Shown one piece after another: positions 1 through 64,000 of a stretch of DNA of 64,000 bases. The stretch is taken from positions 62,001 to 126,000 of the forward strand of contig NZ_VEGH01000010.1 in assembly GCF_007679345.1 (NCBI RefSeq), in the 5' to 3' direction. Both the position numbers and the translations under genes were made by a program. A model generated the notes under the pieces. That model had not been told where the DNA came from. It searched no databases and saw only the letters and a list, made by a program, of their open reading frames with translations. Within the stretch, counting starts at the first letter, position 1; every line of letters begins with the position of its first letter. The DNA is from Cellulosimicrobium cellulans (lineage in GTDB: Bacteria; Actinomycetota; Actinomycetes; Actinomycetales; Cellulomonadaceae).

Positions 1-153
1 ACCGAGCGGCTGCTCACCCTCACGACCTGCCACTCGCGCACCCTCGGCGAGTACGGCAACGACCAGCGGTGGATCACGTACGCGACCTTCGCCGGCTGGC
101 TGGACCGCGCCGACGGCACGCCCGAGGCGGTCCTCGCGACGGGAGGCGTCTGA
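1..153 (+). CDS. Class E sortase, C-terminal end (5' truncated by window)
   Basis: Only the last 50 codons are present, reading in frame from base 1 to the TGA at 151-153. The fragment holds the sortase TLTTC motif, with the catalytic Cys codon at 28-30, followed by a GNDQRWI segment that supplies the conserved active-site Arg (codon 67-69). Sortases are membrane-anchored cysteine transpeptidases that attach LPxTG- or LAxTG-type proteins to peptidoglycan. In high-G+C actinobacteria a class E enzyme is often followed by a short membrane protein, as here, and lies near pabA/pknB; those genes would lie outside this window. The stop overlaps the next start (TGATG). Confidence 0.85.
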   Translation, partial: TERLLTLTTCHSRTLGEYGNDQRWITYATFAGWLDRADGTPEAVLATGGV

Positions 154-314
154 TGTACGCGTGGCTGTTCCGGCACCTCCCCGGCCCGCTGCCGGTGCGG
201 GTGCTGCTCGCGCTCGTGCTGCTGGCCGCGGTGCTCGTCGGTCTGTTCGGCTGGGGCTTCCCCGCCCTCGCGCCGCACCTGACCTGGTTGACCGGGGACC
301 CGTCGCTCGGCTGA
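153..314 (+). CDS. Small single-pass membrane protein downstream of sortase
   Basis: A 53-residue protein beginning MYAWLFRHLPGPLPVRV, with one hydrophobic segment at about residues 15-35 and a short tail rich in Pro, Trp and Leu. Its ATG shares a base with the upstream sortase stop, so translation is probably coupled. Short proteins with a W.(F/W)R.LPGP start are common immediately after class E sortase genes in actinobacteria, but I know no biochemical function for them. A role tied to sortase or envelope assembly is inference from position only. Confidence 0.7.
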   Translation: MYAWLFRHLPGPLPVRVLLALVLLAAVLVGLFGWGFPALAPHLTWLTGDPSLG

Positions 315-419
315 CCGGCGGCGACGCGGCGGCGCGGTGTCCTCGCGCCGCGGCCGGTGGCACGGCAGCATGGGCCGCGACCGCGCTCACCGGCGAGCGC
401 GGGACGACGAGGAGGCGGC

Positions 420-1454
420 ATGCGGCTCGGCTACCACACCGGCTACTGGTCGGCGGGGCCCCCGCCCGGGGCGGCGGAGGCGGTGCTGGCGGCAGACCGG
501 CTCGGGCTCGACTCCGTGTGGACCGCCGAGGCGTACGGCTCGGACGCCTTCACCCCGCTGGCCTGGTGGGGGGCCGCGACCTCGCGTGTCCGGCTCGGGA
601 CGGCCGTGGCCCAGGTCGCGGCCCGGACGCCGACCGCCACCGCGATGGCCGCGCTCACCCTCGACCACCTGTCCGGCGGTCGGTTCACGCTCGGCCTCGG
701 GGTGTCCGGGCCGCAGGTCGTCGAGGGCTGGTACGGGCAGCCGTACCCGCGGCCGCTGGCCCGCACCCGGGAGTTCGTCGCGATCGTCCGGGACGTGCTG
801 CGCCGCGAGGGGCCGGTCCGCGCGGCCGGGCCGTTCTACCGGCTGCCGCTGCCCGAGGACGAGGGGTCGGGGCTCGGCAAGGCGCTGCGCTCGACCGTGC
901 ACCCGCTGCGCGCCGACCTGCCGATCCACCTCGCCGCGGAGGGACCGAAGAACATCGCGCTCGCTGCCGAGATCGCCGACGGCTGGCTCCCGCTGTTCTA
1001 CGCGCCGCGGCTGGACGACGAGTTCCGCGGCCTGCTCGCCGAGGGCTTCGACCGCCGGCTCGCCGGCACCCGGCCCGTCGAGGAGTTCGAGGTCACGGCG
1101 ACGGTGCCCGTCGTGCTGGGCGCCGACGTCGAGTCCGCCGCCGACGCGGTCCGCCCGTTCGTCGCGCTGTACGCCGGAGGGATGGGCGCGAAGGGGGCGA
1201 ACTTCCACGCGAACGCCCTGGCCCGGCTCGGCTACGCGGACGCCTGCGCGGAGATCCAGGCGCACTACCTCGCGGGCGACCGCGCGCGGGCGGCGGCGGC
1301 CGTGCCGACCGAGCTGGTGCGGGACGTGGCGCTGGTGGGCACGCCGGACGACGTGCGCGAGCAGGCGGCGGCGTGGCGGGACACGGCGGTGACGACGCTG
1401 CTGGTCCAGGCGGCGCCGGACCAGCTGGAGCAGATCGCCGGCCTGCTGGGCTGA
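420..1454 (+). CDS. LLM-class F420-dependent oxidoreductase (Rv3520c type)
   Basis: A 344-residue luciferase-like (TIM-barrel) protein. The chosen ATG has a GAGGAGG ribosome site 4-5 nt upstream, better than the ATG at 357. The sequence carries VWTAEAYGSDAFTPL, the SGGRFTLGLGVSGPQVVEGW block and the PLARTREFVAIVR block, which I associate with the mycobacterial Rv3520c family of F420-binding enzymes. Such enzymes usually transfer hydride between reduced F420 and an unidentified small substrate in the cytoplasm. The length is normal. The substrate is unknown; the downstream BenE-like transporter is separated by a hairpin and need not be related. Confidence 0.85.
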   Translation: MRLGYHTGYWSAGPPPGAAEAVLAADRLGLDSVWTAEAYGSDAFTPLAWWGAATSRVRLGTAVAQVAARTPTATAMAALTLDHLSGGRFTLGLGVSGPQVVEGWYGQPYPRPLARTREFVAIVRDVLRREGPVRAAGPFYRLPLPEDEGSGLGKALRSTVHPLRADLPIHLAAEGPKNIALAAEIADGWLPLFYAPRLDDEFRGLLAEGFDRRLAGTRPVEEFEVTATVPVVLGADVESAADAVRPFVALYAGGMGAKGANFHANALARLGYADACAEIQAHYLAGDRARAAAAVPTELVRDVALVGTPDDVREQAAAWRDTAVTTLLVQAAPDQLEQIAGLLG

Positions 1455-1465
1455 CCGCAAGGGGG

Positions 1466-1534
1466 CGAGGTCGTCGGTTCCGCCCGAGGTCGCCGGTTCC
1501 GCACCCCCTCGGGTGGACGGAACCGACGACCTCG
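1466..1534. repeat. Intergenic inverted repeat, GGTTCC subtype
   Basis: The 17-bp arm at 1466-1482 (CGAGGTCGTCGGTTCCG) is perfectly matched by its reverse complement at 1518-1534. A near-copy of the left arm (CGAGGTCGCCGGTTCCG) lies at 1485-1501, so the left half is a tandem and could pair in either register. It lies 12 bases after the oxidoreductase stop and about 50 bases before the BenE start, where it may terminate transcription. It belongs to the family of intergenic palindromes found throughout this window. Confidence 0.85.
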
Positions 1535-1572
1535 GGCGCGGACGGCGCAACGCGGCGGACACACCGCGGCGC

Positions 1573-1588
1573 TACCGTGCGGCGCGTG
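1573..1588 (+). promoter_or_regulatory. -10 element for leaderless benE-like gene
   Basis: TACCGT at 1573-1578 is followed by 7 nt and then GTG at 1586. There is no Shine-Dalgarno sequence. The spacing puts the transcription start at or next to the start codon, which favours GTG 1586 over the in-frame GTGs at 1577 and 1613. Confidence 0.55.
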
Positions 1589-2794
1589 ACCCGGCCCGAC
1601 GACTCCCCCGCCGTGACCGCGACCGCCGACCTCCCGGCGCGGGACGGCGGGACGCACGTCGCCGCCGGCGTCGTCACGGCGCTCGTCGGGTTTACCAGCG
1701 CGTTCGCCGTCGTGCTCGGCGGCCTGCGCGCGGTCGGCGCCACCCCCGCGCAGGCCGCGTCCGGGCTGCTGGCCGTCACGCTGGCGATGGGTGCGGCGAC
1801 GATCCTGCTGGCGTGGCGCACCCGGCTGCCGATCACGGTCGCCTGGTCGACCCCCGGCGCCGCCCTGCTCGCGACCACCGGGACCGCGGCGGGCGGGTGG
1901 CCCGAGGCGGTCGCGGGGTTCGTCCTGTGCGGGGTGCTGCTCGCGGCGGTCGGGCTGTGGCGGCGGCTCGAGCGCTGGGTGCGGCTGATCCCGGTGCCGC
2001 TGGCGAACGCGATGCTCGCGGGCGTCCTGGTCGACCTGTGCCTGCAGCCGGTGCTCGCCGTCGCGGAGCGGCCGCTGCTGGTCGGACCGGTGGTGGTCGT
2101 GTGGCTGGTGCTGCTGCGGCTGGCGCCGCGGTGGGCCACGCCCGCGGCGATCGGGCTCGCGGTGGCGATCGCGGTCGCCTCCCCCGGCGTGCGCGCGCTC
2201 GACGCCGCGGACCTGGTGCCGTCGCTGACCTGGACCACGCCGCAGCCGTCCTGGTCGGCCGTGGTGTCGGTCGCGGTGCCGCTGTTCGTCGTGACCATGG
2301 CGTCGCAGAACATCCCCGGCGTCGCGGTGCTGGCCGGGTTCGGGTACGCCGCTCCCCTGCGCCGGGTCATGCTCGTGACCGGCGCGGGGACCGTGCTCGC
2401 GGCCCCGTTCGGCGGGCACGCGATCAACCTCGCGGCGATCAGCGCGGCGCTCGCCGCCGGCCCCGAGGGCGGGCCGGACCCGCGGCGGCGGTGGCGCGCG
2501 GCCGTCGTGGCGGGCTGCGGGTACGTGGTGCTGGCGGTGGCCTCGGCAGCGGTGGCCGCCGTGGCGCTGGCGGCGCCCGCCGGGCTGATCGCCGCGGCGG
2601 CCGGTCTGGCGCTGGTCGGGACGCTGGCCGCGTCGCTGGGCGGGGCGTTCGGCCCCGCGGAGCACCGTGAGGCCGCGGCGGTGACCTTCCTGGTGACGGT
2701 CTCGGGCGTGAGCGTCGGCGGCGTCTCGGCGGCGTTCTGGGGCCTGCTGGCGGGCATCGCCGTCCACCTCACCCTGCGCGCCGCCCGCCGCTGA
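1586..2794 (+). CDS. benE: BenE-family benzoate/aromatic acid transporter
   Basis: A 402-residue hydrophobic protein with about 11-12 membrane segments. The two family blocks are clear: TMASQNIPG in the middle and FGGHAINLAAISAAL about 45 residues later, typical of BenE benzoate:proton symporters. The N-terminus has about 20 polar residues before the first helix. The start is set by a leaderless-type -10 element. No benzoate catabolic genes are visible nearby, so the substrate could be another aromatic acid. A family hairpin lies 17 bases after the stop. Confidence 0.85.
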   Translation: MTRPDDSPAVTATADLPARDGGTHVAAGVVTALVGFTSAFAVVLGGLRAVGATPAQAASGLLAVTLAMGAATILLAWRTRLPITVAWSTPGAALLATTGTAAGGWPEAVAGFVLCGVLLAAVGLWRRLERWVRLIPVPLANAMLAGVLVDLCLQPVLAVAERPLLVGPVVVVWLVLLRLAPRWATPAAIGLAVAIAVASPGVRALDAADLVPSLTWTTPQPSWSAVVSVAVPLFVVTMASQNIPGVAVLAGFGYAAPLRRVMLVTGAGTVLAAPFGGHAINLAAISAALAAGPEGGPDPRRRWRAAVVAGCGYVVLAVASAAVAAVALAAPAGLIAAAAGLALVGTLAASLGGAFGPAEHREAAAVTFLVTVSGVSVGGVSAAFWGLLAGIAVHLTLRAARR

Positions 2795-2810
2795 CGCGCG
2801 CCCTCCCCTC

Positions 2811-2876
2811 CGCCGAGATGGCAACTCTCGGCTGCGCTCGGGCGACCGACGACAGCCGAGAGTTGCCATCTCGGCG
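2811..2876. repeat. 66-bp palindrome, copy 1 (left bracket of sulfur island)
   Basis: Two perfect 24-bp arms (2811-2834 and 2853-2876) flank an 18-nt loop. The arm begins CGCCGAGATGGCAACTC and ends TCGGCTG. An element with exactly the same arms and loop length lies at 10230-10295, and both are preceded by CCCCTC. It follows the benE stop by 17 bases and precedes the ssu promoter. It could terminate benE; the identity of the two copies suggests shared origin or ongoing homogenisation. Confidence 0.95.
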
Positions 2877-2900
2877 AGAGGTGGGCCCGCGGGGTCGGGG

Positions 2901-2929
2901 TTGTCGCGCCGCACGTCGGGCGCTACTGT
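2901..2929 (+). promoter_or_regulatory. Promoter of the sulfur operon
   Basis: TTGTCG at 2901-2906 and TACTGT at 2924-2929 are separated by exactly 17 bp, a good housekeeping-type -35/-10 pair. The predicted start is near 2936, giving a leader of about 60 nt before the cysteine-rich peptide. Confidence 0.65.
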
Positions 2930-2942
2930 CGGCGGTGATCCC

Positions 2943-2976
2943 GAGACGTGAACATATGCGTCTCATCGGGCGAGAC
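2943..2976. promoter_or_regulatory. Candidate operator: three GAGAC boxes
   Basis: GAGACG at 2943-2948 and CGTCTC at 2959-2964 form a 6-bp inverted repeat with a 10-bp spacer. A third GAGAC at 2972-2976 can also pair with GTCTC at 2960-2964. The cluster lies just past the predicted transcription start. The GAC/GTC inverted design recalls the sulfur regulator McbR of Corynebacterium (TAGAC-N6-GTCTA), but spacing and bases differ, so the binding protein is not identified. Confidence 0.4.
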
Positions 2977-2995
2977 AATGCGAAGGAGGCGGCCC

Positions 2996-3109
2996 GTGGC
3001 CCGGTCGATGCACCCGCGTACGACCCAGCGCCCGGGCCTGCCGATGTCCGCCTCGGCGCGCTGCTGTCGCCCCTCGGCGAGCTGTCCGCGCACCTCCCGC
3101 GCCGCCTGA
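2996..3109 (+). CDS. Cysteine-rich leader peptide of the sulfur operon
   Basis: A 37-codon frame starting at GTG with a near-perfect AAGGAGG (2983-2989) 6 nt upstream, the strongest ribosome site in this region. The peptide is basic and has adjacent cysteines in RCCRPS (C23, C24) and a third at C30. It ends 150 bases before the ABC ATPase start. After the stop the RNA is C-rich and G-poor (43 C, 19 G in the 70 bases from 3111, rut-like), followed by hairpins at 3189-3203 and 3224-3239. Polycysteine leader ORFs that attenuate sulfur genes are known in mycobacteria. I infer that stalling at the Cys codons under cysteine shortage relieves attenuation here. Confidence 0.7.
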   Translation: MARSMHPRTTQRPGLPMSASARCCRPSASCPRTSRAA

Positions 3110-3259
3110 CCCGCGTCCCCCGACGCCCACCGGCCGCGCCCCGGCAGCACCCCGCCCGCCCGCGACCCGTCCGACCCGCGCCCCGCCGCCGGTCGCCGAC
3201 CGGGGCCGGGCCCGCCGCCCCGCGCCGCGTCCACGCGGCCCCACGACCCGGGAACCCCC
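3110..3259 (+). promoter_or_regulatory. C-rich attenuator region before ssuB
   Basis: A 150-nt stretch between the leader peptide and the ATPase gene. Its first 70 bases are strongly C-biased and poor in secondary structure, a plausible Rho-loading region. Hairpins CCGGTC-gcc-GACCGG (3189-3203) and GCCGCGT-cc-ACGCGGC (3224-3239) follow, the latter 20 nt before the ATG. This arrangement suits Rho-dependent or translational attenuation controlled by the leader. No intrinsic terminator U-tract is seen. Confidence 0.4.
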
Positions 3260-4135
3260 ATGACCTCCGCCCCCAGCGCCACCACGGCCCGCGCCGGCGC
3301 CACCGCCGGCGCCGCGACCGGCCCCGCGACCGCCCGCCCCGTCGCGCTCCGCGGAGTCGCCCGCACCTTCGCGACCCCGTCCGGCCCGCGCCCGGTGCTC
3401 GCCGGCCTCGACCTGGAAGTGGCCCCGGGCGAGATCGTCGCCGTCATCGGCCCGTCCGGCTGCGGCAAGTCGACGCTGCTGCGCCAGGTCGCGGGCCTCG
3501 ACGCCCCCGACGCCGGGCAGATCCTGATCGGCGACGACCCGGTCGCGCCGTACGACGCCCGCACGGCGGTCGCGTTCCAGGAGCCGCGCCTGCTGCCGTG
3601 GCGCACGATCGCGCACAACGTCGCGCTCGGCGTCCCCCGCGGCACCCCGCGCGCCGAGTCCCGCGAGCAGGTCGCCCGGCTGCTGGACCTGGTCGGGCTC
3701 GCCGGCTCGGCGGGCCTGCGCCCGCGGCAGGTGTCCGGCGGCATGGCGCAGCGCGCGTCCCTGGCCCGGGCGCTCGCCCGCCGGCCCGGGGTGCTGCTCC
3801 TCGACGAGCCGTTCGGCGCGCTCGACGCCCTGACCCGGCTGCGGATGCAGGACCTGCTGCTCGAGGTGCACGCCAGCCGGCCGACGACCGTGCTGCTCGT
3901 GACGCACGACGTCGAGGAGGCGCTCTACCTGGCGGACCGCGTCGTCCTGCTCGGCGCCCTCGCCCCCGCCGCGCCGGACGCCGCCTCGGTCCGCTCCGTC
4001 ATCACGGTCCCCGGCGACCGGCCCCGCGACCGCGCGGACGCCCGGCTCGCGGAGCTGCGCGCCGAGCTGCTGGACGGCCTCGGCGTGCCCTCGCACCACC
4101 CGGCGCACGACCCCGACGCGCACCACTCGATCTGA
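3260..4135 (+). CDS. ssuB: ABC transporter ATP-binding protein (SsuB/TauB type)
   Basis: A 291-residue ATPase with an Ala/Thr-rich N-terminal extension of about 28 residues. Walker A GPSGCGKST is at 64-72. The QEPRLLPW segment after the Q-loop is typical of nitrate/sulfonate/taurine importers. The signature VSGGMAQR, Walker B LLLDEPFG and switch THDVEEAL follow. It energises the importer made with the next two genes. Order ATPase, binding protein, permease and the cysteine leader point to sulfonate-sulfur uptake. The substrate (aliphatic sulfonate, taurine or sulfate ester) cannot be fixed from sequence. Confidence 0.85.
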   Translation: MTSAPSATTARAGATAGAATGPATARPVALRGVARTFATPSGPRPVLAGLDLEVAPGEIVAVIGPSGCGKSTLLRQVAGLDAPDAGQILIGDDPVAPYDARTAVAFQEPRLLPWRTIAHNVALGVPRGTPRAESREQVARLLDLVGLAGSAGLRPRQVSGGMAQRASLARALARRPGVLLLDEPFGALDALTRLRMQDLLLEVHASRPTTVLLVTHDVEEALYLADRVVLLGALAPAAPDAASVRSVITVPGDRPRDRADARLAELRAELLDGLGVPSHHPAHDPDAHHSI

Positions 4136-4179
4136 CCCGCACCGCCCCGACACCCCCGACACCCCACCTGGAGCACCCC

Positions 4180-5256
4180 ATGACCGCCCTCACCACCGCC
4201 CTCCGTCGCCGGCTGCGCGGCCCGATCGCCCTCGGCGCCGGCGCCGTCGCCGCGACCCTGCTGCTCGCCGGCTGCGTGGCCGGCGAGGGCGAGACCGCCC
4301 AGGCGGACGCCCCGGACGACGGCGCCACCGCCGCCGAGGGCTGGAGCGCCGACACCCTGACGATCGACTTCGCCACCTACAACCCGCTGAGCCTCGTCAT
4401 CAAGGACCAGGGCTGGCTGGAGGAGACGCTCGGCGACGACGTCGACGTCGAGTGGGTGCAGTCCGCGGGGTCGAACAAGGCCAACGAGGCGCTGCGCGCC
4501 GGCGCGATCGACGTCGGCTCCACGGCGGGCTCGGCGGCGCTGCTCGCCCGGTCCAACGGCTCGCCGATCCGGACCATCGACATCTACGGCCAGCCGGAGT
4601 GGGCGGCGCTCGTCGTCCCGGCGGGGTCGGACATCACCGAGGTCGCCGACCTGGCCGGCCGCTCGGTCGCCGCGACCAAGGGCACCGACCCGTACTTCTT
4701 CCTGCTGCAGTCCCTGGAGGAGGCGGGCGTCGACCCGGCGGACGTCGAGGTGCAGAACCTGCAGCACGCCGACGGCAAGGCGGCGCTGGAGAACGGCTCG
4801 GTCGACGCGTGGTCGGGCCTGGACCCGCTGATGGCCGCCAGCGAGGCCGAGGCCGGCTCGACGCTGCTGTACCGGAACGTCGACTTCAACACCTACGGGT
4901 TCCTCAACGCGACGCAGGACTTCCTGGACGCGAGCCCGGACCTGGCGCAGGTCGTCGTGGACGCCTACGAGAAGGCGCGCGCCTGGGCGCAGGAGAACCC
5001 GGACGAGGTCGTGAACATCCTCGCCGAGGTCGCCGGCATCGACCCGGCCGTCGCCGAGACCGTCATCACCGAGCGCACCACGCTCGACATCGACCCGGTC
5101 CCCGGCCAGGCGCAGCGCGACGTGCTCGGGGTGGTCGGCCCGATCTTCGTCGAGTCCGGCGACGTGTCGAGCCAGGACCTGGTGGACGCCGCCCTGGACG
5201 AGCTGTTCGAGCCGACCTACGCGGAGAACGCCGACCCGAGCAGCATCGCCGGCTGA
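4180..5256 (+). CDS. ssuA: Sulfonate-type ABC substrate-binding lipoprotein
   Basis: A 358-residue exported protein. The N-terminus has a basic region, a hydrophobic stretch and the lipobox LLAGC with the lipidated cysteine at position 32, followed by an acidic, Ala-rich linker. The mature part has the periplasmic-binding fold of the SsuA/TauA/NMT1 group (YNPLSLVIKDQGWLEE; AGSNKANEALRAGAIDVG; GRSVAATKGTDPYFFLLQ). It delivers substrate to the permease encoded at 5335. A 13-bp stem-loop follows the gene, which would protect this transcript and raise its level over the permease. Confidence 0.85.
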   Translation: MTALTTALRRRLRGPIALGAGAVAATLLLAGCVAGEGETAQADAPDDGATAAEGWSADTLTIDFATYNPLSLVIKDQGWLEETLGDDVDVEWVQSAGSNKANEALRAGAIDVGSTAGSAALLARSNGSPIRTIDIYGQPEWAALVVPAGSDITEVADLAGRSVAATKGTDPYFFLLQSLEEAGVDPADVEVQNLQHADGKAALENGSVDAWSGLDPLMAASEAEAGSTLLYRNVDFNTYGFLNATQDFLDASPDLAQVVVDAYEKARAWAQENPDEVVNILAEVAGIDPAVAETVITERTTLDIDPVPGQAQRDVLGVVGPIFVESGDVSSQDLVDAALDELFEPTYAENADPSSIAG

Positions 5257-5263
5257 CCCCGTG

Positions 5264-5294
5264 CCGGGCCGGCGTCCGCGCGACGCCGGCCCGG
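5264..5294 (+). promoter_or_regulatory. Intra-operon stem-loop after ssuA
   Basis: Perfect 13-bp arms CCGGGCCGGCGTC (5264-5276) and their complement (5282-5294) with a 5-nt loop, 7 bases past the binding-protein stop and before the permease. Such hairpins commonly stabilise binding-protein mRNA or partly terminate transcription so that the binding protein is made in excess. Confidence 0.7.
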
Positions 5295-5334
5295 GCCACG
5301 GCACCACCGACCACCCCCGACGGAAGAGCCCGCC

Positions 5335-6216
5335 ATGACCAACGCCCCCGTGGTGACCGTCGCCGGCACCAGCGCGCCGGTGACGGACGCCCGCGGCCGC
5401 GCGCTGCCCGGGCTGAACCCGTTCAGCCTCGGCCTCCCCGCCCGGCCCGGCGCCGGCCCGCTCGCGCGGCGGCCCGTCCGCATCGCGCTCGGCCTGGTCG
5501 TCCCCGCGATCCTGCTCGTCACCTGGCAGGTCGTCACGACGTCCGGCCTGGTCGCGCCGTACCAGCTGCCGAGCCCGGCCTCGGTGTGGACGGCCGCGGT
5601 CGACCTCGCGGAGCGCGGCCTGCTCGGCCAGTACGTGGCGATCTCGACGCAGCGCGTCGTCCTCGGGTTCCTGATCGGCGCGGCGCTCGGCCTCGCGGTC
5701 GGGTCCGTCGTCGGCCTGTCCCGGCTGGCGGGCGCCCTGCTGGAGCCGGTGCTCGGCGCGATCCGCGCGGTGCCGTCGCTCGCGTGGGTGCCGCTGCTGA
5801 TCCTGTGGATGAAGATCGGCGAGGAGTCCAAGCTGACCCTCATCGCGATCGGGGCGTTCTTCCCCGTCTACACGACCGTCGTCGCCGCGCTGCGGCACGT
5901 CGACGCGCACCTGGTCGAGGCCGGGCGCGCGTACGGGCTGCGCGGCGCGCGGCTGCTGGGCGCGGTGCAGCTGCCCGCGGCCGTCCCCTCCGTGGTGGCG
6001 GGCCTGCGGCTCGCCCTCGCGCAGTCCTGGCTGTTCCTGGTGGCCGCCGAGCTCATCGCGTCGTCGATGGGCCTCGGCTTCCTCCTCATGGACTCCGGCA
6101 ACAACGGCCGCGTCGACCGGATGATCCTCGCGATCGTCCTGCTGGCGCTGCTGGGCAAGCTGACCGACGCGCTGATCGGCCTGGCCGAGAAGTCGCTGCT
6201 GAGAAGGTGGGCATGA
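5335..6216 (+). CDS. ssuC: ABC transporter permease (SsuC/TauC type)
   Basis: A 293-residue inner-membrane protein with a cytoplasmic N-terminal arm of about 45 residues and six predicted membrane helices. The EAA loop that contacts the ATPase is visible as EAGRAYGLRGARLLGAVQLPAAVPSV, near residues 195-220. It starts at ATG 5335 after a GGAAGAG ribosome site, and its TGA overlaps the start of the acyl-CoA ligase gene (ATGA), implying translational coupling. It forms the pore of the sulfonate-type importer with the two preceding genes. Confidence 0.85.
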   Translation: MTNAPVVTVAGTSAPVTDARGRALPGLNPFSLGLPARPGAGPLARRPVRIALGLVVPAILLVTWQVVTTSGLVAPYQLPSPASVWTAAVDLAERGLLGQYVAISTQRVVLGFLIGAALGLAVGSVVGLSRLAGALLEPVLGAIRAVPSLAWVPLLILWMKIGEESKLTLIAIGAFFPVYTTVVAALRHVDAHLVEAGRAYGLRGARLLGAVQLPAAVPSVVAGLRLALAQSWLFLVAAELIASSMGLGFLLMDSGNNGRVDRMILAIVLLALLGKLTDALIGLAEKSLLRRWA

Positions 6217-8279
6217 CGAGCACGACGAGCGCGACCATCGCCGCGCTGCAGACCGAGACCCGCGCGTACCCGGCCCCGGCCGGCGACTGGAACGTGGGAC
6301 CGGAGGAGGCGGCCCGGCTGCGGGCCCGCGCCGACGCCGACCACGTGGGCTTCTGGGAGGACGCCGCGCGCCGCCTCGAGTGGGCCGAGCCGTGGCACAC
6401 CGCGCACACCTGGTCCCCCGCGGTCGAGGGCCCGGAGGGCGACCTCACCGTGCCCGAGGCGCAGTGGTTCGTCGGCGGCAGGCTGAACGCCGCGGTGAAC
6501 TGCGTCGACCGGCACGTGGCCGCCGGCCGCGGCGACAAGGTCGCGATCCACGCCGAGGGCGAGCGCGGCGACCGCCGGTCGATCACGTACGCCGACCTGC
6601 AGCGCGAGGTGTCCCGGGCGGCGAACGCGCTGACCGACCTCGGCATCGGCCCCGGCGACCGGGTGGTCGTCTACCTGCCGGTGATCGCCGAGACGATCGT
6701 CGTCACGCTGGCCATCGCGCGGATCGGCGCGGTGCACTCGCTGGTGTTCGGCGGGTTCTCCGCCGAGGCCGTGCGGTTCCGGGTGCAGGACACCGGCGCG
6801 AAGCTGCTCGTCACGTCCGACGGCCAGTTCCGCCGCGGGCAGGCCGTCGAGGTGAAGTCCGCCGCCGACGCCGCGGTCGAGGGCCTGGACCACGTCGAGC
6901 ACGTGCTGGTCGTCCGCCGCACCGGGCAGGACGTCGCCTGGACGGACGGTCGCGACGTCTGGTGGCACGACGTCGTGGACACCGCCTCGGACGAGCACGA
7001 GGCGCAGGCCTTCGACGCCGAGCACCCGCTGTTCATCATCTACACGTCCGGCACCACCGGGAAGCCGAAGGGCCTGGTGCACACCACCGGCGGCTACCTG
7101 ACGCACGCGTCGTGGACGCACTGGGCGGTGTTCGACGCCAAGCCGGACGACGTGCACTGGTGCACCGCGGACCTGGCCTGGGTCACCGCGCACACCTACG
7201 AGATCTACGGGCCGCTCAGCAACGGGCTGACCCAGGTGATCTACGAGGGCACGCCGGACACCCCGCACCGCGAGCGCCACCTGGAGGTCATCGAGCGGTA
7301 CGGGGTCACCGTCTACTACACGGCGCCGACCCTGATCCGCACGTTCATGACCTGGTTCCCCGAGGGCCTGCCCGACGGGTACGACCTGTCGACGGTCCGG
7401 CTGCTCGGCACGGTCGGCGAGGCCATCAACCCCGAGGCGTGGGTGTGGTTCCGCGAGCAGTTCGGCGCCGGCCGCGCGCCCGTGGTCGACACCTGGTGGC
7501 AGTCCGAGACGGGCGCGGCGGTCATCGCCCCGCTGCCCGGCGTCACGACGCTCAAGCCCGGCTCGGCCACCCGCGCACTGCCCGGGTTCTCGGCGAAGGT
7601 CGTCGACGACGCGGGCGCCGAGGTGCCGCGCGGGTCCGGCGGCTACCTGGTGCTCGACCGCACCTGGCCGGGCATGGCCCGGACCGTCTGGGGCGACCCG
7701 GCGCGGTTCCGCGACTCCTACTGGCGGCCGTTCGCCGCGCACGGCTACTTCCTGGCCGGCGACGGCGCGTCCTGGGACGCCGACGGCGACGTGTGGCTGC
7801 TCGGCCGGGTCGACGACGTCGTGAACGTGGCGGGGCACCGGCTGTCGACGATCGAGATCGAGTCGGCGCTCGTGGCGCACCCGGCGGTCGGCGAGGCCGG
7901 CGTCGCGGGCGTCACGGACGCGGTGGGCGGTCAGGCCGTCGCCGCGTTCGTCGTGCCCGCGGTCCCGCCCGGCCCCGTCGACGACCTCCGGGCGTGGCGC
8001 GCGGCCGCCGCGGCGCTGCGTGAGGACCTGCGCGCGCAGGTGCAGCGCGAGATCGGCCCGGTCGCCAAGCCGAAGCACGTGGTGCTCGTCCCGGAGGTCC
8101 CCAAGACCCGGTCCGGCAAGATCATGCGGCGGCTGCTGGCCGAGCTGCACGACGGCCGGCCGCTGGGCGACGTCACCTCCCTGCAGAACCCCTGGGCCGT
8201 GGACCAGGTCGCCGCGCTGCTGCGCGACGGCGCTAGCCTCGCCCCGATCCCCGAGGCCGAGGAGGCCACCGCCCGATGA
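6213..8279 (+). CDS. acsA: Acetyl-CoA synthetase
   Basis: A 688-residue AMP-forming ligase that activates acetate to acetyl-AMP and then acetyl-CoA. The phosphate-binding A3 motif YTSGTTGKPKG is at 277-287. DTWWQSETG contains the Trp that restricts the acyl pocket to acetate. GRVDDVVNVAGHRLS is the hinge region, and PKTRSGKIMRR holds the catalytic Lys636 that acetyltransferases modify. The start overlaps the permease stop and the stop overlaps the sulfhydrylase start (ATGA), so it is an integral part of the sulfur operon. Its likely job here is to recapture the acetate released by the sulfhydrylase; that link is inference. Confidence 0.88.
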   Translation: MTSTTSATIAALQTETRAYPAPAGDWNVGPEEAARLRARADADHVGFWEDAARRLEWAEPWHTAHTWSPAVEGPEGDLTVPEAQWFVGGRLNAAVNCVDRHVAAGRGDKVAIHAEGERGDRRSITYADLQREVSRAANALTDLGIGPGDRVVVYLPVIAETIVVTLAIARIGAVHSLVFGGFSAEAVRFRVQDTGAKLLVTSDGQFRRGQAVEVKSAADAAVEGLDHVEHVLVVRRTGQDVAWTDGRDVWWHDVVDTASDEHEAQAFDAEHPLFIIYTSGTTGKPKGLVHTTGGYLTHASWTHWAVFDAKPDDVHWCTADLAWVTAHTYEIYGPLSNGLTQVIYEGTPDTPHRERHLEVIERYGVTVYYTAPTLIRTFMTWFPEGLPDGYDLSTVRLLGTVGEAINPEAWVWFREQFGAGRAPVVDTWWQSETGAAVIAPLPGVTTLKPGSATRALPGFSAKVVDDAGAEVPRGSGGYLVLDRTWPGMARTVWGDPARFRDSYWRPFAAHGYFLAGDGASWDADGDVWLLGRVDDVVNVAGHRLSTIEIESALVAHPAVGEAGVAGVTDAVGGQAVAAFVVPAVPPGPVDDLRAWRAAAAALREDLRAQVQREIGPVAKPKHVVLVPEVPKTRSGKIMRRLLAELHDGRPLGDVTSLQNPWAVDQVAALLRDGASLAPIPEAEEATAR

Positions 8280-9727
8280 GCTCCGAGCACCGCTTCGGCT
8301 TCCGCACCCGCGCCCTGCACGCCGGGGCGATCCCCGACGCCGCGACCGGCGCCCGTGCCGTGCCGATCTACCAGACGACGTCGTTCGTGTTCACCGACAC
8401 CACCGACGCCGCGAACCTGTTCGCGCTGCAGAAGTACGGCAACATCTACTCCCGGCTCGGCAACCCGACGGTCGCCGCGTTCGAGGAGCGGATCGCGTCG
8501 CTCGAGGGCGGCATCGGCGCCGTCGCCACCGCGTCCGGCATGGCGGCGGAGTTCATCACGTTCGCCGCGCTGGTCGGGGCCGGGGACCACATCGTCGCCT
8601 CCGCGCAGCTGTACGGCGGCACCGTGACCCAGCTCGACGTGACCCTGCGCCGGTTCGGCGTCGAGACCACGTTCGTCGCGGGCACCGACCCGGCCGACTA
8701 CGCCGCGGCGATCCGCCCCGAGACGAAGGCCGTCTACACCGAGGTCGTCGCCAACCCGTCGGGCGAGGTCGCCGACCTGGCGGGGCTGGCCGAGGTCGCG
8801 CACGCCGCGGGCGTCCCGCTGGTCGTCGACGCCACGCTCTCGACCCCGTACCTGGTGCGGCCGATCGAGCACGGCGCCGACATCGTCATCCACTCGGCCA
8901 CCAAGTTCCTCGGCGGGCACGGCACCACGCTGGGCGGCGTGGTCGTCGAGTCGGGCCGGTTCAACTGGGGCAACGGCAAGTTCCCGCAGATGACGGAGCC
9001 CGTGCCGTCGTACAACGACGTGAAGTGGTGGGAGAACTTCGGCGAGTACGGGTTCCTCACCAAGCTCCGCTCCGAGCAGCTGCGGGACATCGGCCCGTCG
9101 TTGTCCGCGCAGTCGGCGTTCCAGCTGCTGCAGGGCGTGGAGACGCTCCCCCAGCGGCTCGACGCGCACCTCGCCAACGCCCGGGCCGTCGCCGAGTGGC
9201 TGGAGGCGGACCCGCGGGTCACGTCGGTGCAGTGGGCCGGGCTGCCGTCGCACCCGCACCACGAGCGCGCGCGGCGCTACCTGCCGCTCGGCCCCGGGTC
9301 GGTGTTCGCGTTCCGGCTCGCCGCCACCGCGGACCGCGACGGCCGCGAGGTCGGGCGCCGGTTCATCGAGAACCTGCAGCTCGCGAGCCACCTGGCCAAC
9401 GTCGGCGACGCGCGCACGCTCGTCATCCACCCCGCGTCGACCACGCACCAGCAGCTGTCCGCGGAGCAGCTCGCCACGGCGGGCGTGCCGGAGGACCTGG
9501 TGCGGATCAGCGTCGGGCTCGAGGACCCCGAGGACATCCTCTGGGACCTGGACCAGGCGCTCGCCGCGGCGACGGCGCCCCTCGAGGCGTCGGACGGCGG
9601 GACCGACGGGGCCGCTGACGCAGCCGCCCGGCCCGCCGTCCCGGCCGCCACCGCGGTCGGCGCCGCGGTCACCGGCGTCGGCGGCATCGCCGGCGGCGCG
9701 TCCTGCTCTGTCCCGGAGGCGAACTGA
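8276..9727 (+). CDS. metY: O-acetylhomoserine/O-acetylserine sulfhydrylase
   Basis: A 483-residue PLP enzyme of the Cys/Met-metabolism family. It replaces the acetyl group of O-acetylhomoserine (or O-acetylserine) with sulfide or a thiol, releasing acetate. KYGNIYSRLGNPT and the PLP Lys210 in HSATKFLGGHGT are intact, and SYNDVKWWENFGEYGFL is typical of the OAH sulfhydrylase branch. The enzyme core ends near residue 430; about 50 Ala/Gly-rich residues follow, ending ASCSVPEAN, which is longer than usual. The stop overlaps the next start (TGATG). It is co-transcribed with acsA and the importer, so it should be induced by sulfur limitation. Confidence 0.9.
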   Translation: MSSEHRFGFRTRALHAGAIPDAATGARAVPIYQTTSFVFTDTTDAANLFALQKYGNIYSRLGNPTVAAFEERIASLEGGIGAVATASGMAAEFITFAALVGAGDHIVASAQLYGGTVTQLDVTLRRFGVETTFVAGTDPADYAAAIRPETKAVYTEVVANPSGEVADLAGLAEVAHAAGVPLVVDATLSTPYLVRPIEHGADIVIHSATKFLGGHGTTLGGVVVESGRFNWGNGKFPQMTEPVPSYNDVKWWENFGEYGFLTKLRSEQLRDIGPSLSAQSAFQLLQGVETLPQRLDAHLANARAVAEWLEADPRVTSVQWAGLPSHPHHERARRYLPLGPGSVFAFRLAATADRDGREVGRRFIENLQLASHLANVGDARTLVIHPASTTHQQLSAEQLATAGVPEDLVRISVGLEDPEDILWDLDQALAAATAPLEASDGGTDGAADAAARPAVPAATAVGAAVTGVGGIAGGASCSVPEAN

Positions 9728-10221
9728 TGACCACGACCCCCGAGCGCACGTGGCAGGGCCCGAGCGCCCCCGACCGCCTGGCGCTGCTCCGCCGCACCCG
9801 GTCGATCGCGATCGTCGGCGCGTCCAACAACCCGGCGCGCGCGTCGTACTTCGTCACGACGTACCTGCTGTCCAGCACGCCGTACGACGTCTACCTGGTG
9901 AACCCCCGCGAGACGTCGATCCTCGGGCAGCCGGTGTACCCGTCGCTCGACGCGCTGCCGGTCGTCCCGGACCTGGTGGACGTGTTCCGCCGGCACGACG
10001 ACCTGCCCACGGTGCTCGACGAGACGCTCGCGGTCGGCGCGAAGGCCCTGTGGCTGCAGCTCGGCTCGTGGCACGAGGAGGTCGCGGCGCGCGGCGAGGC
10101 CGCCGGCCTGACGGTCGTGATGGACCGCTGCGTCAAGATCGAGCACGCCCGCTTCCACGGCGGCCTCCACCTCGCGGGCTTCGACACGGGCGTGATCAGC
10201 AGCAAGCGCGCCCTCGCGTAG
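9727..10221 (+). CDS. CoA-binding (Rossmann) protein
   Basis: A 164-residue single-domain protein of the CoA_binding_2 type. It has the N-terminal IAIVGASNNPARASYFV nucleotide loop, VYLVNP, and the C-terminal VMDRCVKIEHARF block with a conserved cysteine. Relatives are often next to metY-type genes. The structural fold binds CoA, and its position after an acetyl-CoA synthetase suggests a CoA- or acyl-CoA-linked accessory role, but no reaction is known. It is the last gene of the operon and is followed by the second copy of the 66-bp palindrome. Confidence 0.8.
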   Translation: MTTTPERTWQGPSAPDRLALLRRTRSIAIVGASNNPARASYFVTTYLLSSTPYDVYLVNPRETSILGQPVYPSLDALPVVPDLVDVFRRHDDLPTVLDETLAVGAKALWLQLGSWHEEVAARGEAAGLTVVMDRCVKIEHARFHGGLHLAGFDTGVISSKRALA

Positions 10222-10229
10222 AACCCCTC

Positions 10230-10295
10230 CGCCGAGATGGCAACTCTCGGCTGTGCGCGGGCGGCCCGCCGCAGCCGAGAGTTGCCATCTCGGCG
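10230..10295. repeat. 66-bp palindrome, copy 2 (right bracket of sulfur island)
   Basis: Arms at 10230-10253 and 10272-10295 are identical base for base to the 24-bp arms at 2811-2834 and 2853-2876, with the same 18-nt loop length but a different loop sequence. It starts 8 bases after the last gene of the sulfur operon and lies between convergent genes, so it can terminate from both sides. Confidence 0.95.
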
Positions 10296-10351
10296 TCGTG
10301 CCGGCGTGAGGTGGGCGCGGGCGGGCGGCGGCGCGGCGCGTCAGCGCGGCG

Positions 10352-11029
10352 TCAGCGCGCGTCGGCGAGGAGGGCCTGCTCGCCCACCGCGGCGTCGGCC
10401 GGGCGGCCCGTGGCCAGGGGCAGGATGATCGTGTCGATGAGGCGCTCGGCGAACTCGGCGTCCATCGGCCGGTGCGCCACCACCTTGCGGTAGTGCACCA
10501 TCGCCGGAGCGACCGCCGCGACCATGTCGAGGTCGACGCCCGGCGCGGTCTCCCCGCGCAGCCGCGCGCGCTCGAGGACCTCGCGCGCGAGCCGGACCCG
10601 GCCAGCCACGAACTGCTCGTGGAACACCGCGCGCACCTCGGGCTCCTCGCGGACCGCCGTGAGCAGGCCGGTCATCAGGTCGTCGCTCTTCATCCGGGTC
10701 GCCCGCACGAAGATGCTCAGCAGATCGTCGCGGATCGACCCGGTGTCGGGGACCTCGTCGATCGTCATCTGCTTCGCGCACAGCAGGCAGTCGACCGTGA
10801 GCTGCACCTTGGAGGGCCACCGGCGGTAGACGGTCGACTTGCCCGCCCCGGCGCGCTCGGCGACCGCGTCCATGGTCATGCCGTCGTAGCCGCGCTCGAT
10901 CAGCAGCTCGCGGGCCGCGGCGAGGATGACCTCGTCCTTGGACTCGTCACGCCGTCGGCCGGGTCGGCGGGCGGCGGCGGTCCCGCCCGCGGGCGCGCCC
11001 ACGACCGCGACGTCCTCGCGCGCGGCCAT
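10352..11029 (-). CDS. TetR-family transcriptional regulator
   Basis: A 225-residue repressor-type protein. A basic N-terminal arm precedes the helix-turn-helix at about 52-72 (TMDAVAERAGAGKSTVYRRW), and a helical ligand domain of the AcrR kind follows. The start is the ATG with a GAGGAG ribosome site about 6 nt upstream. It is divergent from a DHA2 efflux gene, with a 10-bp palindrome at the efflux promoter between them, the usual arrangement for a local repressor of drug export. The inducer is unknown. Confidence 0.85.
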   Translation of the reverse strand: MAAREDVAVVGAPAGGTAAARRPGRRRDESKDEVILAAARELLIERGYDGMTMDAVAERAGAGKSTVYRRWPSKVQLTVDCLLCAKQMTIDEVPDTGSIRDDLLSIFVRATRMKSDDLMTGLLTAVREEPEVRAVFHEQFVAGRVRLAREVLERARLRGETAPGVDLDMVAAVAPAMVHYRKVVAHRPMDAEFAERLIDTIILPLATGRPADAAVGEQALLADAR

Positions 11030-11094
11030 CCGGGCTCCTCTCGACGTCGCCATCATGCCCGCCCCGCGCCGCGGAAACAAATCGAGACTCGGGG

Positions 11095-11125
11095 GTTTCG
11101 AAACTGCCCGGTCCTGGTTTACGGT
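11095..11125 (+). promoter_or_regulatory. Efflux-gene promoter with TetR-type operator
   Basis: The palindrome GTTTCGAAAC (11095-11104) overlaps the -35 position of a promoter whose -10 is TACGGT (11120-11125). TTCGAA at 11097-11102 is 17 bp from the -10. A repressor bound here would block transcription of the MFS gene. Assignment to the adjacent TetR is by position. Confidence 0.5.
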
Positions 11126-11167
11126 CGTGCCATCCCCCCACACCGTCGTCCTGACCGGAGCACCCGT

Positions 11168-12685
11168 ATGTCCTCGTCCTCCGCACCCACGCCGCCCCCC
11201 GGGCGCCGCTGGCTCGTCCTCGCCACCGTCGCGCTGGCGCAGCTGATGGTCGTCCTCGACGCCACCATCGTGAACATCGCCATGCCCTCCGCCCAGGCGG
11301 AGCTCGGCTTCAGCGACAACGACCGGCAGTGGATCGTCACCGCCTACGCCCTCGCGTTCGGCAGCCTGCTGCTGCTCGGCGGCCGGCTGTCCGACATGTT
11401 CGGCCGTCGGCGCATGTTCCTCATCGGCCTGGTCGGCTTCGCCGTGTCCTCGGCCCTCGGCGGCGCCGCCGGCACGTTCGAGCTGCTGGTCGCGGCCCGC
11501 GCCCTGCAGGGTGTCTTCGGCGCCGTGCTCGCCCCCGCGGCGCTGTCCGTGCTGACCACCACGTTCACCGTGCCGAAGGAGCGCGCCCGCGCGTTCGGCA
11601 TCTTCGGCGCCATCGCCGGCATGGGCGGCGCCATCGGCCTGCTGCTCGGCGGCTACCTCACCGAGAACTTCAACTGGCGCTGGAACCTCTACGTCAACGT
11701 CGTGATCGCGGCGGTCGCCCTGGTCGCGGGCGCCGTCCTGCTCCCCCGCGCCGGCGGGGCGGCCGGGCACCGGCTCGACGTCCCGGGCGTCCTGCAGGGC
11801 TCCGCGGGGCTGTTCGCCCTCGTGTTCGGCTTCTCGCAGGCCGAGCCGCAGGGCTGGGACTCGCCGCTGACCTGGGGCCCCCTCGCCGCGAGCGTCGTGC
11901 TGCTCGTCGCGTTCGTCATCCGGCAGCGCACCGCCGCCAACGCGGTGCTGCCGCTGGACGTCGTGCTGGACCGGGACCGCGGCGCCTCGTTCCTCGCGAT
12001 CCTGGTCGCGGGGTCGGGCATGTTCGGCGTGTTCCTGTTCCTCACGTACTACCTGCAGTCGACGCTCGGGTACACGCCGATGCGGACCGGCGTCGCGTTC
12101 CTGCCGATGGTGCTGTCGATCATCGTCACCGCGCAGATCCAGTCGAACCTGCTCATCCCCCGGTTCGGGCCCAAGGTGCTCGTGCCGATCGGCATGCTGC
12201 TCGCCGCGACCGCCATGCTGACCTTCACCCGCCTCGAGGTGGACAGCACCTACGCCGCGCACGTGCTGCCCGGGCTGATCCTCATGGGCATGGGGATGGC
12301 GTCGATCATGCCCGCGTCGTTCCAGCTGGCCACGCTCGGCGTCGCCCCGCGGCTCGCCGGCGCCGCGTCGGCCCTGGTGTCGACGAGCCAGCAGGTCGGC
12401 GGCGCGATCGGCACGGCGCTGCTGAACACGCTCGCCGCGACCGCCGCGACCGCGTACCTCGCGGACCACGCCCCGGTGACCCCCGAGGTGGCGGCCCAGG
12501 CCGCGCTGCACAGCTTCGACACCGCCTACGCGTGGTCGGCGGCGATCTTCGCCGGCGGCGCCGTCATGGCGGCCCTGGTGTTCCGCACCCGCTCCGACCG
12601 GGCGGCCCGCGCGGCGGCGGCCCCGGCGGCCGCCGGCGCGCAGGCGGAGGCCCCGGCCAACCCGGCCGCGGTCCCCGCGCACTGA
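11168..12685 (+). CDS. DHA2-family MFS drug efflux transporter
   Basis: A 505-residue membrane protein with about 14 helices. Motif LDATIVNIAMP in helix 1 and motif A GGRLSDMFGRRRMF identify the proton-driven DHA2 (EmrB/QacA-like) exporters. The C-terminal 35 residues are Ala/Pro-rich and cytoplasmic. ATG 11168 has a CGGAG ribosome site. Divergent from, and probably repressed by, the TetR gene at 10352. The substrate is unknown. A nested palindrome lies 70 bases after the stop. Confidence 0.87.
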   Translation: MSSSSAPTPPPGRRWLVLATVALAQLMVVLDATIVNIAMPSAQAELGFSDNDRQWIVTAYALAFGSLLLLGGRLSDMFGRRRMFLIGLVGFAVSSALGGAAGTFELLVAARALQGVFGAVLAPAALSVLTTTFTVPKERARAFGIFGAIAGMGGAIGLLLGGYLTENFNWRWNLYVNVVIAAVALVAGAVLLPRAGGAAGHRLDVPGVLQGSAGLFALVFGFSQAEPQGWDSPLTWGPLAASVVLLVAFVIRQRTAANAVLPLDVVLDRDRGASFLAILVAGSGMFGVFLFLTYYLQSTLGYTPMRTGVAFLPMVLSIIVTAQIQSNLLIPRFGPKVLVPIGMLLAATAMLTFTRLEVDSTYAAHVLPGLILMGMGMASIMPASFQLATLGVAPRLAGAASALVSTSQQVGGAIGTALLNTLAATAATAYLADHAPVTPEVAAQAALHSFDTAYAWSAAIFAGGAVMAALVFRTRSDRAARAAAAPAAAGAQAEAPANPAAVPAH

Positions 12686-12754
12686 GCCCGGCCCGTCCGC
12701 TCGCCCGACCCGCCCGGCCCGCCCCGCTCCGCCCGACCCGGCCCGCCCCCCGCT

Positions 12755-12828
12755 CGCCGAGATAGGACCTGCGCGCCGAGGTAGGACCCCCGACGGTCCT
12801 ACCTCGGGCGGGAGGTCCTATCTCGGCG
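12755..12828. repeat. Nested double palindrome, GATAGGACC subtype
   Basis: The outer 16-bp arms CGCCGAGATAGGACCT (12755-12770) and complement (12813-12828) enclose inner 13-bp arms CCGAGGTAGGACC (12776-12788) and complement (12795-12807). Both pairings are perfect. It lies between the convergent MFS and alkyltransferase-like genes, where it should stop transcription from both sides. Outer and inner arms are variants of one another, so arms can also exchange partners. Confidence 0.92.
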
Positions 12829-12909
12829 CCACGGGTCGGCGGGCGGGCGGCCGCCCGGACAGAGGCCGGGAGGGCGGCGAGGCGGACGGCGCGGCGCGGC
12901 GCGGGGCGG

Positions 12910-13239
12910 TCAGTCGTCCGGGAACCAGATCGCGCGGCGGAGCGCCACGCGGGTGCCGTCCGCCGACAGCGGCGTGCCCTCCGCGCGCAGGTGCTCCAGC
13001 GCCGCCCGCGCGTGGTGCGCGGGCGGGGCCCCGGAGGCGTTCACCACCCGCCACCACGGCACCCCCGAACCGCCGCGGGACATGATCTGCCCGACCTGCC
13101 GGGGGCCGCCGCGCGCCGCCAGCCCCTCGGCGACGAACCGGTCGGCCACCACCTCGGCGATCGTCCCGTAGGTCATCGCCCGGCCGGCCGGGATGGCGTC
13201 GACGACGTCGAGCACCGCCTCCAGGTACGCCTCGTCCAC
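12910..13239 (-). CDS. Alkyltransferase-like DNA damage-sensing protein
   Basis: A 109-residue MGMT-type DNA-binding domain with the MTYGTIAEV start and the active-site loop. The alkyl-acceptor motif PCHRV is PWWRVV (61-66): Trp replaces both the acceptor Cys and the next His. ATL proteins of this type bind O6-alkylguanine without repairing it and hand it to nucleotide excision repair. The GTG start lies immediately after the phosphatase stop, with GGAGGGG in the end of that gene as ribosome site, so the two are co-translated. Confidence 0.85.
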   Translation of the reverse strand: MDEAYLEAVLDVVDAIPAGRAMTYGTIAEVVADRFVAEGLAARGGPRQVGQIMSRGGSGVPWWRVVNASGAPPAHHARAALEHLRAEGTPLSADGTRVALRRAIWFPDD

Positions 13240-14376
13240 TCAGCCCCTCCGCACCAGCACGAGCGCCCGGTCGTCGCCCTCGCCCGCGCCGATCTGCACC
13301 AGCACGTCGTCCGCCCCGCCCCGCCCCGTGGCCAGCACGCCCTCGGCGGCCCCGCGGAGCCGGTCGATCCCCAGGTCCAGGTCGCCGCCGGGCGTCTCGA
13401 CCAGGCCGTCCGTGTACAGCAGCAGCGTGTCGCCGGGGTCGATCCGGCCCCGCACCGCGGGGAACGCCGCGCCCGCGAGGACCCCGAGCGCGGGCCCGCC
13501 CCGGACCTCGACCAGCTCGACCGCCCCGGAGCCGGCGTGCAGGTGCACCGGCGGCGGGTGACCCGCGGACGCCACGGTGTACTCGCCGGTCGCGAGGACC
13601 AGGCTCACGTGCACCGCCGTCGCGAAGCCCTCCTCCCAGTCCTGCCCGAGCAGGTAGGCGTTCGCCGCCGGCAGGAACGACGGGGCGGGCAGCTGCCCGA
13701 TCAGCCCGGCGAGCGCGCCGGAGAGCTGCAGCGAGCGCACCCCGGCGCCCTGGCCCTTGCCGGACACGTCGACCAGGGCGATCTCCAGCACCGTGCCCTG
13801 CTCGCGCAGCGCCGTGACCAGGAAGTCGCCCGAGAACGCCTCGCGGTGCGCCGAGTGCAGCGCGGTCTGGACGCGCCAGCCCTCGGGCAGCGTCGGCACG
13901 ACGCCGTGGGCGGCGAGCCGGTCCCGCAGGTCGACGAGCATCAGCTCCCCCGGCGCCCCCTGGAGGCCGAGCCGCTCCCGGTGCGCCGCGAATGCCAGCA
14001 GCGCCCCGATCGCGATGCCCTGCAGGACGAACGTGCCGGGCGTGAACTCCCCCAGGCCCGCGAGCGGGATCGCGACGAACTGCACCACGATCGCCGCGCA
14101 CAGCACGACCATGCCGCGCATCCGGAGCAGGAACGCGCCGAGCAGCTCGATGAGGATGAACGTCGACGGCGGCACCCAGGGCCGGGCCCACACGATGCCC
14201 GCGGACGCCAGGAGCGTGAGCCCGACGAGCAGCGTGGTCAGCGCCCGCTGCGAGCCGACGCCGTACCGCCCCAGGCACGCCCGGACCCGGTCCAGCGCGC
14301 TCGCGGCACGGCGCCGGCGCGCGGGCGGGAGCCCGCGCGGCACCGGCGGCGGGGTCGGCCGGCGCAGGGTCGTCAC
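13240..14376 (-). CDS. Membrane-anchored SpoIIE-type PP2C phosphatase
   Basis: A 378-residue protein. A basic N-terminus is followed by about three membrane helices (roughly 45-130) and then a PPM/SpoIIE phosphatase domain. Metal and catalytic signatures are present: SGD (182-184), DVSGKGQGA (203-211), AGHPPP (271-276) and LYTDGLVE (320-327). Such phosphatases commonly act on anti-sigma-factor antagonists. The GTG start has no ribosome site but has TACTCT 6 nt upstream, so it is leaderless. It is transcribed with the alkyltransferase-like gene. The sensory input may be the membrane region itself, since no PAS or GAF domain is seen. Confidence 0.85.
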   Translation of the reverse strand: MTTLRRPTPPPVPRGLPPARRRRAASALDRVRACLGRYGVGSQRALTTLLVGLTLLASAGIVWARPWVPPSTFILIELLGAFLLRMRGMVVLCAAIVVQFVAIPLAGLGEFTPGTFVLQGIAIGALLAFAAHRERLGLQGAPGELMLVDLRDRLAAHGVVPTLPEGWRVQTALHSAHREAFSGDFLVTALREQGTVLEIALVDVSGKGQGAGVRSLQLSGALAGLIGQLPAPSFLPAANAYLLGQDWEEGFATAVHVSLVLATGEYTVASAGHPPPVHLHAGSGAVELVEVRGGPALGVLAGAAFPAVRGRIDPGDTLLLYTDGLVETPGGDLDLGIDRLRGAAEGVLATGRGGADDVLVQIGAGEGDDRALVLVRRG

Positions 14377-14484
14377 GCGGCGAGAGTACCCAGCACGCTG
14401 AGGGCGCGACCAGGTGCCGCGACGGGAGGGTCGGTGGGGGAAAACGCGTGACCCGCCGCGACGGCGACCAGCAGGATGGCGACC

Positions 14485-15762
14485 ATGAGCGCCGCCACCA
14501 CCACCGGGTACCGCCTGTTCGAGATCACCGCCGACCGCGTCGAGGACTACCGGGCCGTCGACGGCATGGCCTTCGCCGAGCCGGCCCGCGACCCGGGGCT
14601 CGACGCCGAGGTGCCGTTCGCGGTCCCCCTGGACCGGGCGGTCGCGGTCGAGACCGAGGACGGCGAGATCGTCGCCGTGCACGGGTCCTACGCGTTCGCG
14701 CTGCCCACCCCCGGCGGGTCGGTGCCGTGCGCCGGGCTCACCTGGGTCGGCGTGCGGCCGGACCACCGCCGCCGCGGTCTGCTGTCCACGATGATGCGGG
14801 CGCACCTCGACCGGTCGCTGGCCCGCGGCGAGCACGTGTCGGCGCTGTTCGCCGCCGAGCCCGGGATCTACGGCCGGTTCGGCTACGGCTCCGCCTCGGA
14901 CCACCTCCGCCTGACGATGCCGCGGGGCGCCGCGCTGCGGGACGTCCCCGGGTCCGCCGACCTCACCGTCCGGTTCGCGACGCTCGACCCGACCGCGCAC
15001 GAGGGCGTGGTCGAGGACGTGTACGCCGCCGCGGGGCGGGGTCGGCCGGGCTGGATCCGCCGCGGGTCGGACGCCCTGCGCCGGATCGCCGTGGCGGACC
15101 CGGCGGCGTGGCGCAGCGGCGGCGAGCAGGCGCGGCTCCTCACCGTGCACGCCCCCGACGGCAGCCCCCGCGCCTTCGCGATCCTGCGCCGCACGCAGAC
15201 CTGGGGCGACGGCGGCGCGGAGTACCCCGTGCAGGTGCGGCTGTCCGCAGCGGTCGACGCCGCGGCGGCGCACCGGCTGTGGTCGGTGCTGCTCGACCTG
15301 GACCTGACGGCGAAGGTCACCACCGGGATGCTGCCGGTCGACGACCCGCTGCTCGCCCTGCTGGTCGACACCCGGCGCCCGGTCCCCCGGGTCAGCGACA
15401 ACCTGTGGGTGCGGCTGCTCGACGTGCCCGCCGCGCTGGCGGGCCGCCGGTACGCGGCGCCGCTCGACGTGGTGCTCCGGGTCCGGGACGGCCTGCTGCC
15501 CGCCAACGACGGCGCGTGGCGGCTGGTCACGGGCGAGGCCGGGGCGGACGGCACCCACGGCGCGCGCGTCGAGCCGGCCGGTGCGGTCGCGCCGGACCTG
15601 GAGCTCGACGTGCGCGAGCTCGGCGCCGCCTACCTGGGCGGTCGCAGCCTCGCGGCCCTGGCGGCGGCCGGCCAGGTCACGGCCGCGCGCCCGGACGCGC
15701 TGCACCGCGCGGCGACCGCCTTCGGCTGGCCGGTCGCCCCGGTGTGCCCCTGGGTCTTCTGA
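14485..15762 (+). CDS. Eis-type GNAT N-acetyltransferase
   Basis: A 425-residue protein with the Eis arrangement: an N-terminal GNAT domain with acetyl-CoA loop VRPDHRRRGLL (about 90-100), a degenerate second GNAT region, and a C-terminal sterol-carrier-like domain (LELDVRELGAAYLGGRSLAAL). It ends in Phe; in mycobacterial Eis the C-terminal carboxylate acts in catalysis, so the exact end is functionally plausible. Relatives acetylate amines on aminoglycosides, other drugs and proteins. I chose ATG 14485 because AGGA lies 8 nt upstream; ATG 14476 is in frame. A hairpin follows the stop. Confidence 0.85.
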   Translation: MSAATTTGYRLFEITADRVEDYRAVDGMAFAEPARDPGLDAEVPFAVPLDRAVAVETEDGEIVAVHGSYAFALPTPGGSVPCAGLTWVGVRPDHRRRGLLSTMMRAHLDRSLARGEHVSALFAAEPGIYGRFGYGSASDHLRLTMPRGAALRDVPGSADLTVRFATLDPTAHEGVVEDVYAAAGRGRPGWIRRGSDALRRIAVADPAAWRSGGEQARLLTVHAPDGSPRAFAILRRTQTWGDGGAEYPVQVRLSAAVDAAAAHRLWSVLLDLDLTAKVTTGMLPVDDPLLALLVDTRRPVPRVSDNLWVRLLDVPAALAGRRYAAPLDVVLRVRDGLLPANDGAWRLVTGEAGADGTHGARVEPAGAVAPDLELDVRELGAAYLGGRSLAALAAAGQVTAARPDALHRAATAFGWPVAPVCPWVF

Positions 15763-15771
15763 GCGTCGCCT

Positions 15772-15837
15772 CGCCGAGTCTCCACTTCTCGCCTGCGCCC
15801 CGGTCGTCGGGGACAGGCACGCGGTGGAGACTCGGCG
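15772..15837. repeat. Intergenic inverted repeat, TCTCCAC subtype
   Basis: Perfect 14-bp arms CGCCGAGTCTCCAC (15772-15785) and complement (15824-15837), with a small inner stem GCCTG/CAGGC (15791-15795 and 15814-15818). It lies between the convergent Eis-type and rpiB genes and is a likely bidirectional terminator of the same intergenic family. Confidence 0.9.
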
Positions 15838-15840
15838 GGC

Positions 15841-15921
15841 GCGTCAGGCGCGCGCGGCGCGGGCGAGGAGCGCGTCAGGCGCGCGCGGCGCGGGCGAGGA
15901 GCGCGTCAGGCGCGCGCGGCC
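15841..15921. repeat. 31-bp tandem repeat over the rpiB stop codon
   Basis: A 31-bp unit starting GCGTCAGGCGCGCGCGG occurs at 15841, 15872 and, partially, 15903. The third copy contains the rpiB stop (TCA at 15906-15908 on this strand) and its last codons, so the two outer copies are duplications of the gene end lying downstream of the stop. This looks like replication slippage. Confidence 0.9.
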
Positions 15922-16358
15922 TCGTACGCCGCGAGCTGGTCGATCCGGCGCTGGTGGCGCGGGTCCTGGGAGAACGGCTCGTTCACGAAGACGTCGACCA
16001 GCTCCAGCGCCTCGTCGACCGAGTGCTGCCGGGCGCCGATCGCGACGACGTTCGCGTCGTTGTGCTGCCGGCCCAGCCGCGCGGTGTCGGTGTTCCACGC
16101 CAGGGCGGCGCGCACGCCGGCGACCTTGTTCGCGGCGATCTGCTCGCCGTTGCCGGACCCGCCGATGACGACGCCCAGGCTGCCCGGGTCGGCCACGACG
16201 GCCTCCCCCGCGGCGAAGCACACGGCCGGGTAGTCGTCCTGCGGGTCGTACTCGGCGGCGCCGTGGTCGACGACGTCGTGCCCCGCGGCGCGCAGGTGCT
16301 CGACCAGCGCGACCTTCAGCTCGAACCCGGCGTGGTCAGCGGCGACATGGATACGCAT
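15906..16358 (-). CDS. rpiB: Ribose-5-phosphate isomerase B
   Basis: A 150-residue RpiB/LacAB protein that interconverts ribose 5-phosphate and ribulose 5-phosphate in the pentose phosphate pathway. It has the DHAG motif (8-11) and GGSGNGEQIAANK at 66-78. In actinobacterial enzymes the Glu of this loop (here E72) replaces the Cys used as base in enterobacteria. QHND (98-101) completes the substrate site. Length is normal. The 3' end is embedded in a 31-bp tandem repeat whose extra copies lie after the stop. Confidence 0.92.
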   Translation of the reverse strand: MRIHVAADHAGFELKVALVEHLRAAGHDVVDHGAAEYDPQDDYPAVCFAAGEAVVADPGSLGVVIGGSGNGEQIAANKVAGVRAALAWNTDTARLGRQHNDANVVAIGARQHSVDEALELVDVFVNEPFSQDPRHQRRIDQLAAYEAARA

Positions 16359-16511
16359 GGGGCCATCCTGCCGCACGCCCGGCCGCGGCGTCGCGACCGT
16401 CCGCGTCCCGGCCGCCGCCACCCGGGGCAGCGCTCCGTCACCCCCGCGACCTAGGCTGGCTCCCGGTGCGCGGCCGCGCGCCTGCCCGACCGGAAGGGAC
16501 CCCCCTCGACC

Positions 16512-18488
16512 ATGACCCGCAGCGGCATCGACACCTCGGCCCTCGACCCGGCCGTCCGGCCCCAGGACGACCTGTACGCGCACGTCAACGGCCGGTGGGT
16601 GGCCGAGCACGTGATCCCCGCCGACCGGGCGATGGACGGCTCGTTCCGCGCGCTGCACGACCAGGCCGAGGAGCAGGTCCGGGACATCATCGTCGAGGCG
16701 GGCGAGGCCGCGGAGGCCACCGGGGTGCAGGCCCAGATCGGCGCGCTCTACGCGTCGTTCATGGACACCGACGCCGTCGAGGCCTCCGGCACCGAGCCAC
16801 TGCGACCCGACCTGTCGGCGATCGCCGCCGCGACCACCCGCCAGGACCTCACGGACGTCCTCGGCACCCTGCAGCGCACCGGCGCCGCCGCCGGCACCGG
16901 GTTCTGGGTGGACAACGACGCCAAGGACCCCGAGCGGTACGTCGTCTACCTGTACCAGTCGGGCCTCGGCCTGCCCGACGAGTCGTACTACCGCGACGAG
17001 CAGTACGCGTCGGTGCTCGCGGCCTACCGCCCGCACGTCGCGCGGATGCTGCGCCTGGGCGGCTGGTCCGCGGACGAGGCGGCCGCGGACGAGGCAGCGG
17101 GCCGGGTCGTCGCGCTCGAGACGATGATCGCCGCGGGCCACTGGGACGTCGTCAAGGACCGCGACGCCGACCTCACCTACAACCCGACGACGCTCGCCGC
17201 CCTCGCGACGACGGCGCCGGGCTTCGACTGGGAGGCGTGGTCCCGCGCGCTCGGCGCCCCGCAGGGCTCGCTCGACGAGCTGGTGGTCCGCGAGCCGTCG
17301 TTCGCGACCGCGTTCGCCGGCCTCTGGGCGTCGGAGCCCGTCGAGGACTGGCAGGCCTGGCTGGCGTACCACGCGATCAGCGCGCGGGCCCCGTACCTGT
17401 CCTCCGAGCTGGTCGAGGCGAACTTCGACTTCCACGGCCGCACGCTGACCGGCGCCCAGGAGCTGCGGGACCGGTGGAAGCGCGGCGTCTCGCTCGTGCA
17501 GGGCGTCCTCGGCGAGGCCGTCGGCGAGGTCTACGTCGCCCGGCACTTCCCGCCGGCGCACAAGGAGCGGATGGAGGTGCTCGTCGGTCACCTGGTCGAG
17601 GCGTACCGCGAGTCCATCACCGCGCTCGACTGGATGGGCGAGGACACCAGGGCCAAGGCCCTCGCCAAGCTCGACGCGTTCACCCCGAAGATCGGCTACC
17701 CGGTCAAGTGGCGCGACTACTCGGGCCTCGACCTGCGCGCCGACGACCTGGTGGGCAACGTCCGCCGCGCGTCCGCGTTCGAGCAGGACTACGAGCTGCA
17801 CAAGATCGGCAGGCCGATCGACCGCGACGAGTGGTTCATGACCCCGCAGACGGTCAACGCCTACTACAACCCCGGCATGAACGAGATCGTGTTCCCCGCC
17901 GCGATCCTGCAGCCGCCGTTCTTCGACGCCGACGCGGACGACGCCGTGAACTACGGCGGCATCGGCGCGGTCATCGGGCACGAGATCGGCCACGGCTTCG
18001 ACGACCAGGGCTCGAAGTACGACGGCCAGGGCCGGCTCGAGGACTGGTGGACCGAGCAGGACCGCGCGGAGTTCGAGAAGCGCACGTCGGCGCTCATCGA
18101 GCAGTACAACGCGTTCTCGCCCGCCCAGCTGAACGGGTCGCACCACGTGAACGGCGCGCTCACCATCGGCGAGAACATCGGCGACCTGGGCGGCCTGTCC
18201 ATCGCGCTGAAGGCCTACCGCATCGCGCTCGGCCGGCCGCTGGACGAGGCGCCCGAGGTCGACGGCCTCACCGGCGTCCAGCGGGTGCTGCTCGGCTGGG
18301 CGCAGGTCTGGCGGGCCAAGGGCCGCGACGAGGAGATCATCCGCCGGCTCGCGGTCGACCCGCACTCCCCGGACGAGGTCCGCTGCAACGCGGTGGTGCG
18401 GAACGTGGACGAGTTCTACACGGCGTTCGACGTGCAGCCCGGCGACGGGCTGTACCTCGCGCCCGAGGAGCGCGTGCGCATCTGGTGA
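16512..18488 (+). CDS. M13-family zinc metallopeptidase (PepO/neprilysin-like)
   Basis: A 658-residue endopeptidase. Zinc motif HEIGH at 490-494 with the third ligand and support in ENIGDLGG (E554, D558). NAYYNPGMNEIVFPAAILQPPFF is the substrate-binding strand of the family. There is no signal peptide or membrane segment, so it is probably cytoplasmic, as is usual for actinobacterial PepO. It would trim oligopeptides. ATG 16512 follows a GGAAGGGA ribosome site at slightly long spacing; a TAGGCT -10 candidate lies at 16452-16457. A strong hairpin follows the stop. Confidence 0.9.
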   Translation: MTRSGIDTSALDPAVRPQDDLYAHVNGRWVAEHVIPADRAMDGSFRALHDQAEEQVRDIIVEAGEAAEATGVQAQIGALYASFMDTDAVEASGTEPLRPDLSAIAAATTRQDLTDVLGTLQRTGAAAGTGFWVDNDAKDPERYVVYLYQSGLGLPDESYYRDEQYASVLAAYRPHVARMLRLGGWSADEAAADEAAGRVVALETMIAAGHWDVVKDRDADLTYNPTTLAALATTAPGFDWEAWSRALGAPQGSLDELVVREPSFATAFAGLWASEPVEDWQAWLAYHAISARAPYLSSELVEANFDFHGRTLTGAQELRDRWKRGVSLVQGVLGEAVGEVYVARHFPPAHKERMEVLVGHLVEAYRESITALDWMGEDTRAKALAKLDAFTPKIGYPVKWRDYSGLDLRADDLVGNVRRASAFEQDYELHKIGRPIDRDEWFMTPQTVNAYYNPGMNEIVFPAAILQPPFFDADADDAVNYGGIGAVIGHEIGHGFDDQGSKYDGQGRLEDWWTEQDRAEFEKRTSALIEQYNAFSPAQLNGSHHVNGALTIGENIGDLGGLSIALKAYRIALGRPLDEAPEVDGLTGVQRVLLGWAQVWRAKGRDEEIIRRLAVDPHSPDEVRCNAVVRNVDEFYTAFDVQPGDGLYLAPEERVRIW

Positions 18489-18496
18489 CGGACGAC

Positions 18497-18533
18497 CGCG
18501 GCGCCCGTCCCCGGCCGGGGGGCGGGCGCCGCG
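18497..18533. terminator. Bidirectional terminator hairpin
   Basis: Perfect 11-bp G+C arms (18497-18507 and 18523-18533, CGCGGCGCCCG) between the convergent M13 peptidase and secreted-protein genes. There is no U-tract, as is common in this G+C-rich genome. Confidence 0.75.
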
Positions 18534-18567
18534 GCGCGTCGTCAGGCCTGCGCGAGCGGGCCGCCCG

Positions 18568-19122
18568 TCACGGCAGCGTCGTCAGCGCCGCCGTCGCCAC
18601 CCGGAACCCGGCCCCGGTCTCGTCCACCACGCAGGACATGCCGTTCGACCCGCTGGTGCAGGTGTACGGCCCGACCGTCTGCGTCTGCCCGTACTCCAGC
18701 ACCGGGGTGTCCGCCGAGGCGGGCGCGGGCGCCGGCCCCTCGACGCAGGGCGTCGTGACGCCGTCGGACTCGTTGAGCACCACGGTGTGCCCGGTGGTGC
18801 CGGTGCAGCCCTCGGACGCGGGCACCGAGTACTGGATGTTCGCGATCGTGCAGGTCACGCCGTCGGGCGACATGGTGCACGCGATGTTGCCGGTCGGGGA
18901 CGCGAACGACGTCGCGACGTCGCTGGTCGCGCCGGACGTGGCGCCGTCGGTCGCGGCGCCGGACGCGGCCTGCGAGGCGGGCGCCGACGGGTCCGCGGTC
19001 GTCCCGCCGTCGGATCCGCCGCCGAGCACGACGATCGCCGCGACGACCAGGCCGAGGACCAGCACGACGTCCACGGCGAGGAAGATCTTCACGCCGCGGC
19101 TCAGGTTCGCGAGGGCTGCCAT
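18568..19122 (-). CDS. Membrane-anchored exported protein, SPTGNIxC (DUF6636-like) domain
   Basis: A 184-residue protein with an N-terminal membrane anchor (about 11-33) and an Ala/Thr/Ser-rich linker to about residue 70. The extracytoplasmic domain begins SFASPTGNIAC and has six cysteines (82, 91, 106, 126, 155, 164), probably in three disulfides, and the closing pattern YTCTSGSNGMSCVV..TGAGF. This resembles the small secreted SPSGNIxC domain common in actinobacteria. I know no function for it. Alone among its neighbours, on the minus strand after a convergent peptidase gene. Confidence 0.65.
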   Translation of the reverse strand: MAALANLSRGVKIFLAVDVVLVLGLVVAAIVVLGGGSDGGTTADPSAPASQAASGAATDGATSGATSDVATSFASPTGNIACTMSPDGVTCTIANIQYSVPASEGCTGTTGHTVVLNESDGVTTPCVEGPAPAPASADTPVLEYGQTQTVGPYTCTSGSNGMSCVVDETGAGFRVATAALTTLP

Positions 19123-19185
19123 CTGCTACCTCCGGGGGTGGGGCGGGGGCGGCGCGCACCCGGGGGGCGGGCGCGCGGCCGGCGC

Positions 19186-19809
19186 TCAGTCGAAGACGGG
19201 GCCCTTGGTGCGGGTGCGCTTGAGCTCGTAGAACCCGGGCACGCCGGTGATCAGGACGAAGCCGTCCCAGAAGCGGCCGGCCTCCTCACCCTTCGGGGCC
19301 GGCGTCATCACGGGGCCGAAGAAGGCGGTGCCGTTGACGGCGACGACCGGGGTGCCGACCTCGTCGCCGACCAGCGCGATCGCCTCGGCGTGCGAGGCCC
19401 GCAGCTGCTCGTCGAACTCGTCGGTGTCGCCGTACGCGACGAGCGACTGCGGCAGCCCGACCTCGTCCAGGGACTCCCGGATGATCGCCCAGGTGTCCGA
19501 GCGGCCGCCCGGGTGCCGGCGCGTGCCCAGCGCGTCGTACAGCGGCTTGAGGTGCTCGGCGCCGTACAGCTCCTTGGCGGCGGTCAGCACGCGCACGGCC
19601 GCCCAGGAGTCGTCCATCAGCGCGCGGTACTCGTCGGGGAGGTCGCGGCCCTCGTTGAGCACGGACAGGCTCATCACGTGCCAGCGGACGTCGACGTCGC
19701 GGACCCGCTGCACCTCGGTCATCCAGCGCGACGTCATCCACGCCCAGGGGCACGCGGGGTCGAACCAGAAGTCGGCGGTGTCGCGGTCGGGCGCGGTCGT
19801 CTCGGTCAC
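19186..19809 (-). CDS. Rv2466c-type mycothiol-linked DsbA-fold oxidoreductase (CPWA variant)
   Basis: A 207-residue DsbA-like thioredoxin-fold protein matching, from memory, the mycobacterial mycothiol-dependent nitroreductase Rv2466c: DFWFDPACPW, HVMSLSVLNEGRDLP, GTPVVAVNGTAFFGPV, and the C-terminal FYELKRTRT. The active-site motif is CPWA (20-23) where Rv2466c has CPWC, so the resolving cysteine is absent and a monothiol mechanism with mycothiol is expected. The start is GTG with AGGAG about 9 nt upstream. It is cytoplasmic, with no signal peptide. Confidence 0.85.
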   Translation of the reverse strand: MTETTAPDRDTADFWFDPACPWAWMTSRWMTEVQRVRDVDVRWHVMSLSVLNEGRDLPDEYRALMDDSWAAVRVLTAAKELYGAEHLKPLYDALGTRRHPGGRSDTWAIIRESLDEVGLPQSLVAYGDTDEFDEQLRASHAEAIALVGDEVGTPVVAVNGTAFFGPVMTPAPKGEEAGRFWDGFVLITGVPGFYELKRTRTKGPVFD

Positions 19810-20036
19810 TGGGAGGGCTCCTCGGGCTGTCGACGTCGGGTGCGTGCGCGCGGACGCGGGCGCCGTCCGGTCGACCGCGCCGCCCGCCATCATGCCCCGG
19901 AACCGGGGGGCCGTGTCACGCGGGGGCGGGAGCCCGGCGGACGCACGCACCCGCCGGGTGGTGGAATGATGCGGCGACGCCTCAGCGAGGCTGTCCCCCG
20001 CAGACCTGCGACCGACGTTCCACGAGGAGACCCCGC

Positions 20037-22676
20037 GTGCCCGCAGAGAACCTGACCCGCGACGAGGCCCGGACCCGGGCCGCCCTGGTCGACGTCCAGT
20101 CCTACGACGTGGCGCTCGACCTGACGACGGGGCCGGTGACGTTCACCTCGACGACGACCGTCCGGTTCACCGCCCGGGAGGCCGGCGCCGGCACGTTCCT
20201 CGACCTCGTCGCGCCGACCGTGCACCGCGTGGTGCTGAACGGGACCGAGCTCGACCCGGCCGAGGTCGTCGCCGACTCGCGCATCCGCCTCGACGGCCTC
20301 GCCGAGCAGAACGAGGTCGTCGTCGTCGCCGACGCGGCCTACATGAACACCGGCGAGGGCCTGCACCGGTTCGTCGACCCGGTCGACGACGAGGTGTACC
20401 TGTACTCCCAGTTCGAGGTGGCCGACTCCCGGCGCGTGTTCGCCGTGTTCGAGCAGCCCGACCTCAAGGCCACCTTCGCGTTCACGGTGACCGCGCCCGC
20501 GCACTGGGTGGTCGTGTCGAACTCCCCCGCCGTCGGCGACCCCGTCCCCGTCGAGGGCGGCAGCAACCGCAACGGCGGCCGCGACGAGGGCACCGCGACC
20601 TGGACGTTCGAGCCGACGCCGCGGGTGTCCTCGTACATCACCGCGGTGGTCGCGGGCCCGTACCACCACGAGCACGGCGAGCTCACGTCGCGCGACGGCC
20701 GCACCATCCCGCTCGGCGTCTACTGCCGCGGCTCGCTCGCGCAGCACCTGGACACGGACAACATCCTCGACATCACGCGGGCCGGCTTCGCGTTCTACGA
20801 GGAGCAGTTCGACTTCCCGTACCCGTTCGCCAAGTACGACCAGCTGTTCGTGCCGGAGTTCAACGCGGGCGCGATGGAGAACGCCGGCGCGGTCACGTTC
20901 CTCGAGTCCTACGTGTTCCGGTCCAAGGTGCCGGAGGCCACGGTCGAGCGCCGCGCGGTGACGATCCTGCACGAGCTCGCCCACATGTGGTTCGGCGACC
21001 TGGTCACCATGCGCTGGTGGGACGACCTGTGGCTGAACGAGTCGTTCGCCGAGTACGCCTCCACGCTGGCGACGGCCGAGGCGACCCGCTGGACCACCGC
21101 CTGGACCACGTTCTCCTCGCTGGAGAAGGGCTGGGCCTACCGCCAGGACCAGCTGCCGTCGACGCACCCGATCGCCGCGGACATCCGCGACCTGGAGGAC
21201 GTCGAGGTCAACTTCGACGGCATCACCTACGCCAAGGGCGCGAGCGTGCTCAAGCAGCTCGTCGCGTGGGTCGGCCAGGAGCAGTTCTTCGCGGGCGTCC
21301 GGCAGTACTTCGCGAAGCACGCCTGGGGCAACACCGAGCTGCGCGACCTGCTCACCGAGCTCGAGGCCACCTCCGGCCGCGATCTGTCGGCGTGGTCGGC
21401 GCTGTGGCTGGAGCAGTCCGGCGTGACGCTGCTGCGCCCGGAGATCACCTCCGAGGTCGGCGAGGACGGCGTCGAGCGGATCACCGCGCTGGCCGTGCGC
21501 CAGGAGGTGCCCGCCACCCACCCAGTGCAGCGCCCGCACCGCCTCGTGGTCGGCGGCTACGACGTCGTCGCGGACGCCTCCGGCGAGACCCGCCTGGAGC
21601 GCGTCGTGCGCGTCGAGCTGGACGTCGACGGCGAGCGCACCGAGGTGCCCGAGCTCGTCGGCACGAAGCGGCCCGACCTGCTGCTGCTCAACGACGAGGA
21701 CCTGGCCTACGCCAAGGTCCGGCTGGACGAGCGCTCGCTCGCCACCGCGATCGCGCACCTCGGCCACTTCACCGAGTCGCTCCCGCGCACGCTGGTCTGG
21801 GCGGCGGTCTGGGACGCGACCCGCGACGGCGAGACCCCCGCGCGCGACTACGTCGACCTGCTGCTCGGCAGCATCGCGCACGAGACGGACTCCTCGGTCG
21901 TCCTGGTGCTGCTCCGCCAGCTGCACACCGCGCTCGACCTGTACGTGGCGGCCGAGCACCGGTCGGCCACCGAGGTCGCCGCCGCGGACACGCTGTGGAC
22001 GCTCGCGACCGACGCCGAGGGCGGCAGCGACACCCAGCTGCAGCTCGTCAAGGCGTTCGCGGCCCGCGCCTCGACCCCCGAGCAGCTCGACGCCGTCGCG
22101 GCGCTGCTGGACGGCGGCACCCGGCTGGACGGCCTGTCGATCGACACCGACCTGCGCTGGGAGCTGCTGACCTCGCTGGTCGCCGGCGACCGCGCGGGCG
22201 AGGCGGAGATCGACGCGCAGCTCGCGGCGGACCCGACCGCGACCGGCCAGCGCGCCGCGGCGGCGGCCCGCGCGGCGCTGCCGACCGCCGACGCCAAGGC
22301 CGCCGCCTGGGCCGCGGTCGTCGACTCCGACGCGCTGCCGAACGCCCTGCAGGCCGCGACCATCGGCGGGTTCGGCCGCGTGCACGACCGCACGCTGCTC
22401 CGCCCGTTCGTGGCGCCGTACTTCGACGGGCTCGAGCGCGTGTGGTCGGAGAAGACCAACGAGATGGCGCAGAACATCGTGACCGGCCTGTACCCGACCG
22501 AGCTGGCGGACGACGCCGGCGACGGCGCGGTCGACGTGGCCGGGGCGACCGACGCGTGGCTGGCCGCGCACCCGGACGCGGCCCCGGCGCTGCGCCGGCT
22601 GGTGGTCGAGGCCCGCGACGGCGTGCGCCGGCTGCTCGCGGCCCAGGCGGCCGACCGCCACTACCACGAGGCCTGA
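20037..22676 (+). CDS. pepN: Aminopeptidase N
   Basis: An 879-residue M1 zinc aminopeptidase. It has the GAMEN exopeptidase motif and HELAH at 312-316 with the third zinc ligand E335 in NESFAEYAS, exactly 18 residues after the second His. An ERAP1-like C-terminal helical domain makes up the rest. Cytoplasmic; it releases N-terminal residues from peptides. The GTG start follows an AGGAGA ribosome site. Full length for the actinobacterial family. A 12-bp hairpin and a nested palindrome follow. Confidence 0.93.
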   Translation: MPAENLTRDEARTRAALVDVQSYDVALDLTTGPVTFTSTTTVRFTAREAGAGTFLDLVAPTVHRVVLNGTELDPAEVVADSRIRLDGLAEQNEVVVVADAAYMNTGEGLHRFVDPVDDEVYLYSQFEVADSRRVFAVFEQPDLKATFAFTVTAPAHWVVVSNSPAVGDPVPVEGGSNRNGGRDEGTATWTFEPTPRVSSYITAVVAGPYHHEHGELTSRDGRTIPLGVYCRGSLAQHLDTDNILDITRAGFAFYEEQFDFPYPFAKYDQLFVPEFNAGAMENAGAVTFLESYVFRSKVPEATVERRAVTILHELAHMWFGDLVTMRWWDDLWLNESFAEYASTLATAEATRWTTAWTTFSSLEKGWAYRQDQLPSTHPIAADIRDLEDVEVNFDGITYAKGASVLKQLVAWVGQEQFFAGVRQYFAKHAWGNTELRDLLTELEATSGRDLSAWSALWLEQSGVTLLRPEITSEVGEDGVERITALAVRQEVPATHPVQRPHRLVVGGYDVVADASGETRLERVVRVELDVDGERTEVPELVGTKRPDLLLLNDEDLAYAKVRLDERSLATAIAHLGHFTESLPRTLVWAAVWDATRDGETPARDYVDLLLGSIAHETDSSVVLVLLRQLHTALDLYVAAEHRSATEVAAADTLWTLATDAEGGSDTQLQLVKAFAARASTPEQLDAVAALLDGGTRLDGLSIDTDLRWELLTSLVAGDRAGEAEIDAQLAADPTATGQRAAAAARAALPTADAKAAAWAAVVDSDALPNALQAATIGGFGRVHDRTLLRPFVAPYFDGLERVWSEKTNEMAQNIVTGLYPTELADDAGDGAVDVAGATDAWLAAHPDAAPALRRLVVEARDGVRRLLAAQAADRHYHEA

Positions 22677-22695
22677 CCCGCACCCCGGCCCGGCA

Positions 22696-22749
22696 CGACG
22701 CGCCCGGCGCCCGACCCTCGCTCGCGGGGGCCGGGCACCGGGCGCGTCG
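22696..22749 (+). terminator. pepN terminator hairpin
   Basis: Perfect 12-bp arms CGACGCGCCCGG (22696-22707) and complement (22738-22749), starting 19 bases after the pepN stop. Confidence 0.7.
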
Positions 22750-22814
22750 CCGTCCCGGGCGACGCCGGCGTCAGCGTCGAGATCGGTCGTCCTGCCGCGA
22801 CCCAGGGGGTCGAT

Positions 22815-22888
22815 CGCCGAGATAGGGCCCCCGCGGCGAGATAGGACCGTCCTCGGCCCTATCTCGCCGCAGCGGTCCTATCTCGGCG
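22815..22888. repeat. Nested palindrome with exchangeable arms, GATAGGACC subtype
   Basis: Four similar half-sites: CGCCGAGATAGGGCC (22815), CGGCGAGATAGGACC (22834), GGCCCTATCTCGCCG and GGTCCTATCTCGGCG (to 22888). Nested pairing needs one G-T wobble in each stem. Crossed pairing gives perfect GATAGGGCC and GATAGGACC cores instead. The right arm contains the stop codon of the convergent P-loop protein gene. Confidence 0.9.
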
Positions 22889-23501
22889 AACGCCCGGCGG
22901 GCGCGGCGGGCGCGGCGGGCGCGGCGGGCGCGGCGCGCTCGGCGGGTGCCGGCGCCGCCTGCGGGAGGGCCGCCAGCCAGCGGCGCGCCGCGCGCGGGGT
23001 GCGCAGGCGCACCACCGGGACCGTCCCCGTCGCCGCGAGGCGCCGGTAGCGCTCCCGGTAGGCGGCGTGCTCCGTCCACGACCAGAGCACGATGTTCTCC
23101 TCCGGGTCGGTGCGCACCAGCGACGCCAGCGACTCGGTGTTGCCGTGGTAGATCGGCCGGCGCAGCACCGCCCGCGCGAGCGTCCGGCGGACGACCCGCG
23201 CCATGACCAGCGGCCGCGGGTAGTCGAGCCACACGACGGCGTCCACGTCGTCGGCCAGCCCCTGCCGGACGTCGTTCCAGTTGCCGTCGACCACCCACCC
23301 GCCGGGTGCCCCGTCGAGGAACTCCCGCAGGATCCCGCGCGCGACCTCGGGGTCCTTCTTCACCCAGCCCGGCCCCCAGAACACCTCGTCGAGCTCGCGG
23401 TGCGGGACGCCGAGGCGCCGCGCGAGCGCGCGGGCGAACGTCGTCTTGCCCGCGCCGGAGTTGCCGACGACGCGCACGCGCCGCGGGGGCCAGGTCGTCA
23501 T
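22878..23501 (-). CDS. P-loop nucleoside-kinase-like protein (topology-modulation/FlaR type)
   Basis: A 207-residue P-loop protein with Walker A GNSGAGKT (13-20), the lid and base features LDEVFWGPGWVKKD and WVVDGNW, and an RRP..HGNTESL segment near residue 115. These are typical of the small adenylate-kinase-like proteins annotated as DNA topology modulation or FlaR; their true substrate is not established. The C-terminus is abnormal: a 9-bp repeat encodes Ala/Pro residues and the frame then runs into a palindrome, ending at a TAG inside its arm (22878-22880). Confidence 0.75.
   Translation of the reverse strand: MTTWPPRRVRVVGNSGAGKTTFARALARRLGVPHRELDEVFWGPGWVKKDPEVARGILREFLDGAPGGWVVDGNWNDVRQGLADDVDAVVWLDYPRPLVMARVVRRTLARAVLRRPIYHGNTESLASLVRTDPEENIVLWSWTEHAAYRERYRRLAATGTVPVVRLRTPRAARRWLAALPQAAPAPAERAAPAAPAAPAAPAGRSPR
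22896..22931. repeat. 9-bp microsatellite in the P-loop gene end
   Basis: Four perfect tandem copies of GGCGGGCGC, encoding an Ala/Pro-rich tail (APAAPAAPA) of the minus-strand P-loop protein. A likely site of length variation between strains. Confidence 0.85.
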
Positions 23502-23577
23502 CGGGGCAGCCTAACGACGCGCCCGACGACGCCCCGGCGCCCCCTGCCGTCCCCGCGGCCCGACCACCCGCGCGGCG

Positions 23578-25731
23578 TCAGCCCTCGGCGAGCACCGACG
23601 CGAGCGACCGCAGCCGCGCGTTGGTGAACAGGTCGTCCAGCAGGACCAGCCGCCCGGCGCCGTCCGCCAGCGGCACGCGCCAGTTCGGGTACTCCTGGTC
23701 GGTCCCGGGCTGGTTCTGCGCGCGGCGCTCCCCCACGGCGTCGGCCAGCGAGACCCCGACCAGCACGCTCGGCGTGCGGAGCACGTACCGGTGCAGCGCC
23801 TCCACGACCTCCCGCTCGGTGGGGTCGTCGCCGAGCAGGCCGCGCTCGCGCAGCACCGCCAGCATCGCCTCGCGCTCGGCCCGGGCGGCCCGCCGCACCT
23901 GCTCGACCGGCTCGGTCAGCAGCCCCAGCCGCTCGCGCAGGGCGACGTGCTCCTCGGCGAGGTAGCCGGCCGTCGGCGGCAGGTCGTGCGTCGTCACCGA
24001 GGACAGCGCGAGCCGGCGGTAGTCCTCGGGCGGCAGCGGGCGGCCCTCGCCGTCCTTCTCGAACCACAGGATGGAGGTGCCCAGCACGCCGCGGTCCAGC
24101 AGGTACTCGCGCACCCACGGCTCGACGTTCCCGAGGTCCTCGCCGATGACGACCGCACCCGCGCGGTGCGCCTCGAGCGCGAGGATGCCGATCATCGCGT
24201 CGTGGTCGTACCGGACGTAGGTGGCCTCGGCGGGGCTGTTGCCCTGCGGGATCCACCACAGCCGGAACAGCCCGATGATGTGGTCGATCCGGACGGCGCC
24301 CGCGTGCCGCAGCACGGTGCGCAGCATGTCCCGGTACGGCCGGTACGCGACCCGCTCGAGCTCGGCGGGGTGCCACGGCGGCTGCGACCAGTCCTGGCCC
24401 TGCTGGTTGTACATGTCCGGCGGCGCCCCGACCGACGCGCCGCGCGCCAGCACCGACCCGAGCGCCCACGCGTCCGAGCCGTCCGGGTGCACGCCGACGG
24501 CGAGGTCGTGCATGACGCCGATCGACATGCCGGCCTCGTGGGCGGTGCGCTGGGCGGTGGCGAGCTGCTCGTCGCACAGCCACTGGAGCCAGCAGTAGAA
24601 CTGCACGCGCTCGGCGAGCTCGGTGCGGGCGCGCAGGGCGCCGGGCGCGGCGGGGTCGCGCAGGTCGGCGGGCCACGGCGGCGGGCCGTGCCGCTCGGCC
24701 AGGGCGCACCACAGCGCGAAGTCCTCCAGCCCCCGCCCCTCGCGTCGGCGGAAGTCGTCGAACGCCGACTGCCGGGCGGCGGACCGCGGCGCGGCGAACA
24801 CCACCTCCAGCGCGGCCTTCTTGGCGGCCCAGACCACGTCCCGGTCGATGGGCCCGTCGTCGGTGTCGAGGGCCAGCGCCTGCTCGGCCGACCACTCGAC
24901 GAGCGCCCGGTCGGCGGACGACAGGTACGCCGTCTCGGGGACGTCCTCGACGCGCAGGTACAGCGGGTTCACGAACCGGCGCGTGGTGGGCAGGTACGGC
25001 GACGGCGTCAGCGGCGGCACCGGCTCGGCGGCGTGCAGCGGGTTGATGAGCAGGAACTGCGCACCCGCCTCGTGCCCCGAGAGCCACGCCAGGTCGGCCA
25101 GGTCCCGCAGGTCGCCCGCGCCCCAGGACGCCCGCGAGCGCACCGAGTACAGCTGCACCATCAGGCCCCAGGCGCGCTTCTCGTCGAGCGCGGCCGGCAG
25201 CGCCAGCCGGTCGGGCGTCACGGCCAGCGGGCTCGCCGCCTCCCCGGACGGGCCGGACGTGCGCAGCAGGTGCCAGCCGAGCGGCAGCCCGGCCGGCACG
25301 GTGAACGTCGCGCGCCCGACCTGCCGGCCGTCGACCGTGCGCGGCTCCACCAGGACGTCGGCCTGCTCCAGCTCGACCCGCTCGGTCACCGCGCCCGCGG
25401 CGCGCCGGCCGCGCCCCTCGGCGCCGTCGACCTCGACCCACGCCCGCACCTGGTCGCCGTGCGTGACGTGCACCGGGACCTGCACGGCGTCGGACTGCCG
25501 GACCACGACGACCGGCGGCAGCACCCGGCGCCACGGGGCGTCCTCGGCGTGCCGCAGCGCGACCTCGACCCGCTCGGGCGTCGAGGCGTCCACGCCGAGC
25601 GCCCCCAGCACGGCGACCAGGGTGGCGGGGGCGACGTCGCGCATCCCGCCGTTGAACTCCTGGAACTCGGTGGCGACGCCGTGCGCCCGCGCCAGGTCCA
25701 GCAGGGACGGGGAGGGTGTGTGCTCGGCCAC
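23578..25731 (-). CDS. malQ: 4-alpha-glucanotransferase (amylomaltase)
   Basis: A 717-residue GH77 enzyme that transfers maltodextrin units between alpha-1,4-glucans. After an N-terminal beta domain of about 150 residues found in actinobacterial MalQ, the barrel carries the GH77 blocks: WGLMVQLYSVRS, GVMHDLAVGVH, the nucleophile region AVRIDHIIGLFRLWWIP, IGEDLGNVEPWV with the acid/base Glu, and TTHDLPPTAGY. The GTG start lacks a ribosome site but has CAGGAT 6 nt upstream, so it is leaderless. It is next to, but separately transcribed from, the P-loop gene. Confidence 0.92.
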   Translation of the reverse strand: MAEHTPSPSLLDLARAHGVATEFQEFNGGMRDVAPATLVAVLGALGVDASTPERVEVALRHAEDAPWRRVLPPVVVVRQSDAVQVPVHVTHGDQVRAWVEVDGAEGRGRRAAGAVTERVELEQADVLVEPRTVDGRQVGRATFTVPAGLPLGWHLLRTSGPSGEAASPLAVTPDRLALPAALDEKRAWGLMVQLYSVRSRASWGAGDLRDLADLAWLSGHEAGAQFLLINPLHAAEPVPPLTPSPYLPTTRRFVNPLYLRVEDVPETAYLSSADRALVEWSAEQALALDTDDGPIDRDVVWAAKKAALEVVFAAPRSAARQSAFDDFRRREGRGLEDFALWCALAERHGPPPWPADLRDPAAPGALRARTELAERVQFYCWLQWLCDEQLATAQRTAHEAGMSIGVMHDLAVGVHPDGSDAWALGSVLARGASVGAPPDMYNQQGQDWSQPPWHPAELERVAYRPYRDMLRTVLRHAGAVRIDHIIGLFRLWWIPQGNSPAEATYVRYDHDAMIGILALEAHRAGAVVIGEDLGNVEPWVREYLLDRGVLGTSILWFEKDGEGRPLPPEDYRRLALSSVTTHDLPPTAGYLAEEHVALRERLGLLTEPVEQVRRAARAEREAMLAVLRERGLLGDDPTEREVVEALHRYVLRTPSVLVGVSLADAVGERRAQNQPGTDQEYPNWRVPLADGAGRLVLLDDLFTNARLRSLASVLAEG

Positions 25732-25837
25732 ACGCCGATCCTGCCAGAGGGGCGCGGGTCACGCCGGGCAGCCGCGCTGGTGGGTGCGGGTGCGGGACCC
25801 GCGCCGCCGCGGCACCGGGCCCCCGCGGCCGGGGCCG

Positions 25838-25853
25838 TAGGGTGGCGCGCATG
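25838..25853 (+). promoter_or_regulatory. -10 element for leaderless prolyl oligopeptidase gene
   Basis: TAGGGT at 25838-25843 is 7 nt upstream of ATG 25851, with no ribosome site between. This decides the start against longer upstream in-frame possibilities. Confidence 0.6.
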
Positions 25854-28085
25854 ACCGCCGAGCCCGCCGCCACCGAGCCCGCCGACGTCGCCGCCGCCGC
25901 GACGCCGACCGCGACCGGCTACCCCGCCGCCCGCCGCCTCGACCTGGTCGAGGACCTGCACGGCCGCGCCGTCGCCGACCCGTACCGCTGGCTGGAGGAC
26001 CCCGAGGACCCGGAGACGGAGGCCTGGTCCACCGCGCAGGACGACCTGTACTCCGCGTACCGCGCGCGGGTCACGGCCGGCGACCTCGCGGACGGCCCGC
26101 TCGCGACCGGCCCGCTGACCGAGCGCCTGCGCGCGCTGCTCGGCGCCGGCTTCGTGGGCGTGCCCGCCTGGCGCGGCGACCGCCGGTTCTTCTCCCGGCG
26201 CACCGGCGACCAGGAGCACGCGGTGGTCGTCGTGGCGGAGCCGGACCCCGCGTCCCCGGGCGGCGAGCGCGAGCGGGTGCTCGTCGACCCCGTGGCGCTC
26301 GACCCCGCGGGCACCACCACGCTCGACGCGTGGCAGCCGAGCAAGGAGGGCGACCTGCTGGCGTACCAGGTGTCGCACGGCGGCACCGAGGAGAGCGTGC
26401 TGCACGTGCTCGACGTCGCGACCGGCGCGCTCGTGGAGGGCCCGGTCGACCGCGCCCGGTACTCCCCCGTCGCGTGGGAGCCGGGCGGCCGGTCGTTCTT
26501 CTACGTGCGGCGCCTGGCGCCCGACCTGCTGCCCGAGGGCGAGAAGCAGTACCACCGCCGGGTGTGGCGGCACGTGGTCGGCACCGACGCGGCGCAGGAC
26601 CTCGAGGTGTTCGGCGACGGCCTCGACATGACCAACTACTACGGCGTCTCGGTGTCCCGCGACGGCCGCTGGCTGATCGTCTCGGCGTCGGCCGGCACCG
26701 CACCGCGCACCGACGTGTGGATCGCCGACCTGGCCGCGACCGAGCCGGGCGCCGTCCCCGCCTTCCGCGAGGTCGCCGTCGGCGAGGACGCCGAGATCGG
26801 CGCCTGGGTCGGGCGCGACGGGCGGCTGTACCTGCACACCACGCTCGGCGCCGACCGCGGGCGGCTGGCCGTCGCCGACCCCGAGGAGCCCGGCGTCCCG
26901 CACTGGCGCACCCTGCTGCCCGAGGACCCCGAGGCGGTGCTGGAGGACGTCGCGTTCACCGACGGCGGCGGGGACGACACGACCCCGCGGCGGCTCGTCG
27001 CGGCCTGGCGCCGGCACGCGGTCAGCGAGATCACCGTGCACGATCCGGCGACCGGCGAGCGGCTGCCCGGCGACGCCGGCACCGTCGACCTGCCCGGGCT
27101 CGGCTCCACCGGCGGGCTGGTCACGCGCCCCGACGGCGGCCCGGACGTCTGGTTCTCGTACACCGACCACACGACGGTCGCCGAGGTGCACCGGTACGAC
27201 GCGCAGACCGGGACGACCTCCCTGTGGGCGGCCCCGCCCGGGGTGGTCGCCGACCTGCCCGACGTGCGGGTGCAGCGCGTCGTCGCCACCAGCGCCGACG
27301 GCACCGAGGTGCGGGCGTTCGTCGTGGCGCGGGCCGACGCGCTGGACGCCGACGGCCGCCCGCTCGCCCCCGCACCGACGATCCTCTACGGCTACGGCGG
27401 CTTCCAGATCTCGCTCGACCCGGCGTACTCCGCCACCACGCTGGCCTGGGTCGAGGCCGGCGGCGTCTACGTCGTCGCCAACCTGCGCGGCGGCGGCGAG
27501 GAGGGCGAGGACTGGCACCGCGCCGGACGCCGCGGGCACAAGCAGCACGTCTTCGACGACTTCCACGCCGTGGCGCGGCTGCTGGTCGACGACGGCTGGA
27601 CCACCACGGACCGGCTGGCGTGCTGGGGCGGGTCGAACGGCGGCCTGCTGGTCGGCGCCGCGCTGACCCAGCACCCGGAGACGTTCGCGGCGGTGGTCTG
27701 CTCGGCCCCGCTGCTCGACATGGTGCGGTACCAGCACTTCGGGCTCGGGACGACGTGGACCGACGAGTACGGCGACGCCGGCACCCCGCGGGAGCTGGAC
27801 TGGCTGCTGTCCTACTCGCCGTACCACCGGGTGGTCGACGGCACCGCGTACCCGGCGACGCTGTTCACGATCTTCGACGGCGACACCCGGGTCGACCCGC
27901 TGCACGCGCGCAAGCTCGGGGCGGCGCTGCAGGCCGCGACCTCCGCCCCGCTCGACGACGCGCCGGTCCTGGTCCGCCGGGAGAAGGGCGTCGGGCACGG
28001 CGGCCGCGCGCTGTCCCGCACCGTGGCCCTGACCGTCGAGCAGCTGCAGTTCGTCGCGGACCGCACCGGCCTGGCCCGCCGCTGA
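25851..28085 (+). CDS. Prolyl oligopeptidase family serine peptidase (S9A)
   Basis: A 744-residue two-domain protein: an N-terminal seven-bladed propeller (ADPYRWLED start, about 60-430) and a C-terminal alpha/beta-hydrolase. Catalytic Ser595 lies in CWGGSNGG, the Asp in FDGDTRVDP and His716 in GVGHGGR. It cleaves short peptides, often after Pro or basic residues (oligopeptidase B-like). No signal peptide, so cytoplasmic. Leaderless start at ATG 25851. Divergent from malQ with a promoter region of about 120 bp. Confidence 0.9.
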   Translation: MTAEPAATEPADVAAAATPTATGYPAARRLDLVEDLHGRAVADPYRWLEDPEDPETEAWSTAQDDLYSAYRARVTAGDLADGPLATGPLTERLRALLGAGFVGVPAWRGDRRFFSRRTGDQEHAVVVVAEPDPASPGGERERVLVDPVALDPAGTTTLDAWQPSKEGDLLAYQVSHGGTEESVLHVLDVATGALVEGPVDRARYSPVAWEPGGRSFFYVRRLAPDLLPEGEKQYHRRVWRHVVGTDAAQDLEVFGDGLDMTNYYGVSVSRDGRWLIVSASAGTAPRTDVWIADLAATEPGAVPAFREVAVGEDAEIGAWVGRDGRLYLHTTLGADRGRLAVADPEEPGVPHWRTLLPEDPEAVLEDVAFTDGGGDDTTPRRLVAAWRRHAVSEITVHDPATGERLPGDAGTVDLPGLGSTGGLVTRPDGGPDVWFSYTDHTTVAEVHRYDAQTGTTSLWAAPPGVVADLPDVRVQRVVATSADGTEVRAFVVARADALDADGRPLAPAPTILYGYGGFQISLDPAYSATTLAWVEAGGVYVVANLRGGGEEGEDWHRAGRRGHKQHVFDDFHAVARLLVDDGWTTTDRLACWGGSNGGLLVGAALTQHPETFAAVVCSAPLLDMVRYQHFGLGTTWTDEYGDAGTPRELDWLLSYSPYHRVVDGTAYPATLFTIFDGDTRVDPLHARKLGAALQAATSAPLDDAPVLVRREKGVGHGGRALSRTVALTVEQLQFVADRTGLARR

Positions 28086-28197
28086 CGCCCGCCCGCGCGG
28101 GGACGCGGGGCCCGTGCGGCGCGGGAGCGTGTGCGGGTCCCGTGGGGGCCGCGTGCGGGCCGCGCGACCCCGCCGGGGTGGCCGCTAGCGTGGACCG

Positions 28198-29205
28198 GTG
28201 ATCGCCGCGTCCCTCCCCTCCGTCCTGCCGGCCGCGTCCGACGACCCGGCCGCCGCCCTCGCCGACAACGCCGACGCCCTCGTCGACTGGCTGCTCGGCC
28301 CCGGCCTGCGCATCGCGCTGATCATCGTGATCGGCGCCGTCGCGCTGCTGATCGTCCGGCGCCTGATCAAGGTCGTCACCGAGCACATCGCCGACGGCAC
28401 GTCGCTGCTGCAGCGCGGCATCGCCAAGCCGCTCGGCGGGACCGAGGTCGCCTCGGCCCTGCGCAAGGTCAACCCGATCGCGAACGCCCGGCGCACCCAG
28501 CGCGCCCGGACCATCGGCTCGGTGCTGCGCTCGACCGCCGGCATCGTCATCGGCACCGTCGTCGTGCTGTCCGTGCTCGACCAGGTCGGGGTGAACATCG
28601 CCCCGTTCATCGCCTCGGCCGGGATCGTCGGCGTCGCGCTCGGCTTCGGCGCGCAGAGCCTGGTGAAGGACTTCCTGTCCGGGATGTTCATGCTGCTGGA
28701 GGACCAGTACGGCGTCGGCGACGTGGTCGACGTCGGCCCCGCGCAGGGCACGGTCGAGTCGGTCGGGCTGCGCGTGACCAAGATCCGCGACGCCGACGGC
28801 ACCCTCTGGTACGTCCCCAACGGCTCGATGCTCCGGGTCGGCAACAAGACCCAGGGCTGGGCCAACGCCGTGGTCGAGGTGAAGGTCGACTACTTCGCGG
28901 ACCTCGACCGGGTCGGCGACGTGCTGGTCGGCGCCGCTGCGCGGCTGGCCGAGGACCCGGCACTCGGCCCGTCGATGGAGGGCTCCGCCACCGTGACGAC
29001 CGCCGAGGACCTGTCGTTCGACGCGGTGACGGTCAAGCTCGTGCAGCGCACCGCCCCCGCGCGGCAGTGGGCGGTCGCCCGCGCCCTGCGCACCGCGGTC
29101 CGCGAGGCGCTGGAGGCCGCGGACATCCCGCTCGCCGGTCAGCGCGAGGCGCTGGAGGCGCACCGCGAGCGCGTGTCGGCGACGGACGACCCCGCGACGG
29201 ACTGA
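28198..29205 (+). CDS. MscS-family mechanosensitive channel
   Basis: A 335-residue membrane protein. Helices are at about 36-54 and 112-130, with the pore helix at 137-165 (FIASAGIVGVALGFGAQSLVKDFLSG), rich in the Gly/Ala packing residues of MscS TM3. The cytoplasmic beta domain (GDVVDVGPAQGTVESVGLRVTKIRD) and alpha/beta domain follow. It should release small solutes on osmotic downshock. The GTG start has TAGCGT (28186-28191) 6 nt upstream and no ribosome site, so it is leaderless. Confidence 0.9.
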   Translation: MIAASLPSVLPAASDDPAAALADNADALVDWLLGPGLRIALIIVIGAVALLIVRRLIKVVTEHIADGTSLLQRGIAKPLGGTEVASALRKVNPIANARRTQRARTIGSVLRSTAGIVIGTVVVLSVLDQVGVNIAPFIASAGIVGVALGFGAQSLVKDFLSGMFMLLEDQYGVGDVVDVGPAQGTVESVGLRVTKIRDADGTLWYVPNGSMLRVGNKTQGWANAVVEVKVDYFADLDRVGDVLVGAAARLAEDPALGPSMEGSATVTTAEDLSFDAVTVKLVQRTAPARQWAVARALRTAVREALEAADIPLAGQREALEAHRERVSATDDPATD

Positions 29206-29260
29206 CGCGCCGCCGTCGACCCGGGCCGGGTCCGCCGGGTGGACGGCCGCCGCCGGACGC

Positions 29261-29316
29261 GCGACGGCCCCGGTCGCGCCGGTCCCCCTCGGGGTCGGTG
29301 CGGCCGGGGCCGTCGC
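29261..29316. terminator. Bidirectional terminator hairpin
   Basis: Perfect 13-bp arms GCGACGGCCCCGG (29261-29273) and complement (29304-29316) between the convergent mscS and PTS EIIB genes. Confidence 0.75.
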
Positions 29317-29331
29317 CGTGCGGGACCTGCG

Positions 29332-29562
29332 TCAGCGCAGGCCGTCGAGCTCCGCGGCCAGGTTGTCGGCCTCGGGGCCGACGATGACCTGGACGATGCG
29401 CCCGGAGCGCACGACGCCGAACGCGCCGGTCGCCTTGAGGGCGTCCTCGTCGACGCGCTGCGGGTCGGTGACCTCGACCCGCAGGCGCGTGATGCAGGGC
29501 TCGAGGTCGACGACGTTGCCGCCGCCGCCCAGGGCCACCAGGATCTGCTCTGCCTTGCTCAA
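29332..29562 (-). CDS. Stand-alone PTS EIIB domain (glucose/GlcNAc type)
   Basis: A 76-residue protein comprising only the EIIB domain of the glucose superfamily. The phosphorylated Cys23 lies in [12 protein letters not shown], followed by [15 protein letters not shown]. In the PTS this Cys passes phosphate from EIIA to the incoming sugar at EIIC. No EIIA or EIIC gene is in the window, so its partner must be elsewhere, as happens with the split GlcNAc PTS of streptomycetes and relatives. The start codon is TTG (29562); a weak GGGGG stretch lies upstream. Confidence 0.85.
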
Positions 29563-29705
29563 TGGAACCCCCGTGGTGCTGTTCTGCGGAATGCCCCCGC
29601 GGCCACCCGCGCGGGCGGTCGCCTGGGCTCCAGCCTAGTCCGCGCGGTGGCCCGCGACCGGGTGCGACGCCCGGACCCCGCCCCGCGCGGTGCGAGACTG
29701 TCGCC

Positions 29706-30206
29706 ATGACCGACCAGCCGCCGCCACCCGCGCCCCGCCCGGCCGGCCCGACCCTCCCGCTGAGCGCCGCGGCACCCGCGGCGTCCCCCGTCGCCCCGGC
29801 GCCCGAGGGCAGCGCCGAGGCCCGCCGCCGCGAGTCGTTCTACGAGGCCGTCGGCGGCCACGTGACGTTCACCCGGCTGGTCGACGCGTTCTACGACGGC
29901 GTCGCCGGCGACCCGGTGCTGAAGCCGATGTACCCCGAGGAGGACCTCGGCCCCGCGAAGCGCCGGCTGACGATGTTCCTCGAGCAGTACTGGGGCGGGC
30001 CGACCGCCTACTCCGAGGAGCGCGGCCACCCCCGGCTGCGGATGCGGCACATGCCGTTCACCGTCGACCCCGACGCGCGCGACCGGTGGCTGCGGCACAT
30101 GCGCGCGGCGGTCGACACCCTCGGGCTGGCTCCGCTGCACGAGGCGACGCTGTGGGACTACCTGGAGCGGGCCGCGCACTCGCTGGTCAACTCCGCGGGA
30201 CGCTGA
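29706..30206 (+). CDS. glbO: Truncated haemoglobin, group II (GlbO type)
   Basis: A 166-residue protein: about 40 Pro/Ala-rich residues and then a complete 2/2 globin. Group II signatures are clear: [60 protein letters not shown] with the proximal His, and [12 protein letters not shown] with the Trp at G8. It binds O2 or NO and probably protects respiration. The N-terminal extension is unusual. GAGACT 6 nt before ATG 29706 indicates a leaderless start. Confidence 0.92.
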
Positions 30207-30281
30207 CCCGGCTCGACGGGAGCACCGAGTCGGCACCGACGGCGCACCGGCCGGGCGGGCCGTCGTGAGACGCTGGCCCGC

Positions 30282-31175
30282 GTGACCGACGCCGCACCCT
30301 CGACCGCTCCCGCCTCCGCCCCCGACCCGATCACCGCGCTGCTCGGCGTCCTCGACGTCGCCCCCGGCGCCGGCCCGGACGCCTTCACCGCCACGAACCT
30401 GCCGAAGCCCGGCGGCCGGGTGTTCGGCGGCCAGGTCATCGCGCAGGCGCTCGTCGCGGCGGGGCGTACCGTCCCGGAGGGCCGGCTGCCGCACTCGCTG
30501 CACGGGTACTTCCTGCGCGCGGGCGAGGTCGGCACCCCGATCGAGCTGGGGGTCGAGCGGTTGCGCGACGGCCGGTCGTTCTCCGCGCGGCGCACGCACG
30601 CGGCGCAGGACGGCGACCCGATCCTGTCGATGATCGCCTCGTTCCAGGAGGACCAGCCCGGCGTCGAGCACACCGAGCCCGCACCGGACGTCCCCGCACC
30701 CGAGGACGTGGAGTCGGCGATGGACCGGATGGGCCACCTCGACCACCCCGTCGCCCGGTTCTGGACGCACGAGAGCGCGTTCGACGTCCGGCACGTCGGC
30801 GGCTCGCTCTACCTGGGCCCGGCCCCGACGCCGGAGGGCCGGCAGCGGGTGTGGATGCGCGCCAAGGGCGCCCTGCCCGACGACCAGCTGCTGCACCGCG
30901 CGCTGCTCGCGTTCGCCTGCGACCAGATCATGCTCGAGCCGGTGCTGCGCCGCGCCGGGCTGTCCTGGCTCACGCCGGGGCTGTCGGTGGCGAGCCTGGA
31001 CCACGCCATGTGGTGGCACCGGGACGTGCGGGTCGACGACTGGCTGCTGTTCGACCAGGACAGCCCGTCGGCGCAGGGCGGGCGCGGGCTCGGCAGCACC
31101 CGGGTGTTCGACCGCTCCGGCGCGCTGCTGGCGACCATCGCCCAGGAGGGCATGGTCCGGGTCCCGGCCGCCTGA
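30282..31175 (+). CDS. tesB: Acyl-CoA thioesterase II
   Basis: A 297-residue double-hotdog thioesterase that hydrolyses medium- and long-chain acyl-CoA. It has GRVFGGQVIAQAL and SLHGYFLRAG in the first hotdog and ASLDHAMWWHR with the catalytic-region Asp in the second, then SGALLATIAQEGMVR at the end. Length is normal. The GTG start has GACGCT 7 nt upstream and no ribosome site. It follows glbO by 75 bases but appears to have its own promoter. Confidence 0.9.
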   Translation: MTDAAPSTAPASAPDPITALLGVLDVAPGAGPDAFTATNLPKPGGRVFGGQVIAQALVAAGRTVPEGRLPHSLHGYFLRAGEVGTPIELGVERLRDGRSFSARRTHAAQDGDPILSMIASFQEDQPGVEHTEPAPDVPAPEDVESAMDRMGHLDHPVARFWTHESAFDVRHVGGSLYLGPAPTPEGRQRVWMRAKGALPDDQLLHRALLAFACDQIMLEPVLRRAGLSWLTPGLSVASLDHAMWWHRDVRVDDWLLFDQDSPSAQGGRGLGSTRVFDRSGALLATIAQEGMVRVPAA

Positions 31176-31266
31176 CGCGCGGCGCGGCCGGTGCCCCGGC
31201 CGCCTCCCTGACGGCTCAGGCGCTCCGCTGGCGGGGCCCCGCACCCCGGTGCACAGTGTCCCGGTG

Positions 31267-32259
31267 GTGAGGCTGCGACGGGTCAGGATCGACTCCCCGG
31301 GGTGGACCCGGCGACGTGCGGGGAAGGGCTTCTCCTACCTCGACGTCGACCGCGTCACGCGGATCACCGACGTCGAGCACCTGGACCGGATCACCGCGCT
31401 GGCCATCCCGCCGGCCTGGCAGGACGTCTGGATCAGTCCGTGGGCCAACGGCCACATCCAGGCGGCCGGGCTGGACGACGCGCAGCGGCGCCAGTACCTC
31501 TACCACGAGCAGTGGCGGCGGCGCCGAGACCGGCTCAAGCACGACCACGTGCTCGACGTCGCGCGCCGGCTGCCTGCCGCGCGCCGGTCGGTGCGCCGTG
31601 ACCTCGCCCTGCCGGGGTTCCCGCGGGCGAAGGCCCTCGCCCTGGCGTTCCGGCTGCTCGACCTCGCGTACTTCCGGGCCGGCGGCGAGGGTTACGCGCA
31701 GCGCAACGGCTCCTACGGCCTGGCGACGCTGCGCCGCGAACACGTCCAGGTCCTGGCCGACGACGACGGCGCCGAGACCGCCGTGCGGTTCCACTACCCC
31801 GCCAAGTCGGGGCAGATCCGGGACGTCGTCGTCGAGGACGCGCAGGTCGCGGAGCTCGTCGGCACGCTGCTGCGCCGGCGCGGCGGCGGGCCCGAGCTGC
31901 TGGCGTGGCGCGACGACGACGGCTGGCACGACATCACCAGCGCCGAGGTCGGCGCGGACGTCAAGCACCGGCTCGGCGACGACGCCAGCCCGAAGGACTT
32001 CCGCACCTGGCACGCGACGGTGCTCGCGGCGCGCGGGCTGGCGGCGTCCGGCGAGGCGCCGAAGTCCGAGCGGGGGCGGCGGCGGGTCGTGGCCACGGTC
32101 GTCAAGGCGGTGTCCCACGAGCTCGGCAACACCCCCGCGGTGTGCCGGGCGTCGTACATCGACCCGCGGGTCGTCGAGCTGTGGTCGCACGGCAGCACCA
32201 TCCGGCCCACGCGATCCCAGGCGGTCGCGGAGAAGGAGACGCTGGCGCTGCTGTCCTGA
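31267..32259 (+). CDS. DNA topoisomerase IB (poxvirus-type)
   Basis: A 330-residue type IB topoisomerase, which nicks duplex DNA via a 3'-phosphotyrosine and relaxes supercoils of either sign. The N-terminal DNA-binding domain (GKGFSYLDVDRV; ALAIPPAWQDVWISP; GHIQAAGLD) precedes the catalytic domain with R246 in FRTWHAT and nucleophile Y297 in CRASYIDPRV. In-frame GTGs lie at 31249, 31258, 31264 and 31267; I chose 31267 because CAGTGT ends 7 nt before it. It is convergent with the methyltransferase gene with only 5 bases between stops. Confidence 0.9.
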   Translation: MRLRRVRIDSPGWTRRRAGKGFSYLDVDRVTRITDVEHLDRITALAIPPAWQDVWISPWANGHIQAAGLDDAQRRQYLYHEQWRRRRDRLKHDHVLDVARRLPAARRSVRRDLALPGFPRAKALALAFRLLDLAYFRAGGEGYAQRNGSYGLATLRREHVQVLADDDGAETAVRFHYPAKSGQIRDVVVEDAQVAELVGTLLRRRGGGPELLAWRDDDGWHDITSAEVGADVKHRLGDDASPKDFRTWHATVLAARGLAASGEAPKSERGRRRVVATVVKAVSHELGNTPAVCRASYIDPRVVELWSHGSTIRPTRSQAVAEKETLALLS

Positions 32260-32264
32260 GGGCG

Positions 32265-32948
32265 TCAGTCCCGGACGCGGGCCAGGGCGAAGCCGTCCCA
32301 GCCCTTCGCGCCGACCGTCTGCAGCGCGGTCGCGTCCAGCCGCGGGTGCCTGCCGAGCGCGCGCAGCACCTCCCGGGAACCGACCACGCGGGGGTCCTCG
32401 GACGCCGCGTCGGCCACCTCGCCCCGGCGCACCACGTTGTCGACGACGATCACCGTCCCCGGGTGGGACAGCCGCACCGCGAGGTCGAGGTAGCGCGCGT
32501 TGCTCGGCTTGTCGGCGTCGATGAAGACGAGGTCGAACGCCTCCTCGCCCCGCGCGAGCAGGCCCTCGACCGACTCGCCCGCGGGCCCCTCGACCAGCCG
32601 CACGCGGTCCGCGACGCCGGCCCGCACGAAGGTGTCCCGGGCGACCGCGGCGTGCGCCGGGTCGATCTCCAGCGTCGTCACGTGGCCCTCGGGCCCGACG
32701 GCGTCGGCGAGCCACAGCGTGCTGTACCCGGCCAGCGTGCCGAACTCCAGCACCCGCCGCGCGCCCGCGATCCGGCACAGCAACCACAGCAGCCGGCCCT
32801 CCGTCGGCGCGACCTCGATAGCCGGCAGCCCGGCCGCCCGCCCGGCGTCCCGCGCCGCGACCAGCGCGGCGCTCTCCGGCACCAGCTGCTCGACCAGGTA
32901 CGCGTCGACCGCGGCCCAGCCCTGCTCCCCCGACCCGTGCTCGCCCAT
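32265..32948 (-). CDS. O-methyltransferase (class I SAM, CCoAOMT-like)
   Basis: A 227-residue S-adenosylmethionine-dependent methyltransferase of the family 3 (caffeoyl-CoA/catechol) kind. SAM loop VLEFGTLAGYSTLWLA (about 66-81), VTTLEIDPAHAAVAR, FDLVFIDADKPSNARYL with metal-binding Asp residues, and VVDNVVRRGEV. The acceptor is unknown but is typically a catechol-like hydroxyl. ATG 32948 is preceded 6 nt by CATGAT, a leaderless-type -10. Confidence 0.88.
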   Translation of the reverse strand: MGEHGSGEQGWAAVDAYLVEQLVPESAALVAARDAGRAAGLPAIEVAPTEGRLLWLLCRIAGARRVLEFGTLAGYSTLWLADAVGPEGHVTTLEIDPAHAAVARDTFVRAGVADRVRLVEGPAGESVEGLLARGEEAFDLVFIDADKPSNARYLDLAVRLSHPGTVIVVDNVVRRGEVADAASEDPRVVGSREVLRALGRHPRLDATALQTVGAKGWDGFALARVRD

Positions 32949-33071
32949 GATCCGATCATGCACCCGGCCGCGGGGTGGACGGTCCGGACCTCCCGTCGGC
33001 GGGCCCGGCTCCGACCTCCCCGGGCGGTGCCACCGGATGCGGGCCGCGCCGGAGCGTCGGAGACTGCGGAC

Positions 33072-34763
33072 GTGCCCCAGGACCCCGCCGTGACCGGCCC
33101 GAGCGCGGACGCGCCCATCGCCGACGACCTGCTCCCCGAGCCCGTCGCCCGCTCCCTCACCGGGATCGTCCCCGGCGTCGGCCCCGACGGCCGCCCGCGC
33201 CCGGACGCCCCGCTGGTGGCCGTGACCGGCGTGACCGGCTACGTCGGGGGCCGCCTGGTCCCGGAGCTGCTGGCCGCCGGCTACCGGGTGCGCGCGATCG
33301 CCCGCCGGCCCGAGCGGCTGCGCGGCCGGCCCTGGTACGACGCGGTGGAGATCGCCCAGGCGGACGCCGCCGAGCCCGACGAGATCCGCGCGGCGCTCGA
33401 CGGCGCCGACGTCGCGTACTACCTGATCCACTCGCTCGGCTCCGGCCGCCGGTTCGAGCAGCGCGACCGCCACACGGCGCTGGTGTTCGGCGCGGCCGCG
33501 CGCGAGGCGGGCGTCGGCCGGATCGTCTACCTCGGCGGGCTGACGCCGGACACCGAGGACCTGTCCCCGCACCTCGCGTCGCGCACGGAGGTCGGCGAGA
33601 TCCTGCTCGCCTCCGGCGTCCCGACGACCGTGCTGCGCGCGGCGATCATCCTCGGCTCCGGCTCCGCGTCATTCGAGATGATGCGGTACCTCACCGAGCG
33701 GCTGCCCGCCATGACGGTGCCCAAGTGGCTCGACAACCGCATCCAGCCGATCGCCGTCCGGGACGTGCTGCGCTACCTGGTCGGCTCGGCGTCGATGCCG
33801 CCGGAGGTCAGCCGCGAGTTCGACATCGGCGGGCCCGACGTCCTGACCTACCGCGACATGATGCAGGGCTACGCGAAGGCCGCCGGGCTGCCGCGGCGGC
33901 TGATCGTCAAGGTCCCGGTCCTCACCCCGCGGCTGTCGAGCCACTGGGTCGGCCTGGTCACACCCGTGCCGTCCGGCATCGCCCGGCCGCTGGTCGAGTC
34001 GCTGATCCACGAGGTCGTCTGCGACGAGCACGACATCGCCCAGTACGTGCCCGACCCGCCGGAAGGGCTGATCTCGTTCTCCCGCGCGCTGGAGCTCGCG
34101 CTCGCCCGGATCCGCGAGGCGGACGTGACGACGCGCTGGTCGTCGGCCGGCGTCCCCGGGGCGCCGTCCGAGCCGCTGCCGTCCGACCCCGACTGGGCCG
34201 GCGGCTCGCTCTACGAGGACGCCCGGAGCGTCGACGTCGACGCGTCGCCCGCGGCGCTGTGGCGGGTGCTGGAGTCCGTCGGCGGCGAGCGCGGCTGGTA
34301 CTCGTGGTCGCTGGCCTGGCGCGTCCGCGGGCTGATGGACCGGGTCGTCGGCGGACCGGGTCTGCGGCGGGGTCGGCGGGACCCCCGGCGGCTCGTCGTC
34401 GACGACGCGGTGGACTTCTGGCGCGTCGAGGAGGTGCAGCCCGGCCGGCTGCTGCGGCTGCGCGCCGAGATGCGGCTGCCGGGGCTGGCGTGGCTGGAGC
34501 TGCGCGTCGAGCCCGACGGCGACACCCCCGTGGAGCAGGGCGACCACGACTCCGCCCGCCCGGCCGACGTCTCCCCCGAGCGCTGGACCACCCCGCCGAC
34601 CCGGTTCGCGCAGCGTGCCGTGTTCCACCCGCACGGGCTGCTCGGGCAGCTGTACTGGTGGGCGGTGTACCCGTTCCACGGCGTGGTGTTCGGCGGGATG
34701 CAGCGCAACATCGCCCGCGCCGCGGAGACCGCGGAGCGCTCCCGCCGCGACCTCCCCCGCTGA
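33072..34763 (+). CDS. NAD(P)-binding SDR with C-terminal SRPBCC-like (DUF2867) domain
   Basis: A 563-residue fusion. Residues about 48-370 form an atypical short-chain dehydrogenase/NmrA Rossmann domain with TGVTGYVGGR (52-61), YYLIHSLGSG and IVYLGGLTPD. Residues about 385-560 form a polyketide-cyclase/DUF2867-like domain (GGSLYEDARSVDVDASPAALWRVLES; WTTPPTRFAQRAVFHPHGLLG). Such proteins are annotated SDR/DUF2867 and lack a known reaction. The GTG start has GAGACT (33060-33065) 6 nt upstream. Divergent from the methyltransferase gene. Confidence 0.8.
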   Translation: MPQDPAVTGPSADAPIADDLLPEPVARSLTGIVPGVGPDGRPRPDAPLVAVTGVTGYVGGRLVPELLAAGYRVRAIARRPERLRGRPWYDAVEIAQADAAEPDEIRAALDGADVAYYLIHSLGSGRRFEQRDRHTALVFGAAAREAGVGRIVYLGGLTPDTEDLSPHLASRTEVGEILLASGVPTTVLRAAIILGSGSASFEMMRYLTERLPAMTVPKWLDNRIQPIAVRDVLRYLVGSASMPPEVSREFDIGGPDVLTYRDMMQGYAKAAGLPRRLIVKVPVLTPRLSSHWVGLVTPVPSGIARPLVESLIHEVVCDEHDIAQYVPDPPEGLISFSRALELALARIREADVTTRWSSAGVPGAPSEPLPSDPDWAGGSLYEDARSVDVDASPAALWRVLESVGGERGWYSWSLAWRVRGLMDRVVGGPGLRRGRRDPRRLVVDDAVDFWRVEEVQPGRLLRLRAEMRLPGLAWLELRVEPDGDTPVEQGDHDSARPADVSPERWTTPPTRFAQRAVFHPHGLLGQLYWWAVYPFHGVVFGGMQRNIARAAETAERSRRDLPR

Positions 34764-34865
34764 CCGGGCGCCGCCGGCGCCGAACGCCCGACGCGACGCC
34801 GCGCACGGCCGGCCGGCCGCCGCGCACCCGGCGCGCTCGCGCCGCGCTCGCGCCGCGCTCGCGCC

Positions 34866-34937
34866 GCGAGATAGGACCCCCGCGCCGAGATAGGACCCAG
34901 GACGGTCCTACGTCGGCGCGACGGCCCTATCTCGGCG
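34866..34937. repeat. Nested palindrome, GATAGGACC subtype
   Basis: Two left half-sites (GCGAGATAGGACC at 34866 and CGCCGAGATAGGACC at 34883) face two right half-sites (GGTCCTACGTCGGCG at 34904-34918 and GGCCCTATCTCGGCG at 34923-34937). The inner pair has one mismatch and the outer a G-T wobble. It lies between convergent genes and is preceded by two extra CGCGCTCGCGCCG-like repeats. Confidence 0.88.
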
Positions 34938-34976
34938 AGTGGGGCGCCGCCGGAGGGCGGCGGGTCGGCCCGGCGG

Positions 34977-35507
34977 TCAGCGGCCGCGGCGGCGGAACGT
35001 CGGCGGGGTCTCGACGTAGGGCAGCCAGGCCGCCCGTTCGGTCTCGCCGATGCGGCGCGGCGAGCCGCTGGCGGCGTCGACCAGGACGAGGGTCGTGACC
35101 GCGCGGGCGTAGGGCCCGGCGCCGTCGGCCGCGACGTCGTCGGGGGACGCGTCGTGCACCTCGTAGCAGACGTCGATGCTCGCGCCGCCGAGGTGGCCGA
35201 TCCACATGTCGACCACGACCGGCGTGCGGCGGTAGCCGAGGGGACGCAGGTACTCGACCTCCTGGCGGGCGACGAGCGTCGCGGTCCGCGCGCCCGGGCC
35301 GGCGTCGAGCACAGCCGTCGGCCACGTCTCGCGGTCGGGGACGCGCGGCGCCGCGCCCTCCCCGAGGGGGTCGGCGGGCGCGGGGTGCGCCCAGAAGGCC
35401 TCGATGCGGGCCTCCTCGAGCAGCCGCAGCAGCTCGACGTTGTTCACGTGCCCGTACGCGTCCATGTCGGACCAGCGCAGCTGGACCGGCACCCGGAGCC
35501 TGGCCAT
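34977..35507 (-). CDS. Hotdog thioesterase (4HBT family)
   Basis: A 176-residue single-hotdog protein with the 4-hydroxybenzoyl-CoA thioesterase signature RWSDMDAYGHVNNVELLRLLEEAR (residues 11-34), where D16 is the predicted catalytic Asp. ATG 35507 has a GGAGGA ribosome site. It would hydrolyse a small acyl- or aryl-CoA. Stand-alone and convergent with the SDR fusion gene. Confidence 0.85.
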   Translation of the reverse strand: MARLRVPVQLRWSDMDAYGHVNNVELLRLLEEARIEAFWAHPAPADPLGEGAAPRVPDRETWPTAVLDAGPGARTATLVARQEVEYLRPLGYRRTPVVVDMWIGHLGGASIDVCYEVHDASPDDVAADGAGPYARAVTTLVLVDAASGSPRRIGETERAAWLPYVETPPTFRRRGR

Positions 35508-35702
35508 CCGTCCTCCGTCCCTCGGTGCGGCGCCGTGCGGCGCGCCCCCAGCATCCTGCCCCTCGCGCCGGCGGTCGCGGGCGCGGCGCGCGTGTGGCGT
35601 CGGCCGCACCGGCGCGCACGGGACGTCGTCGTCCGGCGGGCCGGGGCGGACCGCACCGCTCCAGCGGCACCGACCCGACGCCGCCCGGCAGGGGCCAGCC
35701 GG

Positions 35703-35809
35703 CCCCACGCCCCGCCCGGCCCGGCCCGGCGCCGCCCGACCCCACAACCGGCCCGGCCCCACACCCGGCCCGGGCCCACGCCGCCCGGCCCGGTCCCGAC
35801 CGGCGTGGG
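35703..35809. repeat. Degenerate tandem repeats in the gap before the thioesterase
   Basis: The 303-base gap (35508-35810) has no credible gene. Its distal third consists of about four imperfect copies of GGCCCCACNCCCGGCCCGG. The first CCCCACGCC (35703-35711) is complementary to GGCGTGGGG (35801-35809), so the block can fold as one large hairpin just beyond the stop of the minus-strand GTPase gene, where it may end that operon. Confidence 0.65.
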
Positions 35810-35810
35810 G

Positions 35811-37451
35811 TCAGCGCCCGCGGTCACCCGCCGCGCGGTGCGCCTGCTCCCGGCACGTCGCCAGGTCGCCCAGCACCGCGGCCGCGGGGTTGGCGACCCG
35901 CTCCCGCGCCACCCGGGTGACCGCCGTGAGCAGCCGCGCCCGCGCCGTCCGCGCCCGGCCCCGGGCGAGCACCCGCGCGAGCACCGACGCGAGCAGCGCC
36001 AGCAGGGCCCCCGCGAGCAGGCCGCCGGCGAGCAGCGCGGTCGGCACCGGGAACGGGCCCCACTCCGGCGTACGCGGCACCGGCAGCTGCAGGTACGCCA
36101 GCCCGGCGAGCGCCCCGAGCCACGCCGCCCCCGCCACGGCCGCGGCGAGCAGCAGCCACTGCAGCCACCCGGCGACCCGGACCCACGCCCCCGGGCGGTC
36201 CGGCAGCAGCGCGGTGCCGCCGACGGCGCGGTCCAGGTCGTCGGCCAGGTCCGCCGCGCCGACGGCGTCCCGCACGGCGAGCGCCCAGGCGTCGGGGGCG
36301 TCGGCGGTGGCGCCGTCCACGTACCGGCGCACGGCGGAGGACGCGGCCGCGCGGGCGGCGGGACCGGCGGGCGGCAGCGACGTGCGCTCGACGGCCCCCG
36401 GCTCGGCCGGGTCGACGGCGCCGGCCCGGCCACGGCGGCGCCCGGACGCGGCACCGGTCGCGAGGTGCAGCCGGCGCAGCGGGTCGGGCCGCAGCCGGGC
36501 GAGCCAGCGCACCGGAGGCCACCCGGCCCGCGCGGACGCCCGCTGCACCGCCGCACGCCGCACCGCCTCGACCACGACCGGGACGCCCGCGGCCTCGGCG
36601 AGTGCGTCCGCGAGCGCCGGCAGCCCGGCGTCGTCCCGGCCCCGGCGCCGCGCGGGCGCCGCGCCGCACGCGTCGAGCACTCGGCGGGCCGCCACCTCGA
36701 CGTCGGCCGTCATCCGGGCGACGGCCACCCGGCGGCGCTCGGCGGCGTCGTCCAGCAGGTCGCGCAGCGCCGACACCCCCTGCCCCGTGCGCGCGGAGAC
36801 GGCGAGCGTCCGCACGCCCGGCAGGCCGTCGTCGGCCGCGAGCCGCCGCAGGTCGGCCAGCACGGCGTCGACCTCCGCGGGCGCGAGCCGGTCGGCCTGG
36901 TTGAGCACCAGCACGACGACGTCCGCGTGCCGGGCGAGCGGGCGCAGGTAGCGCTCGTGCAGCGCCGCGTCGGCGTACTTCTGCGGGTCGACGACCCAGA
37001 CCAGCAGGTCGACCCGCTCGATCAGGTGCTCGGCGCGCAGCCGGTGGGCCTCGACCACCGAGTCGTGGTCCGGCAGGTCGAGGAGCACCAGCCGCGACCC
37101 CGCGGCACCGGGACCGACCGGCAGCCCGTGCCGGCGGCGCACCCCCAGCCAGTCGAGCAGCGGCTCGGCGCCCGGGCCGCGGACCGCCGCGAGCGCCTCC
37201 CCCGTGGTCGGCCGCTGCACGCCCGGGACCGCGACCTCCTCGCCGACGAGGGCGTTCACCAGCGACGACTTCCCCGACCCGGTGGCGCCGGCCAGCGCCA
37301 CGACGGTGTGCTCCGCCGACAGCGCCGCGCGCTCGCCGACCCGCGCCAGCACCGCCCGGCCGTCGGCGACGGTGACGGCGGGCAGCCGGCCCTCCCCCGC
37401 GTCGAGCGCCGCGGTGAGCGCGGCGACGCGGTCGTGCAGCGGGACGCTCAT
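35811..37451 (-). CDS. Dynamin-like GTPase with C-terminal membrane hairpin (DynB-like, module A)
   Basis: A 546-residue GTPase. G1 GATGSGKS (55-62), RPTT (80-83) as switch I, DLPD (125-128) and NQAD (184-187) as the guanine-specificity motif. Two hydrophobic segments at about 428-456 and 470-497 anchor it in the membrane. Its start overlaps the stop of the larger GTPase upstream (ATGA). It resembles the paired actinobacterial dynamin-like proteins, of which Streptomyces DynA/DynB stabilise FtsZ rings during septation. A second, similar pair lies at 42253-45425. Confidence 0.75.
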   Translation of the reverse strand: MSVPLHDRVAALTAALDAGEGRLPAVTVADGRAVLARVGERAALSAEHTVVALAGATGSGKSSLVNALVGEEVAVPGVQRPTTGEALAAVRGPGAEPLLDWLGVRRRHGLPVGPGAAGSRLVLLDLPDHDSVVEAHRLRAEHLIERVDLLVWVVDPQKYADAALHERYLRPLARHADVVVLVLNQADRLAPAEVDAVLADLRRLAADDGLPGVRTLAVSARTGQGVSALRDLLDDAAERRRVAVARMTADVEVAARRVLDACGAAPARRRGRDDAGLPALADALAEAAGVPVVVEAVRRAAVQRASARAGWPPVRWLARLRPDPLRRLHLATGAASGRRRGRAGAVDPAEPGAVERTSLPPAGPAARAAASSAVRRYVDGATADAPDAWALAVRDAVGAADLADDLDRAVGGTALLPDRPGAWVRVAGWLQWLLLAAAVAGAAWLGALAGLAYLQLPVPRTPEWGPFPVPTALLAGGLLAGALLALLASVLARVLARGRARTARARLLTAVTRVARERVANPAAAVLGDLATCREQAHRAAGDRGR

Positions 37452-39553
37452 CCGCGGTCCTCCCGGCCGAGCAGCCGGCGCCAGAACCCGCCGCGCGGGT
37501 GGTCGGGGTCGGTGGCTCCGCCTGCGCCCGGGGAGCCGCCCGGCGCAGCGCCCGCCGGAGCCCCACCGGCCAGGCCCTCCGCACCCGGCCACGTCCCCCC
37601 GCCGCCCACGCCCGGCGTCCGCCCGGGGCCCGCGGCACCCGCGCGCGCCCGCCACCGGTCGGCGCCGCGCAGGCTGGTCGGCAGGCCGCCCGGCGACCCG
37701 AGCCCCGGCCCGCCCGCCGTCGCCACCCGGCCCGGCGCTCCCGGCACGGGCGCACCCGCCGCCGTCCCGTCACCAGCCGCGGCCCCCGCCGCCGCGCGCT
37801 CCGCCCGCTCGCCGCGTGCCGCGTCCTCCACCGCCAGGGCCGCGGCTCGCAGCGCCTCGCCGCCCGTCACCACCAGTGCGTCGAGCTGCGAGGTGTACCG
37901 CGCGGCCTCGCCGGCGAGGACCCCGCGCACCCGGGCGTCGAGCCGCTCGCGCGCCTCCGCGGTCAGCCGGCGCACCGCGTCGTCGCCGAACACGGCCTCG
38001 AGCAGCTTCTGGGCGACCACCGCGGTGCCGCCCGCGATGCCGACCTCGATCCCGGTCAGCCCGCCGGTCGAGGCGAAGGCCAGCACCATCAGGCTGACGC
38101 CGAGCGCGTTGACGCCGAAGGACAGCGCGCGGGCCGTGCCGCGCCGCTGCGCGCCCTGCTCGCCGACCAGCGCCAGGACGTCGGACTGCCAGGCCCGGAT
38201 CTCGGCGTCCACCTCGGCCCGCAGCGTCGTCGACGACCGCGACAGCCCGAGGTCCGGCAGCAGCGCGGCCCCGGACGGGTCGCCTCGCCACGCCGCGTGC
38301 GTGCGCTCGGCCGCGGCGTCGGCCGCGTCCAGGACGACGGCCGCCAGCCCGTGCGCGATCGCCTGCTCGACCGGCGGGGTCGCCGCGGGCCGGCCGCGGA
38401 CGAACCCGACCACGGCGTCCCGCACCCGGCCGACCCCGCGCTCGACGGACCGCAGCAGGTCGCCGGTGCCGACGAGCTCCTGCCAGCGGGCCAGCACCTC
38501 GCCGCGGAGCATCGCTCCGTCGGACGTCGCCGCCGCGACCTGCGTGGCCGCCTCCGCGTAGGCGCGCGCCACCGCGTCCCGCAGCCGCGCGTCGGCGACG
38601 ACCTGGCCGTCGGCCGCCTGCGCGAGCGACAGCCCGCGGCGCGCCAGGTCGTCCACCACGCCGTCCCGGGTCGCCACCGCCACCGCGCGCCGGGCGGCCG
38701 CGTCGCCGCCGAGGTCCGACAGCCAGGCGGCGACCGCGCCGACCGCCTCCTCCGGGAGCAGGCCGTCCGGTCCCGTGCCCTCGGGCACCGGGAACAGCGG
38801 CGCGCCGGCGAGACCGTTCGCGTCGAGCATCCGGCGCAGGTCCTCGACCGCCGCCTCGGAGCCGGGGTCCACCCGGTCGACGACCAGCGCGACCTGCGCG
38901 TGCCGCTCGGCGGCGGTGTGCAGCAGGTCCCACGGCACCGCGTCGGCGTACCGGGCGGCCGTCGTGACGAACAGCCACAGATCGGCGGCGGCGAGCAGCT
39001 GGGCCGCGAGCCGGCGGTTGGCCTCCTCGACCGAGTCCACGTCGGGTGCGTCGAGCAGGGCGAGGCCGCGGGGCAGGGCGCCGCTCGGGACCAGGCGCAC
39101 GGCAGCGGCACCGGGCTCGGCGGCGCTGCCGTCGCCGAGCCCCCGGTCCCCCGCCAGGCGCGCGAGCCCCGGCAGCACCCGGTCGCCGGCGAACCAGCCG
39201 CCGTCGAGCGGGTGGTGCACCAGCACCGGCGACCGCGTCGTGGGGCGCAGCACGCCGGGATCGCTGACCCGCTCGCCGAGCAACGAGTTCACCAGGGTCG
39301 ACTTCCCCGCCCCGGTGGAGCCGCCGACGACGACGAGCAGCGGCGCGCCGACGGAACGGAGCCGCGGCAGCAGGTAGTCGTCGAGCTGGTCGAGCGCGGC
39401 CCGGCGGTCGGTGCGGGCCTGGGCCGACCCCGGGGCGTCGAGCGGCAGCGCGAGGTCGCGGAGCCGGGCGCGCAACCGCTCCAGGGCGTCGCCGAGCGCG
39501 GCGTCCGCGCCGGTCACCGCGCCGGCGCTCGTCGGGGGCGTGTCGTCGGCCAT
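37448..39553 (-). CDS. Dynamin-like GTPase (DynA-like, module A)
   Basis: A 701-residue protein. The GTPase domain has GGSTGAGKS (77-85), RPTT (103-106), DAPD (168-171) and a divergent VDRVD (225-229) in place of NKxD. A helical region follows with a hydrophobic hairpin at about 478-520, possibly a membrane paddle. The last 120 residues are a Gly/Pro/Ala-rich disordered tail ending in the basic GGFWRRLLGRED. ATG 39553 has CAGGAT 6 nt upstream and no ribosome site: leaderless. Co-translated with the DynB-like gene. Homologous throughout the GTPase domain to the protein at 43734. Confidence 0.75.
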   Translation of the reverse strand: MADDTPPTSAGAVTGADAALGDALERLRARLRDLALPLDAPGSAQARTDRRAALDQLDDYLLPRLRSVGAPLLVVVGGSTGAGKSTLVNSLLGERVSDPGVLRPTTRSPVLVHHPLDGGWFAGDRVLPGLARLAGDRGLGDGSAAEPGAAAVRLVPSGALPRGLALLDAPDVDSVEEANRRLAAQLLAAADLWLFVTTAARYADAVPWDLLHTAAERHAQVALVVDRVDPGSEAAVEDLRRMLDANGLAGAPLFPVPEGTGPDGLLPEEAVGAVAAWLSDLGGDAAARRAVAVATRDGVVDDLARRGLSLAQAADGQVVADARLRDAVARAYAEAATQVAAATSDGAMLRGEVLARWQELVGTGDLLRSVERGVGRVRDAVVGFVRGRPAATPPVEQAIAHGLAAVVLDAADAAAERTHAAWRGDPSGAALLPDLGLSRSSTTLRAEVDAEIRAWQSDVLALVGEQGAQRRGTARALSFGVNALGVSLMVLAFASTGGLTGIEVGIAGGTAVVAQKLLEAVFGDDAVRRLTAEARERLDARVRGVLAGEAARYTSQLDALVVTGGEALRAAALAVEDAARGERAERAAAGAAAGDGTAAGAPVPGAPGRVATAGGPGLGSPGGLPTSLRGADRWRARAGAAGPGRTPGVGGGGTWPGAEGLAGGAPAGAAPGGSPGAGGATDPDHPRGGFWRRLLGREDRG

Positions 39554-39598
39554 CCGCCCATCCTGCCGCCCGGCGCGGTCCCCCGCCCCGGGAGACGA

Positions 39599-39635
39599 GC
39601 CGGCCGCCGCCCCCGGGTAGGGGGCGGCGGCCGGC
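39599..39635 (-). terminator. Terminator of ettA
   Basis: Perfect 16-bp arms GCCGGCCGCCGCCCCC (39599-39614) and complement (39620-39635) with a 5-nt loop, 22 bases beyond the ettA stop on the minus strand and just upstream of the DynA-like start. Confidence 0.8.
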
Positions 39636-39656
39636 GCGTGCGGTGCGCGGGGTGCG

Positions 39657-41339
<1,683 letters not shown>

Positions 41340-41481
41340 TGGCTTCTCGTCCGCCTCGGGGTCGTCGGTTCCGGTGTCGCGCGCCGGGCGACCACGCGGG
41401 TGCCGGGCGGCGCGCAGTCCCCCAGCCTAGGCGATCCCCGCCGTCGGGACCGCGCGGCCGCCCGCCGGCTCCGGCGCCCGC

Positions 41482-42054
41482 TCAGGCCGGCAGCGCCTGC
41501 ACCGTCCCGGTCGGGACGTCCCCGGGCAGCGGGTCGTCGTCCGCCAGCTCGAACGCCCGGCTCACGTCCACCACCTCCGCGCCCCGCCCGCCGACGCCGG
41601 CGCCGCCGTCGTCCGCCCCGTCCTCGGTCTCCGGTGGCACGGCCCGCCCGTCCGCGTCGGCGGCCGCCGCGCGCCCGGGCGCGTGCACCGTCCGCATGAA
41701 CCGCGTGGTCCCGCGGGACAGGTCGTGCCCCACGGCGTCGGCGGTCAGCTCGGCGGTGGTCCGCGGCCGCCCGTCGGGCGCCACCCAGTCGACCAGCCGG
41801 AGCCGGCCGTGCACGACCACCGGCTCGCCCCGGCGCACCGACTCGGCGACGTTGAGCGCGAGGTGCCGGAACGTCTTCACGGTGAACCAGCTGGTGTCGG
41901 CGTCCACGTACCCGTCCTGGTCCCGGTCGTACACCCGGGGGGTGCTGGCCACCCGGAACTTGGTGAACGGGACCTGCCCGTCGTCGCCGGTGTACCGGAC
42001 CGGGTCGCTGCCGACCCAGCCGACCACCGTGACCGTGAGCTCGTTGACCGCCAT
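41482..42054 (-). CDS. ssb: Single-stranded DNA-binding protein paralogue
   Basis: A 190-residue OB-fold protein (MAVNELTVTVVGWVGSDPVRYT; SWFTVKTFRHLALNVAESVRRGEPVVVHGRLRL). The C-terminal third is an Ala/Gly/Asp linker that ends TGTVQALPA. The acidic tip (DDDIPF-like) that housekeeping SSB uses to recruit partners is absent, so this is probably the second SSB of actinobacteria rather than the replication one. ATG 42054 has a strong AGGAGG ribosome site. It sits between two dynamin-like modules. The 198 bases upstream hold no other gene I can support. Confidence 0.85.
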   Translation of the reverse strand: MAVNELTVTVVGWVGSDPVRYTGDDGQVPFTKFRVASTPRVYDRDQDGYVDADTSWFTVKTFRHLALNVAESVRRGEPVVVHGRLRLVDWVAPDGRPRTTAELTADAVGHDLSRGTTRFMRTVHAPGRAAAADADGRAVPPETEDGADDGGAGVGGRGAEVVDVSRAFELADDDPLPGDVPTGTVQALPA

Positions 42055-42252
42055 GCGTCCTCCTGGTGCCCGGGGCCGGCGCCCGTGCGGGCCGGCCGTG
42101 GGCACCACGCTGCCCGCCGCGACCTCGGCGGCTCCCGGCGCAGCCCGCGCACCTGGGGACGACGCACCGCGCCGGGCCTGTGGAGGACTCGGCGCCCCGT
42201 GATCGCGGGGCACGGGCGCGCAGCGGCACCCCGCCCGGCCGGTCGCCCGGCC

Positions 42253-43737
42253 TCAGCCCTCCCGCGCCCCCGCGGCCAGCTCCCGCACCCGCCGGTGCTC
42301 GGCCAGCACCGCCGCCGTCGGCTCCGCCAGGCACCGGCGCGCCACGCCCTCGAGCGCCTCCCGCCCGTCCCGGCGCACCCGCTCGGCCCGGCGACCCGCC
42401 GCCGCGCGCCGGGCCCGCACCGCGAGCCACGCGCACAGCACAGCGAGCACGGCCAGCACGGCCGCCGCCGGCCAGCCCAGCCCGAGCAGGTCCTCCGGGC
42501 CGGTGCCCGACCCCCAGGTGCGCCACGCGCCCGCGCCACCAGCGGCCAGCGCGCCGACGCCGAGCACGACCGCCAGCACCAGCAGCGTGACGGCGAGCCG
42601 CGACCGGCGGGTGACGACGGCCACCCGGGACAGCGCCTCGTCGGCCGCCGAGCGGATCTCCTCGGTGCCGGCGAGGGCGCCGCGCACCGCCTCGACCCAC
42701 CGGCGCGGCAGCCGCGCGGTGACCGCGTCGGTCCACTGGCCGCGCGCCAGCGCGACCGCGCCCTCCTGCACCGACACCAGCTCCGGGACCGTCGTCGCGC
42801 TCCCCCGCACCACCGCCGCGACCGCGTCCGCCAGCGCGGGCAGCCCCGCCGCGTGCGCGAGCGTCACCGCGACGGGCGTCACGTCCAGCGCCTCGGACGG
42901 CGGCTCCGCGTCGCCGACCTCGCCCTGCACGAGCCGCGCGGCGTCGGCGATCTCGGCGGACGCGCGCCGCGCCGCGAGGCTCTGCCGCCCGACGACCTCG
43001 GCGAGCGTGTCCCGCATCTCGGCGACCCCCTCGCCGGTGCGGGCGGACGTGCTGCGCACCTCGACGCCGGTGAGCCCGTCGGCGGCCAGCAGCCGCGCGA
43101 CGTCGGCGACCAGCGCCTCCCGCTGCTCGGCCGGCACGGTGTCCACCTGGTTGAGCACGACGAGCATCGCCCCCTCGTGCCCCACCAGGCCCTGGAGGTA
43201 GCCGGAGTGCAGCGAGTCGTCGGCGTACTTCTGCGGGTCGACGACCCAGATCAGCAGGTCGGCCATCGGCAGCAGCCGGTCGACGGCCTCGCGGTGCGCG
43301 TCCTCGATCGAGTCGTGGTCCGGCAGGTCGAGCAGCACGAGGCCGCGCAGCGGTGCCTCGGTGTCGCCGTCGAGGGCGCTCTCCCGCTCGATCCGGCGGT
43401 CGTCGGCGACGTCGAGCCAGTCGAGCAGCTTCTCCCCGCCTCCGCCCCACACGCAGGCGGTCGGCTGGGAGGTGGTGGGGCGCTTCACGCCGACCTCGGC
43501 GAACTCGAGCCCGCAGATCTCGTTGAACAGGCTCGACTTGCCGGAGCCGGTGCCGCCGAGCAGGGCGACGACCGTGTGGTCCACCCCCAGCGCGAGCCGG
43601 GTCCGCACCTGGTCGCCGATCCCCCGCACGCGCGTCGCCACGGCCGGGTCGAGGCGGTCGCCGCCGACCGCCAGCGCCTCGTCCAGCCGCGCCAGGCGCT
43701 TGGTGAGCGCGGCGGTGTCGCCGCGGGAGTCGGTCAT
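42253..43737 (-). CDS. Dynamin-like GTPase with C-terminal membrane hairpin (DynB-like, module B)
   Basis: A 494-residue GTPase with G1 GGTGSGKS (61-68), RPTT (86-89), DLPD (137-140) and NQVD (196-199). Hydrophobic segments at about 381-404 and 424-440. Blocks such as LLDLPDHDS, IWVVDPQKYAD and LNQ(A/V)D are shared with the module A protein at 35811, showing common origin. Its ATG overlaps the stop of the DynA-like gene (ATGA). The two subunits are expected to work together at the membrane, plausibly at the division septum. Confidence 0.75.
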   Translation of the reverse strand: MTDSRGDTAALTKRLARLDEALAVGGDRLDPAVATRVRGIGDQVRTRLALGVDHTVVALLGGTGSGKSSLFNEICGLEFAEVGVKRPTTSQPTACVWGGGGEKLLDWLDVADDRRIERESALDGDTEAPLRGLVLLDLPDHDSIEDAHREAVDRLLPMADLLIWVVDPQKYADDSLHSGYLQGLVGHEGAMLVVLNQVDTVPAEQREALVADVARLLAADGLTGVEVRSTSARTGEGVAEMRDTLAEVVGRQSLAARRASAEIADAARLVQGEVGDAEPPSEALDVTPVAVTLAHAAGLPALADAVAAVVRGSATTVPELVSVQEGAVALARGQWTDAVTARLPRRWVEAVRGALAGTEEIRSAADEALSRVAVVTRRSRLAVTLLVLAVVLGVGALAAGGAGAWRTWGSGTGPEDLLGLGWPAAAVLAVLAVLCAWLAVRARRAAAGRRAERVRRDGREALEGVARRCLAEPTAAVLAEHRRVRELAAGAREG

Positions 43738-45425
43738 GTCAGCCCCTTGATCACGGCCAGCCGCAGCCGCAGCGTCGACGCGGCGTCCGGTGCGAGCGCC
43801 GGGCGGTCCAGCACGGCGGCGGCCGCGTCCCGCTCGCGACCCGCCTGGTCGGCGGCGTGCTGCGCGAGCCGGTCGCGCAGCGTCCCCGCCACGGCGGTGC
43901 CGCGCTCGCCGAGCAGGTCGACCAGCATCCGGTCGGCCGCCTCCAGCCCGGCGGCCGACGCCAGCGCCAGCGCGGCCAGCCCCTCGTCGCCGAGGGCGCG
44001 CTGCGCGGCGGCGGCCCGCTTGGCGGCCTTGGCGGCGACGCGCTTCGCGGTGCGGTCGTCGCCCGCCGGGGCGGGGGTCGCCGGGTCGGCGGTCAGCACC
44101 TCGACCGCCCCGCCGACCCAGTCCCGGGCGGCGCGCTCGACCTCGCGCGGCCGGTCCGCGGCCCGGTCGGCGGCCGACCAGTCGCCCGCGAGGGTCGTCG
44201 CGCCCGCCGGGCCGGCGGCCAGGGCGTCGCGCAGCGCGGTCTCGGTCGCGGCGCCGACGGCCGACAGCGTCGAGGTCGCCGACGACACCAGGTCCTGCAC
44301 CAGCGGCATGACCGCCGCCGCGCGGTCCCGGCCGGCCCGGCGCGACCGGTCGACCCGCCCGCCGCCCTTCAGCACGTCCGCGAGCGCCGCGCCCGGCGCG
44401 GTCAGCTCGGTCCAGCGCGCCTGCACCGCGCCCTGCGCGACGGCGCCGCGCGTGATCGTGCGGCGCGCGTCCTCCGCCGGTGCGCGCACGGCGTCGTCGA
44501 GGGCCGTGCGCACCGCGGCCGCGGCCTCGGCCTGCCGGTCCACCGCGTCGACGAGCTCGTCCACCCACGGCCGCAACGCGGCGAACGACCCGCGCAGCGT
44601 CCGGGCGACGACGGTCCGCGCCCGGTCGGCACCGGCGAGCATGGTCAGCCAGCGGGTGATCGGCGCGACCAGCCCCGCGTCCATCAGCCCCTCGTGCGGC
44701 CCGAGGTCCGGCACCACGAACAGCGGCGAGCCCTGCATCCCGTGCGAGCGGAGCCGGTCCAGCAGGTCCCCGCGGACCGTCGGCAGCGACGCCGGGTCGA
44801 CGCGGTTGAGCACCATCGCCACGGACGCGCCGCGCTCGGTCGCGCCGGTGAGCACCCGCCAGGGCAGCGCATCGCCGTACCGGGCGGCAGTCGTGACGAA
44901 CAGCCACAGGTCGGCCGCCTCCAGCAGCCGGTGCGCCGAACGCCGGTTCGCCTCCTCCACGGAGTCGACGTCGGGCGCGTCCATCAGCGCGATGCCGCGC
45001 GGCACCCGCTCCGACGCCACGATCTCCACGGCGTCGGTCACGGGGTGCTCGCGCACCAGCTCCGCGTCGTCGGGGTGGTGCACCAGCACCGGGCGGCGCG
45101 TCGTCGGCCGCAGCACGCCGGCGGTGGTCACCTCGGTGCCCACCAGCGAGTTCACCAGCGTCGACTTGCCCGCCCCGGTCGACCCCGCGACCACGACGAT
45201 CGCCGGCGCGGACAGCTGCCGCAGCCGCGGCACCAGGTGGTCGGCGAGCTGGTCGACCAGCCGGGTCCGGGACGCCCGCGCGGCGCCCACGCCGGGCACC
45301 TCGAGCGGGAACTCGGTCGCCCGCACGTCGCGCAGGAGGTCGGTCAGGGCGTCGAGCAGGGACGTCGCGGCGAGCGGCCGGTCGAGGACATCCCGCGCCG
45401 CCGAGCTCTCCGCCTGCACGTTCAC
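43734..45425 (-). CDS. Dynamin-like GTPase (DynA-like, module B)
   Basis: A 563-residue protein when started at GTG 45425, which has GAGGAT (45432-45437) 6 nt upstream; a longer frame from 45497 lacks such support. GTPase motifs are AGSTGAGKS (80-88), RPTT (106-109), DAPD (149-152) and NRVD (207-210). The block DAPDVDSVEEANRR followed by ADLWLFVTTAARY is nearly identical in module A. Unlike that protein it has no evident membrane hairpin and no long Gly/Pro tail. Translationally coupled to the DynB-like gene. Confidence 0.75.
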   Translation of the reverse strand: MNVQAESSAARDVLDRPLAATSLLDALTDLLRDVRATEFPLEVPGVGAARASRTRLVDQLADHLVPRLRQLSAPAIVVVAGSTGAGKSTLVNSLVGTEVTTAGVLRPTTRRPVLVHHPDDAELVREHPVTDAVEIVASERVPRGIALMDAPDVDSVEEANRRSAHRLLEAADLWLFVTTAARYGDALPWRVLTGATERGASVAMVLNRVDPASLPTVRGDLLDRLRSHGMQGSPLFVVPDLGPHEGLMDAGLVAPITRWLTMLAGADRARTVVARTLRGSFAALRPWVDELVDAVDRQAEAAAAVRTALDDAVRAPAEDARRTITRGAVAQGAVQARWTELTAPGAALADVLKGGGRVDRSRRAGRDRAAAVMPLVQDLVSSATSTLSAVGAATETALRDALAAGPAGATTLAGDWSAADRAADRPREVERAARDWVGGAVEVLTADPATPAPAGDDRTAKRVAAKAAKRAAAAQRALGDEGLAALALASAAGLEAADRMLVDLLGERGTAVAGTLRDRLAQHAADQAGRERDAAAAVLDRPALAPDAASTLRLRLAVIKGLT

Positions 45426-45529
45426 ACCGTCATCCTCTCGTGTGAACGGGGAGGCGGCCAAACGTCCGCGCCGTGTGACCTGCGACGACTTCGGCACGCG
45501 GGGCGCGGGGCCGGGTCACCGGTGGCGCG

Positions 45530-45535
45530 TACCCT
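45530..45535 (+). promoter_or_regulatory. -10 element upstream of tRNA-Arg
   Basis: TACCCT 40 bases before the tRNA. The -35 is not clear. Confidence 0.4.
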
Positions 45536-45575
45536 GGGTGCGCCGGTCGCGCGGCCCCGTGCGGCGCCCGGCGAC

Positions 45576-45648
45576 GCCTCCATAGCTCAATGGATAGAGC
45601 AACGGCCTTCTAATCCGTCGGTTGCAGGTTCGAGTCCTGCTGGGGGCA
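45576..45648 (+). tRNA. tRNA-Arg (TCT anticodon)
   Basis: A 73-nt cloverleaf. Acceptor GCCTCCA pairs with TGGGGGC (one G-T), D arm AGCTCAATGGATAGAGC, anticodon loop CTTCTAA with TCT, and T arm GCAGGTTCGAGTCCTGC. CCA is not encoded (ACCC follows). The anticodon stem has a C-T mismatch next to the loop, which I recall as common in actinobacterial versions. It reads the rare AGA codon and lies at the edge of a lower-G+C gene block. Confidence 0.95.
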
Positions 45649-45688
45649 CCCGGACGCTGCCGTTCGCTCGTTCCTCGAGCGCGGCGGC

Positions 45689-45716
45689 GCGGCCCTCGGT
45701 CCGGACCGAGGGCCGC
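45689..45716. terminator. Loop-less 28-bp palindrome between tRNA-Arg and the guanidino operon
   Basis: GCGGCCCTCGGTCC (45689-45702) is followed directly by its reverse complement (45703-45716). It lies 40 bases after the tRNA and 7 bases before the amidinotransferase stop, between convergent units, so it can terminate both. Confidence 0.8.
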
Positions 45717-45722
45717 GTCCGT

Positions 45723-46853
45723 CTACCGCGTGTAGTCCTGCGGCCCGCCGTCGCGGGTGAGGTCGAGCGTGACGCAGTGGAACCCGCCACCCAGGGTCCG
45801 GGCGTGCCGGAGCCGCAACGGGATCACGTCGATGCCGTGGCGCTCGAGAGCGCGCACCAGCGCCGGATGGGTCGCGTCCACCACCGCGAGGTCGGTGTCG
45901 ACCATGAGCAGGTTCATGCTGATCCACGGTGAGCTCAGGTCGAACGGGTTCACCGAACCCGGCGCGGGTTCCGGGCACCAGACGACCTCCCAGCCGTCGA
46001 AACAGCGGGGCACCGTCTCCGGCGTGACGCGTCGCGGGTTGAGAAGGACCAGCCCCGGGCGCAGCAACGCGATCGTGCTGTCGATGTGGGTCCCCGCGTA
46101 CATATTTCTCAGCGGATGCACCCGGATTCCCTCGCCGAGGAGCCCCAGGAGAGACCGGAGCCACCGCAGACCGCGCTCGTTGCCGCTCCCGGAGACCTGG
46201 TAGAGCAGGTCCCGACCGAGGCGCAGGACGTTCGCGGCTTCGAACAGCGGTTCGTGGTCCGCCAGGCGGACCCGACCGCGCCCGTCCTCGAGGTACGTCG
46301 ACTCCTCCAGCCGAGGCTGCGGCATCGCCAGCCACTGCCCCCCGGCCGTCAGCACACCGTCCACGAGGTGGCGCAGCGCGAACGACTCGAAATACCGCGC
46401 TCGCGTCGGGCTCGCGGTCTCGACGACGGTGGGACCCAGCACGAGCGCCACATCGCGGGGGCAGTACGCGTACATCCCTGTGCTCTGCCATCCCGGTGCG
46501 CCGAACGGCGCGGCGTCGGCGCCCCCTTGCGCGCGATGCACCGTCACGTCGAGGCCCTCGAGCACCCGAACCAGCTCACCGAGGTCTTCCTCGGTCTCAC
46601 CGATCACGCGCGAGGACACCGGTCCGGCCGGAGCACCGGCTGCCCGGGCCCGAGGTAGCTCCGGGTACAGGTTGAGCCAGGCGGACGAGTCGGCCGCTGA
46701 GGGGATCGTCGCCCCGGTCGCCGTGCCGACCACGACCTCACGCAGACGGGTGAACTCGTCCCAGCTGCCGATCGGGACCCGCGACACCGCCCGCCAGGCG
46801 GGGTCCGACCCTGGCGCCGACGTGGTGTGGTGCGTGGCAGGGATGTCCGCCAC
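45723..46853 (-). CDS. StrB1/AGAT-type amidinotransferase
   Basis: A 376-residue enzyme of the glycine/inosamine amidinotransferase fold, which moves the amidino group of arginine to an amine through a cysteine adduct. Key blocks: FEAANVLRLGRDLLYQVSGSGNE (about 205-226), AGTHIDST with H256 and D258, SSPWISMNLLMVD, and GGGFHC with nucleophile C360. The ANVLR..DLLY.VS.SGNE pattern is closer, from memory, to StrB1 (streptomycin) than to glycine amidinotransferase. The GTG start lies 5 bases after the ligase stop, so it is the last gene of a three-gene operon. Lower G+C than surroundings. The acceptor amine is unknown. Confidence 0.85.
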   Translation of the reverse strand: MADIPATHHTTSAPGSDPAWRAVSRVPIGSWDEFTRLREVVVGTATGATIPSAADSSAWLNLYPELPRARAAGAPAGPVSSRVIGETEEDLGELVRVLEGLDVTVHRAQGGADAAPFGAPGWQSTGMYAYCPRDVALVLGPTVVETASPTRARYFESFALRHLVDGVLTAGGQWLAMPQPRLEESTYLEDGRGRVRLADHEPLFEAANVLRLGRDLLYQVSGSGNERGLRWLRSLLGLLGEGIRVHPLRNMYAGTHIDSTIALLRPGLVLLNPRRVTPETVPRCFDGWEVVWCPEPAPGSVNPFDLSSPWISMNLLMVDTDLAVVDATHPALVRALERHGIDVIPLRLRHARTLGGGFHCVTLDLTRDGGPQDYTR

Positions 46854-46857
46854 CGCG

Positions 46858-48183
46858 TCAGTCCTCGACTGCCAGGGCGAGCACACGCGACTCCAGCGCG
46901 CGTGCGGCGGCAGAGGTCGCAGCGACGGCGCAGTACATGACCGCCCCGGTGACGTCGACGTAGTTCGCCGTCAGCACGACTCCCTCGCCCGTGGCTCGGT
47001 CGAAGGCGAGCCCGCTGCGCTCGAGAGCCGCGACGGCGGCCGGGAAAGAGCGCACGGGCCAGGAGTCACGCTCCAAGAGCGTGCGCGCGTCGCTGCGCTG
47101 CGGGCCGAGCATCCGGTCCCGGAGCACGGTGTGCAGATGGGTCGACCCTGTGACGCGACCGTTGGTCTCGGTGAACAGCAGCTCGCCGTCGGGCGTCGCG
47201 ATCGCGTCGGCGCTGACACGCCCGCGGTAGCCCAGGGCGCGGAACGTGTCGCAGATCCGGCGCCCCTCGCGGACGAGCTCGTCGTGCAGCTCGCTGCGGA
47301 GCGACGGGGGCGGGACCACTTCGCCGGCAGCAACGGGTTCCATGAGGATCTCGCCGGTACCCGACAGCTCCGACGCGGCGTCGGTGACCTCGAACTCGGC
47401 GTAGACGGTCGTGCAGTCGGTGAAGAACCGCTCGATGACCACCCGGCTCTCGCCACCCGCGGTCATCCAGTCCCAGGTCGAGCCCAGGTACTCGGCGACG
47501 GCCTCGGAATCGGGGAGGACCGTGACCTCAGCGGCACCCGAAGGACGCACGCCGTCGTGCGGAGCCACGATCGTGTTGCCGAAGCCGCCACCGGCGTACT
47601 CCTGCTTGATCATCGCGGGATGCCCCTGCCCGAGGATGCGACGCAGTGTCGACAGCGCCCGCGCCGGGTCCGCGGTGACGACGCCCGGCGCGATCGTCAG
47701 TCCGATGCCGGTGGCAACCGCGCGGAACACGGCCTTGCTGTTCACCAGCGCGACGCCCCCCTGCGCACTGAACGCGTACCCGGCCAGCGCTTCCTGGACG
47801 CCGAGCGTCTCGCAGAGCTCCACCACGGCCTGGTCGTCGAAGCACGTCACGACCCGCTCGACGTCTTCGCCGACGATGGCGGCCCGCAGCTCGGAGATGA
47901 GCACGGGATCAGCCAGCCGGTCGGGCGTCAGCAGATCCGTACCCAACGCCCCCGCTGGCGGGACGAGGATCGTCAGGCTTCGCGGGTCGGTGCCGGTCAT
48001 CGAGGTGACGTACTCGAGCAGGTACGACGGGGGTCGCCACGGGAGCACGACGACATCCGAGTCCTGCGCGAACCACAGCATGCGCTGGGCGCCCCAGGCG
48101 CCACCCTTTCGCGCTCTCTCGGAGAGTCGGGACAGGTCGCCCACCATCTCCACGGTCCGGCTGTTGCCGATGATGATCTTCAC
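46858..48183 (-). CDS. PGM1-like pre-ATP-grasp peptide/amide ligase
   Basis: A 441-residue ATP-grasp ligase. A pre-ATP-grasp region (about 1-145) has GNSRTVEMVGDLSRLS and GAQRMLWFA; then come ALVNSKAVFR (145-154), MIKQEYAGGGFGN (191-203) with the ATP-binding Lys and glycine loop, and GRVSADAI..ELLFTETNGRVTGSTH (321-349) with metal-binding Glu and Asn. This architecture matches, from memory, PGM1 of pheganomycin biosynthesis, which couples a guanidino acid to peptides. GTG 48183 overlaps the exporter stop (GTGA) and has AAGGAG 5 nt upstream. With an amidinotransferase next door, ligation of a guanidino acid is a strong inference; the amine partner is unknown. Confidence 0.8.
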   Translation of the reverse strand: MKIIIGNSRTVEMVGDLSRLSERARKGGAWGAQRMLWFAQDSDVVVLPWRPPSYLLEYVTSMTGTDPRSLTILVPPAGALGTDLLTPDRLADPVLISELRAAIVGEDVERVVTCFDDQAVVELCETLGVQEALAGYAFSAQGGVALVNSKAVFRAVATGIGLTIAPGVVTADPARALSTLRRILGQGHPAMIKQEYAGGGFGNTIVAPHDGVRPSGAAEVTVLPDSEAVAEYLGSTWDWMTAGGESRVVIERFFTDCTTVYAEFEVTDAASELSGTGEILMEPVAAGEVVPPPSLRSELHDELVREGRRICDTFRALGYRGRVSADAIATPDGELLFTETNGRVTGSTHLHTVLRDRMLGPQRSDARTLLERDSWPVRSFPAAVAALERSGLAFDRATGEGVVLTANYVDVTGAVMYCAVAATSAAARALESRVLALAVED

Positions 48184-49505
48184 GTCGCTCCTTCGTCGGT
48201 GCTGGTGATTCCTTGGCGTCGTGCGGGCGTTGTCCTGGAGGGCCGCGTCCCGACGGCCAGAGCTCCCACCGAGGCGATCGCGACGATCGCCCCGGCGCAG
48301 ACGAGGAGCGTCAGCCGAGCCCCGAGGCCGGCGATGAGCGGGGCGGCGAGCAGCGCGCCCGCCGGCTGGGCGAACGTCTGCAGGGCTGTGCGTGCCGCGA
48401 GCACGGCGGCGAGGTCGCCGTGCGGCGCCGTCCGCTGGAAGTAGGCGGTCGTCGTCGAGGGGAACGGGCCCCAGAACACGCCCGCGACCGCGAACGACAC
48501 CCAGCCCCACACCGGCGCGACCCCCGCCCCGAGGGGGAGCAGGAACACCCCGACGCCGAGCACGCTCAGCAGGCTGGTGGGCAACAACGGCCAGCGTCGC
48601 AGGTACCCGGCGGCCGCTGCGCCGAGGAACCCTCCGATGCCGAAGCCCGTCAGGTACCCCGCGAGCGTGCCGGCGTCGGCGCCGAGGTCCTGGCGCACGT
48701 ACACGGTCAGCGCGACGGCGACCGGGCCGAAGCACAGGAAGAACGCGAACGAGACGGCGACCAACGCGCTCAGCGACCGGTCCGAGCCGATCGCTCCGAA
48801 CCCGGTGCCCCGGGACGGGACGCGTCCCGCAGGACGAGCACGGAGGCGAGCGGGGACGAGGAACCGGAACACCAGGGCCAGCACCGCGAACGTCAACGCG
48901 TCGATCCCGATGACGATGCTCGGGTCGGCCAGCGTCAGCAGCAGCGCCGCGAGCGGGGGCCCCGCGACGTACGCGAGCTCGAGCACGATGTTGATGAGGG
49001 CGTTGCCTGCCAGGTGGTGCTCCTGCGGAACCGCGTCCGCGAGGAGGACGTACCGGCCGGACTTGCCCCAGGCGTTGAGCAGCGAGGAACCCGCGAGGAG
49101 GGCGACGAGCACCTCGATGCTGAGCCCGCCGGTCGCCGCGAGCACCGGGACGGCGAGCAGGAATGCCGCGCGCAGCGTGGCGTCCCAGACCGCGAGCTGC
49201 GCACCAGCACGTCCCGTGAGCCAGCGCGCGAAGGCGAAGGCACCGATCGCGCCGGGCAGCGTGTAGGCAGCGGTGGCGACCGCCACCCAGGTGGCACCCT
49301 GCTCGACGGGCGCGATCTCCAGCGCCAGCCAGCCGATCGCGACCGCGCTCAGCCCGTCACCGATGCTGGACAGACCGATGCCCGCGAGCACCCGGCGCAG
49401 GAAGCGCACCCCCAGCACGGGCCGGTACGGCGACCTGAGCACGAGGCCGGGGACCCGGGCCCGGGGACGCGCGCGGGCATCCTCGCGTGCGACGTCATCG
49501 GGCAT
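48180..49505 (-). CDS. MFS exporter of the guanidino-ligase operon
   Basis: A 441-residue major facilitator with about 12 helices, of the MFS_3/enterobactin-exporter-like type (GLSSIGDGLSAVAIGWLALEI; AYTLPGAIGAF; TTTAYFQRTAPHGDLAAVLAAR). It is the first gene of the operon and its TGA overlaps the ligase GTG. It probably exports the product or gives self-protection. ATG 49505 has GAGTGT 7 nt upstream, so it is leaderless; GTG 49514 is an alternative. Lower G+C than its neighbours. Confidence 0.8.
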   Translation of the reverse strand: MPDDVAREDARARPRARVPGLVLRSPYRPVLGVRFLRRVLAGIGLSSIGDGLSAVAIGWLALEIAPVEQGATWVAVATAAYTLPGAIGAFAFARWLTGRAGAQLAVWDATLRAAFLLAVPVLAATGGLSIEVLVALLAGSSLLNAWGKSGRYVLLADAVPQEHHLAGNALINIVLELAYVAGPPLAALLLTLADPSIVIGIDALTFAVLALVFRFLVPARLRARPAGRVPSRGTGFGAIGSDRSLSALVAVSFAFFLCFGPVAVALTVYVRQDLGADAGTLAGYLTGFGIGGFLGAAAAGYLRRWPLLPTSLLSVLGVGVFLLPLGAGVAPVWGWVSFAVAGVFWGPFPSTTTAYFQRTAPHGDLAAVLAARTALQTFAQPAGALLAAPLIAGLGARLTLLVCAGAIVAIASVGALAVGTRPSRTTPARRQGITSTDEGAT

Positions 49506-49676
49506 GCCACCCACACTCGCAGCCGGGTGACCGACGGAACGGCCGATCGACCGGCTGTCCTGTCGTCGCCGGCGAGAACTGCCCCGCGCAGACCGGCTCG
49601 GAAGGGACGAACGTCCTCCATCTGCCGTCCGCGCGCCGCCGATCGTCCTGACCCCCGCGACCGGGGTTCACTGGAT

Positions 49677-49714
49677 CGTTCTGCCCGACACGCCCCGGCG
49701 TGTCGGGCAGAACG
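49677..49714 (-). terminator. Terminator of the GH3/ABC operon; 18-bp perfect hairpin
   Basis: Arms CGTTCTGCCCGACACGCC (49677-49694) and complement (49697-49714) with only 2 bases between, 15 bases past the GH3 stop on the minus strand. It also marks the upstream edge of the guanidino operon. The 170 bases between it and the exporter start hold no precursor-like peptide gene that I can support. Confidence 0.85.
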
Positions 49715-49729
49715 CTCCACCGAACTACC

Positions 49730-52072
49730 TCAGCGCACCTCGAACGCCGCCCGCAGCAGGTCCGCGTCCCGCGAGGAGCGGCCGACCAGCACGTCGAACC
49801 GCCCCGGCTCCACGACCCGCCGCCCGGCGGCGTCGACGATCGTGCAGTCCGCCACGGCCAGGTCCACGGTCACCTCGACCGACGACCCGGGCGCGACGTC
49901 CGCCTGCGCGTACGCCTTGAGCTCCTTGTCCGCCCAGGACACCGAGGTCACCGCGTCCGAGACGTAGAGCTGCACGGTCTCCCGCGCCGGCCGCGTCCCG
50001 GTGTTGGTCAGCGTCACGGTCGCCCGCACGGTGTCCCCCACCGCCGCCACCGACCGGTCGAGCCGCAGGTCCGCGTACTCGACGGTGGTGTACGACAGCC
50101 CCTCGCCGAACACGAACGCCGGCTCCTGGGTGAGGTCGGCGTACCGGTCGCCGTGCTGGCCGCGGATCTGGTTGTAGTACGTCGGCTGCTGCCCGGCGTG
50201 CCGGGCGAACGAGATCGGCAGCCGCCCGGACGGCTCGGTGAGCCCGAGCAGCACCTCGGCGACCGCCTGCCCGCCCTGCATGCCCGGGTTCGCGACCCAG
50301 AGCACCGCGTCGGCCGACGCGACCGACGGCGGCAGCACCAGCGGCTTGGACGCCAACAGCACCACGACCAGCGGCTTGCCGGTGGCGGCGAGCGCGTCGA
50401 GCAGCGCGACCTGCCCGCCGACCAGCTCGAGCGTCGCCGTCGACCGGCCCTCGCCCACGAGCTGGATCTGGTCGCCCACGACGGCCACCACGTAGTCCGC
50501 GTCCTCGGCGGCGGCCACGGCGTCGGCGACGAGCGCCGCGTCGGGCGGGCACGGAACGCCGATCTTCGGCCGCGGCTGGCCGTCCGGGTAGAGCTCTCCC
50601 GCCGGGTCCGGCACCAGGTCGAGGATGTCGGCGCCCCGGCTGTGCGACACGGCCCAGCCGACGGGCGCCGCGGCCCGCAGGCCGTCGAGGATCGTGACGA
50701 TCATGTCCCGCGGGTGCCCGTCGGGCAGCCAGTCGGCCTGGCCGGAGTTGCCGGCCCAGTCGCCGAGGTGCGCCTCGTGGTCATCCGCGAGCGGGCCCAC
50801 GACCGCCACGCGGCGCGGGGTGTCGTCGCCCCCCGAGGCCCGCAGCGCCCCGGGCGCCGGGACCCCGCCGCCGTCGGCCGCCCGCGCGGCGGCCCCCGGC
50901 ACCCCCGCGAACCCGCCCGCCAGGGGCAGCACACCGGAGTTCCGCAGCAGCACCAGCGAGCGCCGCGCGACGTCGAGGTTGAGGTCCGCGTGCTCCGCCG
51001 CCCCCACGACGGTCGCCTGCGCCGAGGCGGACGGCCGGCGCGGGTCCTCGAACAGCCCCAGCCGGAACTTCAGCGTGAGGATGCGGCTCACGGCGGCGTC
51101 CAGCTCGGCCTCCGCGAGCAGCCCGGACTCGATGGCCTCGAGCGCCCCGGCGAAGAAGCCCGGCGTCGTCATGACCATGTCGTTGCCCGCCTTGACCGCG
51201 GCCGCGGCGGCGTGCGCGTAGTCGGGCTGGACCTTCTGCTCCCAGACCATGCGGCCGACGTTGTCCCAGTCGGTGATGAGGGTGCCGGTGTAGCCCCACT
51301 CGCCGCGGAGCACGTCGTTCAGCAGCCAGTCGTTGACCGTGATCGGCACGCCGTCCATCGTCTGGTAGCCCAGCATGAACGTGGCGCAGCCCTCGCGGGC
51401 GACCCGCTCGAACGGCGGCAGGAACCAGGACCGGAGCTTGCGCCGCGAGATGTCCGCCTCGGACGCGTCACGCCCGCCCTGGGTCTCGGAGTACCCCGCG
51501 AAGTGCTTGGCGGTCGCGAGGATCGCCGTGGGGTCGTCCAGGCCGGTGCCCTGGTAGCCGCGGACCATCGCGGAGGCGAGCTCGCCGATGAGGAACGGGT
51601 CCTCGCCGAACGTCTCGTCCACGCGGCCCCAGCGCAGGTCGCGGGCGATGCAGAGCACCGGGCTGAACGTCCAGTGCACGCCGGTGGTGGCGACCTCGCG
51701 GGCCGTGACCCGGGCGACCTGCTCGACGAGGTCGACGTCCCAGGACGCCGCCATGCCGAGCTGGGTCGGGAAGATCGTCGACCCCACGAAGAACGAGTGC
51801 CCGTGGATGCAGTCCTCGCCGACCAGCAGCGGGATGCGCAGCCGGGTCTCGGCCGTCAGGTCGTGGGCGTGCGCCAGCCGCTCGGGCGACGCGTGCAGGA
51901 TCGACCCCACGTGCTTGTGCAGGATGTCGTCCGCGTAGTCGCCCCGGGCGTCGAGCTGGAGCATCTGCCCGACCTTCTCCTCGACGGTCATCCGGGCGAG
52001 CAGGTCCTGCACGCGGTCGGCGACGGGGAGGCCGGCGTCGAGGTAGCGGGCGTCGAGGGACGTGGCGTTCAT
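49730..52072 (-). CDS. Glycoside hydrolase family 3 beta-glucosidase/xylosidase-type enzyme
   Basis: A 780-residue GH3 enzyme of BglX layout: the N-terminal barrel (LPVADRVQDLLARMTVEEKVGQM; KHFAGYSETQGGRD) with nucleophile Asp in LITDWDNV, the C-terminal sandwich domain and a fibronectin-like domain ending at the stop. No signal peptide, so it acts in the cytoplasm on imported oligosaccharides. Its ATG overlaps the stop of the ABC permease gene. A low-complexity Ala/Gly insert (GGFAGVPGAAARAADGGG) interrupts the sandwich domain. Sugar specificity (gluco- or xylo-) is not decided. Confidence 0.88.
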   Translation of the reverse strand: MNATSLDARYLDAGLPVADRVQDLLARMTVEEKVGQMLQLDARGDYADDILHKHVGSILHASPERLAHAHDLTAETRLRIPLLVGEDCIHGHSFFVGSTIFPTQLGMAASWDVDLVEQVARVTAREVATTGVHWTFSPVLCIARDLRWGRVDETFGEDPFLIGELASAMVRGYQGTGLDDPTAILATAKHFAGYSETQGGRDASEADISRRKLRSWFLPPFERVAREGCATFMLGYQTMDGVPITVNDWLLNDVLRGEWGYTGTLITDWDNVGRMVWEQKVQPDYAHAAAAAVKAGNDMVMTTPGFFAGALEAIESGLLAEAELDAAVSRILTLKFRLGLFEDPRRPSASAQATVVGAAEHADLNLDVARRSLVLLRNSGVLPLAGGFAGVPGAAARAADGGGVPAPGALRASGGDDTPRRVAVVGPLADDHEAHLGDWAGNSGQADWLPDGHPRDMIVTILDGLRAAAPVGWAVSHSRGADILDLVPDPAGELYPDGQPRPKIGVPCPPDAALVADAVAAAEDADYVVAVVGDQIQLVGEGRSTATLELVGGQVALLDALAATGKPLVVVLLASKPLVLPPSVASADAVLWVANPGMQGGQAVAEVLLGLTEPSGRLPISFARHAGQQPTYYNQIRGQHGDRYADLTQEPAFVFGEGLSYTTVEYADLRLDRSVAAVGDTVRATVTLTNTGTRPARETVQLYVSDAVTSVSWADKELKAYAQADVAPGSSVEVTVDLAVADCTIVDAAGRRVVEPGRFDVLVGRSSRDADLLRAAFEVR

Positions 52073-53046
52073 CTGGTGGTCGATCCTTGCGTCGTGTGCG
52101 GGGTGACGGCGGTGACGCCGTCGGTGGTGTCGAGGCCCTTGCGCCGCATGGCGCGGGCGAGCTCTCCGGCGGAGCGCAGGCGTGGGTTGATGTACTCGTC
52201 GATGCCGAAGTTCAACAGTGCCAGGGCGACACCGATCGCGGCGATGCAGAGCCCGGGCGGCAGGAACCACCACCACTGGTTCTGGGTGAAGGCGCCCTGG
52301 GCCGAGGCCCAGTTCAGGATGGTGCCCCAGTTGTACGCGTTGACCGGGATGACGCCGATGTAGGACAGGGTGGTCAGGCCGAGGATCGCCGCGGTGACCG
52401 AGCCGACGAACGACGACGCGATCAGGGCGGTGAGGTTGGGCAGCATCTCGACCCCGATGATGCGGCGCAGCGGTTCGCCGTTGAGCTTCGCGGCCTGCAC
52501 GAAGTCGCGGTTGCGCAGCGACATCGTCTGGGCCCGCAGCACGCGCGCGCCCCACCCCCAGCCGAGGATCCCGAGGATCGCGGCGACCACCCACAGCGGC
52601 GGGTTGGTGAACCGCGAGGCGATGATGATGAGGATCGGGATGCCCGGGATGACGAGGAAGACGTTCGCCAGGGCGGACAGCGCCTCGGACCGCCACCCCG
52701 GCAGGTAGCCGGCGAGGACCCCGATCACGAGGGCGATCGCCATCGAGATGAGCGACGTCAGGGCGCCGACGACGACCACGCCGCGGGTGCCGTAGATCAC
52801 CTGGCTGAGGACGTCCTCGCCGAGGTGGGTGGTGCCGAACCAGTGCGTGCCGCTCGGCGGCTGCAGCCGGGCGGTCGCGTCGATCTGCGTCGGGGAGAAC
52901 GGGGCGAGCTGGTCGGCGAAGACGGCGACGACCACGAACACCGCGAGGATCGACAGGCCGGTGACCGACTTGGCGTTGCGGAACATCGCGAACGACGCGC
53001 CGAGCCGGGCGCCGCGGCCCCGGAGGGTGAGGGGGGTGATCGACAT
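52069..53046 (-). CDS. ABC permease, DppC/OppC type
   Basis: A 325-residue membrane protein with a first helix at about 30-50, the long extracytoplasmic segment HWFGTTHLGEDVLSQVIYGTR typical of OppC/DppC, and five further helices. EAA-type loop RDFVQAAKLNGEPLRRIIGVEMLPN. Partner of the permease at 53050. With the GH3 enzyme it suggests import of oligosaccharides rather than peptides. Confidence 0.85.
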   Translation of the reverse strand: MSITPLTLRGRGARLGASFAMFRNAKSVTGLSILAVFVVVAVFADQLAPFSPTQIDATARLQPPSGTHWFGTTHLGEDVLSQVIYGTRGVVVVGALTSLISMAIALVIGVLAGYLPGWRSEALSALANVFLVIPGIPILIIIASRFTNPPLWVVAAILGILGWGWGARVLRAQTMSLRNRDFVQAAKLNGEPLRRIIGVEMLPNLTALIASSFVGSVTAAILGLTTLSYIGVIPVNAYNWGTILNWASAQGAFTQNQWWWFLPPGLCIAAIGVALALLNFGIDEYINPRLRSAGELARAMRRKGLDTTDGVTAVTPHTTQGSTTR

Positions 53047-53049
53047 CTC

Positions 53050-54117
53050 TCAGGCCTCCGACTGGCGGGTACGGGGATCGAGGACGGCGTAGGCGACGTC
53101 CGCCAGGATGTTGGCGACCAGGACGGCCAGCACGATCACCAGGAAGCCGCCCTGCATGAGCGCGTAGTCCTTGGCGTTCGTGGCGTCGAGGAGCATCTTG
53201 CCGACGCCCGGGTAGGAGAAGACCTGCTCGACGATGATCGCGCCGCCGACGATGAAGCCGATCGACAGGGCGAACGACTGGATCTGCGGCAGGACGGCGT
53301 TGCGCGCGGCGTAGCGCCACAGGACGCGCCGGTTCGGCATGCCCTTGGCCTGCGCGACGGTGACGTAGTCCTCGTCGAGGACCGTGAGCATCATGTTGCG
53401 CATCCCGAGCATCCAGCCGCCGAGCGAGGCGACGACGATCGTGGCCAGCGGCAGGGTCCCGTGCTTGACGACCTCCCCGAGGAACTCCCACGACAGGCCG
53501 GGCGTGGTGCCGATCCCGTAGGCCTTGCCGATGGGGAACCAGCCGAGCGTGACGGCGAAGACCGAGATCGCCATCAGCCCGATCCAGAAGTACGGGACGG
53601 TCGACAGGAACGTCGTGACCGGGATGAGGGCGTCCAGGCGCGACCCGCGGCGCCAGCCGACGACCGCTCCCCCGACGGTGCCGATCAGGAACGAGAGCAC
53701 GGTCGCCAGCCCGATCAGGCCCACCGTCCACGGCAGCGCGTTCGCGATGACCTGGCCGACCGGCTGCAGGCCGTGCGTGATGGCGATGCCGAGGTCGCCG
53801 CGGGCGAGCATCCCCAGGTAGTCGACGTACTGCTGCCACAGCGTCCGGTCGGAGTCCAGGCCCAGCAGGGCGCGCAGCGCGTCGGCCGCCTCCGGGGACA
53901 TCCCGCGGTTGCGGGCGAGGTAGTTGTCGACCGCGTCGCCCTTCATCAGGCGGGGCACGAAGAAGTTGATGGTGATCGCGGCCCACAGGGTGAACAGGTA
54001 GAACGCGACGCGCCGGCCGATGAACCGCCAGGGAACCCGTGCCCTGGTCCTCGTGGCCCGGGTCGCGGTCGTGCCGTCGGCGACCACGTCGGTCTCCGGG
54101 CTGCTGATGGTGGTCAT
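53050..54117 (-). CDS. ABC permease, DppB/OppB type
   Basis: A 355-residue membrane protein: a polar N-terminus of about 30 residues, helix 1 (RRVAFYLFTLWAAITINFFVPRL), and the OppB/DppB blocks YLGMLARGDLG and VLDEDYVTVAQAKGMPNRRVLWRYAARNA (EAA loop). Four bases separate it from the second permease. Some relatives of this permease pair in biomass-degrading bacteria serve cello- or xylo-oligosaccharide uptake. Confidence 0.85.
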   Translation of the reverse strand: MTTISSPETDVVADGTTATRATRTRARVPWRFIGRRVAFYLFTLWAAITINFFVPRLMKGDAVDNYLARNRGMSPEAADALRALLGLDSDRTLWQQYVDYLGMLARGDLGIAITHGLQPVGQVIANALPWTVGLIGLATVLSFLIGTVGGAVVGWRRGSRLDALIPVTTFLSTVPYFWIGLMAISVFAVTLGWFPIGKAYGIGTTPGLSWEFLGEVVKHGTLPLATIVVASLGGWMLGMRNMMLTVLDEDYVTVAQAKGMPNRRVLWRYAARNAVLPQIQSFALSIGFIVGGAIIVEQVFSYPGVGKMLLDATNAKDYALMQGGFLVIVLAVLVANILADVAYAVLDPRTRQSEA

Positions 54118-54911
54118 CGCACACCTCCCACGTGGTCGGCGAAGAAGGACTCCGGGTCCGGGGACGCCTCGCGGAGCTCCCGGGTGTACGGGTGCTGCGG
54201 GCGCAGGATGACGTCGTCGGCCGAGCCGTGCTCGACGACCCGCCCCTGGTTGAGCACGATGATCTCGTCCGAGAAGTACCGGGCCGTGGCGAGGTCGTGG
54301 GTGATGTAGAGCACCCCGAGCCCGTCCTCGGCCTGGATGTCGGACAGCAGGGACAGCACCCCCATCCGCAGCGACACGTCGAGCATCGAGACCGGCTCGT
54401 CCGCGACGAGCAGGGCCGGGCGCGGTGCCAGGGCCCGGGCGATGGCGACCCGCTGGCGCTGGCCGCCGGACAGCTCGTGCGGCCGGCGGTCGACGACCCC
54501 GGCGTCGAGCTGGACCTTGTCCAGCAGGCGGTGCACCTCGGCGTCGACCTGGTCGGGCGGCACGACCCCGGAGAGCGCGAGCGGGCGCGCCACGTGGTGC
54601 CGGATCGAGTGGTAGGGGTTCAGCGACGCGAACGGGTCCTGGAAGACCATGCGCAGCTGCTGGCGGTAAGCGCGCAGCGCCGCGCCCCGGGTCGGGATCG
54701 GCTCGCCGTCGAGGAGCACCTGCCCGCTGGTGGGCCGCTCCATCTGGGTGAGGATCTTGGCGACGGTCGACTTGCCGGAGCCGGACTGACCCACCATGCC
54801 GATGGTCTGCCCGCTGGAGAGCGTGAACGACACGTCGGACAGCGCGTCGATGGATCCCGCGCCGCGGACGCGGTAGGTCTTGGAGACGCCCTGGACGTCG
54901 ATCGAGGTCAT
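54114..54911 (-). CDS. ABC ATPase, DppF/OppF type
   Basis: A 265-residue ATPase with Walker A GQSGSGKST, FQDPFASLNP after the Q-loop, signature LSGGQRQR, Walker B LLVADEPVSMLD and the oligopeptide-family tail RPQHPYTRELREASPDP. It overlaps both neighbours by 4 bases, so the ABC genes are translationally coupled. Confidence 0.87.
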   Translation of the reverse strand: MTSIDVQGVSKTYRVRGAGSIDALSDVSFTLSSGQTIGMVGQSGSGKSTVAKILTQMERPTSGQVLLDGEPIPTRGAALRAYRQQLRMVFQDPFASLNPYHSIRHHVARPLALSGVVPPDQVDAEVHRLLDKVQLDAGVVDRRPHELSGGQRQRVAIARALAPRPALLVADEPVSMLDVSLRMGVLSLLSDIQAEDGLGVLYITHDLATARYFSDEIIVLNQGRVVEHGSADDVILRPQHPYTRELREASPDPESFFADHVGGVR

Positions 54912-55729
54912 CGGTTCACCGCCCGCTCGGCCGTCAGCCGGGGGAACGACGACAGCAGGGTCTTCGTGTAGTCGTGCTGCGGCCGGAACCAGATGTTCGC
55001 CGCGGTGTCGAGCTCGACGATCTGCCCGGCCCGCATGATCGCGATGCGGTCGGAGATCTCGAGCAGCAGCGGCAGGTCGTGCGTGATGAAGACGACCGAG
55101 AACCCGAAGGCCTCGCGCAGGCTCGTGATCTCCCGCAGGATCTCCCGCTGCACCAGCACGTCCAGCGCCGTCGTCGGCTCGTCCATGACGACGAGCTGCG
55201 GGCGCAGCGCGAGCGCCATGGCGATCATGATGCGCTGGCGCATCCCGCCGGACAGCTCGTGCGGGTAGCTCTTGATCCGGGCCGCGCCGACCTTGACGAT
55301 CTCGAGCAGCTCGGCGACGGCGGCGGTGCGCTCGGACCGGGACATCGCGGGCCGGTGCACCTCGAAGACGTCGGCGAGCTGGGCACCGACCGTCGCCACC
55401 GGGTTCAGCGCGCTCATCGCGCCCTGGAACACCATCGAGATCTTGTCCCACCGGAACGCCCGCAGCGCGGCGGCGTCCAGCGCGAGGAGGTCGGTGTCGG
55501 TGCCGTCGGCGTCGTGCCAGGTGACGGACCCGCCGGGGATCACGGCCGGGGGCTTGAGCAGGCGCTGGACGCCGTAGGCGAGGGTGGTCTTGCCGCAGCC
55601 GGACTCGCCGGCGAGCCCGAGGACCTCGCCCCGGTGGACGGTGAGGGACACGTCCCGGACCGCGTCCACGGGTGCGGCGGTCTCGTACCGGACCGAGAAG
55701 TCCCGGACCGACAGGAGGGGGTCGCTCAT
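54908..55729 (-). CDS. ABC ATPase, DppD/OppD type
   Basis: A 273-residue ATPase with Walker A GESGCGKTT, FQGAMSALNPV, signature LSGGMRQR, Walker B LVVMDEPTTALD and FITHDLPLLLEI. Tail WFRPQHDYTKTLLSSFPRL. It pairs with the ATPase at 54114. A strong stem-loop separates it from the upstream binding-protein gene. Confidence 0.87.
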   Translation of the reverse strand: MSDPLLSVRDFSVRYETAAPVDAVRDVSLTVHRGEVLGLAGESGCGKTTLAYGVQRLLKPPAVIPGGSVTWHDADGTDTDLLALDAAALRAFRWDKISMVFQGAMSALNPVATVGAQLADVFEVHRPAMSRSERTAAVAELLEIVKVGAARIKSYPHELSGGMRQRIMIAMALALRPQLVVMDEPTTALDVLVQREILREITSLREAFGFSVVFITHDLPLLLEISDRIAIMRAGQIVELDTAANIWFRPQHDYTKTLLSSFPRLTAERAVNR

Positions 55730-55751
55730 CTGGGGGGTCTCCTTGCGTGGG

Positions 55752-55787
55752 GGTGCCAGGGGCGGCGGTGCCGCCGCCCCTGGCACC
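55752..55787 (-). promoter_or_regulatory. Intra-operon stem-loop after the family-5 binding protein
   Basis: Perfect 15-bp arms GGTGCCAGGGGCGGC (55752-55766) and complement (55773-55787), between the binding-protein stop and the ATPase start. It probably limits read-through and stabilises the binding-protein mRNA, like the hairpin after ssuA. Confidence 0.75.
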
Positions 55788-55791
55788 GGGA

Positions 55792-57465
55792 TCACTCGGC
55801 GGGCTCGAGGGTGCTCAGGACGAGGGCGACCTCGGGCTGGGTCGGGTCGGCCGAGGCGTACATGTCCTCCTCGGACGGCCAGCCGGTGTAGCTGCGCTCG
55901 TTGAACAGGCCCAGCAGCGGGTGCGAGCCCAGCGGGATCGCCGGGACGTCCCGGACGAACGCCTGCTGCAGCGTGGTCATCGCGGCGGCACGGTCGGCGT
56001 CGTTGTCGGTGCTCGCGTAGGTGTTCAGCGCCGCGTCGACCTCGGGGTCGCTGTACCGCCCGAAGTTGAAGTCGGCGTTCTCGACGCCGGCGTCGTCGGT
56101 CGTGATCCAGCGGGTGCCCATGATCGAGTCGTAGACGCCCCAGGCGCCCTCGCCGTCGAGCCAGTGGATGATCGCGTCGAAGTTGCCCGTCTTGCGGGCC
56201 TCGTCCCAGCCGCCCCAGTCGGGCTGGTCGATCGTGACCTCGATGCCGAGCTCCTTCATCTGCTCGGAGAGCAGCGCCTGCTCGGTGTTCCAGTCGGTCC
56301 ACCCGGCCGGGACCGAGATCGAGAACGTGACCGGCTCGCCGTCGGGGTCCACCAGCTTGTCCCCGACACCCGTGTAGCCGGCGTCCTCCAGGATGGACTG
56401 CGCCTTGTCGAGGTCGACCTCGTAGGTCTCGCCCGCGAACTCGTCGACGACGTCCTGCTCCAGCGACGGGCCGAGGCCGGTCACCGAGTCGACGACGGCC
56501 GAGGCGCCCTCCCGGGCGATCTCGACGTAGGCCTCGCGGTCGACGGTCCACGCCAGCGCCTGGCGCAGCGCGACGTCGTCGAAGGGCTTGCGGGTCAGGT
56601 TGAGGAACAGCGTCCCCGCGCCGGCGGTCGGGGTGACCAGGTAGCGGTTGGCCGGGTCCTTGTCGAGGAAGGTCTCCTGGACCTGCGGGAGGAACGCCTG
56701 CGCCCAGTCCGCCTCGCCGGTGCTGAGGGCCGTGGCCAGCGCGGAGTTGTCGCCGTAGGAGACGTAGTGCAGCTCGGGGACCGCCAGCTCGCCGTCCCAG
56801 TAGTCCGGGTTGGCCGTGAGCGTCACGGACTCCGTCGACCAGTTCGACAGCACGTAGGGGCCGGTCCCGATGGCCTCGCCCTCGCCCGTCAGGGCCGCGG
56901 TCGAGGGGTCGTCGAGGGTGTCCCAGATGTGCTTCGGGACGATCGGGACGTGCAGCACCGTGCCCCGCTTGACGAACTTGGAGTTGCCGAACTTCAGCGT
57001 CGCGGAGTCCCCGTCGACGTCGGCGCCCAGGTAGTCCAGCGCGGCGGTGTCGGTGAGCCGGCCGTCGAGGTACATGTCGAACGTGCCGACGATGTCGTCG
57101 ATCGTGAACGGCTCGCCGTCGTGCCACGTCACCCCCTCGCGGGCCGTGACGGTGAGCTCGGTGTAGTCGGCGTTCCACTCCACGCTGGACGCGAGCCGCG
57201 GGGTGACGACGGTCGGGTCCGCGGTGTTGACCAGGGCCATGGTCTCGAACATGGCGTAGCGGTAGCCGTACATGCTGGCCGAGCTGTCCCCGAGGAACGG
57301 GTTGTTCGACTCGGTGGTGATGGCGCCGTCGGGCTTGGCGATGGTCAGCGCGGCACCGGAGCCGCCGGTCGAGCTGCTCTCCCCGCCCCCCGACTCTCCG
57401 GAGCAGGCCGTCAGCGCCAGCGCGGCGGCCAGGCCGAGCGCGATCGCCGGGAACTTCACCCTCAT
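55792..57465 (-). CDS. Family-5 extracellular solute-binding lipoprotein
   Basis: A 557-residue exported protein with lipobox LTAC (Cys21), a Gly/Ser linker, and the SBP_bac_5 fold (VTARE-GVTWHDGEPFTIDDIVGTFD; GTGPYVLSNWS; NPDYWDG; LALVLST end). Family 5 members bind peptides, nickel or oligosaccharides; the GH3 enzyme in the operon favours oligosaccharide. ATG 57465 has AAGGAG 6 nt upstream. It is the first gene of a six-gene operon and has a promoter with a TetR-type operator. Confidence 0.88.
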   Translation of the reverse strand: MRVKFPAIALGLAAALALTACSGESGGGESSSTGGSGAALTIAKPDGAITTESNNPFLGDSSASMYGYRYAMFETMALVNTADPTVVTPRLASSVEWNADYTELTVTAREGVTWHDGEPFTIDDIVGTFDMYLDGRLTDTAALDYLGADVDGDSATLKFGNSKFVKRGTVLHVPIVPKHIWDTLDDPSTAALTGEGEAIGTGPYVLSNWSTESVTLTANPDYWDGELAVPELHYVSYGDNSALATALSTGEADWAQAFLPQVQETFLDKDPANRYLVTPTAGAGTLFLNLTRKPFDDVALRQALAWTVDREAYVEIAREGASAVVDSVTGLGPSLEQDVVDEFAGETYEVDLDKAQSILEDAGYTGVGDKLVDPDGEPVTFSISVPAGWTDWNTEQALLSEQMKELGIEVTIDQPDWGGWDEARKTGNFDAIIHWLDGEGAWGVYDSIMGTRWITTDDAGVENADFNFGRYSDPEVDAALNTYASTDNDADRAAAMTTLQQAFVRDVPAIPLGSHPLLGLFNERSYTGWPSEEDMYASADPTQPEVALVLSTLEPAE

Positions 57466-57483
57466 GGTTTCTCCTTCGAAACG

Positions 57484-57503
57484 AGACGCCCGGCCGGGCG
57501 TCT
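57484..57503. promoter_or_regulatory. 20-bp palindrome in the leader of the binding-protein operon
   Basis: AGACGCCCGGCCGGGCGTCT is a perfect palindrome, 19 bases before the ATG ribosome region, within the predicted 5' leader. It may be a second regulator site or an RNA hairpin that affects translation. Confidence 0.5.
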
Positions 57504-57545
57504 GTGAGGTCGCGCCGCGTCGTCGCGATCGCGCTGGCCGGAACG

Positions 57546-57574
57546 TTACTACACTGTCAGTAAGTTCTTTCCAG
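57546..57574 (-). promoter_or_regulatory. Promoter and operator of the GH3/ABC operon
   Basis: On the minus strand, CTGGAA (57574-57569) and TAGTAA (57551-57546) are 17 bp apart. The -10 is overlapped by the inverted repeat TTACT-N8-AGTAA (57546-57563), a good size for a TetR dimer. The divergent TetR gene starts 110 bases away. Confidence 0.55.
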
Positions 57575-57684
57575 CCCTCCGGCGGAGCCGTGACCAAGTC
57601 GTGACCCGGGGGGTCGGCGGCGCGGTCGGCGCCACTAGGGTTGGCCGCGCGCCGAGAGGCGCCACACGAGGATGTGAGGAACGG

Positions 57685-58404
57685 ATGAGCACGACGAGGC
57701 GCGCCCCGCGGGCCCGGCCGGAGACCCTGGCCAAGCGCACCGAGATCCTCCGTGCCGCCACCGCCACCTTCGGGGCCAAGGGGTACAACCGGGGCCCGCT
57801 CACGGAGATCGCCGACCAGGTCGGCATGACGCACGCGGGGATCCTGCACCACTTCGGGTCCAAGGACCAGCTCCTCGTGGAGGTCCTCAAGTACCGCGAC
57901 CGCACCGACGTCGAGGGCCTGCAGGACCAGCGGATGCCGGACGGGCTGGACCGGTTCCGGCACCTGGTGCGCACCGCGTTCGCCAACGAGAGCCGCCACG
58001 GCATCGTCCAGGCCTACGCGGTGCTGTCCGCGGAGTCGGTGACCGAGGACCACCCCGGGCGGGCGTACTTCGAGGAGCGGTACCGCACCCTGCGCCAGGA
58101 CCTCCGCGACGCGTTCGAGGACGTCTGCGCCGAGCGCGGGATCACCGTGCCCGAGACGGTCGACCGCGCCGCCGCGTCGATCCTCGCCGTGATGGACGGG
58201 CTGCAGGTGCAGTGGCTGCTGGCGCGGGACGACGTGGAGCTCGCGGAGGCGAGCGCGTTCGCGATCGAGGCGCTGGTGTCGGCGGTGCTGGACCCGCGGC
58301 CGTCGCTGCTGGGCGGGGCGGGGTCGGGCGGCGCGGCAGGGTCGGGCACTGGCACGGGGTCGGGTGGCGGGGCCGCCGCCGGCGCCGGGACCGCCGGGGC
58401 GTGA
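57685..58404 (+). CDS. TetR-family regulator of the GH3/ABC operon
   Basis: A 239-residue regulator with helix-turn-helix at about 38-58 (PLTEIADQVGMTHAGILHHF) and a TetR_C-like ligand domain. The last 30 residues are Gly/Ser/Ala low complexity, probably disordered. ATG 57685 has GAGGA upstream. Divergent from the binding-protein gene and likely its repressor, with an oligosaccharide as inducer; this is inference. TetR control of a glycosidase/uptake operon is less common than LacI control. Confidence 0.82.
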   Translation: MSTTRRAPRARPETLAKRTEILRAATATFGAKGYNRGPLTEIADQVGMTHAGILHHFGSKDQLLVEVLKYRDRTDVEGLQDQRMPDGLDRFRHLVRTAFANESRHGIVQAYAVLSAESVTEDHPGRAYFEERYRTLRQDLRDAFEDVCAERGITVPETVDRAAASILAVMDGLQVQWLLARDDVELAEASAFAIEALVSAVLDPRPSLLGGAGSGGAAGSGTGTGSGGGAAAGAGTAGA

Positions 58405-58465
58405 CGCACCCGGCCGCACCCGAGCCGCCGGGAACAAAGCGGGCGGCCCGCTCGTCGTTGCTGGC

Positions 58466-58867
58466 ATGACGACACCGACCCCCGCCGGCGCCGGCCCCGC
58501 GGGCCCCTCGCCGACCGAGGGCCTCGCCGCCGAGATCGCCGCGGGCGAGCGCACCGACTCCGGCGCGCACCGTGCGCTGGCCCGGCTGCGCGAGCGGCTC
58601 GACAGCCGGCCGTGGCTGCGGCTGACCTACAAGGTCGTCGTGACCGTCGTCGGCGTGACCGTGGTGCTCGCGGGCATCGCGATGCTCGTGCTGCCCGGGC
58701 CGGGCTGGCTCGCGATCTTCCTCGGGCTCGGCATTTTGGGCACCGAGTTCGCCGTGATCCAGCGGTTCAACCACCGGCTCAAGGCGCTGGTGCTGCGGAC
58801 CTGGCACGCGTTCCGCGAGCGCCGGGCCCGGCGGGCGGCCGCGCGCCGCGGGTCCTCCGCGGCCTGA
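58466..58867 (+). CDS. PGPGW-motif membrane protein (TIGR02611 type)
   Basis: A 133-residue protein with two hydrophobic segments at about 56-76 and 82-98 around the diagnostic LPGPGW motif (76-81), a basic C-terminus and a polar N-terminal 50 residues. Such small actinobacterial membrane proteins have no established function. No ribosome site precedes ATG 58466, so it may be leaderless. Confidence 0.8.
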   Translation: MTTPTPAGAGPAGPSPTEGLAAEIAAGERTDSGAHRALARLRERLDSRPWLRLTYKVVVTVVGVTVVLAGIAMLVLPGPGWLAIFLGLGILGTEFAVIQRFNHRLKALVLRTWHAFRERRARRAAARRGSSAA

Positions 58868-58887
58868 CCAGGGGCGCGCGCCCACGG

Positions 58888-58951
58888 TCCCCACCCGATC
58901 GTCCCGCGGCCACCCGGTCGATCAGGGGGCGGCGCGACGACCGGGTGGGGA
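58888..58951. repeat. Intergenic inverted repeat between PGPGW and marR genes
   Basis: TCCCCACCCGATCGTC (58888-58903) pairs with GACGACCGGGTGGGGA (58936-58951) with a single wobble; a second partial half-site CCACCCGGTCGATC lies inside. It lies between convergent genes and ends at the marR stop. It lacks the CGCCGAG start of the main family. Confidence 0.8.
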
Positions 58952-59476
58952 TCAGCCCGCCTCGTTGCCGCAGGCGTCCGCCGGGTCGACGACCGGGTTC
59001 TGCGCCTGCAGCCGGTTCTCGGGGTCCAGGGCGCCGAGCACCGCGAGCGCGATCGCGTCGAGCTGCTCGACCTGCTCCGCCGTCAGCCGGTCCACGACCA
59101 GCCGGCGCACCTCTCCCACGTGCGACGGCGCCGTGGCCACGACCTTCCGCCAGCCCTCCTCGGTGAGCGTGGCGAGCGTCGCGCGCCGGTCCCCCTCGTC
59201 GCGGGTGCGGGTGAGGAACCCGCGGGCCTCGAGCCGGGCCGCGACGTGCGACAGCCGGGGCAGCGTGGCGTTGGTGCTGGCCGCGAGCCCGCTCATCCGC
59301 AGCGTGCGGTCGGGCGCCTCGGACAGCTTGGCGAGCACCAGGTAGTCGTAGTGCGACAGGTCGGCGTCGCGCTGCAGCTGGTGGTCGAGCGCGGCGGGCA
59401 GCAGCTCCGCGACGGCCTCGAGGCGCATCCAGGCCTGCAACTCGCGTGCGCTCAGCCAGCGGGTGTCGTCGGTCAT
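58952..59476 (-). CDS. MarR-family transcriptional regulator
   Basis: A 174-residue winged-helix protein: LSHYDYLVLAKLSEAPDRTLRMSGLA, STNATLPRLSHVAARLEARGFLTR (recognition helix) and the wing EGDRRATLATLT. TAGGAT (59484-59489) lies 7 nt before ATG 59476, so it is leaderless. Two copies of a GGTTGAAGCG inverted site lie in the divergent promoter region, so it probably represses both itself and the gene at 59580. Confidence 0.87.
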   Translation of the reverse strand: MTDDTRWLSARELQAWMRLEAVAELLPAALDHQLQRDADLSHYDYLVLAKLSEAPDRTLRMSGLAASTNATLPRLSHVAARLEARGFLTRTRDEGDRRATLATLTEEGWRKVVATAPSHVGEVRRLVVDRLTAEQVEQLDAIALAVLGALDPENRLQAQNPVVDPADACGNEAG

Positions 59477-59495
59477 GCCGGACATCCTAGCGAAT

Positions 59496-59542
59496 GGTTG
59501 ACGCTTCAACCTCGGTGTCGTACGTTGGTTGAAGCGACAACA
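59496..59542. promoter_or_regulatory. Divergent promoter with two MarR-type operators
   Basis: GGTTGACGCTTCAACC (59496-59511, a perfect 6-bp inverted repeat with 4-bp spacer) overlaps the -35 TTGACG (59498-59503). The -10 TACGTT (59521-59526) is 17 bp away. A second site, GGTTGAAGCGACAAC (59527-59541), begins right after the -10. Binding at both would block transcription of the 59580 gene, and the first also lies within the marR promoter. Confidence 0.7.
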
Positions 59543-59579
59543 TGTCGGTTGCCGCGGAGCGACCCATCGAGGAGCAGAC

Positions 59580-60197
59580 ATGACCAGCGTGACCATCATC
59601 GGGGCGGGCACCATCGGCGGCGCGGTGGCGCGTCTGGCGCTCAAGGCCGGCGCCGACGTGCAGGTGCTCGCCCGCGACGCGGCGAAGGCCGCCGCCGTGG
59701 ACCCGGCCGTGACCGCCGGCACCGTGGGCGACGCCGTGACCGGCGACGTCGTCGTGCTCGCCCTCCCCTACCCGGCGCTCGCCGAGGTGGCGGCGCAGTA
59801 CCCCGACGGCTTCGCCGGCCGCGTGGTCGTCGAGACCACCAACCCCGTCGACTTCGCGACCTTCGACTCCCTGGTCGTGCCCGCCGGCTCGTCGGCGACG
59901 GCGGAGCTCGCCGCGCTGCTGCCCGAGGCCCGGGTGCTGAAGGCGTTCAGCACCAACTTCGCCGCGACGCTGGCCTCCGGCACGGTCGGCGCCCTGCCGA
60001 CGACGGTGCTGATCGCGGGCGACGACGCGGACGCCAAGGCCGCGGTGGCCGGCGTCGTCGAGGGCGGCGGCCTGCGCGCCGTCGACGCGGGCTCGCTGAA
60101 GCGGGCGCACGAGCTCGAGGCGCTCGGCTTCCTGCAGATGACGCTGGCCGCCGCGGAGCAGACCTCCTGGACGTCCGGCTTCGCCCTGGAGCGCTGA
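59580..60197 (+). CDS. NAD(P)-binding oxidoreductase, F420:NADP reductase-like
   Basis: A 205-residue single Rossmann protein with IIGAGTIGGAVA (6-17), LALPYPAL, VVVETTNPVDF and VLKAFSTNFA, as in the NADPH:F420 reductase-like (NADP_Rossmann) family. The partner substrate is not known. ATG 59580 follows GAGGAG. Under the predicted MarR promoter, and followed 3 bases later by an esterase gene, so the two form an operon, perhaps for detoxification. Confidence 0.82.
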   Translation: MTSVTIIGAGTIGGAVARLALKAGADVQVLARDAAKAAAVDPAVTAGTVGDAVTGDVVVLALPYPALAEVAAQYPDGFAGRVVVETTNPVDFATFDSLVVPAGSSATAELAALLPEARVLKAFSTNFAATLASGTVGALPTTVLIAGDDADAKAAVAGVVEGGGLRAVDAGSLKRAHELEALGFLQMTLAAAEQTSWTSGFALER

Positions 60198-60199
60198 GC

Positions 60200-60865
60200 G
60201 TGACCGCTCACACGCTCGCGGTCGACCCCGCGGCGGCCCGGTGGGCGGCGACGCCCGGTGCCGGGCGCCCGGGGCCGGACGCGCCGCTGCTCGTGCTGCT
60301 GCACGGCTACGGCTCGCACGAGGGCGACCTGCTCGGGCTCGCCCCGCACCTGCCCGGTGGCCTGGCCCTGGCCGCGCCGCGGGGGCCGCTGCTCGGCGGG
60401 CCGGGGTTCGCGTGGGCGCCGCTGGCGACCCCGGGGCGCCCGGACCCGGCGCGCGTCCGAGCGGGCGCCGACGCGCTGCTGGCGTGGCTGGACGGCGACG
60501 CCCGCGTCGGGGACCGGCCGGTCGCGGTGCTCGGGTTCTCCCAGGGCGGGCTCATGGCGACGCAGCTGCTCCGCGCGCGGCCGGACCGGTTCGCGGCGGC
60601 GGTCGTGCTGTCGGGGTTCGCGCTGGACGCCGAGGAGCCGGGCGACACGGCGCTGGCCGCGCGCGACCCGCGGGTGCCGGTGCTGCTCGGCCACGGCGAC
60701 GCGGACCCGGTGATCCCGCCGGACGCCACGACGCGGACGGCCGCGTGGCTGGCGTCGCACGCGGCGCTGGAGCACCACGAGTACCCCGGCCTGGCCCACG
60801 GCATCGACGCCCGCGTCCTGGCGGACGTCGCGGCGTTCCTCTCCCGCACCCTGCCGGTGGACTGA
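60200..60865 (+). CDS. Phospholipase/carboxylesterase-type alpha/beta hydrolase
   Basis: A 221-residue hydrolase. Oxyanion motif LLHGYGSHEGD (34-43), nucleophile S114 in GFSQGG, D169 in GHGDADPVIP and H200 in GLAHGID give a complete triad of the LysoPL/carboxylesterase (YpfH-like) group. The GTG start lies 3 bases after the upstream stop. Cytoplasmic, with a short-chain ester as likely substrate. Confidence 0.85.
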   Translation: MTAHTLAVDPAAARWAATPGAGRPGPDAPLLVLLHGYGSHEGDLLGLAPHLPGGLALAAPRGPLLGGPGFAWAPLATPGRPDPARVRAGADALLAWLDGDARVGDRPVAVLGFSQGGLMATQLLRARPDRFAAAVVLSGFALDAEEPGDTALAARDPRVPVLLGHGDADPVIPPDATTRTAAWLASHAALEHHEYPGLAHGIDARVLADVAAFLSRTLPVD

Positions 60866-60937
60866 CGCCGAGGTCGAGGGTTCCCCGCCGAGGTCGAGGG
60901 TTCCGGGCGGCTCCGGGCGGGCGACCCCTCGACCTCG
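60866..60937. repeat. Intergenic repeat, GGTTCC subtype with tandem left arms
   Basis: CGCCGAGGTCGAGGGTTCC occurs twice in direct repeat (60866-60884 and 60886-60904). The complementary CCCTCGACCTCG lies at 60926-60937 and can pair with either copy. It begins one base after the esterase stop. The next 115 bases hold a 16-bp palindrome CTCACCGCGCGGTGAG (60987-61002) and the ribosome site of the small gene. Confidence 0.85.
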
Positions 60938-61053
60938 ACGTCCGATAAACGCGTGACCCGCGGGGGGTGGGGGTGGGAGCGTTCTGCTCACCGCGCGGTG
61001 AGTCCCGGGGCCCGGCCAGGCCCCTCCCGGAACGTTCGAAGGACCCACCCACC

Positions 61054-61257
61054 ATGCACCCCACCGGCACGTTCGACCTGATCCAGGCCGACCACCGCGA
61101 GCGCATCGAGACCGCCCGCCTCCTGTCCCGGCACGCCGCCCGGCGCGCCGCGGTCAGACCCGACGGCGAGACCCGCGGTCGACCGCCGGAACGCCTCCGG
61201 CAGCTGCGCCTGCGGGCCCTGCTGCCGGCGACGACCACCGTCGCCGCGATCCGCTGA
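61054..61257 (+). CDS. Small basic protein of unknown function
   Basis: A 67-residue Arg-rich protein (about a quarter Arg) beginning MHPTGTFDLIQADHRERIETARLLSRHAARRA, probably helical. A GAAGGA ribosome site lies 11-12 nt before ATG 61054. Short Arg-rich proteins with an aromatic/QxDHR N-terminus are common in actinobacteria, but I cannot assign a function. No membrane segment. Confidence 0.6.
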   Translation: MHPTGTFDLIQADHRERIETARLLSRHAARRAAVRPDGETRGRPPERLRQLRLRALLPATTTVAAIR

Positions 61258-61315
61258 CCGGGCCGGCCGGAGTGCCGACCCCGGCGGCGCACCGCCGCCC
61301 GCACCACACCGGTGG

Positions 61316-61343
61316 GCCCGCCGGACGCACCCGTCCGGCGGGC
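61316..61343. terminator. Hairpin upstream of orn
   Basis: Perfect 12-bp arms GCCCGCCGGACG (61316-61327) and complement (61332-61343), ending 8 bases before the orn -10 element. It likely ends the preceding transcript. Confidence 0.7.
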
Positions 61344-61362
61344 TCACCCGTACCCTGAGCGG

Positions 61363-62025
61363 GTGAGCACCCTGAACAACGGCAACGGCAAGGCCGACCG
61401 GATCGTCTGGATCGACTGCGAGATGACCGGCCTGGACTCCGTCCAGGACGCGCTCGTCGAGGTCGCGGCCGTCGTCACCGACTCCGAGCTCAACGTCCTC
61501 GGCGAGGGCGTCGACGTGATCATCGCCCCGCCCGCCGAGTCCCTGGCGCAGATGGGCGACTTCGTCCGCGACATGCACACGAGCTCCGGCCTGCTCGACG
61601 CGCTCGCGGCCGGCACCACGCTCGAGGACGCGCAGGCCCAGGTGCTCGCGTACGTCCGCGAGCACGTGCCCGAGCCCGGCAAGGCCCCGCTCGCCGGCAA
61701 CTCGGTCGGGACCGACAAGGTGTTCCTCGACCGGGACATGCCCGAGCTCGTCGGCCACCTGCACTACCGGATCATCGACGTCTCCTCCATCAAGGAGCTC
61801 GCGCGCCGCTGGTACCCGCGGGTGTACTTCTCCTCCCCGAAGAAGCAGGGCGGGCACCGCGCGCTCGCCGACATCCTGGAGAGCATCGACGAGCTGCGGT
61901 ACTACCGTGCGGCGCTGCTCGTCCCGCAGCCGGGCCCCGACTCCAAGGCGGCGAAGGCGATCGCGACGCAGATCGAGGCGACCTCGGTGGCCGCCGCGCA
62001 CCGCGGCACCACCGCCACGTCCTGA
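61363..62025 (+). CDS. orn: Oligoribonuclease
   Basis: A 220-residue DEDDh 3'-5' exoribonuclease that degrades 2-5-nt RNAs and pGpG. First acidic pair D18 and E20 in WIDCEMTGLD, LAGNSVGTDKVFLDRDMPELV, YRIIDVSSIKEL and the final KKQGGHRALADI with the catalytic His and Asp. TACCCT (61351-61356) lies 6 nt before GTG 61363: leaderless. A C-terminal extension of about 20 residues is present. tRNA-His follows. Confidence 0.95.
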   Translation: MSTLNNGNGKADRIVWIDCEMTGLDSVQDALVEVAAVVTDSELNVLGEGVDVIIAPPAESLAQMGDFVRDMHTSSGLLDALAAGTTLEDAQAQVLAYVREHVPEPGKAPLAGNSVGTDKVFLDRDMPELVGHLHYRIIDVSSIKELARRWYPRVYFSSPKKQGGHRALADILESIDELRYYRAALLVPQPGPDSKAAKAIATQIEATSVAAAHRGTTATS

Positions 62026-62043
62026 GGACCCCTCGGGACCCGG

Positions 62044-62078
62044 TATGCTTGTCGACGGCCCCGGAGGTCTCCTCCGGG
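62044..62078 (+). promoter_or_regulatory. tRNA-His promoter -10 and leader hairpin
   Basis: TATGCT at 62044-62049 is a good -10. A hairpin CCCGGAGG/CCTCCGGG (62060-62067 and 62071-62078) fills the short leader just before the tRNA 5' end, probably guiding processing. Confidence 0.5.
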
Positions 62079-62081
62079 CAT

Positions 62082-62158
62082 GGTGGCTATAGCTCAGGTG
62101 GTAGAGCGCCTGGTTGTGGTCCAGGAGGTCGCGGGTTCAAGTCCCGTTAGCCACCCCA
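62082..62158 (+). tRNA. tRNA-His (GTG anticodon)
   Basis: A 77-nt tRNA including the extra 5' G at position -1 (62082) that pairs with C73, as required for histidine identity, and an encoded CCA (62156-62158). Acceptor GTGGCTA/TAGCCAC, anticodon loop TTGTGGT within CCTGG/CCAGG, T arm GCGGGTTCAAGTCCCGT. Confidence 0.96.
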
Positions 62159-62160
62159 GC

Positions 62161-62198
62161 ACGAAGGGCGCCGCTCCCCCGGGAGCGGCGCCCTTCGT
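62161..62198. terminator. tRNA-His terminator
   Basis: Perfect 18-bp arms ACGAAGGGCGCCGCTCCC (62161-62178) and complement (62181-62198), 2-nt loop, directly after the tRNA and also placed to end the convergent ATP-grasp gene. Confidence 0.88.
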
Positions 62199-62228
62199 CG
62201 TGCGCGGCGCGCCGAGCGCGCGCCGGCG

Positions 62229-63146
62229 TCAGAGCCGGCGGGTGATCGCGTCCGCGAAGCGGTCGACCGCCTCCGGGGCCTGCGCGAAGAAGAAGCTCGG
62301 CTCGATGAGCTCGAGCTCCAGGACGACGGGGTTGCCCTGGTCGTCCGGGATCAGGTCGACGCGGGTGTACGCGAGCGGCTGCTCGACGCCCTGGATGAGG
62401 TCCGGGAGGGCGTCGACGACCCGCTGCCCCAGCGCGAGCTCCGCCTCGGAGGCCTCGCGCGGGGTCATGACCTCCTCCTTGTAGAGCACGCCGTCGGTCT
62501 CGCCCTCGCGGTACGGGCCCTCGAGCAGCGGGGCCTTGCGCACGGCGTGCGACAGCTTCCCGTCGAAGTACACCAGCGCGGTCTCGCCGACGGTGTCGAC
62601 CTGCTTGAGGTAGCGCTGCACCATGACGTGCCGGCCGTCGTCGAGCAGGCGCTTCACGTGCTGGATCGCGAGCGCGCGGGACGGGGTCTCGTCCGCCGCG
62701 TACCGCCCCGTGTCGCGGGAGCCGGCGCTCACGGTCGGCTTGATGACGAAGTCGCCGAAGGCGGGGAACCGGGTGTGGATCGCGCGGGCGTTGAAGTTCC
62801 GGGCCGGGTCCATCCAGATGGTCGGCACGATCGGCAGGCCCGCGGCCTCCATCGCCCGCTGGTAGATCTTGTCGATGTTCCAGGTCAGCACCTGCGCGGG
62901 GTTGATCAGGCGCGACGCCTGAGCGACGCGCTGCGTCCACCAGCGGAAGTCGCGCGGGCGCTCGGTGTAGTCCCAGGTGGAGCGGACCACGACGGCGTCG
63001 TACGACGACCAGTCGACGTCGGCGGCGTTCCAGACGGGCGACTCGACCTCCAGGCCGCGGTCCCGCAGCGCCGTCACGAGCGGCGCGTCGTCGGGGTCGA
63101 GGTCCGGGAGGGCGGCGCAGGTGGCGAGGGCGATGCGAGTGGTCAC
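62229..63146 (-). CDS. RimK-like ATP-grasp protein
   Basis: A 305-residue ATP-grasp protein with VVRSTWDYTERPRDFRWW, NPAQVLTWNIDKIYQ, FVIKPTVSAGSRDTGRY with the ATP-binding Lys, and the metal-binding VVLELELIEPSFFF near the end. Similar stand-alone proteins are annotated as RimK/glutathione-synthase-like ligases; substrates are not known. GTG 63146 is leaderless, with TAGTCT at 63154-63159 seven nt upstream. That -10 overlaps the stop codon of the upstream ABC gene. Confidence 0.8.
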   Translation of the reverse strand: MTTRIALATCAALPDLDPDDAPLVTALRDRGLEVESPVWNAADVDWSSYDAVVVRSTWDYTERPRDFRWWTQRVAQASRLINPAQVLTWNIDKIYQRAMEAAGLPIVPTIWMDPARNFNARAIHTRFPAFGDFVIKPTVSAGSRDTGRYAADETPSRALAIQHVKRLLDDGRHVMVQRYLKQVDTVGETALVYFDGKLSHAVRKAPLLEGPYREGETDGVLYKEEVMTPREASEAELALGQRVVDALPDLIQGVEQPLAYTRVDLIPDDQGNPVVLELELIEPSFFFAQAPEAVDRFADAITRRL

Positions 63147-63156
63147 CCTGGGCAGA

Positions 63157-64000
63157 CTACCCACGCGCTCCGGCGGACGGCTCGTGCTCCTGCGCCGGGG
63201 CGCCCGGGACCGCGTCCTGCGCCCCGTCGACCAGCCGGTGCAGGGCGGCGACGACGCGCGGCGCGTCCAGCTCCCCGACGACCTGGTCCCCCTCGTGCAC
63301 CGGGACCCGGCCGGTCGGCTCGGCGGCCAGCGCGGCGAACGCCTCGTCCAGCGGGTCGCCCACCCGCAGCGCCGCGGCCCGCGCCCGGCCGTTCGCCGAG
63401 GCGGGGCCCGCTCCCCCGACGGGCAGCAGGTCGCGCCGCTCGACGCGGCCCAGGGCGAGCAGCCGGACCGCCGCCCCGGTGCCGACCAGGTCGGCGACCG
63501 CCGGGCTCGCCGGGGCGGCGAGGAGCCGCACCGGGTCCGAGAGCTGCTCGAGGTGCCCGCCGCGGCTCAGGACCGCCACGCGGTCGGCGAGCCGCACGGC
63601 CTCGTCCACGTCGTGGGTGACGAGCATCACGGTGGTGCCGAGCTCGGCCTGGATGCGGCGGAACTCGGTCTGCAGCCGGCGGCGGCCGACCGGGTCCACG
63701 GCACCGAACGGCTCGTCCATCAGCAGCACGGGCGGGTCGGTCGCGAGGGCCCGGGCGACGCCGACGCGCTGCCGCTCGCCGCCGGACAGCTCGTGCGGGT
63801 AGCGGCGCGCGTACCGGTCCGGCGCCAGGCCGACCAGCTCCAGCAGCTCCCCGGTGCGGGCGCGGGTGCGCCGCTTGTCCCAGCCGAGCAGCCGCGGCAC
63901 GGTGCCGACGTTCTGCTCGACGGTGCGGTGCGGGAACAGGCCGACGTTCTGGATCACGTAGCCGATCCGGCGGCGGAGGGCGACGGCGTCCACGTCGGTC
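63157..64000 (-). CDS. Glycine betaine/choline-type ABC ATPase (OpuCA/ProV-like), 5' truncated
   Basis: The last 280 or so residues of an osmoprotectant ATPase; the frame is open through the window edge, and Walker A lies beyond it. Visible: Q-loop IGYVIQNVGLFPHRTVEQNV, signature LSGGERQR, Walker B VLLMDEPFGAVDP, THDVDEAV and a CBS-like C-terminal region (RVGDPLDEAFAALAAEPTGRVPVHEGDQVVGEL) that senses ionic strength in OpuA. Its TAG stop (63157-63159) shares a base with the -10 of the next gene. Confidence 0.85.
   Translation of the reverse strand, partial: TDVDAVALRRRIGYVIQNVGLFPHRTVEQNVGTVPRLLGWDKRRTRARTGELLELVGLAPDRYARRYPHELSGGERQRVGVARALATDPPVLLMDEPFGAVDPVGRRRLQTEFRRIQAELGTTVMLVTHDVDEAVRLADRVAVLSRGGHLEQLSDPVRLLAAPASPAVADLVGTGAAVRLLALGRVERRDLLPVGGAGPASANGRARAAALRVGDPLDEAFAALAAEPTGRVPVHEGDQVVGELDAPRVVAALHRLVDGAQDAVPGAPAQEHEPSAGARG

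Follow-up and report, generated by a model that had tools for sequence, protein, structure and literature searches.

A three-gene cassette of transporter, PGM1-family ligase and amidinotransferase in Cellulosimicrobium cellulans and its possible relation to the ketomemicin pathway

Background

Six genes, ktmA to ktmF (ktmA-F), are named for the ketomemicin pathway in the excerpts of PMC11943689 used here. According to these excerpts, ketomemicin C-418 is close to Val-Leu-Phe; its N-terminal valine bears a guanidine, and a ketomethylene group replaces one amide, while the guanidine-bearing first residue of analogues is Ile or Leu. The excerpts also describe 23 Salinispora genomes having partial ktm clusters, from which no product was detected.

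The functions of ligase, MFS transporter and amidinotransferase are also grouped in the thiovarsolin cluster, as varL, varP and varS. Deletion of these genes was without effect on production, and the authors suggest that thiovarsolins are possibly not the final products (PMC6511847, in excerpt). In the pseudouridimycin cluster, sapE, sapF and sapG (pumL/M/N) encode a transporter, a ligase and an amidinotransferase, of which the ligase PumM attaches guanidinoacetate (PMC6586884, in excerpt). Pheganomycin and resorcinomycin likewise involve a PGM1-family ligase together with an amidinotransferase.

Here we describe a trio of genes for an MFS transporter, a ligase and an amidinotransferase (AT) from Cellulosimicrobium cellulans. 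The window, i.e. the whole stretch of 64,000 nucleotides that was analysed (G000:C1:62001-126000), is part of a 4.58-Mb genome. An earlier note, made from the sequence of the window, knew of no described system with only these three genes. This stands for a stand-alone cassette, of which no description was found in the openly accessible papers searched; it does not stand for the functions as such, since they occur together inside the thiovarsolin and pseudouridimycin clusters. Unlike the trio, varL/varP/varS are embedded in a YcaO/TfuA cluster and sapE/sapF/sapG in a C-nucleoside pathway. The pseudouridimycin genes share with the trio the order of transporter, amide ligase and AT, and their ligase joins a guanidino acid to an amine (PMC6586884, in excerpt), as is predicted for that of the trio.

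Results

Gene organisation and enzyme families

The features of the locus are collected in Table 1. As the earlier note had described, the three genes are tightly packed; they are open, co-directional frames on the minus strand with an operon-like layout. Four base pairs (48180-48183) are shared by the end of the MFS gene and the start of the ligase gene, and an AAGGAG-like site is found upstream of the GTG start of the ligase. Two start codons are possible for the AT. The GTG at 46886 overlaps the ligase, and the GTG at 46853 lies directly past the ligase stop with GAGG upstream, a better placed ribosome site. Beyond the MFS gene a glycoside hydrolase family 3 gene is located.

Table 1. Features of the cassette and its borders (positions in the window)
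Feature	Position	Strand	Evidence
MFS transporter, 441 aa, first operon gene, presumed exporter	48180..49505	-	Pfam MFS_1
Putative PGM1/KtmD-type ATP-grasp amide (peptide) ligase, 441 aa	46858..48183	-	PF18604, PF18105, 3wvq, tree clade
Predicted StrB1/KtmE-type arginine amidinotransferase (AT)	45723..46886 (or start 46853)	-	1bwd, trees, start codons
Glu216 codon GAA (P0001), at the AGAT Asp254 position	46239..46241	-	Alignment to 1jdw
His267 codon, catalytic (= AGAT His303)	46086..46088	-	Alignments
Cys371 codon, catalytic (= AGAT Cys407)	45774..45776	-	Alignments
Perfect 15-bp inverted repeat directly past AT stop, possible terminator	45688..45717	.	Repeat I16
29-bp inverted repeat, 90% complementary, between operon and glycoside hydrolase family 3 gene	49666..49725	.	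Repeat I1
Approximate DNA absent at empty sites of four relatives (tRNA-Arg 3' end to glycoside hydrolase family 3 gene)	45652..49729	.	Genome comparison
tRNA-Arg(TCT) adjoining cassette on the AT side	45576..45650	+	tRNA search

The transporter matches Pfam MFS_1 (1e-17), and also TIGR00900 (2e-28) but below the curated cut-off of that model. The ligase matches PreAtp-grasp (PF18604, 4.1e-25) and PGM1_C (PF18105, 1.6e-14), both above the curated cut-offs. Its best PDB match is PGM1 (3wvq, 4.9e-100), with 8ynd also found (7.3e-32), and E339, N341 and R343 are invariant in six aligned ligases. For the AT the best PDB match is StrB1 (1bwd, 9e-91), followed by SxtG, AGAT and HsvA (5.8e-52 to 9.5e-48); the bit score is 307.8 for StrB1 versus 166-173 for the glycine AT AGAT. 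The earlier assignment of the two enzymes to the PGM1 family and the StrB1 type is borne out by these matches.

Occurrence of the trio

Among 221 genomes of the family, the ligase was found at E 1e-8 in four: the genome itself, G043 (97%), Oerskovia douganii (G166, 50%) and G096 (34%). A sample of the order gave the ligase at E 1e-40 in 3 of 396 genomes, and a sample of the class gave the AT at E 1e-60 in 12 of 394, the genome itself included each time; most of the other AT matches are not of the cassette kind. Five Streptomyces AT matches (G618, G706, G827, G882, G928) were looked at for pseudouridimycin genes; judged by eye, none of the ORFs called up to about 1.5 kb away is an obvious ligase.

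A scan of a genome collection returned 61 related loci, five of which combine MFS gene, ligase and AT of the window's type: Cellulomonas hominis CS1 (of the same genus as the window), Streptomyces sp. ODS25 (where the order is ligase-AT-MFS), Streptomonospora nanhaiensis, Planobispora takensis and Oerskovia douganii. Genome searches added two more (G771, G992), for a total of eight loci in seven genera, window included. An MFS relative adjoins the ligase/AT pair in all eight. The AT is open in seven, that of Planobispora takensis (L032) being frameshifted in its assembly. The linkage of the two enzymes noticed in the window is thus conserved in seven other loci. Neither of the outcomes named in the earlier note as refuting it, a ligase from outside the PGM1 family or a lack of conserved linkage, was observed. 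Nei-Gojobori dN/dS for the window and C. hominis is 0.16 for the AT and 0.23 for the ligase, i.e. purifying selection; because of this selection and the recurrence in seven other loci, we do not regard the trio as a chance arrangement.

The neighbours of five trio loci (L029-L032, L034) have nothing in common besides the trio, except one weak match of 27% between L032 and L034, in a comparison by a simple gene caller that misses some genes (e.g. the L029 MFS gene). DpgA and DpgC, of the dihydroxyphenylglycine (dpg) pathway, had no matches beside these five trios, in agreement with the absence of scaffold genes recorded before. Nor did a precursor peptide become visible on closer search, as had also been recorded. 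Small ORFs common to the eight trio loci within 400 bp upstream and downstream reached top scores of 46 and 46, compared with 43-47 and 47-57 in six shuffles on each side (the window/L029 pair was omitted as near-identical). A pentapeptide ORF of the biarylitide kind within 1.5 kb was found at none of the eight.

Relation to ketomemicin and pheganomycin loci

Relatives of all six ktm products are encoded within 12 kb at eight of the 61 loci (L033, L035, L037, L040, L041, L047, L071, L082). The families, as seen in L035, are an aldolase, an alpha-oxoamine-synthase-like PLP enzyme, a MaoC dehydratase, the ligase, the AT and a zinc-binding dehydrogenase. We call loci ktm by the gene list in the excerpts of PMC11943689; the strain of L040 has been reported with ketomemicin-like genes (PMC7317104, in excerpt). 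The AT resembles that of the window at four of these loci and is of the pheganomycin type at the other four. The window-type MFS gene occurs in none of them, and L037 and L041 have another MFS gene nearby.

The ligase tree was built from 42 of 74 collected ligase rows. The eight trio and eight ktm ligases form one clade of 16 rows (support 95/94), in which the trio is nested within the ktm branches, and 19 pheganomycin-type rows form a separate clade (100/97). By this clade, the trio ligases would be of the KtmD type, given that the loci are called ktm by gene content. Monophyly of the trio is weak (84/27), and its set with two Lentzea rows has 69/25. An AU test did not reject grouping of the trio with the pheganomycin ligases (p 0.112). 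By the rule used for specificity residues, no column splits the trio from the four L033-type ktm ligases; when all eight ktm ligases are compared, a 75% rule is passed by positions 168 and 420 only.

The window AT is 56-58% identical to the ATs of L033, L035, L047 and L082, all ktm-type loci, and 29-35% identical to 24 pheganomycin-type ATs. In the AT trees it groups with the ATs of these four ktm-type loci, the four others carrying the different type. A long branch, of about 2.5 changes per site, carries the 24 pheganomycin-type ATs; it arises within the trio/ktm part, its point of attachment being unsure, and the trio is not united. The frameshifted AT of L032 was excluded from the trees, only its 3' piece being used for the identity table.

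The earlier note had compared the trio with pheganomycin and resorcinomycin. In view of both trees and of the gene contents of the ktm loci, we have set a pheganomycin-like assignment aside and rather point to ketomemicin as the nearest described system, though for the ligase the AU test did not reject that assignment (p 0.112). Unlike the pheganomycin and resorcinomycin systems, the trio belongs to another ligase clade and another AT subfamily, and no linked precursor was found. L049, from Streptomyces varsoviensis, has a ligase and an AT (presumably VarL and VarS) that fall with the pheganomycin type.

Relatives of KtmA, KtmB and KtmC were absent at E 1e-5 from the eight trio loci, searched over about 10 kb on each side where the contig allows and over the whole 64 kb of the window. 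In the 64-kb window this also holds for KtmF at the same threshold; one 37% match to the KtmF reference at L103, more than 5 kb off, was taken as a general dehydrogenase. As a control, the KtmB query found orthologues of 72-92% in three of three control genomes. In the eight trio genomes it gave nothing in three (G000, G043, G166) and only matches of 26-30% in five, a level to be expected of general enzymes of that superfamily.

Catalytic triad of the amidinotransferase

The catalytic triad of human AGAT consists of Asp254, His303 and Cys407 (PMC3684758, PMC2844391, both in excerpt). The window AT has strong homology to the family and keeps the His and the Cys of the AGAT/StrB1 Asp-His-Cys, and has glutamate (Glu216) in place of the Asp. 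In the earlier note H256, D258 and C360 were called intact, numbered from the GTG at 46853 and equal to H267, D269 and C371 of P0001. These residues are indeed present; the triad member corresponding to Asp254 is not the one listed there, and is changed. Across 18 aligned ATs no variation is seen at the catalytic His and Cys or at many further positions, and the enzyme likely works as other members of the AGAT/StrB1 family do.

All eight trio ATs carry Glu at this position (L032 read in its own frame). In 47 AT tree rows we counted 9 Glu (seven trio ATs plus L104 and L113), 37 Asp, the latter including L033, L035, L047 and L082, and one row left unscored (L074, which is outside the AT motif pattern). 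Comparing the seven trio ATs with the four same-type ktm ATs, the Asp254 position is the only column having a fixed and differing letter in each group. When that column is left out of the tree building, the Glu/Asp label needs 4 changes on the resulting tree (3-4 in bootstraps; mean of shuffled labels about 8.3), meaning that Glu arose or was lost more than once. Neither is Glu unique to the trio, as it occurs in L104 and L113, whose genomes have no ligase at E 1e-15.

Insertion site and covariation

Of 81 genomes in the genus, 77, counting that of the window, have a match to the left flank (44700-45720). The insertion site was compared in ten relatives without the cassette. Empty sites were found in four (G050, G076, G086, G070), where the end of the tRNA-Arg is followed by 46, 114, 651 and 867 bases up to the gene end at window position ~49730; the left flank of G086 is 99% identical to the window. 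In the six others the short stretch compared did not contain the right flank. Gain of the cassette is a simpler reading of the empty sites than loss in the relatives. No common word of at least 10 bases exists between 45560-45759 and 49480-49759, so a tRNA-targeting integrase is without support from attachment repeats.

Identities of ligase, AT and MFS protein co-vary across the cassettes (Pearson 0.68, 0.85 and 0.86 over 27 non-independent pairs). The Oerskovia cassette is 68, 77 and 64% identical (ligase, AT, MFS) to that of Streptomonospora, compared with 50, 58 and 48% to that of the window, a member of the same family as Oerskovia.

Discussion

On balance, with somewhat better than an even chance, we read the trio as a self-contained, horizontally moving cassette for making and exporting a short N-terminally amidinated peptide, a reading that includes shared ancestry with the ketomemicin pathway. 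For it speak the gene contents of the trio and ktm loci, the ligase clade, the AT identities, the outcome of the KtmB query, the co-varying identities of the three proteins, the ketomemicin chemistry and the invariant ligase residues. With arginine as donor, the AT would place an amidino group on the alpha-amine of a common amino acid. The ligase would then activate the carboxyl of the guanidino acid by ATP for amide formation with an amine, that of either a free amino acid or a dipeptide, and the MFS protein would export the product. For KtmE the alpha-amine transfer is a reaction implied by the ketomemicin structures. Three KtmE enzymes have reportedly been assayed, and a Micromonospora ligase is said to join amidino-arginine to dipeptides.

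The trio resembles the ketomemicin loci in that its ligase shares one clade with those of the eight six-gene loci and its AT matches the ATs of four of these loci in type. It differs by having no KtmA, KtmB, KtmC or adjoining KtmF, by having an MFS gene, and by the Glu replacing Asp in the AT. Since the cassette lacks the four genes for the ketomethylene pseudodipeptide, the product would have an ordinary amide bond, and the cell must supply another acceptor, be it an amino acid, a dipeptide or a peptide whose gene lies elsewhere. Most likely an N-alpha-amidino-aminoacyl amino acid or dipeptide/peptide would be formed and exported by the MFS protein. Against the proposed cassette function count the AU value, the weak monophyly of the trio ligases, the AT trees, the mixed AT types of the ktm loci and the frameshifted AT. 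Two genomes with a Glu-type AT and no ligase at E 1e-15 (G763, G1067) also count against it, as does the conserved Asp-to-Glu change, which could alter the AT chemistry.

Given the shared gene order with sapE/sapF/sapG and the attachment of guanidinoacetate by PumM (PMC6586884, in excerpt), one may suppose that the AT product is an omega-guanidino acid or one derived from glycine, e.g. guanidinoacetate, with which the ligase caps an amine scaffold made elsewhere, comparable to PumN/PumM. We find this unlikely, as the AT scores nearer to StrB1 than to AGAT and groups with the ATs of ketomemicin loci. A little less probable still, in our judgement, is a PGM1-like role of the ligase, in which it would tag a ribosomal peptide whose gene lies elsewhere. 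Membership of the PGM1 family would fit, and so would the 47 biarylitide clusters in which Pgm1 homologues stand alongside tiny precursors (PMC13417212, in excerpt); the eight trio loci, however, showed neither a common small ORF above the shuffles nor a pentapeptide ORF in the distances searched, and the simple gene caller gave no peptide-modifying gene common to L029-L032 and L034.

That the trio yields no product itself and is what remains of a ketomemicin cluster in decay would be in line with the partial Salinispora clusters from which no product was detected (PMC11943689, in excerpt) and with the one frameshifted AT. Yet the low dN/dS values, the open AT in seven of eight loci, the related MFS gene beside every pair and the occurrence in seven scattered genera, with identities of about 50%, make decay improbable. 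We give marginally less credence again to an AT that lost amidino transfer through the Asp-to-Glu change and carries out another reaction of the superfamily, e.g. hydrolysis, leaving a product that is not amidinated. The place of Asp254 in the triad (PMC3684758, PMC2844391, in excerpt) and the Glu in all eight cassettes speak for it; however, Glu is a conservative replacement, and the catalytic His and Cys are among the many invariant positions.

Conclusions

Returning to the amidinated-peptide reading, we tentatively propose, at rather less than an even chance, a minimal non-ribosomal class of N-alpha-amidino small peptides, made by two enzymes and an exporter, mobile across actinobacteria and marked by Glu for Asp in the AT triad. 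If true, it would be among the smallest pathways to an amidino-capped peptide and easy to express whole. The Glu-for-Asp change would offer a clean test of the role of the catalytic Asp in amidinotransferases. The cassette could also bear on the conserved ligase, transporter and amidinotransferase genes of thiovarsolin-like clusters.

Ligase and amidinotransferase relatives in other gene settings

Genes resembling PhzE or DAHP synthase adjoin the PGM1-type ligase in 14 of the 61 genome loci (some of L052-L081, together with L015 and L016), and this neighbourhood suggests that a different acid donor is used there. This donor may be of the dihydro-hydroxyanthranilate type. Further runs containing a PGM1-related or PGM1-type ligase were seen on a betaproteobacterial plasmid and in a genome of the same genus as that of the window, respectively (Table).

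The ketomemicin-type clusters carry two very different types of amidinotransferase, one in L033, L035, L047 and L082 and the other in L037, L040, L041 and L071. In the Planobispora takensis cassette the amidinotransferase gene is frameshifted as assembled, which reflects either a sequencing error or decay.

Amidinotransferases with Glu at the position of the catalytic Asp254 of human AGAT (Glu-type) were also seen outside the cassette, in genomes G1067 and G763. A PGM1-type ligase was not found genome-wide in G1067, nor a ligase in G763, at E 1e-15.

Table: Features of the loci discussed (coordinates within each locus)
Locus	Position	Content
L022, Robbsia andropogonis plasmid	2705-9053	Five genes, by annotation: SIS protein, SDR, PGM1-related ligase, aldehyde dehydrogenase, inosamine-phosphate amidinotransferase
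L026, G096	7638-12611	Four genes: P450, pheganomycin-type amidinotransferase, PGM1-type ligase (34%), MFS
L113, G1067	7096-13466	TauD dioxygenase overlapped by Glu-type amidinotransferase; condensation-domain gene and class III aminotransferase nearby
L104, G763	9155-10261	Orphan Glu-type amidinotransferase
L032, P. takensis	11385-12460	Frameshifted amidinotransferase
L019	4321-6549	Single CDS: StrB1-type amidinotransferase and class II tRNA-synthetase-like domain (PF00152, tested in this locus only)
L020	10001-11778	StrB1-type amidinotransferase in two frames, overlapping class II tRNA-synthetase-like gene (by annotation)

Both L019 and L020 lie on actinobacterial plasmids, with phosphotransferase genes adjoining the amidinotransferase genes. 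These two loci possibly represent another amidino-amide system, having a synthetase-like ligase.
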